Virus record (IMG/VR): IMGVR_UViG_3300025649_000163
Span: 1-37,404 of that record
Strand: one strand, 5' to 3'
DNA from: a virus
Length of the DNA stretch: 37,404 nucleotides
Positions 1-37,404 of this stretch are shown here, piece by piece. The notes under the pieces are model-generated. The model had not been told where the DNA came from, did no database searches, and saw only the letters and a program-made list of their open reading frames with translations. Made by a program: the position numbers and the translations under genes. Each line of letters begins with the position of its first letter. Position 1 is the stretch's first letter.

Positions 1-459
1 CTGAAAAGTATTACCATCCCCGACAGCGTTACCAGCATAGGGATGCATGCGTTTTCTTATTGCATGGGGCTGAAAAGTATTACCATCCCCGACAGCGTTA
101 CCAGCATAGGGGAGAGTGCGTTTTCTGACTGCACAGGGCTGAAAAGTATTACCATCCCCGACAGTGTTACCAGCATAGGGATGCATGCGTTTTCTTATTG
201 CATGGGGCTGAAAAGTATTACCATCCCCGACAGCGTTACCAGCATAGGGATGTATGCGTTTTGGGGTTGCAGGGGGCTGAAAAGCGTGACAACCCATAAA
301 CACACAATTATAGTAATTGACGACAGGTGGCTACAAATCGGGTGCAAGTGCGAGACTCGGGACTGGTGGTTATCTGACGAAGGAAAACAATACGGGCTGA
401 ACAATGGCTACACTGAAGAGGATATTGAAACTTATCGAGCGATAAAGGAGACAGAGTAA
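1..459 (+). CDS. BspA-like (LRR_5) leucine-rich-repeat protein, 5' end cut by window edge
   Basis: The frame is open from base 1 and ends with TAA at 457-459; no start lies inside the window, so the N-terminus is missing. It holds four 23-residue LRR_5 units (backbone [14 protein letters not shown], then xxAFxxCxx) with variable residues MH/SY/MG, ES/SD/TG, MH/SY/MG and MY/WG/RG. A conserved C-terminal cap follows ([20 protein letters not shown], then a [17 protein letters not shown]-type helix). No signal peptide can be judged. The first three units repeat the order seen in the gene cut by the right edge, so both may be one gene across a circular junction. LRR_5 repeats usually serve protein binding; the partner is unknown. 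Its stop overlaps a tiny ATG frame of six codons (459-479), in the place where the 36250 copy is followed by a coiled-coil gene, so that gene seems lost here. Confidence 0.85.
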
Positions 460-550
460 TGGACTGGCGACAGTATTGATGATTTCCTTTTTATAGAGCA
501 ACATGATTTTAAATGAACAACAATAAACCGGGAACAGAAAGGCGGGAGTT

Positions 551-958
551 ATGCACTTCCCAGACTATCAGCCCTATGAAGGCTTTTACGATTTACGCTA
601 TTATAACTTGCCCTTCAAAATTTTTAAAAAACTATGGCATATCCAAAGATTTCTCTACAGTGTGAACAAAAAGAAGAAGTATTACAAAACTTGGAATCCG
701 GGGCAATGGAAAGAAGCACAAGAATTAAGTGGTGAATATCAGAAAATATTATTTCAATATGACGGATCTGGAGCGGATCGCCAGGGCATAAGCCTCAATG
801 CATCCCGGGTTATATTCGGCAGCAAGGGCGCTCAGGGGGCCGGGGAAGGCTCGTGGCCCCAAAATAACACCGGGCAGGCCCATCAGGATCCTATCGGGAA
901 TCGGCAGCCATATCAGCCTTTACCCGTGGATATACCTGATGATGATGTGCCATTCTAA
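551..958 (+). CDS. Protein with SSB-like C-terminal acidic tip, apparently lacking an OB fold
   Basis: 135 residues, ATG preceded by GGCGGGAG. The last part resembles the end of bacterial single-stranded DNA-binding proteins: a strand-like segment DRQGISLNASRVIFG (about 77-91), a Gly/Gln/Pro-rich linker, and the terminal acidic tip DIPDDDVPF, which in SSB recruits partner proteins. The first about 70 residues are aromatic and basic and do not look like the N-terminal two thirds of an OB fold. This could be a divergent SSB, or a chimera in which the 5' part of an ssb gene was replaced. It sits at the head of the recombination operon, where an SSB would fit. Confidence is high that it is translated, modest for the SSB relation. 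An overlapping 97-aa frame (798-1091) is a shadow. Confidence 0.6.
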   Translation: MHFPDYQPYEGFYDLRYYNLPFKIFKKLWHIQRFLYSVNKKKKYYKTWNPGQWKEAQELSGEYQKILFQYDGSGADRQGISLNASRVIFGSKGAQGAGEGSWPQNNTGQAHQDPIGNRQPYQPLPVDIPDDDVPF

Positions 959-968
959 ACAAGAGCCG

Positions 969-992
969 GCCCCGGGCTTCCGGGGCATTTTT
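969..992 (+). terminator. Rho-independent terminator after the SSB-like gene
   Basis: A perfect 7-bp GC stem (GCCCCGG at 969-975 with CCGGGGC at 980-986), loop GCTT, followed by ATTTTTA. It lies 10 bp after the stop of the SSB-like gene and just before the next ribosome binding site (GGAGG, 996-1000). Confidence 0.75.
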
Positions 993-1008
993 ATTGGAGG
1001 GTTGAACT

Positions 1009-1113
1009 ATGAAAGATTTAACACACACAGATACAGATTATTTATTCATCACAGAAATTCTAAGCGACCTGCATCAAAACGGATTCTGTGAAGGTGGAAA
1101 ACAAAATAATTAA
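1009..1113 (+). CDS. Small hypothetical protein, 34 aa
   Basis: A short reading frame with a strong GGAGG 8 bp before its ATG. The product begins MKDLTHTDTDYLF and ends GGKQNN; it is polar with a central amphipathic stretch. No family recognised. It follows the terminator at 969-992 and precedes another small gene by 20 bp, so it appears to begin the next set of genes. Support is the ribosome binding site and spacing only. Confidence 0.5.
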   Translation: MKDLTHTDTDYLFITEILSDLHQNGFCEGGKQNN

Positions 1114-1133
1114 CCAAACAGAAAGGATATCCA

Positions 1134-1283
1134 ATGAACACAGACATTTTGATCAGATTCGGGAAAAAATACGCATATTTAAAAAAGTGGCTTCTGAAAA
1201 AGAAGCTACAAAATGATAAAAGCGTAAACCGGCAAGTGAGAGACATACTTGTGTCGGCACATAAAGCCGAAAAGGGGGAGTGA
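1134..1283 (+). CDS. Small basic hypothetical protein, 49 aa
   Basis: ATG at 1134 with AAAGGA upstream; the TGA stop overlaps the ATG of the next gene (TGATG at 1281-1285), which suggests translational coupling. The product is strongly basic (segments FGKKYAYLKKWLLKKKL and VNRQVRDILVSAHKAEKG), so a nucleic-acid-binding or membrane-surface role is possible. No family recognised. Confidence 0.55.
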   Translation: MNTDILIRFGKKYAYLKKWLLKKKLQNDKSVNRQVRDILVSAHKAEKGE

Positions 1284-1501
1284 TGGCAAGGAAAACGGGA
1301 TCGCAAAAAGGCAGAATTTTGAGAGCGCTTTTATTAGGTCCGAAAACCACATTGGAACTAAGTCGGATAACTGCTAAGTATACACAGCGCGTGTCAGATT
1401 TGAGAGCAGATGGATGGAACATCATAGCTCATAAATCGCCAGATCACAACGGATGGATTTACAGACTTTACAATATACATCGGCTGTACCCGTTACAGTA
1501 A
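1283..1501 (+). CDS. Small winged-helix (HTH_39-like) DNA-binding protein
   Basis: 72 residues from ATG 1283 (a GTG lies one codon upstream, but the ATG has the better GGGGGAG spacing). The order RILRALLLGPKTTLEL, then ITAKYTQRVSDLRADGWNI, then GWIYRLY matches the small phage helix-turn-helix family PF14090 (HTH_39), where a QRVSDLR-like recognition helix and a beta wing follow. It is probably a transcription or recombination accessory factor. It is coupled to the upstream gene by stop/start overlap. The frame ends at TAA 1499-1501; a cysteine-rich frame continues just downstream in a different phase. Confidence 0.75.
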   Translation: MARKTGSQKGRILRALLLGPKTTLELSRITAKYTQRVSDLRADGWNIIAHKSPDHNGWIYRLYNIHRLYPLQ

Positions 1502-1502
1502 C

Positions 1503-1598
1503 TTTAAACACCACGGCGCATGTGCGAAATGTTACTGGAGACGGAATTGTGAGGACTACAAAAACTATTTAGCTGAGAGGGCGGAAGATGGACAATAA
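1503..1598 (+). other. Cysteine-rich open frame without a start codon
   Basis: After the HTH gene, another phase reads a protein-like, cysteine-rich stretch (CAKCYWRRNCEDY, then YLAERAEDGQ and stop at 1596-1598). There is no ATG, GTG or TTG in that phase between the HTH gene end and the first cysteine. It may be the remnant of a zinc-binding gene, or a piece fused to the HTH gene before a frameshift. It overlaps the start of the next gene by 11 bp, as genuine neighbours in this operon do. Confidence 0.3.
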
Positions 1599-1767
1599 TT
1601 TTGAGATTTCGTGGTTTGCGTACAGTGTATTTTTCATAGCCGTGCTTATAATGTTCGGCTGCACATATCTGGCTTTCAGAGATATAGAGCCGACACAAAT
1701 ACAGCGCGAGCAGATCGCAAACATGCGGTCACGAACAGCGCAAAACTATTTAAAGGAGGTTGAGTGA
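1588..1767 (+). CDS. Small single-pass membrane protein, 59 aa
   Basis: ATG 1588 follows GAGAGGGCGGA. Residues about 9-30 form one hydrophobic segment (FAYSVFFIAVLIMFGCTYLA) followed by a polar charged tail ending LKEVE. The stop overlaps the ATG of the next gene (TGATG at 1765-1769). The single segment plus soluble tail resembles small phage inner-membrane proteins or spanin components, but nothing specific identifies it. Confidence 0.6.
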   Translation: MDNNFEISWFAYSVFFIAVLIMFGCTYLAFRDIEPTQIQREQIANMRSRTAQNYLKEVE

Positions 1768-2153
1768 TGGAAAAAACACTTGAACAAACAATACTTAATG
1801 CTGTTGAAAATTCTATTAACAGTGTAATCAAAACGGAACTTATTGGATACAACAAACCATTGTCACAATTCGTAAATACAGTCATAGCAAAACATGAAGA
1901 TGATTTTATTGCAGTAATTGACTGTGGAATCACAGATCTTTTTAGTGCAAAGGGATTTAAGCTTGCAATAAAAGAAGCCCTCAACAAAAAACTTGCTTCC
2001 GTTCTTATAAATAAAATGGGTGGGGAAATTGAAAAAAAGGTAAACGAATTAAAGCGAGATGCAAAGACACGGGCTAAAATTACACTTGCTATTGACGGTG
2101 TAATTAATGAAGTGCTTAACGGTGTCAATATCCAAGAACAGGAGGTTGAGTGA
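1767..2153 (+). CDS. Hypothetical helical phage protein, 128 aa
   Basis: ATG 1767 has AAAGGAGG upstream. The product is predicted mostly alpha-helical, with a segment typical of an oligomeric phage accessory protein (VIKTELIGYNKPLSQFVNTV, then FKLAIKEALNKKLASVLINK). There are no cysteines beyond one and no catalytic motif. It is coupled to the next gene by TGATG at 2151-2155. Not recognised; its place upstream of the annealing protein suggests an early role. Confidence 0.7.
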   Translation: MEKTLEQTILNAVENSINSVIKTELIGYNKPLSQFVNTVIAKHEDDFIAVIDCGITDLFSAKGFKLAIKEALNKKLASVLINKMGGEIEKKVNELKRDAKTRAKITLAIDGVINEVLNGVNIQEQEVE

Positions 2154-2434
2154 TGATTGAAAATCCAAAAGTCGGGATGAGGGTGCGGATTTTAGGTGGC
2201 CACGGTTCAAGCTTAGCGGTTAGCAGCATCCACAATATTGACATGGTTGATGGTAACCTAATCGGGATTAAAATCCAAACGGGGGGCATGTGGTGGTTCC
2301 CGAATTACCTGGTTGAATTGGTTGAAGAAGAAGACCCTATTAAAAAATCAATCAGGCTGCTTGATGAATGTATTGAAATGATCAAAAACACTAATAATAT
2401 ACTGAGAGGGGAAACCGATGAACAGGGGAAATAG
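2153..2434 (+). CDS. Hypothetical small beta-barrel-like protein, 93 aa
   Basis: ATG 2153 after GGAGGTTGAG. The N-terminal half (KVGMRVRILGGHGSSL, IGIKIQTGGMWWFP, LVELVEEED) has the strand pattern of small SH3/KOW-type barrels; the C-terminal half is one helix (SIRLLDECIEMIKNTNN). It overlaps the next gene by 17 bp. Function unknown; the barrel comparison is an inference from the residue pattern. Confidence 0.65.
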   Translation: MIENPKVGMRVRILGGHGSSLAVSSIHNIDMVDGNLIGIKIQTGGMWWFPNYLVELVEEEDPIKKSIRLLDECIEMIKNTNNILRGETDEQGK

Positions 2435-2579
2435 CGACCGATACCCAGACCGCACCGCATCAGATTTTGCAGACGAAAGCCCTGCATATAAATGCTCATG
2501 CGGTTTTTACCGGACAGAATACCCACACCTTGTGAGCCTATGCCCGGCATGTGGCGCACCGATTGACATTGACGAATAA
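2418..2579 (+). CDS. Small zinc-ribbon protein, 53 aa
   Basis: ATG 2418 lies inside the previous gene behind GAGAGGGG. The C-terminal half holds a four-cysteine zinc-ribbon pattern: CSCG at 26-29 and CPACG at 42-46. Small ribbons of this kind are common in phage early operons and bind nucleic acid or partner proteins. The product ends PIDIDE. Confidence 0.65.
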   Translation: MNRGNSDRYPDRTASDFADESPAYKCSCGFYRTEYPHLVSLCPACGAPIDIDE

Positions 2580-2599
2580 CAACTGAAAGGGGAAAGATC

Positions 2600-3448
2600 A
2601 TGACACAAGGAATAGTAGACGCAATTGAGGTAAGAGAGCAAAGCAACCTTTCTATTGCAGACGATAGCTTGCTGCAAGTTGCAATGCGGGCAGAAGAACG
2701 CATTGCTGCTGTTGTTAAGATCAAAAATATGGCGCTCAAGGTGACAAGCTCCGGCGACTGGGTAGACCAGAACGGCAAGCCATATCTTCAGGTTAGCGGT
2801 TCGGAGAAGATCGCCAACCTGTTTAGTGTTTCATGGACAATTGGCGAACCAACATGCGAATTTGAAGATAGTGGACATTTCACATATACATATAAGGGGC
2901 GGTTTTCAATCCCCGGCAGAAGTATTGAGGTAACTGGCAGCAGGTCAAGCAAAGACCCGTTTTTCAAGAGATACGAATATATTAATAATGTCAAGACAGA
3001 AAAGCCAATCTCTGCAATTGACAAGCGTGATGTAAAAATGGCGGCAATGACAAACCTGCTTGGAAACGGTATCACGCGCCTGCTTGGCATTCGCAACCTC
3101 ACCTATGCTGACTTAGAAGAATTTGCCGGTATACTAAAAAGCCAACTTGGGAAGGTAGAATATAAAACCAAACCAAAATCAAAAACCCAGCAGGAACAGC
3201 CGGACCCGCAGGCCAAAACAAAAGAGCAAAGTTCTGGTTATCAAGAAAAAACAACATACCCGCCTTCTGGTGAAAAGATCACAACCGGACAAGTCGGCCT
3301 GATTCAAGCAAAATGTGCGGCAACTGGACACAAGGATGAAGCACTGAAAATGATTAAAGATTTTTACAATGTTGAAAGCACAAAAGACCTGCTGATGGAT
3401 AACATGAACGCAATCCTTGAAATGATCGGCAAGGGACAAAATGATTGA
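2600..3448 (+). CDS. Single-strand annealing recombinase (Rad52/ERF-like), putative
   Basis: 282 residues, ATG 2600 after AAAGGGGAAAG. The core (about 30-185) contains GKPYLQVSGSEKIA, a central beta region (YTYKGRFS) and VKMAAMTNLLGNGITRLLGI, whose helical pattern resembles the Rad52/ERF-like annealing superfamily. A disordered Lys/Gln/Pro linker (about 188-232) follows, then a small helical domain (TGQVGLIQAKCAATGH to NAILEMIGKG) often appended to phage recombinases. Such proteins anneal complementary single strands during replication and repair. It overlaps the exonuclease gene by 8 bp, giving the usual annealing protein/exonuclease pair. The family assignment rests on pattern and context. 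Confidence 0.65.
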   Translation: MTQGIVDAIEVREQSNLSIADDSLLQVAMRAEERIAAVVKIKNMALKVTSSGDWVDQNGKPYLQVSGSEKIANLFSVSWTIGEPTCEFEDSGHFTYTYKGRFSIPGRSIEVTGSRSSKDPFFKRYEYINNVKTEKPISAIDKRDVKMAAMTNLLGNGITRLLGIRNLTYADLEEFAGILKSQLGKVEYKTKPKSKTQQEQPDPQAKTKEQSSGYQEKTTYPPSGEKITTGQVGLIQAKCAATGHKDEALKMIKDFYNVESTKDLLMDNMNAILEMIGKGQND

Positions 3449-4073
3449 TTTTACTTTTGACCCTGTAAAACATGAGTATTGGGTTGATGGGATTCGATGG
3501 CCTTCGGTCACTGAGTTCCTGGCACCGCTGAACGATTTTTCTAAAATCAATCCGGCTGTGCTTGAGAAAAAACGCACATTCGGAAAGCAGATACATAAAA
3601 TCGTTGAACTTGAAGCGCTGGGAGTGCTTGATGAAAACAGCCTGTCAGATTTTCAACGGATATATTTAGGACATATTCGGCAATGGGCTAAAGATTATAA
3701 TATCAACATTGGAAACGCAATAGGTGAACACCTTATGGCAAGCGGTCTGTTTCAGTTTTGCGGCACCCCCGACCTAATCTTTATTGGTAAGTTGCTTGTG
3801 GATGTCAAAACAAGACCGTTTAAAAGGGCGGTTGACGCTTTACAGCTTGCAGGGCAAGAAATTCTGTGCCGTGAAAATTTCGGCATTGCTGGCAAATATG
3901 AGCAACGGGTTTTATCGCTGAGTGAAAACGGCTACAAATACCCGCTTGTTGCGACACCGGCACAGCAGAAAGAAAACAGAAACCGTTTTATCTGGTTAGT
4001 AAAAAAGTGGTGGGCTGAAGGTGGTGGATACTCACAAGAAACAATTAACCAAATGCAAACATGGAAGGTATGA
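3441..4073 (+). CDS. PD-(D/E)XK exonuclease, RecB/Cas4-like
   Basis: 210 residues. The nuclease motifs appear in order: RTFGKQIHKIVE (His52), CGTPDLIF (Asp111), LLVDVKTR (Asp121-x-Lys123) and LQLAGQ (Gln135/139). This is the RecB-family nuclease core used by phage recombination exonucleases. It is presumed to resect double-stranded ends to make substrate for the upstream annealing protein, with which it overlaps and is probably co-translated. The first residues (FDPVKHEYWVDGIRWPSVTE) are the usual N-terminal module of this phage family. Confidence 0.85.
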   Translation: MIDFTFDPVKHEYWVDGIRWPSVTEFLAPLNDFSKINPAVLEKKRTFGKQIHKIVELEALGVLDENSLSDFQRIYLGHIRQWAKDYNINIGNAIGEHLMASGLFQFCGTPDLIFIGKLLVDVKTRPFKRAVDALQLAGQEILCRENFGIAGKYEQRVLSLSENGYKYPLVATPAQQKENRNRFIWLVKKWWAEGGGYSQETINQMQTWKV

Positions 4074-4077
4074 AATT

Positions 4078-4812
4078 ATGACCGAACAAATTGACAAACA
4101 GGAATTGGCAGTTTTGGAAACCAGAACGGCAACCATTGACGATGCAATAAATACTTTGCAGGTGGTTGACGCTGAAAGCTACACAATGGCAGGAACAATG
4201 CTATCGGAAATCAATGAGCATATCAGGTTTGTACAGGGCAAAATGGCACCGATTGTTTCAGCGGCGCACCAGGCGCACAAAGAAGCAAAGAAACTGGAGA
4301 ACGATTCTGTTAATCCTGTAAAGGCTTTGAAGCTGAAAATAAATGTCAAGATAAGCGACTATCTTGTTGAGCAAGCCCGCATAAAGAAAGAAGCAGAAAC
4401 AAAGGCAAGAGAAGCCGCAGAAGCCGCAGCAAAGATTGAGCGTGATCGTATCGAAGCTGAAGCAGAAAAAGCCCTTGACATTGGGGACGTTGAAACAGCA
4501 CAACAGTACATTGACGAAGCCGAAGCGGTGGCCCCTGCGCCCGTTGTGATTGCGCCTACCGGTGAAAAGAAAGTAAATGTCGGAAACGGGAACATGAGCG
4601 AGCGCTTTGATCTTGAAGTTATCCTGCCCGAAACTGCCGAGGATATTAAGGCCGCTTGCAAGGCGATAGCCGATGGGGTTTTGCCGGTAAACTCAGTGGC
4701 GTTTAAAATCGCCCCATTGAAATCACATGCACAAAATAACCTGCTAACAGGCAAGCACCACGGCGTGATGTTCAAGGAAAAACGGTCGGCTACAATCCGC
4801 AGGGAAGTATAA
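4078..4812 (+). CDS. Coiled-coil phage protein linked to the recombination genes
   Basis: 244 residues from ATG 4078; the open frame extends upstream inside the exonuclease gene, but this ATG follows GGAAGG and leaves a 4-bp gap. It has an N-terminal helical segment, a long highly charged Ala/Glu/Lys coiled coil (about 85-155, AETKAREAAEAAAKIERDR) and a C-terminal globular part (ERFDLEVILPETAEDIKAAC to VAFKIAPLK). Coiled-coil proteins of this length often follow exonuclease/annealing pairs in phage operons; the precise role is unknown. A terminator follows directly. Confidence 0.7.
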   Translation: MTEQIDKQELAVLETRTATIDDAINTLQVVDAESYTMAGTMLSEINEHIRFVQGKMAPIVSAAHQAHKEAKKLENDSVNPVKALKLKINVKISDYLVEQARIKKEAETKAREAAEAAAKIERDRIEAEAEKALDIGDVETAQQYIDEAEAVAPAPVVIAPTGEKKVNVGNGNMSERFDLEVILPETAEDIKAACKAIADGVLPVNSVAFKIAPLKSHAQNNLLTGKHHGVMFKEKRSATIRREV

Positions 4813-4822
4813 ACCACTTATG

Positions 4823-4884
4823 CCCCCTGCGGCGTTTTCGGAATAAGCCGGAAGCGCAATTTACGGGCGCAGGGGGTGTTTTTT
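4823..4884 (+). terminator. Terminator with long-loop stem after the recombination genes
   Basis: CCCCCTGCG (4823-4831) pairs perfectly with CGCAGGGGG (4868-4876), followed by TGTTTTTTG. The 36-nt loop can form smaller stems. It separates the recombination set from the small genes downstream and probably attenuates rather than fully ends transcription, since the next gene has no obvious promoter. Confidence 0.7.
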
Positions 4885-4898
4885 GAAAGGGGAAAAAC

Positions 4899-5126
4899 AT
4901 GATTGCAGTAATCGACAAAGTACACACGGCGGCATGTGACCGGCTCATTCCTTTTGCGGTTAAAGAAACCGATAAGGCAATGGGCGCACAACCGGAAGGC
5001 GATGAAACGGCATATCAGATTTGGTGTGCAAAGTGGACACGCCTGTATTTCCGCACAATGACTAAGCTGAAAAAGAAAGCAGGCTTAAAGGTTTTCACAC
5101 GAGACGAGATTGGAGGGAAGCCATGA
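4899..5126 (+). CDS. Hypothetical phage protein, 75 aa
   Basis: ATG 4899 after AAAGGGG. A compact mostly helical protein (AACDRLIPFAVKETDKAMG, then WCAKWTRLYFRTMTKLKKKA) with a basic C-terminus. Its stop overlaps the start of the next gene (ATGA at 5123-5126). No family recognised. Confidence 0.6.
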   Translation: MIAVIDKVHTAACDRLIPFAVKETDKAMGAQPEGDETAYQIWCAKWTRLYFRTMTKLKKKAGLKVFTRDEIGGKP

Positions 5127-5329
5127 ATATGTGTACTCTATGTGGATCAAAAACTGACGAAACAACACACTTATCTCTGTATGTGTGCGGTTCCGAGGGT
5201 GTCGAAATATGCTTACCGTGTAGAATGTTATTAACTGATATTGCTAGATCGATAAAAAACACCGCCAGTTCGGCTTATTTGCGGGGTATCAAGGAATATA
5301 TCATTTTGAAAAAGGGAGAAAAAGCATGA
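5123..5329 (+). CDS. Small zinc-finger-like protein, 68 aa
   Basis: Overlaps its neighbours by 4 bp on both sides, the sign of a tightly coupled operon. It contains CTLCG (4-8) and VCGSEGVEICLPC (21-33), a four-cysteine treble-clef or ribbon pattern, followed by a helical basic tail. Probably nucleic-acid or protein binding; the specific role is not visible. Confidence 0.65.
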   Translation: MNMCTLCGSKTDETTHLSLYVCGSEGVEICLPCRMLLTDIARSIKNTASSAYLRGIKEYIILKKGEKA

Positions 5330-5547
5330 ACGTTATTTTAAGATTTCTAAACCGGAAAAACATTAGAATTGCCGAGCTTGAAAAGGCAGCGGAGTCGCAC
5401 AACAGGGAAATCGGAGGGCATAAAGCATCTTACACGAGACTAAAAAAGGAATATGAGATTTTGCAGGCACGGCTTGCCAGCATTGCAGTACCATCTTTTG
5501 AACGTGACCCGAACGATAATGAGATAATTTCAGAAAGCGAGGAGTGA
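5326..5547 (+). CDS. Small coiled-coil protein, 73 aa
   Basis: ATG 5326 behind AAAGGGAG. An uninterrupted heptad-like helix (IAELEKAAESHNREIGGHKA to EILQARLAS) ends in an acidic tail (DPNDNEIISESEE). Its helix resembles the first half of the downstream protein, so the two may share an origin or pair with each other. Function unknown. Confidence 0.6.
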   Translation: MNVILRFLNRKNIRIAELEKAAESHNREIGGHKASYTRLKKEYEILQARLASIAVPSFERDPNDNEIISESEE

Positions 5548-5549
5548 TT

Positions 5550-5921
5550 ATGGGAGCAACTGAAATACTTTTAAAACAAGGCAAGCGCATCGCCGCCCTC
5601 GAAGCCGAACTGAAAGCCGCACAAGACCACGCTGCAACGATGGAAGCGTGTGCCAGAACTGCGGGGGCTGAACTATATCACCTCAAAAGGAGTTATGAAT
5701 TTCTCAAGATCGAGGTTGATCGATTGCACACAATAAGAAAAAGTTACAGGGGCGAGCTAAAAAAACAACGGGGGGAGCTTAAAAACAGTGTGCCGTTTGA
5801 GGTGTTTAAATATCGGTGCGACATGCGCTTCTTTTTACCATCAGAGCCAAACTATAGATGCTCTAACGCACCAATATCTTTTGACTGCACCGCCGATAAC
5901 TGTCCTCTAACGAAAGGATAA
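5550..5921 (+). CDS. Coiled-coil protein with cysteine-rich C-terminal module (paralogue of 36819-37124)
   Basis: 123 residues from ATG 5550 (GTG two codons earlier is less likely; AGGAG lies at 5540-5544). N-terminal coiled coil ([20 protein letters not shown]), then a central helix absent from the paralogue, then a module of about 46 residues ([19 protein letters not shown], then [10 protein letters not shown], then DNCPLTKG) with four cysteines. This last module and the first helix are almost identical to the protein at 36819-37124. Both genes sit directly upstream of an LRR gene with a 2-bp gap, so the pair acts as a duplicated unit. Possibly a zinc-binding partner of the LRR protein; this is inference. 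Confidence 0.75.
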   Translation: MGATEILLKQGKRIAALEAELKAAQDHAATMEACARTAGAELYHLKRSYEFLKIEVDRLHTIRKSYRGELKKQRGELKNSVPFEVFKYRCDMRFFLPSEPNYRCSNAPISFDCTADNCPLTKG

Positions 5922-5923
5922 AC

Positions 5924-6466
5924 ATGAAATACGAAATTGACAATAACGGACATTGTAATATCCCCGGCAGCGTTACCAGCATAGGGTCGCATGCGTTTTC
6001 TGGTTGCACATGGCTGAAAAGTATTACCATCCCCGACAGTGTTACCAGCATAGGGATGTGTGCGTTTTGGGGTTGCACATGGCTGAAAAGTATTACCATC
6101 CCCGGCAGCGTTACCAGCATAGAGCCTTGTGCGTTTTCCTATTGCATGGGGCTGAAAAGTATTACCATCCCCGACAGTGTTACCAGCATAGGGATGTATT
6201 CGTTTTGGGGTTGCACAGGGCTGAAAAGTATTACCATCCCCGACAGCGTTACCAGCATAGGGGCGTATGCGTTTTCCGATTGCACAGGGCTGAAAAGCAT
6301 GGAAACCCATAAACACACGATTATAATTGTTGACGACAGGTGGCTACAAATCGGGTGCAAGTGCGAGACTCGGGACTGGTGGTTATCTGACGAGGGAAAA
6401 CAATTGGGGCTGGATAATGGCTACACTGAGGAAGATATTGAAACTTATCGAGCGATAAAGGAGTAG
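5924..6466 (+). CDS. BspA-like LRR protein, five-repeat copy
   Basis: 180 residues, ATG 5924 after GAAAGGATAAAC. Short N-terminal cap ([16 protein letters not shown]), five LRR_5 units with variable residues SH/SG/TW, MC/WG/TW, PC/SY/MG, MY/WG/TG and AY/SD/TG, then the family cap ([20 protein letters not shown] onward) ending RAIKE. No signal peptide, so the protein is probably cytoplasmic. In one unit the invariant Ala of the AF motif is Ser. The gene is followed at 3 bp by the lysozyme-like gene, whose ribosome binding site (AAAGGAG) lies within the LRR 3' end. A binding or decoy role is plausible for such repeats; the target is unknown. Confidence 0.9.
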   Translation: MKYEIDNNGHCNIPGSVTSIGSHAFSGCTWLKSITIPDSVTSIGMCAFWGCTWLKSITIPGSVTSIEPCAFSYCMGLKSITIPDSVTSIGMYSFWGCTGLKSITIPDSVTSIGAYAFSDCTGLKSMETHKHTIIIVDDRWLQIGCKCETRDWWLSDEGKQLGLDNGYTEEDIETYRAIKE

Positions 6467-6468
6467 CC

Positions 6469-6903
6469 ATGAAAAACCGTGAATCTTTATTATTGCAAAT
6501 TCTTACAGTTGTAATTGGGGTTGGGGTCTTAATAATATTCTCAAAACCAGTAGCACAACCGCAACCGGCACCCATGCCACGAGACGCTTACATTTTACAG
6601 CTTGAAGGCGCAAGGGATTATTACCGAAATGAAGCCAAGTTGCTGAGAATCAAGGAATGTGAATCACGGTTCCGGCATGAAGGCGTTTGGGGCGATAATG
6701 GAGACAGCTACGGTGCTTGGCAATTTCAGGAGGAAACATTTGAAGATTTTAAGAAGTATTCAGGGCATGATGAGTGGCAATGGCAGAACAGAGATCATCA
6801 AGAAGCCGCCGCACGATGGGCGTTTGACAATGGTTATGCCGGCAGGTGGACGTGCTACGGAATAGTGTGTGGACAATATCCTGATTTATGCGAGGGGGAA
6901 TGA
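6469..6903 (+). CDS. Membrane-anchored lysozyme/transglycosylase-like protein
   Basis: 144 residues. An N-terminal hydrophobic segment (about 7-25, LLLQILTVVIGVGVLIIFS) without a clear cleavage site could serve as a signal anchor (SAR-like). A Pro-rich linker follows, then a lysozyme-fold domain: KECESRF with candidate catalytic Glu65, GDSYGAWQFQEETF, and AARWAFDNGYAGRWTCYG. This motif order matches SLT/goose-type lysozyme-like proteins. It would cut peptidoglycan from the periplasmic side. It lies in the plus-strand operon, far from the M15 endolysin of the late operon, so the phage carries two wall-degrading enzymes. Confidence 0.75.
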   Translation: MKNRESLLLQILTVVIGVGVLIIFSKPVAQPQPAPMPRDAYILQLEGARDYYRNEAKLLRIKECESRFRHEGVWGDNGDSYGAWQFQEETFEDFKKYSGHDEWQWQNRDHQEAAARWAFDNGYAGRWTCYGIVCGQYPDLCEGE

Positions 6904-7115
6904 TGTCCCAGGCCTTAATATCCCTGCCGGACTGCCCGACATACCACAAACCACTGATCGTTGAACCTACCCCCATAGGCGCTCGTTCAGGGGCTATGCA
7001 ACGGCATCTTTCAGGTGCGGAATGTGCATACTTTGAACTGAGCCGGACAGGTTCATGCGATTTCTATCTTTCAGCTCGGCTTTTTTGCCGGGATTCCACG
7101 ATGAAACCTTTGTGA
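6903..7115 (+). CDS. Questionable short gene, possibly a truncated one
   Basis: ATG 6903 overlaps the stop of the lysozyme-like gene (TGATG) behind GAGGGGGA. The first about 35 residues (SLPDCPTYHKPLIVEPTPIG) look protein-like, but the rest runs antisense through the well supported minus-strand gene at 6994-7353 and looks like shadow sequence. It may be a gene whose 3' part was replaced when the two operons met here. Low confidence. Confidence 0.3.
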   Translation: MSQALISLPDCPTYHKPLIVEPTPIGARSGAMQRHLSGAECAYFELSRTGSCDFYLSARLFCRDSTMKPL

Positions 7116-7353
7116 AATAGCCGGTAATGCGGGTAATATTCTCGACTTCAAGGCTTTTGTTGATTGCTTTTAGAAGTGCGTCTGTATTCATTTCGTTAAG
7201 TTTCCGGTATTCCACGCCCGTTGACCGCTGTTCGTTGTTCTGGTACCAGGCTAAATTGGTATTTCTAAATAATATCTGCTGATTGTTAAAGTCGTCTAAC
7301 CATTCGATGTTCTGATTTGCTTCAAGAAATACGGTCAACTCGCCTGCTGTCAT
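6994..7353 (-). CDS. Small protein with anaerobic ribonucleotide reductase (NrdD)-like C-terminal motif
   Basis: 119 residues from the ATG at 7353, chosen because AGGAG sits 6 bp upstream; the longer frame runs back into the terminator. The C-terminal third (ITRITGYFTKVSSWNPGK, then AELKDR) resembles the segment found near the end of class III ribonucleotide reductases, but the cysteines and the glycyl-radical motif are absent and the protein is far too short to be a reductase. Small phage proteins with this motif exist and their role is unclear to me. It lies just downstream of the main late terminator and therefore needs read-through or its own promoter. Confidence 0.6.
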   Translation of the reverse strand: MTAGELTVFLEANQNIEWLDDFNNQQILFRNTNLAWYQNNEQRSTGVEYRKLNEMNTDALLKAINKSLEVENITRITGYFTKVSSWNPGKKAELKDRNRMNLSGSVQSMHIPHLKDAVA

Positions 7354-7376
7354 AGGGACTCCTAAAGATATAGGGT

Positions 7377-7425
7377 TAAAAAAGGGGAACCGCCCGGAGA
7401 CAAAGGGGGTAACATCTCCGAGCGG
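7377..7425 (-). terminator. Main late-operon terminator (minus strand)
   Basis: Read on the minus strand, CCGCTCGGAGA (7425-7415) pairs with TCTCCGGGCGG (7400-7390) with a single G-T wobble, followed by TTCCCC and a run of T (7383-7377). It is the strongest terminator signal of the minus-strand block and marks the end of the virion/lysis operon. Confidence 0.85.
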
Positions 7426-7464
7426 TCTGCTGCTTGCTGTGTCGCCAAAATAGGGTGAGGACAC

Positions 7465-7731
7465 TCAGCCAGCGCAGCAAATTGAAGCTGTATCGTTGGC
7501 ACGACTTAGGGGGCGCGGCGTTTCCATGTCTACCGCTCTGACAACACCAACTATCCGGTTGCTTTCATCCAATCCCGCAGCCAACGCATACAGCAAATTA
7601 CGGTGCTGATAAAATTACCCGTTTCTTATTTGCAAGACTTCCGAAACTTCTTACCGCTTTCCAAACATACCACGCTGATATTTCTAACCGGCTTTATAAT
7701 AGACACTTAAAGGCTTGTCTTTTTCAGTCAT
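7465..7731 (-). pseudogene. Last gene of the late operon, interrupted by three in-frame stops
   Basis: ATG 7731 overlaps the stop of the holin-like gene (ATGA). One reading phase continues for 88 codons to TGA at 7467-7465 but contains TAG (7686-7684), TAA (7653-7651) and TAA (7617-7615). The translated pieces look like genuine protein: MTEKDKPLSVYYKAG, KYQRGMFGKR, EVSEVLQIRNG, and the long last piece with NLLYALAAGLDESNRIVGVV and VDMETPRPLSRAND. It therefore looks like a decayed or recoded gene rather than noise. The 15-codon peptide before the first stop may still be made. No family recognised. Confidence 0.55.
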
Positions 7732-7939
7732 TGTTTTTTTTGCCTGCTTTCATAGCGTTCCATTTTGAGTTTCCGACAAGGGTAGCACCGACAACCCCTG
7801 CAATTGCCTGTGCTTCGGGAACAATGGCAGTGTATTCAGGTGCTACAAGCGGCACAACAAAAGGGGCAGCACCTATTCCGATAAACAAAAGCCCTGCCGT
7901 GATGCGTTTACTGCCTTTAATAATCTTTTTTATTATCAT
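7724..7939 (-). CDS. Holin-like small membrane protein, 71 aa
   Basis: ATG 7939 behind AGGAG. Basic N-terminus (MIIKKIIKGSKR), a first hydrophobic segment (about 13-33, TAGLLFIGIGAAPFVVPLVA), a turn, a second weaker one (about 42-57, EAQAIAGVVGATLVGN) and a basic tail (MKAGKKNND). Size, topology and position next to the M15 endolysin fit a class II-type holin that opens the inner membrane at lysis. Sequence-level homology is not claimed. Confidence 0.6.
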   Translation of the reverse strand: MIIKKIIKGSKRITAGLLFIGIGAAPFVVPLVAPEYTAIVPEAQAIAGVVGATLVGNSKWNAMKAGKKNND

Positions 7940-7943
7940 TGGT

Positions 7944-8264
7944 TTACTCCTGCAACATTTTTTTTAGCCCCAGCCAACAGGCAGTACCGACACCCCCAAT
8001 AAAGCCCGTAAATATAGTAACAAAAAAAACCATTGAAAGTTTTTCGCCGCGGTTGCGCTGTTTGGTAAGCCAGATATGGTTGGCTTCCATTTCCCTGAAA
8101 ACTGCACTTACACTACCGTTCGTATTGGATGAAAGCTCATCGATTATTGAGCCAATTTGTTTTGCCTGCTCATCTGTAACAGGAAACCGACATATATGAT
8201 TACTTGCCGCAAGTTCAGATTTAATTATATCTCTCAGCACATGTTCAGATACAAGCATTTCCAT
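7944..8264 (-). CDS. C-terminally membrane-anchored lysis-cassette protein, 106 aa
   Basis: Start chosen at ATG 8264 (GAGGGAGCT upstream); the frame extends five codons to a TTG. The N-terminal two thirds are soluble and helical (VLRDIIKSELAASNH, then DEQAKQIGSIIDEL); near the end one membrane segment (VFFVTIFTGFIGGVGTACWL) is followed by a short basic tail. It lies between the endolysin and the holin-like gene, so it may be a holin partner, antiholin or spanin-like component. Confidence 0.6.
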   Translation of the reverse strand: MEMLVSEHVLRDIIKSELAASNHICRFPVTDEQAKQIGSIIDELSSNTNGSVSAVFREMEANHIWLTKQRNRGEKLSMVFFVTIFTGFIGGVGTACWLGLKKMLQE

Positions 8265-8282
8265 GTTCAGCTCCCTCAAGTG

Positions 8283-8585
8283 TCAGCGTGCGCCGTTGTG
8301 TTCCAGCGAGTAATGATTTCCATCGTTAAACCTACCGCCCCACGAACCACCGATTGACTCCCAGTATTCGCCAAGCGGTAAGTGTGCTTCTGTTGTTGTT
8401 AAAAAAACACCGTCTTGGAATAGATTTAAATCTATCGCAAGCCGTTTACCGTGCAAGCTGTTTTCCATGTGTCCAGTGGTTGCGTATGCGTCACCAAACG
8501 TTAATTCATAACCGTGAGAATCAGCAAAATCAATAAGCCGCGCAACCATAAGAACAAACTTTGATTGTTTCTGCCTGAGTGTCAT
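8283..8585 (-). CDS. M15-family endopeptidase (endolysin)
   Basis: 100 residues. The zinc-peptidase pattern is complete: HMENSLHGKRLAIDLNLF gives ligands His45 and Asp52, and FNDGNHYSL gives Asp88 (catalytic type) and zinc ligand His91; LGEYWESIGGSWGGRF between them is typical of the phage M15 L-alanyl-D-glutamate/D,D-peptidase group. It cuts peptide stems of peptidoglycan for host lysis. No signal peptide, so export depends on the neighbouring holin-like protein. It overlaps the upstream gene by 4 bp. Confidence 0.9.
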   Translation of the reverse strand: MTLRQKQSKFVLMVARLIDFADSHGYELTFGDAYATTGHMENSLHGKRLAIDLNLFQDGVFLTTTEAHLPLGEYWESIGGSWGGRFNDGNHYSLEHNGAR

Positions 8586-8833
8586 TGGTAATACCTCCTG
8601 GCAAACTCATTCAACCCCATGCCGGTGATGCGCCCCAACTTAACATCTAATCTTTGCGCTGAAAACTGGATTGACTCTGCAAGCGTTATCATTTCAACGA
8701 CATCGTCATGCTCTAATTTTGACGAAGTCGCTTTGCGAACAAGTTTAAGCAAGCGACTGGACAGCCCCGAAAGCGGCATTGCGGCATTGCGGATAACATC
8801 TTCAATCGCGTATGTGCATAGAGAACAGGTCAT
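8582..8833 (-). CDS. Hypothetical protein, 83 aa, between exported proteins and endolysin
   Basis: Start taken at ATG 8833, which overlaps the stop of the upstream gene (ATGA); the frame could start 15 codons earlier inside that gene. Starts MTCSLCTYAIEDVIRNAAMP with a CSLC pair, then an amphipathic helical body (LSSRLLKLVRKATSS, DDVVEMITLAESI). Function unknown; overlap on both sides shows a coupled position in the operon. Confidence 0.6.
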   Translation of the reverse strand: MTCSLCTYAIEDVIRNAAMPLSGLSSRLLKLVRKATSSKLEHDDVVEMITLAESIQFSAQRLDVKLGRITGMGLNEFARRYYQ

Positions 8834-9732
8834 TTTAAAACTGCCCCGTTTCCTTTCATTGTTGGCAGTACCGTCCACGGTCTTTTTGTTTTAATTACGC
8901 TTGCAGAAAATGGCGTGTCCCACGGCTTCTCAAAAAAGTTAATTCCGCCCAGATAAAAACTATCAAAAGCGTTAGATGACTCCATGATTGCATCCAGTGC
9001 AATATTCATCAACTTTGTTCCCTCGGGGGCGTCACCTATCCCAACCTCAACTGCATCAAAAATTTTCTCTGTTGGACTAATAATAGTTCCGCCAAAAGGC
9101 CCTGTTTTAAATTCAGAAATCCAGACTGACAGAGTTGCGTTATCGCTTTCTGTTCTTGCTGTGTATTTCCCGTACAGACTATATGACTTTTCAAGATCAA
9201 AAGTTTCAGTTGAAGATATGTAATCTTCAAAGCCTGTGAAATTCCGACTTACTTCTAGTTTATACACAGTGGGACTAACGTTATTGGGATATTTCCTGAG
9301 CCGTATGCCGCCTAAGTTTCTGGTAGAGAGAGTTTTGAGGATTATTTGTATTTCACCCGTACTTGCCTCAAGCGGTGCAGCATCAGGGAAAAGTCCAACG
9401 TGAAACCATGTTGTACCACCTGTTAGCTCGGTATTAGAGGAATACAGTCCACAGCCAAACACCGGGCTGGCTGTTGCAGACAGGTAAAGATACCCGCCAT
9501 TGAGTATATCGCCTTTATAATCCGAGCCTGTTTCTGCTACAGTGTGAGAGCAATTGCTTGAGCCCCATTCTTCACCTCGATCATGGGTGGTCAAGTCCCC
9601 TGTTAAAGTAGCCGCAGTTTCAAATTCTTGACATATCTTGCCGTTGTAATCCGCTACAAAATCATCACAAAATCCAGCATGCAAAATAGCCGGGCAAAGA
9701 AGAAAGAAAAACAATATTAGAAATTTATTCAT
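8830..9732 (-). CDS. Exported protein with Sec signal peptide, tail-fibre position
   Basis: 300 residues. A clear signal peptide: basic MNK, hydrophobic FLILFFFLLCPAIL, cleavage predicted after LHA at about 20. The mature part is rich in Thr, Ser, Gly and aromatic residues with alternating strand-like segments (TTWFHVGLFPDA, IRLRKYPNN, NATLSVWISEFK), as in lectin-like (concanavalin/LamG-type) beta sandwiches, and has several cysteines at the front (CDDF, KICQEF, SNCSH) suited to an oxidising compartment. It occupies the slot where T7-like phages carry fibre genes. It could be an exported host-surface factor or a fibre with an unusual leader. Confidence 0.7.
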   Translation of the reverse strand: MNKFLILFFFLLCPAILHAGFCDDFVADYNGKICQEFETAATLTGDLTTHDRGEEWGSSNCSHTVAETGSDYKGDILNGGYLYLSATASPVFGCGLYSSNTELTGGTTWFHVGLFPDAAPLEASTGEIQIILKTLSTRNLGGIRLRKYPNNVSPTVYKLEVSRNFTGFEDYISSTETFDLEKSYSLYGKYTARTESDNATLSVWISEFKTGPFGGTIISPTEKIFDAVEVGIGDAPEGTKLMNIALDAIMESSNAFDSFYLGGINFFEKPWDTPFSASVIKTKRPWTVLPTMKGNGAVLK

Positions 9733-10886
9733 TCTGCAATCTTCTCTAAATACATTAAAGTTGTGAACTCAATTTCTATGGCAGTGCCTGCCATTTGCCC
9801 GTATGTTTGGAAAAAGGAAAATTGGCCGGCTGAAAAAGTAGCGTCTAACCAGTCGGCTCTTGATTGTATCGCCAGTGTCCCTGCACTAAAAACCCCTGTG
9901 TAAAGATAGTTTGCAACTGTGGTTTGGTCAGCAATTTTCGTACCATTAATATACACTGAAAAATCTGTACCCGTCATTACAGCCTGAACAAAGTTTTTCT
10001 CAGTCAGATCGATACTCTCCTCATCTGATTCATAGACTCTTGCAGTTTCGTCAGAACCGGCTACAACCGCAATCCCCTTATATGTGCCTCTTAAACCAAC
10101 CGCTGCATCGGATGGATAGTAGGTGGCACACACTCCGATACAATCATCTACCGGGCGACCTGCTATTGCTTCTGATGTGAAGCCGACGCAGTGCAGGGGT
10201 TGTCCACCGACATATCCTGCCGTGGCATACTTTGATGTACTCCCGAACTTCACCCAGCTCTCGACCCGATTTTCGGTTGTGTCTGTAATATCAGGAGTAA
10301 TCGTTTTGATGAAAGAGTTAATTCCAAGAGCGGAAGGATTTGTTATTTTTAAAATATTATCCCCTGCTGCGCTTGGCTCAACCGAAAAGACTTGACCTAG
10401 GCCTCCATTATAATCCCAATTTGTCCCCCATTCATCATCATTGCAAGCGGCGGATTTGTAATCTGCACAAGCGTCGGAATCCCGAAAATACAAGTCTATA
10501 GGGACCGTCATTACCTCAGTCCCCGCAGTGGTGGTAATCGCCCATTTTGTAGCGGTCGAAGGGGTATAATAAAACATGCCTGTGGTGTCATCAACGACAT
10601 TATACCAGCCAATAACTCCGGCATAGCCAAGCAGGGCGTCACCGAAAGCACGGGGTGGTACATCGTAACGAATGGGTAGACCGATGAAACCAGCCAAATT
10701 CGCTGGGTCAACAACGGTATAGCTCGGTGCAACAATACCGCCTTCAAACGTCTGCGGCTCGGTGAACGTGTTCGGCTCGGTAAGCTCAGCGTATGTGCCG
10801 TGCCCAGCAGGGGATGGCTTTTCTATTCCAGCCTGTGCGTTAAGTGCGACACACAAGAACACAATAATCGGGATAAAATATTTCAT
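9729..10886 (-). CDS. Exported protein with Sec signal peptide and lectin-like body
   Basis: 385 residues. Signal peptide MKYFIPIIVFLCVALNAQA with a likely cut after AQA. The first mature segment (TYAELTEPNTFTEPQTFEGG) resembles the repeated start of phage appendage proteins. The remainder is strand-rich (ENRVESWVKFGSTSKYA, NFVQAVMTGTDFSVYINGTK), consistent with a LamG/concanavalin-type carbohydrate-binding fold, with cysteine pairs (SDACADYKSAACNDDEW; DDCIGVCATYY). It overlaps the next gene by 4 bp. Function inferred as surface or receptor interaction. Confidence 0.7.
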   Translation of the reverse strand: MKYFIPIIVFLCVALNAQAGIEKPSPAGHGTYAELTEPNTFTEPQTFEGGIVAPSYTVVDPANLAGFIGLPIRYDVPPRAFGDALLGYAGVIGWYNVVDDTTGMFYYTPSTATKWAITTTAGTEVMTVPIDLYFRDSDACADYKSAACNDDEWGTNWDYNGGLGQVFSVEPSAAGDNILKITNPSALGINSFIKTITPDITDTTENRVESWVKFGSTSKYATAGYVGGQPLHCVGFTSEAIAGRPVDDCIGVCATYYPSDAAVGLRGTYKGIAVVAGSDETARVYESDEESIDLTEKNFVQAVMTGTDFSVYINGTKIADQTTVANYLYTGVFSAGTLAIQSRADWLDATFSAGQFSFFQTYGQMAGTAIEIEFTTLMYLEKIAE

Positions 10887-10895
10887 GCTGTCTCC

Positions 10896-11375
10896 TTAGT
10901 TGACATTATCGCCAAAAATTAAGTAAAAGTATACTGCCGTCATATCTATGGCGCTGTCATTATCAACGGTTAAATAAAGATGGGGAATTTCAATAGTGTC
11001 CTTATTTCTAAAAAATATAGGGGCGCTCAGGCCGCTAAACGAAAAGCTGTCGCCAAGATTGGTTTCGGTCACATAGATAAGGGTTTCTATTTCCGTGGCA
11101 GTAGCATCTTCACTTTCTGACACATACCAATCAAGGTCTGTGCTTAAAGATTGAATACCGACACCGATAATGTTTCCAAACACACTCGGTATGGTAAGGT
11201 CGAACACCTGCGACACGCCAGTGGTAACGCTCGTAGTAGAGGTATACGCGCACTTCTGTATGCGCTTATTAGCGTCCACCCACTCACACGTTCCAGTCAG
11301 GTCAACCGTTGCGCACAAAGCGTTCCCACACATTAACAATACTGCCATAATCGTTGCTACTAAAATCTTTTTCAT
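10896..11375 (-). CDS. Small exported protein with Sec signal peptide, 159 aa
   Basis: MKKILVATIMAVLLMCGNALC forms a signal peptide with a probable cut after ALC or NAL; no standard lipobox is seen. The mature part is strand-rich (QVFDLTIPSVFGNIIGVGI, HLYLTVDNDSAIDMTAVYFY) with paired cysteines (GTCEWVDANKRIQKC), a size and pattern like a single beta-sandwich domain. First of three consecutive exported products after the largest core protein. Confidence 0.7.
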   Translation of the reverse strand: MKKILVATIMAVLLMCGNALCATVDLTGTCEWVDANKRIQKCAYTSTTSVTTGVSQVFDLTIPSVFGNIIGVGIQSLSTDLDWYVSESEDATATEIETLIYVTETNLGDSFSFSGLSAPIFFRNKDTIEIPHLYLTVDNDSAIDMTAVYFYLIFGDNVN

Positions 11376-11390
11376 GGTACTCTCCTTTTG

Positions 11391-14300
11391 TTAATCTTCA
11401 GTTACATAGTCAATGTATCTTGCAATTTGCCCCGTAGGTATTGGTACAATTGGTTCTTGAATTTCAGCGATTATTTCCATCCAGTCAAGCGCTGAGATTT
11501 CGTTTTTTGTAAGCATTTGTATTGCGTGTAAAAAACCATCGAGAACGGGAATTTGAACGGGGTGGTATGCCCTCCTTTTATCTTGCGCTACGATAGCCAT
11601 TACAACATTTTCAATAAGTTCTCCAAAAACTGGGATACCTGCTGTTGGCGATGTAGCTATTTTTGCAAAAACACGTTCTATATATGTTGCCATAAGCTCA
11701 TCAGGGTCATCACCACCTATCGCCCTTAACGGTGCTGTTATTATTTCTCCAAGCGTCACATAGAGGTATGGCTGTATAATACCATAGACAGCCATTGTCT
11801 TTACATATTGCTTTTTAGTTATATCGCCATTGATGATAGCGATTTGTGCGTCTACCATTTTGCGGACGTACTGATTGGGGGTGTTCTTAAACCGCATTGT
11901 CGCTCTAAAAAACACATTATTTGAGTTCTGTAATACGGATAGACTGGAGCTTAATCCTGATTGCTGTGATCGGATCGTCTGTTTTTTAAGTTGTGCGAAA
12001 GCATAATTTGTTGCTTCTTGCTCGGTAGCATTAGGATTTTTCTGTTTATATTCTGTTATTTGGTTCTGAACATATGGCGCACCACCATAAATGATTGCAC
12101 CAATATCGCCTGTGCGACCAAAAGAAGTTAGGAACTTCATCAATTTGATTTTCTTATCACCAAACTTTTTCGCATCTTCAAGAGCATTAGCTAATGCTTC
12201 ATTATAACCACGGCCATAACGTCTGCGGATGTACTCTGAGTTATTCCACATAAAGTCAAATGTTTGCTTTGGAGTCGCAAGACCACCGAAGAATCCTGTT
12301 GCCCACTCCCCTGCTGGCATGACCTCTGCATAATTTGTTACAGAGCCAAGCTGACGCATAAATGTTGTTGGGCTTAGTGCAATTTTGGCAACCGCCCAAT
12401 TATTTATTAGCTTTCCATAGCCAGTTGAAATAACGTCCATGTGTTCTGGTATTTTATTCAACGCCATTTCGTCAACTAGCGCTTGAGTGCTACCATAGAC
12501 CTTCTTGCCAAACTTGTTCTCTATAATTGACTTCATCTGAGTGTCGCTAAGCGCCCTCTTAACACGCTCATACTTAGGGCTAACGTGCCTAACATGCTCA
12601 CCCTCTACAATATGTTGCTGAAAGCTCGCCCACATGTTCTGAGGCAGGGGGGTTACACCGCTATTAGCTCTATGTTTTGTTGGGCCGGGCTGTTCACCAA
12701 CAGTTTTTATATGATCAAAAATATCGTTAGTATTTATACCGTCAATTTTTATAGATTTTCTCGGCCAATAAAAGGGGATATTGGGGATCTCAACGCCCTG
12801 AGTTTCAATACTCCACTCGTTGAAAACATCAAAGTATGGTTGCACCTGCGCCTGAAGATAATCAGCAAAAGCCTTCTGCTCATCAGTGAGGGAGTCAAAC
12901 AATGGCTGAAGCTGATACATATCATATGCCTCTGCTAATAGCATATGCGAGTTCTCGTTTTTATTGAGAGTCCACAAATCCATTATATCCCAAGTTGAAA
13001 CTTCAACCGTTCCTTGAGGGCCAGTTAATTTGCGCCTATCGTTATTCATTTCAATAGCAGTAGCATTGAAATTCTTGGTTTTTAATATCCTAGCACCTTC
13101 TTGCTCTGCTCGCTCAACCACCTTATCCACAGCATCGTTGCGAGACGATTCCTCCATCTCGAAGTTAAACTCATCAGCAACCTTCGGGCCAAACATTGAG
13201 TTCATTGCAGACCACACATTTGCAGTTGTGTTCACATATGCTGCTTGCAAGGCTTTCCGTATCGGCTTTGGTAGCTTGCGACTCCGCAGTGTGTTCTTCA
13301 TATTCTCAACATCTTTTGCTTGTTGAGAGTCTTTTGGGAGCAACATCATCTTCTGCTTACGCAACTCTTTTTGAACTGTTATAACATCTTCTCTGGCAAA
13401 ATCAGCTTGCTTGCGAAAGCCCTCAGCTTCTTTGCTATCACCAAGTTCATATGCTTCAAGCTCGTTAGCCATAGAATCATAATAGCCAGCTCGATTTTCT
13501 AGTGTGGTTGTTTTGTCCTTCGCTTGCTGTACGGCTCTTGTTATCCCCGATATGCGCTCTATGTTTGCCTGCCGTGCCTTCATTTGTTCTTGCACTTGCA
13601 CTATTTGTTCTTTGTGTTTTGCGACCACATCGGCTTGATCTGCCTCTTTATTAGAATCCTGAATATCTGTGATCTGGTCATCTGAATAATTAATCTTTTC
13701 TTCAAGCCCCCTAATAGCATCTCGTTCTTCACGAACAAGTTCCATGCGCTGACCTTGTGCTACGGCTCTTGCATCTTTGCCAAAGTGTTTTCCAATAGAC
13801 TGTTGTTCTTCTTGCGTTAAGTTTTCCAGTGTATCAATTTTATTCATTGCGTTTTTAAATATTGCCTGTTCTTTGCGCTGCTGTTGTTCTTCGTATTGGG
13901 CAATCGCTTCCGATGGGACAGACTTGCGAATCTCTGCAATCTGTTGTGGCGTAGCACCGTTTTCAGCAAATCGCAATTCAGCGTCTTTAACCAGTTTCTT
14001 GCCCTTAACGGCCTCCTGTATTTTTGAACCTATGTTGACACTGCCGCCAACACTAGAAACAAGAACCATGTTCTTGCCAGCCATTACACCTTCTTCAACC
14101 ACCTTATCCCAAATCTCAATCATTCGCTCTGTTGTCGGGAAGTCAACATTTAATTCTGCTGGGATATCCGCTGGTGGCGAACCACCCCCTGCTCCTGTCG
14201 CAATGCTTGAACCAATGCCTGCGGCAATTTCAGCAAAATCAGCCTCGTTCCACATCCGCATACCTTCAAGGCCAAGCTCCACAATGCCTTTTTGCATGCC

Positions 14301-15170
14301 TTCGGTAACAGCCTCGCCAATCCATGCAATAGCAGCATTTTTTCCACCAGCAAGAATCCCCTTTATTGTGCTTGGGTTCTTCATGGTTCTTGCGGCAGAT
14401 GCTATGAGCCATTTCTTTGCAAATTGCCCACCAACAGGAGTAAATAGTTTAGTAACATTCCCCATACTCCAAATGTCAAGTGCGGCCACACCAAGCCCTA
14501 CAACACCAGCAGCAGCGTTCATTTGCTCGTAAGTAAGGTTAAGGTTGTTCTCCTTGTTGTATAGGCTTAGTTCGCTCCACGCCTCTCCACGGCTTACATC
14601 ATATATATTCTTGGCCATAAAAATAGGGAAACTTGCTGCGAAAGTTCCAACACCTCCAGCAACCATCCCTGCCGGGACTGTCGCTGGTGCGCCGGGGCCA
14701 CCGATCAGGCCAAGCGTACCTCCCACGGTAGCTCCAACAGTGCCAGCTTTCACCGACTGCTCCGCTGATCTAGCAACAAGAGACCCCATTTGACCCGCTG
14801 TTTCGATATTGCCAAGCCAGAAACCATGTTGACTACCACGGCTTGCTTCAATTTCAACAATCCACTGTTCTTCCTGTGGGGTGGTGTTGCGATCTGCCTG
14901 CTTGTTATACAAGAGCATTAGGGTGTTCTGCTTCACACCATCGTTTGCAGCGTCCCATGCGTTTTCTGCTGTTAGTTTTTTTTGCTCCGGTTCTGGCTGT
15001 GGCGAGGGATTATCTAACCGAAAATTTTGGTTTTCTCCACTCTGTAATGACTGATATTCTTCTGCTGTAAAACTTTTTGGCATCCGAGCCTTTTTCATAG
15101 CAGTATATTCTTCTGCTGTAAAACTTGCAGGTATTTCTTCTCTCTGACCGTTGACTCGTTTTGTTATCAC
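11391..15170 (-). CDS. Large internal virion/ejection protein (T7 gp16-like)
   Basis: 1259 residues, the largest gene and third of three core genes in the T7-like order. The N-terminus repeats SFTAEEY (16-22, 33-39). A glycine-rich hydrophobic region (about 145-190, TVGATVGGTLGLIGGPGAP) could insert in membranes; a long Gln/Glu/Lys coiled coil (about 420-620) follows; the C-terminal third is mixed helical with hydrophobic patches (YGIIQPYLYVTLGEIITAPL). In T7, gp16 forms the core tip and crosses the envelope to pull DNA in. I see no lytic transglycosylase domain at its N-terminus, unlike T7. The start overlaps the previous gene by 4 bp. Confidence 0.75.
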   Translation of the reverse strand: MITKRVNGQREEIPASFTAEEYTAMKKARMPKSFTAEEYQSLQSGENQNFRLDNPSPQPEPEQKKLTAENAWDAANDGVKQNTLMLLYNKQADRNTTPQEEQWIVEIEASRGSQHGFWLGNIETAGQMGSLVARSAEQSVKAGTVGATVGGTLGLIGGPGAPATVPAGMVAGGVGTFAASFPIFMAKNIYDVSRGEAWSELSLYNKENNLNLTYEQMNAAAGVVGLGVAALDIWSMGNVTKLFTPVGGQFAKKWLIASAARTMKNPSTIKGILAGGKNAAIAWIGEAVTEGMQKGIVELGLEGMRMWNEADFAEIAAGIGSSIATGAGGGSPPADIPAELNVDFPTTERMIEIWDKVVEEGVMAGKNMVLVSSVGGSVNIGSKIQEAVKGKKLVKDAELRFAENGATPQQIAEIRKSVPSEAIAQYEEQQQRKEQAIFKNAMNKIDTLENLTQEEQQSIGKHFGKDARAVAQGQRMELVREERDAIRGLEEKINYSDDQITDIQDSNKEADQADVVAKHKEQIVQVQEQMKARQANIERISGITRAVQQAKDKTTTLENRAGYYDSMANELEAYELGDSKEAEGFRKQADFAREDVITVQKELRKQKMMLLPKDSQQAKDVENMKNTLRSRKLPKPIRKALQAAYVNTTANVWSAMNSMFGPKVADEFNFEMEESSRNDAVDKVVERAEQEGARILKTKNFNATAIEMNNDRRKLTGPQGTVEVSTWDIMDLWTLNKNENSHMLLAEAYDMYQLQPLFDSLTDEQKAFADYLQAQVQPYFDVFNEWSIETQGVEIPNIPFYWPRKSIKIDGINTNDIFDHIKTVGEQPGPTKHRANSGVTPLPQNMWASFQQHIVEGEHVRHVSPKYERVKRALSDTQMKSIIENKFGKKVYGSTQALVDEMALNKIPEHMDVISTGYGKLINNWAVAKIALSPTTFMRQLGSVTNYAEVMPAGEWATGFFGGLATPKQTFDFMWNNSEYIRRRYGRGYNEALANALEDAKKFGDKKIKLMKFLTSFGRTGDIGAIIYGGAPYVQNQITEYKQKNPNATEQEATNYAFAQLKKQTIRSQQSGLSSSLSVLQNSNNVFFRATMRFKNTPNQYVRKMVDAQIAIINGDITKKQYVKTMAVYGIIQPYLYVTLGEIITAPLRAIGGDDPDELMATYIERVFAKIATSPTAGIPVFGELIENVVMAIVAQDKRRAYHPVQIPVLDGFLHAIQMLTKNEISALDWMEIIAEIQEPIVPIPTGQIARYIDYVTED

Positions 15171-16714
15171 GGCTTCAATTCTAGACCGCCATCAGCAGTC
15201 TCTATGTATATAACGCCATCAACCGGTACTTCTTTTAGCTGTGATACCCTTGCATCAAGCGGTGCAGCGTTATCACGGCCGCCATATGTTGAAAAAAGTT
15301 TATATGCTGAATTAATATCACGAAAGTTTTCTTCTTTCACAATTTGTTTCACAACATTTTTACGTCCAGCACTGTTGTTTTCCCACTCTTTTCCATAATC
15401 TTCTTTGTATTGTGTCCTGGCCTCTTTGTCGCCACTATCAAGCCTAGAAAGCGAATTATGGTAGTTCATAAAAGCATCGCTTATTCTTTCCTGTGCGCCC
15501 CCAAAAGCAGATTCCTCAAATACTTTTTCAACATCTTTATCTCCGAATCTAAACCACTCAGTATTATCTTGGATCTCGCCCCTCGCTTCGTCTATGCGTT
15601 GAGCGACAACAGGTTCAAGTTGGTCAACGAGTTTCACATATGAACCGTAATTCAACTCACCGTCAAGATGCTTCTTTAACAACTCATCTTGTACTCCCTT
15701 AACTTCTTGCAAGAATCTCTTTGCTGTTTTCTCGTTGGTTACAACCCTTTCTTCCGCATCGGTAGTCCCATACTTTCCAAGAAGCGTTTGAACTTTACCG
15801 TTCATTGTTCTATAAGTAGTATTGTTTGTACGGAGGCTAACCCTTGAGTTCTGATAATCTTTCTGCGATTTTTTAATTTCAGCGTCCTTAAGTGGTAGAG
15901 CAGCTAGAGCGTAGTGGATTTCTTCTGGTGTTGCACCTTCTTTTGTTATGATTTTCCCAATTTCCTTACTTGCGTTAAAAGCAGCAACGCCATTGATAAT
16001 TTCAAATGCCTTCTTTCTGTGGTCTCGTACTGATAACGCAAACGCAAGTCCGTCTTTTCTTGTTTCCGCATCAAGATCACCATACTTAGAATCTTTTGGA
16101 TTGCCGAGTCTTTTGATTGTGTCGTCAAGATCACCATAAGTAGCATCATGTGTGATCATCTTCATGTATGCGCCCTGAAGTTCCAAGTGTCTTTTGTCCA
16201 CAGTTATTATATTATCACTGAACGCTCTATTAGCAATTTCTGTGGCACGTTGGACTCGAAGCCGTGAATCTTCTTCTGCTATACCAACATATTCTTGTAT
16301 CCTACCTGCGTTTCTTTGATCTAAGACATGCTTCTCGTGGCTAGCCTTTACCTTGATTGCCCCATTAGTTGTAGAAAGTAAAGCCTTATCATCGAAATCA
16401 CCTTGAAACGGCGCATTTTCTCTGTAACTTTGGCGTAGTTCTTCTGTTTTTTCTTTGTGGTCTTGTGGTGTTTGGGAGTTTGGGTCAAACGAATCGTTTA
16501 AGATTTTTAAGTCTGACTTGTAATTAACAATAGCAGAATTTGTTTTGTTCTGCATATCTATGTTCTTAATCTTTTCATCAAACGCTTCTTGCTCTTGCTG
16601 CTGCTTGTCCCACGCCTGCAACTGACCTGTGAGTCTATCTAGCACTTGCGTTGTGTCGTGTTGACGAACAGTGCGATAATTCTGACCACCGATATATGGT
16701 TGAAGTTTTGCCAT
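15167..16714 (-). CDS. Internal virion core protein (T7 gp15-like)
   Basis: 515 residues, almost entirely helical and charged, without membrane segments, beginning MAKLQPYIGGQNYRTVRQHD. Long heptad-bearing stretches (LTGQLQAWDKQQQEQEAFDE, and ELLKKHLDGELNYGSYV further on). Position between the small and the largest core protein and its size fit the gp15-like component of the ejection tube. The assignment depends on gene order rather than a recognisable motif. Confidence 0.65.
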   Translation of the reverse strand: MAKLQPYIGGQNYRTVRQHDTTQVLDRLTGQLQAWDKQQQEQEAFDEKIKNIDMQNKTNSAIVNYKSDLKILNDSFDPNSQTPQDHKEKTEELRQSYRENAPFQGDFDDKALLSTTNGAIKVKASHEKHVLDQRNAGRIQEYVGIAEEDSRLRVQRATEIANRAFSDNIITVDKRHLELQGAYMKMITHDATYGDLDDTIKRLGNPKDSKYGDLDAETRKDGLAFALSVRDHRKKAFEIINGVAAFNASKEIGKIITKEGATPEEIHYALAALPLKDAEIKKSQKDYQNSRVSLRTNNTTYRTMNGKVQTLLGKYGTTDAEERVVTNEKTAKRFLQEVKGVQDELLKKHLDGELNYGSYVKLVDQLEPVVAQRIDEARGEIQDNTEWFRFGDKDVEKVFEESAFGGAQERISDAFMNYHNSLSRLDSGDKEARTQYKEDYGKEWENNSAGRKNVVKQIVKEENFRDINSAYKLFSTYGGRDNAAPLDARVSQLKEVPVDGVIYIETADGGLELKP

Positions 16715-17226
16715 TATCTCAGCCCAACCCCGTAATCTATTCTCTTCTTTTCTCCCAACATTGGGATACTGCTAGGCAAACGCACATCATATTTTTGTAC
16801 TTTTTTTACTTCCTGTTTTTTTTCTTTCCCACTAGCAGCCCCTGCCTCTTTCCCACTAGCAGCCCCTGCCTCTTTCCCACTAGCAAGACCTGCCACTAAA
16901 AGGTTCGATACAGCGCTTGTGACTACCATCGTTTGAGCCGCTTTATTCTCTCCCTGTTGCCTTTTTTTATAGTCATTCGCTACGGCAATATCAAGAGCAG
17001 CCTGTTTGTTCCTCTCGCTAATTTGATCAAGTGTCAATTCAACTCCTGACGCACCGAGGTCTGCGATATACTCACCAACTGCCATCCTGTTTGCTTTTGC
17101 CGTTGCTTGGTTCTGTAAATCCGCTTCTGTTTCAAGCGCCTTATTTGCCCTGCCAAGCATTTGGTACTCTGTATAAGCACCTAGTAAATTATTGGTTTCA
17201 GCACTAATCGTAGCCATTAACGACAT
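16714..17226 (-). CDS. Small internal virion protein (T7 gp14-like)
   Basis: 170 residues, ATG 17226 behind GGAGG. Alanine-rich helical N-terminal two thirds (ISAETNNLLGAYTEYQMLGR), a potentially membrane-active stretch (TMVVTSAVSNLLVAGLASG), then a tandem AASGKEAG repeat and a basic tail (KKQEVKKVQKYDVRLP). Order and length match the gp14-like ejection protein that inserts in the outer membrane. Start shares only 1 bp with the neighbour's upstream region. Confidence 0.65.
   Translation of the reverse strand: MSLMATISAETNNLLGAYTEYQMLGRANKALETEADLQNQATAKANRMAVGEYIADLGASGVELTLDQISERNKQAALDIAVANDYKKRQQGENKAAQTMVVTSAVSNLLVAGLASGKEAGAASGKEAGAASGKEKKQEVKKVQKYDVRLPSSIPMLGEKKRIDYGVGLR
16831..16892 (-). 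repeat. 24-bp tandem repeat inside the gp14-like gene
   Basis: The unit ACTAGCAGCCCCTGCCTCTT plus TCCC begins at 16831 and 16855, with a degenerate third copy at 16879. It encodes the peptide repeat AGAASGKE. In-frame 24-bp units can expand or contract without breaking the gene. Confidence 0.8.
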
Positions 17227-17227
17227 A

Positions 17228-19615
17228 TTATTTATCCTCCGCTATGAGAACACTGGCATAAATGCCAAGCAAGTTCATGGGATACGGTTTAGTCTGTCGT
17301 AGATATATATATCCAGTGTAATCCAGTATACCCTCAAATGTCAAGTTTGGGATTATGCCAGTAAAGAGTTCATCTGTTGCTGTCCCCTCCGGTACGCTAA
17401 CGGGGAACCAGTTTGTTCCGTCACTACTATACTCCATGCCAAGCGACTTATAAACGTCAAGGGCTACCGAATGGATACGCCTTATCTTGCCTTTTGCCGG
17501 GGATGGTGTTTGGGTGTTAATAGGATTTATCTGTACTGTTGATGTATACGGCAATCCAACACAAGCTTTAAGCCACGCCCCCGATGTGTTTGTAACCTCT
17601 CCATCTTCAACAGTATCTGTCCCTTGATAAATACCATCAACGAAGATAGCAACGGTCTGCCCCTCAAGGTGCGAGAGTCCGGTAAAATCAGTGTCGGCTG
17701 CACTCGCCTGCGTATATTCAACGCCACAGTCAACGTAGTACAAATCTTCTTGCAATGTATCGTTTTCCAAAACATGATTGTCGAATGACTCAATATATTT
17801 AACAGTCTCCCCGCCGATAGTGCGTTCAACTATCATTGTGCCGCGATCTGTTAGCCCATCGGGATTTGGCGTGAAACGAATAGATTTTACACTACCGTTA
17901 GTGGTACTCCACGGAGTCCACGCCATTACATCATCTGCAGGAGCGCGTGTTAGAACAGCCATCGAGCCATTTATAAGCACAGACCAGAGAAGCGAGTCTT
18001 GGTTCCGCTGATAACTAATTTCTTTAATGCCAGAGAGCGTTATGTGCTCAGAATACTCGGTCATATCTGATGCGTCATAGTTATTGTTCGCAAAAACGTA
18101 GAACATTTCACGAAGTTTCCGTAGCCCCCGTTGCACAAAGTATCCCCTGTTTCCCATGCTACTTGGTTTTATGAACGTAGACCCCCACGAAGATTGCCTC
18201 TTTGAATTAATAGTTAGCCCGCTTAAAGAACCGTCACGGGGAGAACTTGATATAAATTCTCCACCAAACGTACCCACACTCAAAGACTGACCGCTTGACA
18301 GCCAACTTATTTTATTTGCTTGTTCGGTGTTAAGTTCTAAGCTAAAACCAAACGCGGCAGTATCGCCAGTATTAAAAGAATTATATATAAACGATCGAGA
18401 AAAATACACTTGTTGTGGGCTTTTTGGTGTGCTGGCAAGAACAAGTCTCCCCTCGTGGTATGTTACATTAGCAGGATAATTGTCTTCATAAAATGCGTTC
18501 CACGCCCAGTTTGACGTTGCATCATCCCCTGTGCTAATCGGAGCCATAACCTCAATAGCAACTGTGGTACTATTTGTATAAGATATTATGCGTACATATC
18601 CCTGACCGCCACTACCACCATCTGTATGAAAACCACCAACCGACATAAACCTTCCAGCCGAATCAGCGGTAAAACAATCATGGTTTGCTACTAAGTTGCC
18701 AGTTGTGCCAATAGCATAGACGCTTGGAGCGACTCTTTTTTTCCAATCACTGTTTTTAGCGCCCCACGGAGGCCCGTCAATAATCCCCGCTGGTATAAAT
18801 GTCCATATCGTATCAGTATACCGCCTTAACTCGGTAATATCATGTGCTTGGTGTGTAAATTTAATTACATCATTTTTTTGTGCGTAATCAACATCCCAAA
18901 TCTGAGCCTCAGTGTATGAAGTCGGGATTTCAACAGTCCATAACCCAGTTTGATCTTCAGCAGAGATAAATTCCTGCCAACTATCGTTTTCCTCATAAGA
19001 TCCCAAAACACGCCATGCTTGTGTCCAGCGTGATCCAACCCCCGGCTCATATTTCGCTTCTGACGTATGAGTATCTTTACAGGTGTAATTTTTCCCATTA
19101 TGGCTAACTTGGTCGGCAGTTTCTACCTGCCACCAAGAACCTGTATTGGTATAATCCGTGTCCGTTTCCCAAGCATCATAAGTCCCACCACTTATTGTGG
19201 CGGCTGAAGTGTGTTCTACAGTACAAAGATAATACTTTACACTTGCTCCATCGACTATTTTTACTAAATCATCCACACTATACGCCGTTGCGGTCTGCCA
19301 TGCCGCTATGGCGTCCAAGTCTAACGTAACAAGCTCATTATCCTTATAAAACCTTAGATAAAGGTTCCCCATTTCTATAATGTAAGACGTTGCCGTGTTG
19401 AATACGAACTCAATAAGACGCACATCTTCTGTCGAATCCTTTACAGCACCGACATATTTCGTTCCCGGTCTACGAACTGGATTACCATATGGTCGTACAA
19501 TCATGTTCTGCAATGATTTAGCAGACGAGTAGTAATGAAGCGTGTCAACGCGACCTCGAACATATGGGGACAATTCGCCCTTCCCCCAAGAAGTAAACGG
19601 GATGGTTTGTCTCAT
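17228..19615 (-). CDS. Tail tubular protein B (T7 gp12-like) with carbohydrate-binding-like insert
   Basis: 795 residues. The start (TSWGKGELSPYVRGRVDTLH, then NMIVRPYGNPVRRPGTKYV) is the characteristic N-terminus of gp12-like tail nozzle proteins. Beta-rich body with typical segments VYFSRSFIYNSFN and GLRKLREMFYVFANNNYDAS. Residues about 103-200 hold two short modules (AWQTATAYSVDDLVK to YYLCTVEHTS; VSHNGKNYTCKDTHTSEA to W) with the W...AY..GD.V...Y.C...H.S pattern of chitin-binding CBM5/12-type domains. Overlaps gp11-like gene by 4 bp. Confidence 0.9.
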   Translation of the reverse strand: MRQTIPFTSWGKGELSPYVRGRVDTLHYYSSAKSLQNMIVRPYGNPVRRPGTKYVGAVKDSTEDVRLIEFVFNTATSYIIEMGNLYLRFYKDNELVTLDLDAIAAWQTATAYSVDDLVKIVDGASVKYYLCTVEHTSAATISGGTYDAWETDTDYTNTGSWWQVETADQVSHNGKNYTCKDTHTSEAKYEPGVGSRWTQAWRVLGSYEENDSWQEFISAEDQTGLWTVEIPTSYTEAQIWDVDYAQKNDVIKFTHQAHDITELRRYTDTIWTFIPAGIIDGPPWGAKNSDWKKRVAPSVYAIGTTGNLVANHDCFTADSAGRFMSVGGFHTDGGSGGQGYVRIISYTNSTTVAIEVMAPISTGDDATSNWAWNAFYEDNYPANVTYHEGRLVLASTPKSPQQVYFSRSFIYNSFNTGDTAAFGFSLELNTEQANKISWLSSGQSLSVGTFGGEFISSSPRDGSLSGLTINSKRQSSWGSTFIKPSSMGNRGYFVQRGLRKLREMFYVFANNNYDASDMTEYSEHITLSGIKEISYQRNQDSLLWSVLINGSMAVLTRAPADDVMAWTPWSTTNGSVKSIRFTPNPDGLTDRGTMIVERTIGGETVKYIESFDNHVLENDTLQEDLYYVDCGVEYTQASAADTDFTGLSHLEGQTVAIFVDGIYQGTDTVEDGEVTNTSGAWLKACVGLPYTSTVQINPINTQTPSPAKGKIRRIHSVALDVYKSLGMEYSSDGTNWFPVSVPEGTATDELFTGIIPNLTFEGILDYTGYIYLRQTKPYPMNLLGIYASVLIAEDK

Positions 19616-20466
19616 CGGTAATTTATCCCCACGTTATCCCAAGAATTTGCGCCACTATGCCTAGCGTTAAGCCAAGCGTCTGCCCTTGCCGAAGCTGGCG
19701 ATTGTCCTTGTGAGTTTTTGGATTTAGCGTCACTTAAAGTCGCTTCGTACCTTGTTTCCAAATATTCAGTTTTTCTGCTACTTTGTGAAAGCATGTAAGA
19801 AGCGTCTAACGCTAACTTGTCAACGAAGGCTTCTAAGAAATAAGGCGGGTATTCTGCTATCGTAGTGTTGTAATAAACATAGATAAGACCAAGTTTTTTG
19901 TCAATACTCAGTGTCCATACGCCCGTTGATTCCTCCCGCATGACAGTCCAATATGTTGCATAGCTTGTCCCAGTTCCCGGCTCATCACTCTCACTTGAAG
20001 AATGGCTTGCCTTGCAGTAATACACATAATCATCATTTAATATATAATCTCCGGGAACATATGCGGTTGCAGTTTCCCACGCAGGAGTAGCCGTTGTATT
20101 CTCGTTTACTGACACTTTAGTAATACCGCCATCGGAATTGCTTAAGAAGTAATCGCCTTCTTGCCTAACCCACTCATGCGATTCAGACCACCCAACTAGT
20201 CTTAGGAAGTCAGATGGTACATTGTAGGCATACACAAGGTTGTTTTTTGTCCATATAACGCTCGTATCATCGGCTGTAAGCGATAGTTCTGCCCTTTTGG
20301 TAGCGAACATCCAGTTTGCCTCACAAAGCACCACACGGAGCGAATCATCGTACAAGTCATTCATTATGATAGCGTTTTGGTCAGTTGTGCTTGAAAGGTC
20401 TGTTATCTTAATTGCCCCGACTTTTCTCAACGCTCTATTGCAAATGTTTACGCTTGTTGTAATCAT
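19612..20466 (-). CDS. Tail tubular protein A (T7 gp11-like) with carbohydrate-binding-like insert
   Basis: 284 residues from ATG 20466 (four codons inside the open frame; overlaps the upstream gene). Typical gp11-like start (VNICNRALRKVGAIKITDLS, then YDDSLRVVLCEANWMFATKR) and C-terminal LEAFVDKLALDASYML with ALSDAKSKN-like tail. It forms the gatekeeper ring between connector and nozzle. Residues about 128-176 are an insert with the CBM5/12-like pattern (PAWETATAYVPGDYIL, YYCKASHSSS, YWTVM). Strong assignment by motif and order. Confidence 0.88.
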   Translation of the reverse strand: MITTSVNICNRALRKVGAIKITDLSSTTDQNAIIMNDLYDDSLRVVLCEANWMFATKRAELSLTADDTSVIWTKNNLVYAYNVPSDFLRLVGWSESHEWVRQEGDYFLSNSDGGITKVSVNENTTATPAWETATAYVPGDYILNDDYVYYCKASHSSSESDEPGTGTSYATYWTVMREESTGVWTLSIDKKLGLIYVYYNTTIAEYPPYFLEAFVDKLALDASYMLSQSSRKTEYLETRYEATLSDAKSKNSQGQSPASARADAWLNARHSGANSWDNVGINYR

Positions 20467-21077
20467 GTCTGTACCCACTCTTTTGTAGGTTTACCGAATA
20501 TCCCTGCGGTATGCCCACCCATTGAGCGCACCCTGTCCATAGCTATCCCGCTTTTCTTCATATCAATCCACGGTTTCATATTGCAGTGGTTCTCTGAGAA
20601 TTTGGTCGTATGGTTCTTCACGGCATCAGGCGGATCAAAATAATGTCCAGTATTGTCCATCGGTATTCCACATATAATGATATGCTTTGACCCCATTGCC
20701 ATTGCTATCTTGGTTGCAAATAGTCCACCTGTACCGCCAACATTCTGCATACGCCATACGACATCAACACCAGCCCCGTCAATAGAGCAATGGTTTACAT
20801 ACTTTTCAAGCATACTCTTTTCTCTGCGGAGAAGTTTTGTTGCAGGGAAGAAACCTAAGTGAAGGCTAACCATGTGATGTATTTGTTCAGCCTTAAACTG
20901 TGTGCCGATATCATTCACGCACATAATTTCGGCTTTTGGCATAAGCTCTCTTGCCGTAAAGTAATCTTCCCAAACGGTCTTACCGCCGCCGAGTATAATC
21001 ATGTCAGAATGAAATGCACCGTTATATTCTGCGGGCGGAGTTTCAATCGTTATGTCATTCAGTATAGTAGTTGCCAT
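20463..21077 (-). CDS. Rossmann-like protein related to the DUF115/MptE-like group
   Basis: 204 residues from ATG 21077; an alternative start 13 codons earlier has no better ribosome site. A glycine-rich loop (MIILGGGKTVWEDY), then AEIMCVNDIG and HHMVSLHLGFFP, later GTGGLFATKIAMAMGSKHII with GIPMDNTGHYF, the layout of the Rossmann-like DUF115/6-hydroxymethylpterin pyrophosphokinase-like proteins, some of which act in glycan assembly. It is placed between capsid and tail genes. Role unproven; modification of virion or host surface glycan is a guess. Confidence 0.6.
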   Translation of the reverse strand: MATTILNDITIETPPAEYNGAFHSDMIILGGGKTVWEDYFTARELMPKAEIMCVNDIGTQFKAEQIHHMVSLHLGFFPATKLLRREKSMLEKYVNHCSIDGAGVDVVWRMQNVGGTGGLFATKIAMAMGSKHIIICGIPMDNTGHYFDPPDAVKNHTTKFSENHCNMKPWIDMKKSGIAMDRVRSMGGHTAGIFGKPTKEWVQT

Positions 21078-21132
21078 ATTTAAAAAGGGTGGGTGAGGTA
21101 GGCGAGAGGACGGCACTTACCCCACCCGATGT

Positions 21133-21150
21133 GGTTGGGCGAACCCAACC
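21133..21150 (-). other. UUCG-tetraloop hairpin after the head-protein gene
   Basis: On the minus strand GGTTGGG, loop TTCG, CCCAACC: a 7-bp perfect stem with the very stable UUCG loop, 9 bp after the stop of 21159-21581. No T run follows, so it is more likely an mRNA stabiliser or processing barrier than a terminator. Confidence 0.7.
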
Positions 21151-21158
21151 TGAGTTAA

Positions 21159-21581
21159 TTATACATAGTAAATGAGAGTTTCAATTATACCGTCAACAGC
21201 GGAACCAGCGACAGTAACAAGAATCTCGTCATCACCAGGCGTTGTACCGATTACATAACCGATACCGTCAACAGTGTTGATTTGGGTACTACCAGCGGCA
21301 GCAGCCGAAGTTGCAGCGATATAGAGTGCCGTGGTATTTATATCGCCAACAGCCAGAGTGCAACCAGTTCCGAGATTAGCGAACGTAAGCTGAACGCCCA
21401 TAATCTTTGAACCTTTAGGCGGTGTTGCTACTTCAACAACTTCACCTGAAGCATCTGCGGTAAAAGTGTAGGTGTCGTAACAGCATTTAAGCGTTCCGGC
21501 AAATTCACCGCGAGGGACTACATTCCCACCAGAGCCTTTGGCATCAATGAGAGTTTTGTTTGTTCCTTTAACAGTTGCCAT
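21159..21581 (-). CDS. Small virion protein, probable head decoration or fibre-like component
   Basis: 140 residues immediately downstream of the major capsid gene, AAGGAG ribosome site. Ala/Thr/Gly-rich and beta-rich (KCCYDTYTFTADASGEVVEV, GVQLTFANLGTGCTLAVGD), ending GIIETLIYYV. The position and composition suit a head decoration protein; no family motif seen. The intergenic hairpin after it could raise its mRNA level together with capsid mRNA. Confidence 0.6.
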   Translation of the reverse strand: MATVKGTNKTLIDAKGSGGNVVPRGEFAGTLKCCYDTYTFTADASGEVVEVATPPKGSKIMGVQLTFANLGTGCTLAVGDINTTALYIAATSAAAAGSTQINTVDGIGYVIGTTPGDDEILVTVAGSAVDGIIETLIYYV

Positions 21582-21609
21582 TGTTCATTCTCCTTATAAA
21601 ATATTAGGA

Positions 21610-22473
21610 TTAAGCTGCGCGGTAACAATCAACCTGAACTACGCGAGAATCTTCAAGGCGAACTGCGCCATGATTGATTGCATAATAAACCTGCCACATG
21701 TAAGACTTGTCATCACGCTCGGAAGTGCGGACAAATGCACCGCCCTGTTCGCCAAGCATTAAGCCATACCGCTGAAATGCAAATGCGGAAGTTACTGTGG
21801 TTACAACAGGCAAGCGAGTTGAATAGATAATCTTGAACCCGTAGAAGGTGTCAATATTACCAGCAACCAGATTGCGGATATTAACATAATCTGCGCTTGT
21901 TGCTTTCGCATCGCCCAAAAGATCTTCTTTACCCTTGGGGTGCATAACCATATAGCGATCATCCATTTCAACATTTGCATCATCAAAAATGCGTGATGTT
22001 GTTAGGAATTTCGCAACGGTCATACCTGTTGAACCATTAGCGATTTTCTGTGCTGACGGAAGGGCGATTGAACTGGAACCAGTTTCGCCATAATCCGCAG
22101 TACCAAGCGCAGCGTCAATAATGGTGTCGTCAATCTGGCGACCGATAGCACCACTCGCACTTTTGGTCATCATAGATGCAGGGTCAGACAAGATTTTCAG
22201 CTTATCTTCACGACCGAGAATCCGGTTATCGTGATAATCATACACATTGCCCCACCTGCGACCAAACAGCGGATCGTTCTCAGGTGTTGCCGGCGCACGA
22301 CCATTAACCTGTTGCATCGCCCAGACGCCAATCTGGTCTTGCACAAACTTCTTTACTCCGGTTACATCTTCTTTGTAGACTGCATCGTAGAGCTTTGATT
22401 CCTTCTGTTGGGCAAGCGGCATAATATTGCGGCTAAACTTCTGCCCATGAATAGTTCCCTGTGTGTCTGCCAT
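21610..22473 (-). CDS. Major capsid protein
   Basis: 287 residues from ATG 22473 (AGGAG upstream; a TTG seven codons earlier is unlikely). It follows the scaffold gene as in T7-like phages. Segments typical of podovirus capsid proteins: FVQDQIGVWAMQQVNGRAPA, DPLFGRRWGNVYDYHD, RQIDDTIIDAALGTADYG, MVMHPKGKEDLLGD and FYGFKIIYSTRLP. It forms the HK97-fold head shell. Its leader can fold into a hairpin that includes part of the ribosome binding site. Confidence 0.88.
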   Translation of the reverse strand: MADTQGTIHGQKFSRNIMPLAQQKESKLYDAVYKEDVTGVKKFVQDQIGVWAMQQVNGRAPATPENDPLFGRRWGNVYDYHDNRILGREDKLKILSDPASMMTKSASGAIGRQIDDTIIDAALGTADYGETGSSSIALPSAQKIANGSTGMTVAKFLTTSRIFDDANVEMDDRYMVMHPKGKEDLLGDAKATSADYVNIRNLVAGNIDTFYGFKIIYSTRLPVVTTVTSAFAFQRYGLMLGEQGGAFVRTSERDDKSYMWQVYYAINHGAVRLEDSRVVQVDCYRAA

Positions 22474-22482
22474 TTTGGGTTT

Positions 22483-22558
22483 CTCCTGTTTCAAAGATTA
22501 TTAATATTAACCAACGGATACTTCTTTGTTTGTTACGGTTGGTTGTCCTTGAAACAGG
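22483..22558 (-). promoter_or_regulatory. Nested inverted repeat in the major-capsid mRNA leader
   Basis: Outer arms 22485-22494 and 22549-22558 are 10-bp perfect complements (on the minus strand CCTGTTTCAA and TTGAAACAGG); inner arms 22509-22515 and 22538-22544 are 7-bp complements. The 3' outer arm overlaps AGGAG, the ribosome binding site of the capsid gene, so the folded leader could limit its translation. The rest of the 173-bp gap between scaffold and capsid genes holds no gene. Confidence 0.6.
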
Positions 22559-22646
22559 GCCGACCCTCACAAACCTACACGATTGCAGGTCTATACGAGA
22601 TTGTCTGCGGTACTACTTACCACTGGCTTCCACGAAGGCATTTAAG

Positions 22647-23510
22647 TTATCTCCGAGATCTAACCATTTTCTCCAATACATCCATTCTATCCACAGCGGC
22701 CTTATGTGCCACTGGGTCTTTATTGCTCCAATACGGACTTGTTACCTTATCGGAACTTAACATTTCTGTCATTTCTGCCTGTGCTGACTCGGAACTCATC
22801 GCATATTGCGTTACTTCAAAGTCACCAATACGGTGTTCTGCAAACTGTGAACCAATCCGAGCAAACTGCGCCCTTAGTTTCGGGGTTGTCCTCATAGCTT
22901 CTTTCAGTTCTTTAGCAAATTCTTCATCGCCATCAGAAAAGTTGTCGGCTGTACGGTCAGCAAGAAGTGAATTTTCTTCATACTTCTCGCCTTCCTTGCT
23001 CCTACTTTCCTGCTCTGCTTTGCCGATAGCTTCTTTTCTCGCCGCAGCTTGCTGCATGGCATTGTTCTTTGCGTCTGCTAAGTATCCCTGTTCCACGATT
23101 TTTGCCTGTGCGGGGGTAAGACTTGCAGCGTGAGCAATGTTTTTCATTATGCTCTGATCATACTTCATATCCTGCGCCCACTGGTCAGGAGCGTCCAACT
23201 CATATTTATCAGCAGAATCAGGTACTCCCATTTCAGCATTATAACGAGCTACATCTGCTTCATCTTCTGTGTTCGGCAGGATAATACCTTTCTTGCCGAT
23301 CATCCCCTCCATTTCAATGTAGCTTTTGAACAGGCTATCAACATCTTTGAATTTCGCAGCAGAAGCATGACTCCTATTAGCTTCTGATAAACTATCAGCG
23401 AATGATGGCTGTGCTGTCTCCGTGGTTGCCTCAGACGCGGTTGTCTCTACGGTCTGGTCTGCCACCTGTTCGCTTGTTGTTTCCTGTGATTCCGTCACTT
23501 GCTCGTCCAT
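22647..23510 (-). CDS. Scaffolding protein
   Basis: 287 residues, acidic and Gln/Thr/Glu-rich at the N-terminus (about 1-40), then LSEANRSHASAAKFKDVDSL, KSYIEMEGMIGKKGIILP and DSADKYELDAPDQWAQ, the pattern of T7-like/Bpp-like scaffold proteins; C-terminal helical region ends basic (VLEKMVRSRR), as needed for capsid contact. Located between connector and capsid genes. Guides procapsid assembly and is then released. Confidence 0.8.
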   Translation of the reverse strand: MDEQVTESQETTSEQVADQTVETTASEATTETAQPSFADSLSEANRSHASAAKFKDVDSLFKSYIEMEGMIGKKGIILPNTEDEADVARYNAEMGVPDSADKYELDAPDQWAQDMKYDQSIMKNIAHAASLTPAQAKIVEQGYLADAKNNAMQQAAARKEAIGKAEQESRSKEGEKYEENSLLADRTADNFSDGDEEFAKELKEAMRTTPKLRAQFARIGSQFAEHRIGDFEVTQYAMSSESAQAEMTEMLSSDKVTSPYWSNKDPVAHKAAVDRMDVLEKMVRSRR

Positions 23511-23528
23511 ATTTATCCCCCTTAGTTT

Positions 23529-23831
23529 TTATAGTTCAGGGTTTCTGTACCCACGGTGATTTTCTAGTCTATCTTTTCCCCAATCAGCTCCACGTTGTGT
23601 TCTTGTACTCCAATCAAGTGGCGTGTCGGGGTCAGGCATACCATGTTTCCACGTTGCTTTATGATGTTCAGCGATATGCACTCCGGGGGCTTGCCCTGAA
23701 TCAATAATCTCCTGAATCCGGCTCACTGGCTTTGCCTCTACTATCACCAGCTTTTTCTGTGCTTTCCTACCAGTTCTCCCCCACGGTGTTCCGTCCTTTT
23801 TTAGCCTCACCTTTTTTTTTACCATCCCCAT
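23529..23831 (-). CDS. Hypothetical basic protein in the head gene cluster, 100 aa
   Basis: Starts MGMVKKKVRLKKDGTPWGRT; the third codon ATG is an alternative start behind GGGAGG. N-terminal 30 residues are strongly basic, and the C-terminal part has a Trp/His-rich loop-like composition (GVHIAEHHKATWKHGMPDPD). Possibly a small structural or DNA-contacting head protein. No family recognised. Confidence 0.55.
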   Translation of the reverse strand: MGMVKKKVRLKKDGTPWGRTGRKAQKKLVIVEAKPVSRIQEIIDSGQAPGVHIAEHHKATWKHGMPDPDTPLDWSTRTQRGADWGKDRLENHRGYRNPEL

Positions 23832-23840
23832 CCTCCCTTG

Positions 23841-24119
23841 TTATTGTAAAAACTTATCGTCTGTCAATCTTTTAGCGCAATATGCGAGAAACGCCTTTGG
23901 ATTATTCGGCTCTACCAAAATGTCAATCAAACAAACAGTTCTCCTTGCGCCTTCTGCAATAGCAAGCGTACTAAGCGGTAGCGGGAACTTATAGCCAGTA
24001 ACTTGCTTTAAAAACTCAATAGCTTCAGTACCGCCCTCATTTGCAAACAGACGTTCAAACATGCCCTTAATGCTCAAAAGGTCTTGTTCTTGCTCTGTGT
24101 ATTCGCGTTCTTCTGTCAT
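23841..24119 (-). CDS. Small conserved-type head-cluster protein, 92 aa
   Basis: Overlaps the connector gene by 4 bp. Helical N-terminal half (QDLLSIKGMFERLFANEGGT), then LKQVTGYKFPLPL and a second helical part. In podovirus genomes a protein of about 90-100 residues often follows the connector gene (Bbp19-like proteins); the match here is by position and size, with only a weak sequence pattern. Confidence 0.55.
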   Translation of the reverse strand: MTEEREYTEQEQDLLSIKGMFERLFANEGGTEAIEFLKQVTGYKFPLPLSTLAIAEGARRTVCLIDILVEPNNPKAFLAYCAKRLTDDKFLQ

Positions 24120-25753
24120 GCTTGCGCCGCCGCAAAGTTTTTAGCCGCCTGAGAAGCGTCTTTAGCCGTAGATGCACTTGCAGCATCAAGTGACATCTGC
24201 TCTTGTTTCTGTTGTGCCCGCGCCTGTGCCTGCACTGCTTCCATTGCAGTTTTGTCGTCATTCAAAATTGTTGGGTCTGCATTGGTTGACTGCCATACAG
24301 TATCAAGTCCACGCCACGCATTGATCTTATGGATTGCAGTTGGATCAGCCTGTATAAAAGGCATTGACATTTGCACGGCATTTTGTAGAGATCTCATATC
24401 ATTTGACTTCTGTGCCGCCGTTAGAAAACTTGTGAAATTAACCTCATATGGAACCTGCCCATCTTTGTCGTACATAACATCGGGGATTTTTGGGAGCCTT
24501 CCTACGTTCCACAACTTCTGCACCACGATTTTAACATTGGCTTTTAGGCAATTCATCTTTTGACCAACCGCAGGGCCGAGCATCGTCATTTGCTCGTTGG
24601 CTATCTTGATCGCTTCTGTTGCAGTTATCTCCTTGCTGATATTCTTAAATGCTAAGAACACGCTATAAAACATATGTTCCCTGAGATTTTCAACTCGCTT
24701 GTTAATAGCGTATTCTGCCGCCTGCAAATTACCATCTCCACCAATCGTGAACATCTGGTCACGGCTCATGTTCTTGCTGTTATATGTATTCAGCGAGAGT
24801 GGATTGAAATCTACCGGCTGTATAAACGCATCGTGTGGGAAGGCATACGCTGGCTGAACCTTCTGCATTGCAGCTACAAGCTCTGTTTTACCCATCACCT
24901 GTAAGTACCGAGCGTCAAGCATTGCTTTCATAGCAGGGCTATAACCATATGGCGTAGTGGTTCTGGTATAGAAACGATGAGAACAGGCTGGCATAACCGG
25001 ATAACCAGACTCCAACACAAGTGTCTGCTCTTTTACGTCATACCAATTTGCCATTATCGGCATACTTGCATTGTCTGTTTTGTTTGGATTCCTATCATAT
25101 CGTTTGCCGATAAACAATAGAAACATATGTTTTTTAGTGGTAAACAGCTTTGAATCATATTCTTCTTTAATTACCCTTGAAACTTTGTTATAACCAAACC
25201 TGCCTACCGCCTGCTGTGCTGAGAACTCAAACTCACAATAATAACCATTAACACGCTTGCGACCATCTTCTGTAATAAAACAGTGCTTAACTGTCATATT
25301 TGTAAAGCGGACTATATCTTCAATATCATCTTCAACTATCATGTTCGCTGTACCGAATACAGCAGTTTCTTTATTGAAAGACAGGTCTTGCTCGTAAAAG
25401 TTACTATTCTCGTAGGCGTACCAGACTTCTTCCTCTGTTTCCTTGTACCATTTCTTTACTTCATTTAACTTGTTAATCTTTGAATCACGGTGAAAGAAGT
25501 CAAGCCAATGACCGCTTATGGGTGTCATATAGTTCGAGAAGCCAGCGGGCAGAACATCCGCCACTAAAAGAGGAGTTGAATCATAAAGTTGACTAAAATC
25601 TAGCTCTTGTCCGGGGTCTTGCTCTTGATTAATGTTTTCAGCTTCCACAAAGAACATCTTCTTAGTGGCCTGCATGACGTTGTCCCACGACTCACGATCT
25701 GACTTTAATCGCTTATAGTTGGCGACTCGTTCTTTTGCTGTCATGTCTGCCAT
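24116..25753 (-). CDS. Head-to-tail connector (portal) protein, PF12236-type
   Basis: 545 residues. Characteristic N-terminal region (RVANYKRLKSDRESWDNVMQ, QLYDSTPLLVADVLPAGFSN, TPISGHWLDFF) and later MPACSHRFYTRTTTPYGYSP and KDISK-like FKNISKEITATEAIKIA. It forms the dodecameric portal through which DNA is packaged and ejected. Overlap with the next gene and order terminase, connector, scaffold, capsid confirm it. The C-terminus is Gln/Ala-rich. Confidence 0.92.
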   Translation of the reverse strand: MADMTAKERVANYKRLKSDRESWDNVMQATKKMFFVEAENINQEQDPGQELDFSQLYDSTPLLVADVLPAGFSNYMTPISGHWLDFFHRDSKINKLNEVKKWYKETEEEVWYAYENSNFYEQDLSFNKETAVFGTANMIVEDDIEDIVRFTNMTVKHCFITEDGRKRVNGYYCEFEFSAQQAVGRFGYNKVSRVIKEEYDSKLFTTKKHMFLLFIGKRYDRNPNKTDNASMPIMANWYDVKEQTLVLESGYPVMPACSHRFYTRTTTPYGYSPAMKAMLDARYLQVMGKTELVAAMQKVQPAYAFPHDAFIQPVDFNPLSLNTYNSKNMSRDQMFTIGGDGNLQAAEYAINKRVENLREHMFYSVFLAFKNISKEITATEAIKIANEQMTMLGPAVGQKMNCLKANVKIVVQKLWNVGRLPKIPDVMYDKDGQVPYEVNFTSFLTAAQKSNDMRSLQNAVQMSMPFIQADPTAIHKINAWRGLDTVWQSTNADPTILNDDKTAMEAVQAQARAQQKQEQMSLDAASASTAKDASQAAKNFAAAQA

Positions 25754-25756
25754 ACG

Positions 25757-26002
25757 TTAAGCTCCGAGGTCTTGTTTTAATGGTGCGCCGCCAGCGACAA
25801 GTGGGTCAGAGAACATTGTTTTGCCTTTTGTCGCCTTGCCCTTTTCTGTTGCAAGACGCTTTCTTTCAGCATCTAGCTCTGCTTCTTTATTTAATTTTTC
25901 CGCAGATTTCGGCTCTTCTGCTTGTGTAGCCGCATATATTGTACCGCCAACTGTGCTGGCAATAGCTAGCCCTGCAAGAACTCCGGTTGTGGTTGCTGCC
26001 AT
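25757..26002 (-). CDS. Small structural-cluster protein with N-terminal hydrophobic segment, 81 aa
   Basis: ATG 26002 behind AGGAG. Hydrophobic start (TTTGVLAGLAIASTVGGTIY) followed by a charged helical region (SAEKLNKEAELDAERKRLAT) and a short tail ending DLGA. A protein of this shape between terminase and connector is common in short-tailed phages. It may be a minor virion protein. Not further identified. Confidence 0.6.
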   Translation of the reverse strand: MAATTTGVLAGLAIASTVGGTIYAATQAEEPKSAEKLNKEAELDAERKRLATEKGKATKGKTMFSDPLVAGGAPLKQDLGA

Positions 26003-26004
26003 GC

Positions 26005-26412
26005 CTACTCCTTTTCAAGCGAAAACAAATCTAAGTCGCCAATTGTTGTAAACTTTTTAAAACCAAGCCTTCTGCGTATGATTTTTGACTCAACATCTCC
26101 AACCTTATAACCGCATATAACCCTGTCGGTATATGTATCAAATGCTTCCTTAATTACAGTCTTAACGGTGCTCAGTGCTCTAAACATTTTCACACCTTCG
26201 TTGCAAGCATCAACGATATAAAAACCATCCGACTTTAGAATATAGCAAAAACCGACAGCATCTTTAACGCAACATTTATAACCAAATATAAACTTACTTG
26301 ATAATATCTCTCTTGACTGTTCTAATGTCTGTTCTGGCTTATAATGTTCAGTTAGGGCAACTGCAAGTTCTTCAAGGTCGGTTATTCGCTCTAAAGTATA
26401 ATTACTTTGCAT
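26005..26412 (-). CDS. GNAT-acetyltransferase-like protein of the head cluster
   Basis: 135 residues from ATG 26412 (AAAGG upstream); the open frame reaches a TTG 13 codons earlier. The layout strand-helix-strand with VKDAVGFCYILKSDGFYIVD, VKTVIKEAFDTYTDRVICGY and IIRRRLGFKKFTTIGDLDLF ending matches acyltransferase-like folds seen between terminase and connector in related podoviruses. The acetyl-CoA pyrophosphate-binding motif is not clear, so it may be catalytically inactive or have another job. Confidence 0.5.
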   Translation of the reverse strand: MQSNYTLERITDLEELAVALTEHYKPEQTLEQSREILSSKFIFGYKCCVKDAVGFCYILKSDGFYIVDACNEGVKMFRALSTVKTVIKEAFDTYTDRVICGYKVGDVESKIIRRRLGFKKFTTIGDLDLFSLEKE

Positions 26413-26469
26413 CACAACCTTTTGCCTATCACAACTGTTTTTGTTTGTCAAGTAAATAATTCACATATC

Positions 26470-27894
26470 TTAAATAAATTTATACGGTTCAATCGGCTTT
26501 GCTTTTCTTGGTTGCATTGATCTTGTAGTTTGGATATAAATAGCGGGGTCATTTACTAAGGAACACGCCATTTTAACGGCATCGAAATGGTCAGGGGATC
26601 GTGGTAATTTATCCTTTGGTACAAGCTGTTTAATCCTGTTTGCACCTTCTGTAAACTTTATAAGTTGCATGTCAGGGACAACATCTTGATGAACCCTGAG
26701 TTTATTGCTTTCAATAAGTTCCTTCATAAAGAAGGCATCTTGTGTTGTCTTATTGGAGTATCTTGTCGAGTCATATCCATCTTTAACCTTACCGCCGCGA
26801 TATTCAACGCACTGTATTCCAATACTGCGTATCTGGTCTATCATTGGACCGCCGAGTCCATCACCGTCAACCACCATAATGGATGGGTTGTGTTTGCCTT
26901 TAAGGTCTAATATCCTCCCGACAGAAGCCGTTGTATCCTTTTCCTGCCAACTTTCATAATATTCTTCTTCCCAATGGTTCGGCCCCACTTGCCGCAAAAA
27001 TGCAGTAACGCATAAGTCGCCACCCCTTGCAACGTCAACGCCCATTATTAAGCCATCGTAATTTACCCTTGTATACATAAAGTCAACGTGTAGGGCGTTC
27101 TGTATATTGGAAGATGTAAACACCATATCGACATCATCGAAAGCATCAAACTTATTTAGAATCATGCGCCTGAAGTGATTTGGTGCATCTACCTCTTGTG
27201 TCTGCCAATCAAGTAGCGTTTCGCGCGGAAGGTTCTCAGCGTTTAGCCATGAATTAGCAGTCCAACATTCGTACTTCTGTTCAAGCTCGTCTCCATTATC
27301 ATCAATAACGCTAACTGCTCTTGAATAATATACTTCGTCTGTGCTAACTATTTTTCCAAGAACTGTCTTTTTAACACTCCAATCTTTTGTGAATGTAGCG
27401 TTTTTAATAAACATATCGTAGACCCAATCCATACCATTGGAGTTACATATCATGGTTATCTGGTTGGTCTGCGTTCCTTTCCGCCTTAATCTGTCACGCC
27501 CCCATGTAAACACGACATTATTCTCATATTCCTCTCCCTGCTCTATTCCGATGAAACTCAGATTAACATTCTTTAACACAGCTAAGTCGTTCTCGTTACC
27601 ATGCCGAAACATCATAACCGAGCCATTGCTAAACGTGTAGTTGTTCTTCCCGTCCAGCTTAACGCCGAAATATGTACCAAAGTCACGAATGGTAGAATCT
27701 TGCAGGTCTGTAAATTCTTTGCGGATAATAAGGGCTAGTGCGTCTTTGTGGTTCTCGCAGTGGTTCCATGCCTTAACAAGCAGCATGAACGTCTTACCAA
27801 GTCCAACTCCAGTAATAGCACAACAGAAGCGAGATGTGCTTTGAATGAACTCCGCTTGCAGACTTGATAGATCAAATGTTGGTTGGTCAGTCAT
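26470..27894 (-). CDS. terL: Terminase large subunit
   Basis: 474 residues. ATPase motifs: ITGVGLGKTF (Walker A, Lys34) and NLSFIGIEQGEEY (Walker B, Glu118 region). RNase H-like nuclease: MGVDVARGGD (Asp287), IMVVDGDGLGG (Asp343) and the downstream SPDHFDAVKMACSL. It cuts and translocates DNA into the procapsid through the connector. Start ATG 27894; strong family-level assignment. It opens the run of structural genes read toward lower coordinates. Confidence 0.95.
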   Translation of the reverse strand: MTDQPTFDLSSLQAEFIQSTSRFCCAITGVGLGKTFMLLVKAWNHCENHKDALALIIRKEFTDLQDSTIRDFGTYFGVKLDGKNNYTFSNGSVMMFRHGNENDLAVLKNVNLSFIGIEQGEEYENNVVFTWGRDRLRRKGTQTNQITMICNSNGMDWVYDMFIKNATFTKDWSVKKTVLGKIVSTDEVYYSRAVSVIDDNGDELEQKYECWTANSWLNAENLPRETLLDWQTQEVDAPNHFRRMILNKFDAFDDVDMVFTSSNIQNALHVDFMYTRVNYDGLIMGVDVARGGDLCVTAFLRQVGPNHWEEEYYESWQEKDTTASVGRILDLKGKHNPSIMVVDGDGLGGPMIDQIRSIGIQCVEYRGGKVKDGYDSTRYSNKTTQDAFFMKELIESNKLRVHQDVVPDMQLIKFTEGANRIKQLVPKDKLPRSPDHFDAVKMACSLVNDPAIYIQTTRSMQPRKAKPIEPYKFI

Positions 27895-27919
27895 TATTCG
27901 CCATACGAACTTATTTCCA

Positions 27920-28036
27920 CTAAGTATTTTTTGCCTTCTTCGTTGATTTTACCTTGTCTTTATATTTATAACAAGAACTAACCCACCATGAATGTGTTGG
28001 ATAAAAAATACCGTCTTTTATTTCACCGACTCTCAT
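27920..28036 (-). CDS. Small basic hypothetical protein, 38 aa
   Basis: ATG 28036 overlaps the stop of the glycosyltransferase-like gene (TAATG) behind GGGGAGAAG. Product: RVGEIKDGIFYPTHSWWVSS, then a lysine-rich tail (KYKDKVKSTKKAKNT). It lies immediately before terL. No family recognised. Confidence 0.55.
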   Translation of the reverse strand: MRVGEIKDGIFYPTHSWWVSSCYKYKDKVKSTKKAKNT

Positions 28037-28581
28037 TATCTTCTCCCCTTTCGGCTTGCTTGAAAGTGTTCTATCACTGGCGGCCCCAAATGGCTCATAA
28101 GATCAAAGATAAGCGTATATGGTGCTGGTAGCGTAGTTACCTTATAGTTGCTTCGGCTAAGCAAACGCTGTAAGGTCTGCTGATCGTTTTGGTGCGAACC
28201 GTATCGCTCTATTTCTTTAACCCACTCTACCGCAACATTACGACCGCTTTCATTGTTCGCAACATAAACTGTACCGCCTAAAAGCTCTGAACCACCTTTA
28301 TAGTGAACGGCAATATCGGCTTCCATATCATCAAACAATACAGGATATTCTCTTACAATCGCATCTGCGTCCAGCCACACTATGTTCTCGTCAAACATCT
28401 CTAGGCATTTGAGGATAAATACCGGCTTATAGTTAGCATGGTCTAGCCAACTGCTCCTATGCGGTATTTCCTCAATGTAGCTATCAATGCCAAATTCAAT
28501 AAGCGATGCCCTCAACCTTTCTATGTGCCATTTATACAGCACATCATCAGTGTGAAATGACACAACTTTCCACGGTCTCAT
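28036..28581 (-). CDS. GT-A-fold glycosyltransferase-like protein
   Basis: 181 residues from ATG 28581, overlapping the upstream stop (ATGA). The core fits nucleotide-diphospho-sugar transferases: WKVVSFHTDDVLYK, then YKPVFILKCLEMFDENIVWL with DADAIV giving the metal-binding D-x-D (Asp71, Asp73), and a later SHQNDQQTLQRLL acceptor-side segment. It could modify the host surface or a virion component. Within the packaging operon this is an unusual passenger. Confidence 0.7.
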   Translation of the reverse strand: MRPWKVVSFHTDDVLYKWHIERLRASLIEFGIDSYIEEIPHRSSWLDHANYKPVFILKCLEMFDENIVWLDADAIVREYPVLFDDMEADIAVHYKGGSELLGGTVYVANNESGRNVAVEWVKEIERYGSHQNDQQTLQRLLSRSNYKVTTLPAPYTLIFDLMSHLGPPVIEHFQASRKGRR

Positions 28582-28778
28582 ACCACCATTAACCTGCTCT
28601 CGCAATCAGCTTCCTCTACATTTAAACCAAGAGAACATTCTGGCAGATTATGGCTCATTAACTCGTTCATCTCTATGCGACCGAGTATTAGCTTCTTGGG
28701 AATATGCCCTTTATACATTTGCTTATAATTATAAAAAGCATTATATATCCGAGTGTCAATATCTTCTCTCATCGCCAT
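28578..28778 (-). CDS. Hypothetical protein, 66 aa
   Basis: ATG 28778 chosen because GGGGGGCAA precedes it; a longer frame overlaps the upstream gene. Sequence MAMREDIDTRIYNAFYNYKQ, then HIPKKLILGRIEMNELMSH and a acidic cysteine-containing end (EEADCESRLMVV). Coupled to the glycosyltransferase-like gene by ATGA. Similar small proteins occur beside phage head genes; no function known to me. Confidence 0.6.
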   Translation of the reverse strand: MAMREDIDTRIYNAFYNYKQMYKGHIPKKLILGRIEMNELMSHNLPECSLGLNVEEADCESRLMVV

Positions 28779-28803
28779 TTGCCCCCCACAAAACATAACG
28801 CAC

Positions 28804-28956
28804 TCACTTCTTTCCACCCCTCTTCTTTTTGCCAATCGCCTTCTTCTTGGCAATAACCTTGTTCTGCGCCTCAATGTCACGCTTCATCTGCTCCTTGCGC
28901 GCCTTTACAACACTTGAATACTCGCTCGTGCCACCTGCCCGGATCGTTCTTGCCAT
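28804..28956 (-). CDS. Small strongly basic protein, 50 aa
   Basis: ATG 28956 behind GGGAGG, a very good ribosome site. Product begins MARTIRAGGTSEYSSVVKAR and ends in a lysine run (VIAKKKAIGKKKRGGKK). A nucleic-acid-binding role is likely by charge. First gene after the non-coding stretch 28957-29143. Confidence 0.65.
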   Translation of the reverse strand: MARTIRAGGTSEYSSVVKARKEQMKRDIEAQNKVIAKKKAIGKKKRGGKK

Positions 28957-29040
28957 AACTAACCTCCCTTATGTGAAATGATGTAAAAGATAAAGTGCCA
29001 AAAAAGTGAATCCTGTGGGGTGGTATATCTATATCAATCA

Positions 29041-29067
29041 CCCACCCCCTTCCCCCCCTGCCCCCCC
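29041..29067 (-). other. G-quadruplex-capable tract in the late-operon leader
   Basis: On the minus strand four guanine runs of 7, 7, 5 and 3 bases are separated by 1-2 bases (plus-strand cytosine runs at 29061-29067, 29052-29058, 29045-29049, 29041-29043). Sits between the small-terminase candidate and the basic 50-aa gene, in a 187-bp gene-free stretch that otherwise contains only a 7-bp inverted repeat (29102-29108 with 29116-29122). Confidence 0.65.
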
Positions 29068-29143
29068 TCTCTCTCAGAAAGAATTACTTACTTTGCGTAC
29101 ACATTGTTAGTGCCGAACAATGATCTTGCATCTTAAATCTTAT

Positions 29144-29503
29144 TCATTCTGTCCGTCCATCCATCCCGGCCCATAGCTGAGCATGGGTTGATGCCTGATC
29201 GTTGATTGTGTGGCGTTCCGAAGTGTCTGTTATATCTATAACATTTGTTATACTATCGTCTAACCCCTTGATATTCCTTGATAGGCGTCTGTCAGGTGGC
29301 ATGTTGACGACCAGCACGTTCGCAGGCGGTGCGTTGAGATGCTCTATCTCCTGGGGTATGTACTTAGCAACCAAGTCTGCATGTTTGCCCGGGTTGATTT
29401 TGAGCAGCTTAATGAAATAGGCAGGATATCCGCCAGCGTTAAGTATAGACTGTTTTAGTCCATGGCTTATCGCATCTTTTCGTACGCCTTCAGTCGCGCT
29501 CAT
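29144..29503 (-). CDS. Candidate small terminase subunit / DNA-binding protein
   Basis: 119 residues, ATG 29503 (AAAGG upstream). The region GGYPAYFIKLLKINPGKHAD followed by LVAKYIPQEI has the helical pattern found in small-terminase-like and DUF5681-related phage proteins, and the gene lies upstream of terL, where the small subunit belongs. The C-terminal part is polar and probably disordered. The identification is positional; no helix-turn-helix is obvious. Confidence 0.5.
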   Translation of the reverse strand: MSATEGVRKDAISHGLKQSILNAGGYPAYFIKLLKINPGKHADLVAKYIPQEIEHLNAPPANVLVVNMPPDRRLSRNIKGLDDSITNVIDITDTSERHTINDQASTHAQLWAGMDGRTE

Positions 29504-29533
29504 GTTTTTATTTAACCTTTTGATTTGTCGATA

Positions 29534-29570
29534 TATTCCATTTTGGAATAGTGTATTCCATTTTGGACTA
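29534..29570 (-). promoter_or_regulatory. Twin palindromic operator-like sites upstream of the late genes
   Basis: 29534-29550 is a perfect palindrome, TATTCCA-TTT-TGGAATA; 29554-29570 repeats it with one mismatch. The two are spaced 20 bp start to start, placing both on the same DNA face. They lie in the 117-bp gap before the small-terminase candidate, whose transcript reads leftward, so a dimeric regulator could bind cooperatively and control late transcription. A possible promoter nearby (TTGATT, 17 bp, TACACA on the minus strand, about 29623-29595) is weak. Confidence 0.6.
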
Positions 29571-29620
29571 CTTTGTGTTTAATGTACTAATTGTTTGTGT
29601 AGCATAATATTTGTTGTAAA

Positions 29621-29803
29621 TCAAGCGTTTATGTGCATGATCATGATGTGACAATCGGAGCATAAATACCTCAAATTATTGTTTTTGTCTTTTTGTGCTT
29701 GCATGTGTCCGAGACAATAAGGGCAAATAATGTAGGTCCCGTCTTCGCAGTCGAAATGAATTGGAGTTGTGTGCTTGCGTTTACTCAGTGGAGTTTTAGT
29801 CAT
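29621..29803 (-). CDS. Small zinc-ribbon protein, 60 aa
   Basis: Basic N-terminus (TKTPLSKRKHTTPIHFDCED), then CPYC and CSDCH forming a two-pair cysteine ribbon across NNNLRYL. Ribosome binding site is weak. It is the most upstream minus-strand gene of the late block and lies back to back with the plus-strand promoter P1. Possibly a regulatory protein, an HNH-like remnant cannot be excluded. Confidence 0.6.
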   Translation of the reverse strand: MTKTPLSKRKHTTPIHFDCEDGTYIICPYCLGHMQAQKDKNNNLRYLCSDCHIMIMHINA

Positions 29804-29879
29804 TGTTTGCAGGGGTTTAAAAGGGTTTTTTTAAAGTGTTTCGGAATACTGCTTATTCTCATATCATAGATGGTGATTT

Positions 29880-30038
29880 ATGTCAACATAATTCTTTACT
29901 CAACATTTACGAAAATAGTGCTAAATATTTATTTTTAAAAAAGTGAAAATAAATGAAAAAAGTAGTTGCAATATGATATCAAGATGCTATATATAATTAA
30001 GAACGCAAACGCAAACACAAACAGCAAAGGGGAAAATC
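29880..30038 (+). promoter_or_regulatory. Repeated promoter block, copy P1
   Basis: Contains TTGCAA (29966-29971), a 16-bp spacer with GATATC, and TATATA (29988-29993); TATAAT at 29992 is an alternative -10. Upstream is an A-rich stretch (AAAAAAGTGAAAATAAATGA). The same block recurs at 31253 and 36114. Downstream leader (CGCAAACGCAAACACAAACA, then GCAAAGGGGAAAA) supplies the ribosome site of the first gene. Read as a sigma70-type promoter; the conserved spacer may also be a protein-binding site. Confidence 0.75.
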
Positions 30039-30191
30039 ATGAAAAAAGATACATATAGATTTGATCAGTATGACAGCGTTTTTAAATATGATGCTGATGC
30101 ACAAGCGTATATTTTTACTGGAAAACTAAACGGCAGAACAGAAGAAGAATTTATCAGCGATTATGAAAACATGGTTTTAAACGAACAATAA
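30039..30191 (+). CDS. Small hypothetical protein, 50 aa, first in the P1 unit
   Basis: ATG 30039 behind AAAGGGGAAAA. Product: [20 protein letters not shown], then [20 protein letters not shown]; a small aromatic-rich two-strand plus helix pattern. It precedes the seven-repeat LRR gene by 25 bp. No family recognised; related short proteins are common in gut-phage accessory operons. Confidence 0.6.
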
Positions 30192-30216
30192 CACTAACAG
30201 CAAAGGAGAAAGCAAA

Positions 30217-30939
30217 ATGACAATCACCGAAAAAACCAAAAAACACGAAATTGACAATAACGGACATTGTACCATCCCCAACAGCGTTACTAGCATAGAG
30301 CGTTATGCGTTTTCTGGGTGCAGGGGGCTGAAAAGTATTACCATCCCCGACAGCGTTACCAGCATAGGGATGTATGCGTTTTCCGGTTGCACATGGCTGA
30401 CAAGCGTGACCATCCCCGACAGCGTTACCAGCATAGGGTCGCATGCGTTTTTTGGGTGCACAGTGCTGAAAAGCATTACCATCCCCAACAGCGTTACTAG
30501 CATAGGGATGTGTGCGTTTCATAATTGCACATGGCTGGAAAGTATTACCATCCCCGACAGTGTTACTAGCATAGTGGATGGGGCGTTTTGGGGTTGCACA
30601 GGGCTGACAAGTATTACCATCCCCGACAGTGTTACCAGCATAAAGACGCATGCGTTTTTTGACTGCACCGGGCTGACAAGCGTGACCATCCCCGACAGCG
30701 TTACCAGCATAGGGGCGTATGCGTTTTCTGAGTGCACCGGGCTGACAAGCGTGGAAACCCACAAAGACACGATTATAATTGTTGGCGACAGGTGGCTGCA
30801 AATCGGGTGCAAGTGCGAGACTCGGGACTGGTGGTTATCTGACGAAGGAAAACAATGCGGGCTGGATAATGGCTACACTGAGGAAGATATTGTTTTGATG
30901 AAAACGGCGAAATTGACTACTAACCAACTAATAAAATGA
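30217..30939 (+). CDS. BspA-like LRR protein, seven-repeat copy with replaced C-terminus
   Basis: 240 residues, ATG 30217 behind AAAGGAG. N-terminal cap [18 protein letters not shown], seven LRR_5 units (RY/SG/RG, MY/SG/TW, SH/FG/TV, MC/HN/TW, DG/WG/TG, TH/FD/TG, AY/SE/TG) and the family cap up to GYTEEDI. The last 15 residues differ from all other copies because the 3' end was replaced by a segment copied from the end of the gene at 32008-32538, read in another frame. It is the most divergent family member and carries the largest range of variable residues. No export signal. Confidence 0.9.
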
Positions 30940-31004
30940 TACAGCGGAAGTAAGCGCAAGACTCGGGACCGGTGGTTATCTAGAGAAATAGCAACCACCA
31001 CCAC

Positions 31005-31030
31005 AGCCGGACTATACATCCGGCTTTTTT
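31005..31030 (+). terminator. Rho-independent terminator after the seven-repeat LRR gene
   Basis: AGCCGGA (31005-31011), 7-base loop, TCCGGCT (31019-31025) and a six-T run. Identical to the one at 33263-33288. The convergent gene on the minus strand ends right next to it. Confidence 0.85.
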
Positions 31031-31031
31031 C

Positions 31032-31223
31032 TTATTCTCGTATTAATTCAATGGCTAAGCCTGTTAAATCGGAAACTAGCGCAGTTTTGTCAGCGATACA
31101 GCGTATTACTAAAGTAATATCACCACGTTCAAATGCTTCCGCTTCATCCGCGCATAGCTGCCTGTATTTATTCTCTATGTTTGTCCGACATTCTGCTAAT
31201 TCTTTTTTTCGATCATCTGTCAT
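31032..31223 (-). CDS. Small helical protein, 63 aa (duplicate of 33290-33481)
   Basis: MTDDRKKELAECRTNIENKY, then AFERGDITLVIRCIADKTAL: two amphipathic helices. It differs from the other copy by one residue near the end (Ile for Met). In the other copy the gene follows rusA; here the sequence before its ribosome site changes at 31254 to the promoter block P2, so the copy has lost its operon and may be expressed only weakly. Function unknown. Confidence 0.65.
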   Translation of the reverse strand: MTDDRKKELAECRTNIENKYRQLCADEAEAFERGDITLVIRCIADKTALVSDLTGLAIELIRE

Positions 31224-31252
31224 TTTAAACTCCTTCTCTTAATAATTTAATG

Positions 31253-31396
31253 TATGTCAACATAATTCTTTACTCAAGCATATTTAAAAAAGTGAAAATA
31301 AATGAAAATAATACTTGCAATGTGATATCAAGATGCTATACTTTAAACATGGTCGGGGATGCAACAAAGCGACCCGAAAACAGCAAAGGAGACAAC
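31253..31396 (+). promoter_or_regulatory. Repeated promoter block, copy P2
   Basis: TTGCAA (31315-31320), 16-bp spacer containing GATATC, TATACT (31337-31342), with the same A-rich upstream part as P1 and P3 but lacking their AATAGTGCTAAATATTTA stretch. The leader differs after the -10 and supplies AAAGGAG for the alanine-rich gene. Drives the second unit of the accessory island. Confidence 0.75.
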
Positions 31397-31984
31397 ATGA
31401 ATATTTCAGCAAGACGACTTAAAAAGATGGGTGCTTGTAGCGACGGTCTCGACTGGTTTCGTGAAAATTATGGAACAAAAAACGTTAACGCTGTTGATGC
31501 GTTGAGGTTGTCTCTAAGGCAAAACAAACACTCTGATTGTAATTGGTTTTTATCTACAGCGCTAAACCGCGGTAACAAAATACGATATGCGTGTTATGCG
31601 GCCAAACAAGTGCTTGAAATCTTTGAGGACCAATATCCAAATGAAAAAAGGCCGCGACAAGCAATTAATGCGGCACTAAAATGTATTAAAAATGATACGA
31701 ATAAAAACCGTGAGGCGGCAAGGGCGGCAAGTGGGGCGGCATGGACGGCGGCAAGTGAGGCGGCAAGTGATGCGGCAAATGAGGCGGCAAGGACGGCGGC
31801 AAGTGAGGCGGCGTGGGCGGCATGGGCGGCGGCAAGGACGGCGGCAAGTGAGGCAAGTGAGGCGGCAAGGACGGCGGCAAGTGAGGCGGCAAGGGCGGCA
31901 TGGGCGGCGGCAAGTGAGGCGGCAATGTATAAAAAAATAATTGCACGCGGAATTAAACTTTTGCAAGAGCAGGAGATAAAATAA
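31397..31984 (+). CDS. Imm-5-like alanine-rich repeat protein
   Basis: 195 residues from ATG 31397 (AAAGGAGACAAC upstream); a longer frame runs through the promoter and is not used. N-terminal domain (RRLKKMGACSDGLDWFRENY, RYACYAAKQVLEIFEDQYPN, EKRPRQAINAALKCIKN) matches the phage/bacterial family annotated as putative immunity proteins (Imm-5-like), in which RPRQAI precedes a long alanine helix. Residues about 100-175 are a degenerate repeat of A-A-x-x-A pattern (TAASEAARTAASEAA) encoded by GGCGGCAAG-like units, so length can vary. The C-terminus ends KKIIARGIKLLQEQEIK. Function unproven. Confidence 0.75.
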   Translation: MNISARRLKKMGACSDGLDWFRENYGTKNVNAVDALRLSLRQNKHSDCNWFLSTALNRGNKIRYACYAAKQVLEIFEDQYPNEKRPRQAINAALKCIKNDTNKNREAARAASGAAWTAASEAASDAANEAARTAASEAAWAAWAAARTAASEASEAARTAASEAARAAWAAASEAAMYKKIIARGIKLLQEQEIK

Positions 31985-32007
31985 CAACAAGAAAAGGGGT
32001 TACGACA

Positions 32008-32538
32008 ATGAGAATAAAAAAGACTAATCTGTATACATGCGATGAAGCAAGCGACGATTTAAAAGAAAAAATTATTGCTAAGAATTATGACATTAATGTT
32101 TCTGATCACTCCTGGCAGGAAGCAACATACGGAGATATTGAGCGTGCCGGCTTAAAATGCCTAGGCTTTGACCTTAACATGGGTTCATTTTGCGAGCTTA
32201 AGCCGTGTTTAGACTATGACATTATCGCTAAAAATATCATGGAAGAACATGGAGAAAATTGCGAGACATACAAAGATGCGAGAAATTTTTTGCTTGATAT
32301 TAAAACAATACAAGAAAATAATCCTTTTCCGGCGTCCTGTGCAGATGATGAAGAAGATGATATTCAGGATAAAATTGATGATTTGACGGCCGAAGCCGAG
32401 CAAGAATTTTTAAATTGTCTACAAAACGATTATTTATATATTTTGCGCGCAGATTATGAATATTTAACAACAGAAGCGGCTATTTTGAAACGATGCAATG
32501 ATTATTATTTTAATGAAAACGGCGAAATTGACTACTAA
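32008..32538 (+). CDS. Conserved-type accessory phage protein, 176 aa
   Basis: ATG 32008 behind AAAAGGGG. Acidic protein with a start that resembles a family found in gut phages and mobile elements (LYTCDEASDDLKEKIIAKNY, then DIERAGLKCLGFDLNMGSFC) and the ending EYLTTEAAILKRCNDYYFNE with NGEIDY. These proteins are often annotated as antitoxin-like or hypothetical. The last 39 bp were copied to the end of the LRR gene at 30217-30939. No catalytic motif seen. Confidence 0.65.
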   Translation: MRIKKTNLYTCDEASDDLKEKIIAKNYDINVSDHSWQEATYGDIERAGLKCLGFDLNMGSFCELKPCLDYDIIAKNIMEEHGENCETYKDARNFLLDIKTIQENNPFPASCADDEEDDIQDKIDDLTAEAEQEFLNCLQNDYLYILRADYEYLTTEAAILKRCNDYYFNENGEIDY

Positions 32539-32562
32539 CCAACTAATAAAAAAGAGGACATT

Positions 32563-32727
32563 ATGAAAATCGAAAACATGACAAGCAGCAGAGGAAACAA
32601 AGTAGCAAATCAATTTATAATTGTTGATGCCGAACACAACGGCCAAATTGGCGCATTTTTCCAAAGCTATAACACCGTGGTCGCTTTCAGATCAGGCGTA
32701 TATATTTTAGCAAACCTTAACAAATAG
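32563..32727 (+). CDS. Small conserved-type protein (DUF8033-like), 54 aa
   Basis: ATG 32563 behind AAGAGG. The sequence MKIENMTSSRGNKVANQFII, then AFFQSYNTVVAFRSGVYIL follows the pattern of a widespread small phage protein family (ANQF...FQSY core). It is predicted as a compact beta protein. Function unknown. Confidence 0.65.
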   Translation: MKIENMTSSRGNKVANQFIIVDAEHNGQIGAFFQSYNTVVAFRSGVYILANLNK

Positions 32728-32741
32728 AAGGCAGGTGCAAT

Positions 32742-32892
32742 ATGACAATGCGCGACTTTATTAAAAACAACCGAGGGGAATTGTGACAGCGTAGCTCCAC
32801 AACACCCAAAAAATGACGGAGAGTTGCAATCGTGGATTAATAATGACGAAAGTCTGTATCTTTGGGCAAAGCGGGAAGGAGTTAAAATATGA
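32742..32892 (+). pseudogene. Frameshifted small phage gene
   Basis: ATG 32742 begins MTMRDFIKNNRGEL and stops at TGA 32784-32786. In the next phase the protein continues CDSVAPQHPKNDGELQSWIN, then NDESLYLWAKREGVKI, ending with TGA 32890-32892 that overlaps the next ATG. Together the halves match a known small phage protein layout (RDFIK.NR.EID ... NDE..W..NDE.LY.WA..EGV.I). One base too many near 32781-32785 explains the break. Could be true decay, sequencing error or programmed frameshifting. Confidence 0.65.
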
Positions 32893-33161
32893 GTTATCCA
32901 ATATTGCCGCGCAGAGTATTTAATAGTCCTCTAATCGAATATGCAAACTTTCAAGACGGAAGCCATATAAACCTGATAAGACTTATTAAACCTTACGCAA
33001 ATGGGCAGGCGTATGCTGTCCACGAAACAACAAAAAGCGCGTTTTGTAGTAATGGAATGTTTAAAACATACCGGAGAGCAAAGGAAAAATTTAATTTAAT
33101 GGTAGAAAACGGAAAGAGAGAATCAATACTAATTGAACACAAAACAACTTGTAATTTTTAA
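32889..33161 (+). CDS. Hypothetical accessory protein, 90 aa
   Basis: Overlaps the upstream frameshifted gene by 4 bp (ATGA). Basic and aromatic protein (PILPRRVFNSPLIEYANFQD, then KPYANGQAYAVHETTK) with a helical end (TYRRAKEKFNLMVENGKRES). Not recognised. The overlap implies that the upstream gene once supplied translational coupling. Confidence 0.6.
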   Translation: MSYPILPRRVFNSPLIEYANFQDGSHINLIRLIKPYANGQAYAVHETTKSAFCSNGMFKTYRRAKEKFNLMVENGKRESILIEHKTTCNF

Positions 33162-33249
33162 CAATGGCGGGCTTTATTATGATACAGCGGAAGTAAGCGC
33201 AATCCGCAAAGAGATTGAGGAAGAGGAAGAGGAAGAAGAAGAGAAATAG
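33133..33249 (+). CDS. Small acidic-tailed protein with TTG start, 38 aa
   Basis: TTG 33133 is inside the end of the previous gene. Product: MNTKQLVIFNNGGLYYDTAE, then VSAIRKEIEEE with a run of eight glutamates and a final lysine. Front half looks like genuine protein; no ATG fits this phase and the ribosome site is weak (GAGAGA). Part of its sequence (33179-33202) recurs after the LRR gene at 30936-30959. Could be the remnant of a longer gene. Confidence 0.4.
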   Translation: MNTKQLVIFNNGGLYYDTAEVSAIRKEIEEEEEEEEEK

Positions 33250-33262
33250 CAACCACCACCAC

Positions 33263-33288
33263 AGCCGGACTATACATCCGGCTTTTTT
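33263..33288 (+). terminator. Rho-independent terminator ending the accessory island
   Basis: AGCCGGA (33263-33269), loop CTATACA, TCCGGCT (33277-33283), then six T. Lies between the plus-strand island and the convergent minus-strand operon; the minus-strand reading also folds but lacks a T run. Confidence 0.85.
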
Positions 33289-33289
33289 C

Positions 33290-33481
33290 TTATTCTCGCA
33301 TTAACTCAATGGCTAAGCCTGTTAAATCGGAAACTAGCGCAGTTTTGTCAGCGATACAGCGTATTACTAAAGTAATATCACCACGTTCAAATGCTTCCGC
33401 TTCATCCGCGCATAGCTGCCTGTATTTATTCTCTATGTTTGTCCGACATTCTGCTAATTCTTTTTTTCGATCATCTGTCAT
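33290..33481 (-). CDS. Small helical protein, 63 aa, last gene of the rusA operon
   Basis: ATG 33481 lies one base after the rusA stop, with GAAGGAG inside the rusA end. Sequence as in the duplicate at 31032-31223 except one residue. Helical, with cysteines at three places (AECRTNI, RQLCADEA, IRCIADK). Position suggests a recombination or replication accessory. Function unknown. Confidence 0.7.
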   Translation of the reverse strand: MTDDRKKELAECRTNIENKYRQLCADEAEAFERGDITLVIRCIADKTALVSDLTGLAIELMRE

Positions 33482-33482
33482 T

Positions 33483-33905
33483 TTAAACTCCTTCTCTTAA
33501 TAATTTAATGTTTATACCACAATATGCACCTTCTTCGGCATATCTCTTACAAGCTACGATTGTACTTACCTGTGAATCATCGAGCCAAAACTGTTCAGTT
33601 CTTGTTATCGCATCCATTACGAGCTTAACCATGTTGTCAAGATCTGGTTTTTTAACGTGTGGAGAGCCATATGCACTTTTTAAGCGACTTTTAGGAGTTG
33701 ACGTAGGTATGGGCATATCAAAAGACAAATAAAGGCTTACAGGGCAAGTATGCGGTGCATGTGGCGCATTTTCTAAGGCACACACAATAATAACATCCTC
33801 GGCTTGTTTGGTTTTGTTCGGCGTATAGACATGCCCTGTTTTAGTCATGCGCGGTCTGCCTTTTGCTGTTGGCTTCATTGGTATAAAAAATTCTATTGCT
33901 TTCAT
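33483..33905 (-). CDS. rusA: RusA-family Holliday junction resolvase
   Basis: 140 residues. Family start IEFFIPMKPTAKGRPRMTK, catalytic KKPDLDNMVKLVMDAI (Asp88, Asp90) and WLDDSQVSTIVACKRYAEEG (Asp109/110 region), matching the RusA acidic residues and downstream beta strand. RusA cuts four-way DNA junctions formed during recombination-dependent replication, which fits the annealing protein and exonuclease in the left operon. ATG 33905 behind GGCGGGGAAAAG. Confidence 0.9.
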   Translation of the reverse strand: MKAIEFFIPMKPTAKGRPRMTKTGHVYTPNKTKQAEDVIIVCALENAPHAPHTCPVSLYLSFDMPIPTSTPKSRLKSAYGSPHVKKPDLDNMVKLVMDAITRTEQFWLDDSQVSTIVACKRYAEEGAYCGINIKLLREGV

Positions 33906-33954
33906 CTTTTCCCCGCCCCCATTATAAACCTTATTATTTCAACTAATCCTCCCC

Positions 33955-34149
33955 TCAGTTTTTTCGTTTCCCCGCTCTCATGGTTGCCTTAATTAGATCA
34001 TCAAAAGTTCTGTGCTTCCGGCTTATATACCAACACTCGCTATTTGTGCATGTAGCCCGGTACCAATAATTCCCAACGTCAAGTATTTTGAGTTGAGATC
34101 CACATACGCTGCACGGTGCTAGTTGTTTTTCTGCTTCTGTAAAAGTCAT
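33955..34149 (-). CDS. Small zinc-ribbon protein, 64 aa
   Basis: CSVCG at 13-17 and CTNSECW at about 34-40 form a ribbon of the type often found in phage Lar-like or restriction-alleviation-like proteins; the spacing WYRATCTNSEC is typical of that broad group. It overlaps the upstream gene by 4 bp. Family membership is tentative; zinc binding is well supported. Confidence 0.65.
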   Translation of the reverse strand: MTFTEAEKQLAPCSVCGSQLKILDVGNYWYRATCTNSECWYISRKHRTFDDLIKATMRAGKRKN

Positions 34150-34454
34150 CCCCCCATCCTCCTAAACCTAAGATGTTGTGTGCATACATTACTTATGCCA
34201 TCAGTAAATTCATCTATCGTATTTACATGATGGACAAACCTGCAACACCTTTCCCCTTTTTTTGTAATTGCAATACATTGATTTTCAATTATTGATTGCT
34301 CGTAAGTATACAATTTCTTTATAGAAACACCCCAATTTTTAGCCAAATATTTACGCGGATTTTTCTTGAATATTTTAAAATCATCGTGGCCTATTATAAT
34401 ATTTCCGAAACAACTATACATGGCAACCTCAGATTCATATAAAAAGTTATTCAT
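34146..34454 (-). CDS. Zinc-binding motif protein (CxAxTKKGxxC type), 102 aa
   Basis: ATG 34454 overlaps the upstream stop (ATGA). The middle carries QCIAITKKGERCCRFVHHVN and then VCTQHL, the C...C...C..H arrangement of a small treble-clef module that occurs in many phage and bacterial proteins. The N-terminal half (GHDDFKIFKKNPRKYLAKNW) is basic. The module may bind nucleic acid; the function is unknown. Confidence 0.6.
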   Translation of the reverse strand: MNNFLYESEVAMYSCFGNIIIGHDDFKIFKKNPRKYLAKNWGVSIKKLYTYEQSIIENQCIAITKKGERCCRFVHHVNTIDEFTDGISNVCTQHLRFRRMGG

Positions 34455-34549
34455 TTCCTACCCTCCTCAATAAAGTCAATCAGATTTTGTATTACCACCC
34501 TTGCCCGTTCTTTTCCTTTTGGTCTCATTGGTACAAAAAATTGAATCAT
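34451..34549 (-). CDS. RusA N-terminus-like fragment, 32 aa
   Basis: ATG 34549 overlaps the upstream stop and its own TGA overlaps the next ATG, so it is embedded in the operon. The first residues (IQFFVPMRPKGKERARV) match the first 17 residues of RusA (IEFFIPMKPTAKGRPRM) with nine identities, then the sequence departs (VIQNLIDFIEEGRK) and stops. It contains no catalytic aspartates. It looks like the remnant of a second rusA gene, kept as a short coupled frame. Confidence 0.55.
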   Translation of the reverse strand: MIQFFVPMRPKGKERARVVIQNLIDFIEEGRK

Positions 34550-35109
34550 TCAGCTGCCCCCCATAAGGTTTGTTCACAGTATAGCTGCCGTTCACGTTTG
34601 CGCTCCATGCCCGCATCAGCGTGGTCACGTCCTGTTATAAGTTTTACTTGATCCTCAACTATGTGCTTACCGCAAGTCATTTGCTCCGGCGTTGAATGTG
34701 GTTGTATATCATCGTTTGGGAATACCTCATTATAAAACGGTTCATTAACATATTTTGATGTCCTGCATTTATGACATCGTGCTGAATATTGATATCGAAC
34801 ATTGTTTATCTCTTTCCAGTAGTCAATACACCCCAGTGAATCACAATAGGTACAACCTATCTTCGTGTCCGCTACCTTTTTAGTCTGACATTGCTTTATA
34901 GAGCTTTCAATGTTTGCCTTGTTCATCTTGGTTGGCGGTGCGCTTGCAAGGCGGTTAAAGCCTGCCCTGACTTCGTCTGTTGTGTATTTATAGCCGAAGT
35001 TCTCATAGTAAGCTTTTGGTATACGTGGCTTTATTCCAAACCCGCACAAGTCATATAGCTTTATCATTTCCCGCTCAAAAGAATCTTCTGATATCGGATA
35101 ATTTGTCAT
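34546..35109 (-). CDS. Zinc-finger protein of the replication operon, 187 aa
   Basis: Helical N-terminal half (EREMIKLYDLCGFGIKPRIP, then GYKYTTDEVRAGFNRLASAP) followed by a zinc module: CTYCDSLGCIDYW with CHKCRTSKY, and a polar tail ending EQTLWGAAE. A helical domain joined to a zinc ribbon behind a replisome-organiser-like gene suggests a helicase loader or replication accessory, as in many phage operons. Start ATG 35109; separated from the upstream gene by 9 bp. Confidence 0.65.
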   Translation of the reverse strand: MTNYPISEDSFEREMIKLYDLCGFGIKPRIPKAYYENFGYKYTTDEVRAGFNRLASAPPTKMNKANIESSIKQCQTKKVADTKIGCTYCDSLGCIDYWKEINNVRYQYSARCHKCRTSKYVNEPFYNEVFPNDDIQPHSTPEQMTCGKHIVEDQVKLITGRDHADAGMERKRERQLYCEQTLWGAAE

Positions 35110-35118
35110 TTTTACACC

Positions 35119-35901
35119 CTAAATATAAGCGTTTGGATCAACTTTTTCTTCAACAGTATCAAAATCTCCGGCCATAACTTTTGTGACCGATTCAGGTTTA
35201 CACAACCAGCTTAACCCGAGTTTTATTTTCCTCTGTCTTTTTCCGGTTGCCCTTCTCATAAGCCAATCTGATTTTTTTATACGGTCAACATATGTTTTCC
35301 AGTTCTCAATTTTCTTAAACACTTCGCATTCAGAAACAAAGCTGTCAATTAAATCAAATTGCATGCTTGAGATAAGCGGTGCATCAAGTCCGAGTTCGGG
35401 AAGTTCGGTGTGTAGGTAATCTTTTAATTCTTCAATATTATAGTCTTTAACAGTATCTTCATCTTCACTTTCACTTTCACTTTCACTTTCAGAGTTTGCT
35501 TTAGCATTTGCTTTAGCAAACTGAGTCTTTTTACCACCCTTAAAACCAGCAGAAGAGCGCTTTAGAGAAATGTCATTGTCTTTAATCATTCGCTTTTGCA
35601 GCAACTTAGCACCGTCTTGTTGTATTACATCATTCAAAAGAAGCTCTTTAAGTGAACGCTCTATGGTTTCAACATCATATGGCATTGGCTTGGCAAGCTT
35701 ACAAGCAAAGTCCAAGCAAGTAGAAGGCTCCTGCTTGACATTTTGCTTTAGCAAAAGAACGCCGTATTCCTTCTGTTTATGAAGTATACAGAGAAGCCTG
35801 ATATACACGCCGGTTGTTTCTGCCGAGCATTCCATCAGCTTTTCATCTGTCAGGAAATCTTGGACATAAAGTGGTAGGTATGGTTGGTTACGTAATGCCA
35901 T
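35119..35901 (-). CDS. Replisome-organiser-like (DUF1376-type N-terminus) protein
   Basis: 260 residues. The start NQPYLPLYVQDFLTDEKLME, then TGVYIRLLCILHKQKEYGVL is the hallmark of phage replication-initiation/replisome organiser proteins with an N-terminal winged-helix-like domain. A run of basic residues, a serine/glutamate tract (SESESESEDED at about 137-148), and a C-terminal helical region (SWLCKPESVTKVMAGDFDTV) follow. It probably binds the origin and recruits helicase. First gene of the minus-strand replication operon; the adjacent 35921-36035 structure is a candidate origin. Confidence 0.75.
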   Translation of the reverse strand: MALRNQPYLPLYVQDFLTDEKLMECSAETTGVYIRLLCILHKQKEYGVLLLKQNVKQEPSTCLDFACKLAKPMPYDVETIERSLKELLLNDVIQQDGAKLLQKRMIKDNDISLKRSSAGFKGGKKTQFAKANAKANSESESESESEDEDTVKDYNIEELKDYLHTELPELGLDAPLISSMQFDLIDSFVSECEVFKKIENWKTYVDRIKKSDWLMRRATGKRQRKIKLGLSWLCKPESVTKVMAGDFDTVEEKVDPNAYI

Positions 35902-35920
35902 TATGTAATACCAAAAAAAA

Positions 35921-36035
35921 TTGCCCGTGCAGAGCTGTAATCATAAAATAAGAGCCTAAAGGCAGGAATTCTATGCACTGCACGGGCAAACTGTTTGTAT
36001 TTTAGATACATTACAACTCCTAATTTATGATTACA
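35921..36035. other. Interleaved inverted repeats (origin or regulatory candidate)
   Basis: Arms A 35921-35932 and A' 35978-35989 (TTGCCCGTGCAG / CTGCACGGGCAA) and arms B 35936-35947 and B' 36024-36035 (TGTAATCATAAA / TTTATGATTACA) are both 12-bp perfect complements in the order A-B-A'-B', a pseudoknot-type topology, with a further small stem GCC-TAAA-GGC inside. It lies between the replication operon (leftward) and promoter P3 (rightward), where a replication origin or shared control region would be expected. Confidence 0.6.
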
Positions 36036-36113
36036 CCTTCTATGTAAAATATTAATTCCCGAATTGCAAGTCTTTTTTTTAGCCGTCCTGCATTGCATAT
36101 ACCATGCCAACAC

Positions 36114-36249
36114 ACGAAAATAGTGCTAAATATTTATTTTTAAAAAAGTGAAAATAAATGAAAATAATACTTGCAATATGATATCAAGATGCTATACTGT
36201 AATCAAGATCGAGAACGCAAACGCAAACACAAACAGCAAAGGGGAAAAC
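36114..36249 (+). promoter_or_regulatory. Repeated promoter block, copy P3
   Basis: TTGCAA (36171-36176), 16-bp spacer containing GATATC, TATACT (36193-36198); A-rich upstream part and an AATAGTGCTAAATATTTA stretch shared with P1. The leader again contains CGCAAACGCAAACACAAACA and AAAGGGGAAAAC. Drives the LRR gene at 36250 and, if the ends join, the whole early operon up to 6.9 kb. Confidence 0.75.
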
Positions 36250-36819
36250 ATGACAATCACCGAAAAAGCCAGAAAATACGAAATTGACAATAACGGACAT
36301 TGTAATATCCCCGGCAGCGTTACTAGCATAGAGCCTTGTGCGTTTTCTGACTGCACCGGGCTGAAAAGTATTACCATCCCCGACAGCGTTACCAGCATAG
36401 GGGTGCATGCGTTTTGGGGTTGCACCGGGCTGACAAGCGTGACCATCCCCGGCAGCGTTACTAGCATAGGGATGTGTGCGTTTTCCAATTGCACATGGCT
36501 GAAAAGTATTACCATCCCCGACAGTGTTACCAGCATAGGGGCGTATGCGTTTTGGGGTTGCACAGGGCTGAAAAGTATTACCATCCCCGACAGCGTTACC
36601 AGCATAGGGATGTATGCGTTTTCCAATTGCACAGGGCTGAAAAGCGTGACAACCCATAAACACACGATTATAGTAATTGACGACAGGTGGCTACAAATCG
36701 GGTGCAAGTGCGAGACTCGGGACTGGTGGTTATCTGACGAGGGAAAACAATACGGGCTGGATAATGGTTACACTGAGGAAGATATTGAAACTTATCGAGC
36801 GATAAAGGAGACAGAGTAA
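36250..36819 (+). CDS. BspA-like LRR protein, five-repeat copy under promoter P3
   Basis: 189 residues from ATG 36250; the open frame continues upstream through P3, which is not translated. N-cap [18 protein letters not shown], units PC/SD/TG, VH/WG/TG, MC/SN/TW, AY/WG/TG and MY/SN/TG, then the common cap ending RAIKETE. Its C-cap is identical at almost every base to the left-edge copy, pointing to recent duplication or gene conversion. Its stop overlaps the start of the coiled-coil gene (TAATG). Confidence 0.9.
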
Positions 36820-37124
36820 TGGAAAGACCAGATAATGAAATGGCCATTTTAACATGCAAAGTAAAAAAAGAAGAACTAAAACCGATTGGCGATTATATCT
36901 TATATATTGAAGATCGCATCACCGCCCTCGAAGCCGAACTGAAAGCCGCGCAAGACCACGCAGCAACTATGGAAGCGAAACTTAAAAACAGTGTGCCGTT
37001 TGAGGTGTTTAAATATCGGTGCGACATGCGCTTCTTTTTACCATCAGAGCCAAACTATAGATGCCCTAACGCACCAATATCTTTTGACTGCACCGCCGAT
37101 AACTGTCCGCTAACGAAAGGATAA
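36819..37124 (+). CDS. Coiled-coil protein with cysteine-rich module (paralogue of 5550-5921)
   Basis: 101 residues, ATG 36819 coupled to the LRR stop. Starts [20 protein letters not shown], then the shared helix [19 protein letters not shown] and the shared four-cysteine module ([29 protein letters not shown]). It lacks the central segment of its paralogue. It precedes another LRR gene by 2 bp, repeating the same gene pair as at 5550-6466. Likely partners, by strict linkage. Confidence 0.8.
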
Positions 37125-37126
37125 AC

Positions 37127-37404
37127 ATGAAATACGAAATTGACAATAACGGACATTGTAATATCCCCGACAGTGTTACCAGCATAGGGATGCATGCGTT
37201 TTCTTATTGCATGGGGCTGAAAAGTATTACCATCCCCGACAGCGTTACCAGCATAGGGGAGAGTGCGTTTTCTGACTGCACCGGGCTGAAAAGTATTACC
37301 ATCCCCGACAGCGTTACCAGCATAGGGATGCATGCGTTTTCTTATTGCATGGGGCTGAAAAGTATTACCATCCCCGACAGCGTTACCAGCATAGGGGTGA
37401 GTGC
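37127..37404 (+). CDS. BspA-like LRR protein, 3' end cut by window edge
   Basis: ATG 37127 behind GAAAGGATAAAC; 92 codons to the edge. N-cap [16 protein letters not shown], then units MH/SY/MG, ES/SD/TG, MH/SY/MG and the start of one with VS. The same alternating order starts the gene at the left edge, whose phase is compatible if about 20 bases are missing. The two fragments are thus probably one gene with eight or so units. Confidence 0.85.
37178..37404 (+). repeat. 69-bp LRR unit array reaching the right edge, matching the left edge
   Basis: The array repeats the unit order of bases 1-250 with about three base differences over about 200 bp. Similar 69-bp arrays occupy 1-276, 5950-6295, 30270-30750 and 36305-36645. 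Units differ mostly at six codons and hardly at all elsewhere. They are coding repeats, not CRISPR or iterons. Confidence 0.8.

Follow-up and report, generated by a model that had tools for sequence, protein, structure and literature searches.

Fibres of tailed phages are normally attached in the cytoplasm. For P22 and T4, completed spikes or fibres have long been known to attach to particles in vitro. Among the phage proteins that are exported, Llp of T5 is an exclusion protein. Lom of lambda has a signal peptide and is encoded between the tail spike and fibre genes (PMC12309495). No earlier description of signal peptides on tail fibres was found in the open-access papers searched, which mostly did not include subscription journals and are therefore weak evidence of absence. 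The signal-peptide-bearing proteins of the fibre slot described here are real and conserved, and they are undescribed as far as this literature reaches.

The window (the whole stretch of DNA analyzed) is a record of 37,404 bases from an uncultivated, T7-like podovirus in IMG/VR. Its virion module is located on the minus strand and contains genes for terminase, portal, capsid and tail tubular proteins A and B. According to tail tubular protein B, the nearest isolates are the HTVC010P-like Pelagibacter phages, with about 30% identity. The three genes downstream of tail tubular protein B, down to position 11391, were assigned to internal virion proteins by position. The fibre slot (8830-11375, minus strand) is flanked by the last internal virion protein on one side and by the lysis genes on the other. 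Between the large internal virion protein and the M15-type endolysin the gene order is g3, g2, g1 and a gene for an 83-aa protein (Table 1). ATGA overlaps connect g2 with g1 and g1 with the 83-aa gene, g3 starts 15 bases past the end of its upstream neighbour, and no excess of promoters or terminators was found around g1-g3. Therefore, the three genes belong to the late operon.

Table 1. Genes in and around the fibre slot of the window
Feature	Coordinates	Strand	Remarks
Tail tubular protein B (nozzle)	17228..19615	-	phrog_376, E 1e-145
Large internal virion protein	11391..15170	-	assigned by position; directly upstream of g3
g3, 159-aa pre-protein	10896..11375	-	ATG start; signal peptide about residues 1-22, cleavage between MKKILVATIMAVLLMCGNALCA and TVDL, or between NA and LCA; short beta-rich mature part
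g2, 385-aa pre-protein	9729..10886	-	ATG start; signal peptide residues 1-19, cleavage between MKYFIPIIVFLCVALNAQA and GIEK
g1, 300-aa pre-protein	8830..9732	-	ATG start; signal peptide residues 1-19, cleavage between MNKFLILFFFLLCPAILHA and GFCD
83-aa late protein, no function assigned	8582..8833	-	31% identical to L003:12864-13118, same position
M15-type peptidase, endolysin, without signal peptide	8283..8585	-	PF13539 above cut-off; 77% identical in L003

Several other features were observed in the window. Copies of a BspA-type leucine-rich-repeat gene are scattered at 43-459, 5924-6466 (PF13306), 30217-30939, 36148-36819 and 37061-37360, with an internal repeat period of 69 nt and 62-89% identity between copies, and have the appearance of a phage multigene family that recombines. 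A direct repeat of 272 nt (30982-31253 and 33240-33511, 99% identity) contains a 63-aa ORF in each copy. A glycosyltransferase-like gene (28036-28605; Nucleotid_trans, just below the cut-off) is located near the terminase. The gene at 31250-31984 encodes a low-complexity protein, rich in alanine and repetitive in its C-terminal part, which matched phrog_38757 (unknown function).

The N-termini of the g1, g2 and g3 products start with a charged region, continue with a hydrophobic core and have a cleavage site of the small-x-small type at residue 19-22. They were evaluated with a home-made rule-based Sec/SPase-I scorer, which recognises nine E. coli signal peptides. All three proteins showed the features of a Sec/SPase-I pre-protein (a positive n-region, a hydrophobic core, an A-x-A-type site within approximately 35 aa and a translated start upstream), with scores (g3 6.3, g2 6.6, g1 6.4) equal to the range of the OmpA, MalE or DsbA signal peptides in the same scorer. 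The other 50 genes of the window all scored below 6, the next being a signal-anchor-type protein (5.7) and a small membrane protein (5.2). When the first 30 residues were shuffled in 5000 trials, the observed scores were reached in 1.9% (g3), 0% (g2) and 0% (g1), and the chance of the three top scorers all falling in the slot, if placed randomly among 53 genes, was approximately 4e-5. Shine-Dalgarno-like sites (AAAAGGAGAGTACCATG, AAGGAGACAGCATG, AGAGAAGATTGCAGAATG) precede all three ATGs, and none of the in-frame starts listed past the hydrophobic stretch had a good site of this kind, which ruled out start codons misassigned upstream of a hydrophobic stretch. Read by eye, none of the three hydrophobic stretches ends in an SPase-II lipobox ([LVI][ASTVI][GAS]C). 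The signal peptides are 18-22 aa long, from which we presume a Gram-negative host. The sequence-only reading had placed three consecutive Sec-signal proteins in the tail-fibre slot, and the coordinates, ATGs, ribosome binding sites and scores are in agreement with it. Given established Sec biology, these signal peptides and their conservation in relatives, the predicted Sec export of the g1, g2 and g3 products is well supported.

The mature parts were less informative. Pfam, PHROG and PDB sequence searches gave no family match for g1-g3, and g2 had no phage match either. No direct homologues were detected in 50,697 phage records (queries g2, g3 and two L003 proteins), and none of g1, g2 or g3 in IMG/VR except the g3 homologue of L003, which was reached via neighbouring genes. 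Genome contigs yielded no prophage relatives. The AlphaFold2 models of g3 (all-beta, pLDDT 52) and g2 (pLDDT 32) were both of low confidence. The same reading had called the three proteins lectin-like, which is a guess that neither these searches, with no Pfam or PDB sequence match to ConA/LamG-like lectins, nor the models support. It had also claimed cysteine pairs: the count of mature cysteines fits g1 (four) and g3 (two, if cleaved after ALCA) but not g2, where it is odd (five). A relationship of g1 to g2 was rejected by comparison, and hhalign gave no support for a relationship of g3 to the small structural proteins of HTVC010P, HTVC035P, L024 and L007 or to the 140-aa protein of the window.

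Relatives were identified through tail tubular protein B together with the large internal virion protein, resulting in five further distinct contigs. The large internal virion protein showed 33% identity over 613 residues to that of L003 and was also found in L006, L007, L020/L021 and L024. Signal-peptide proteins occupied the slot in all six distinct contigs (the window, L003/L005, L006, L007, L020/L021 and L024), with L020 and L021 counted once because their fibre genes are identical. Therefore, signal-peptide proteins in the fibre slot are a trait of this lineage.

The layout of L003 is like that of the window: a g3 homologue, a 445-aa signal-peptide protein, a 258-aa protein without signal peptide, an 83/84-aa gene and the endolysin. 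The g3 homologue (L003:10285-10746, 153 aa, 32% identity, E 5e-18) has kept its own signal peptide. This homologue has neither of the two mature cysteines of g3, a joint absence that would be expected of a disulfide-bonded pair. The 445-aa protein (L003:10749-12086) is the positional counterpart of g2. The other four contigs encode a gp17-type protein without signal peptide first, followed by the signal-peptide proteins, which are of 290 aa in L006 (low rule score, but with an N-terminus reading MNLKTMLLVMALTTVGFQYAEA before AQ), of 710, 107, 182 and at least 573 aa in L007, of 637 aa in L020/L021, and of 886 and 531 aa in L024. Several of the relatives' proteins (570-890 aa) are of fibre or tailspike type, with stalk repeats such as DARYLKIDGSN, and the mature parts matched phrog_6002, phrog_24595 (virion structural protein) and phrog_4636 (tail spike), as well as cyanophage tail-fibre and structural proteins and the Kolga tail fibre. 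A fibre nature is documented for the relatives' proteins but not for g1-g3, whose mature parts have no detectable fibre match.

Some neighbouring genes in these contigs deserve mention. The head-gene region of L007 encodes another signal-peptide protein (939-1562, 207 aa, score 7.6), adjoined by a gene for an O-antigen-ligase-like membrane protein (1540-2679; Wzy_C, below the cut-off). In L020, the signal-peptide fibre gene overlaps at its end with a sulfotransferase gene (6237-6866; PF13469, E 8e-17), and the sulfotransferase is a possible modifier of either the fibre or the cell surface.

A profile of the T7-gp17-type adaptor (phrog_1640), built from 13 adaptors, found no match in the window or L003 at E values up to 10, so that g1-g3 are the only fibre-slot candidates of the window. 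Either g1-g3 are the fibre equipment of these two phages, or the nozzle does the binding. Inserts resembling carbohydrate-binding modules of family 5/12 were seen by eye in tail tubular proteins A (19612-20478) and B. The nozzle and tail tubular protein A could serve as adsorption device instead of g1-g3.

Outside the lineage, the distribution of signal peptides was patchy. MW202898, a distant environmental phage, encodes a 906-aa signal-peptide fibre directly after the adaptor, and the signal-peptide fibre of vir555 is homologous to that of L024 (E about 1e-15). No convincing signal-peptide protein was found in the slot of the isolates HTVC010P, HTVC035P, Vibrio MZH0603, Caulobacter SR18, Yersinia YeP5 and Baldr or of the cave-spring podovirus ctVRi840. 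Among 80 further tail tubular protein B loci, 16 reached the adaptor gene and none of these 16 showed a signal-peptide fibre, with only five extending at least 1.5 kb beyond. A trait of all HTVC010P-like phages was rejected on the basis of outgroup loci that continue at least 0.9 kb past the adaptor without such a fibre; most of the surveyed loci end too early. Homologues starting after the hydrophobic stretch, which the sequence-only reading had named as evidence against its claim, were not seen for the L003 homologue of g3 or the L024 and vir555 fibres, all of which carry signal peptides. Homologues lacking a signal peptide do exist for the stalk of the 710-aa protein of L007, in MW202701, MW202483, PfAn1 and a Bradyrhizobium phage. 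These stalk homologues without signal peptide, in less related phages, indicate that the signal peptides are restricted to certain lineages, and export signals were either gained by, or retained on, fibre-type proteins in particular lineages. The fibre gene with stalk repeats in MW202701.1 (L025:3098-5242) is unannotated, and the record has the opposite strand as "ribonuclease E".

We tentatively favour the reading that g1-g3 constitute a Sec-exported receptor-binding set of the fibre slot, which would join virions at lysis, cover receptors, or both. Support comes from the signal peptides with translated starts, the late-operon membership, the fibre- or spike-type signal-peptide proteins in the slot of relatives and the lack of an adaptor in the window. 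Arguing against it are the usual attachment of tailed-phage fibres in the cytoplasm, the lack of a fibre match for the mature parts of g1-g3, the possible adsorption through the nozzle and tail tubular protein A, and the stalk homologues of other phages that lack a signal peptide. The proteins would be made late in infection as Sec pre-proteins and exported. Signal peptidase would then trim them, and they would fold in the periplasm, a compartment that permits disulfide formation. Lysis would bring them together with the particles assembled in the cytoplasm, to which they would attach, or a part would stay behind, covering host receptors. Actual export and cleavage, virion attachment and timing are the elements that we infer. 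Phages of this lineage probably export their host-binding proteins from the cytoplasm prior to lysis. That their virions are finished outside the cytoplasm, with Sec-exported, periplasm-matured fibres attaching only at lysis and free fibres also shielding the receptors of the dying cell, is possible but somewhat doubtful; the in vitro attachment in P22 and T4 makes such late attachment physically plausible.

A doubtful but realistic alternative is that the proteins are exported and never enter virions, where they would bind, in the periplasm or at the cell surface, the receptor that the phage itself uses, resulting in superinfection exclusion and preventing progeny from re-adsorbing to debris. 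Signal peptides without a lipobox fit such receptor blockers, and the lineages with a gp17-type adaptor own a separate candidate virion fibre without signal peptide. The envelope-modifying genes in the virion modules of L007 (O-antigen-ligase-like) and L020 (sulfotransferase) keep this alternative close. However, several relatives' mature parts are long stalk-type fibres of 570-890 aa, beyond the needs of a blocker, and no conventional fibre would then remain for the window and L003.

The proteins are unlikely to be ordinary virion fibres in which the hydrophobic N-terminus has no export role, for instance because it is part of a tail-attachment fold or because particles are assembled on the inner membrane. 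The slot position and the stalk homologues without signal peptide in other phages are in accordance with ordinary fibres, but the N-termini combine the three regions of a signal peptide, carry small residues at -3 and -1, and precede unrelated mature proteins, some of only 107-207 aa, whereas a stretch of this kind is missing from the gp17-type adaptors of these phages. Morons or lysogenic-conversion surface proteins comparable to Lom, itself encoded among tail genes (PMC12309495), are very improbable here: the ATGA overlaps make the genes part of the late operon, none of the window genes tested matched an integrase or repressor, and all lineage members identified encode signal-peptide proteins. 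Export signals on the fibre-slot proteins of a conserved lineage would imply that tail fibres can also be assembled by a second route outside the cytoplasm, or that fibre annotations conceal a class of receptor blockers made by phages. Either outcome alters how receptor-binding proteins in uncultivated phages are to be read.

Compared with known systems, g1-g3 occupy the same slot after the internal virion proteins as T7 gp17-type fibres with their phrog_1640 N-terminal adaptor. This adaptor is retained in L006, L007, L020 and L024 and in the more distant L010 and L011, whereas the window and L003 are without it, and Sec signal peptides are found on the slot proteins but not on the gp17-type proteins here. 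The module order of the window is shared with HTVC010P-like Pelagibacter podoviruses, but the fibre-slot genes of the latter have no signal peptides. The environmental podoviruses MW202898 and vir555 display an adaptor without signal peptide followed by a long, signal-peptide-bearing fibre-like protein; these proteins have no detectable homology to g1-g3, and no relationship of their internal virion proteins was recognisable in the searches. Lom and T5 Llp resemble g1-g3 as exported phage proteins (predicted for g1-g3), and Lom is encoded near tail genes as well. Unlike Llp, g1-g3 are without a lipobox. Unlike Lom, they have neither a transcription unit of their own nor a promoter excess, and are conserved, ATGA-coupled genes of the late operon.
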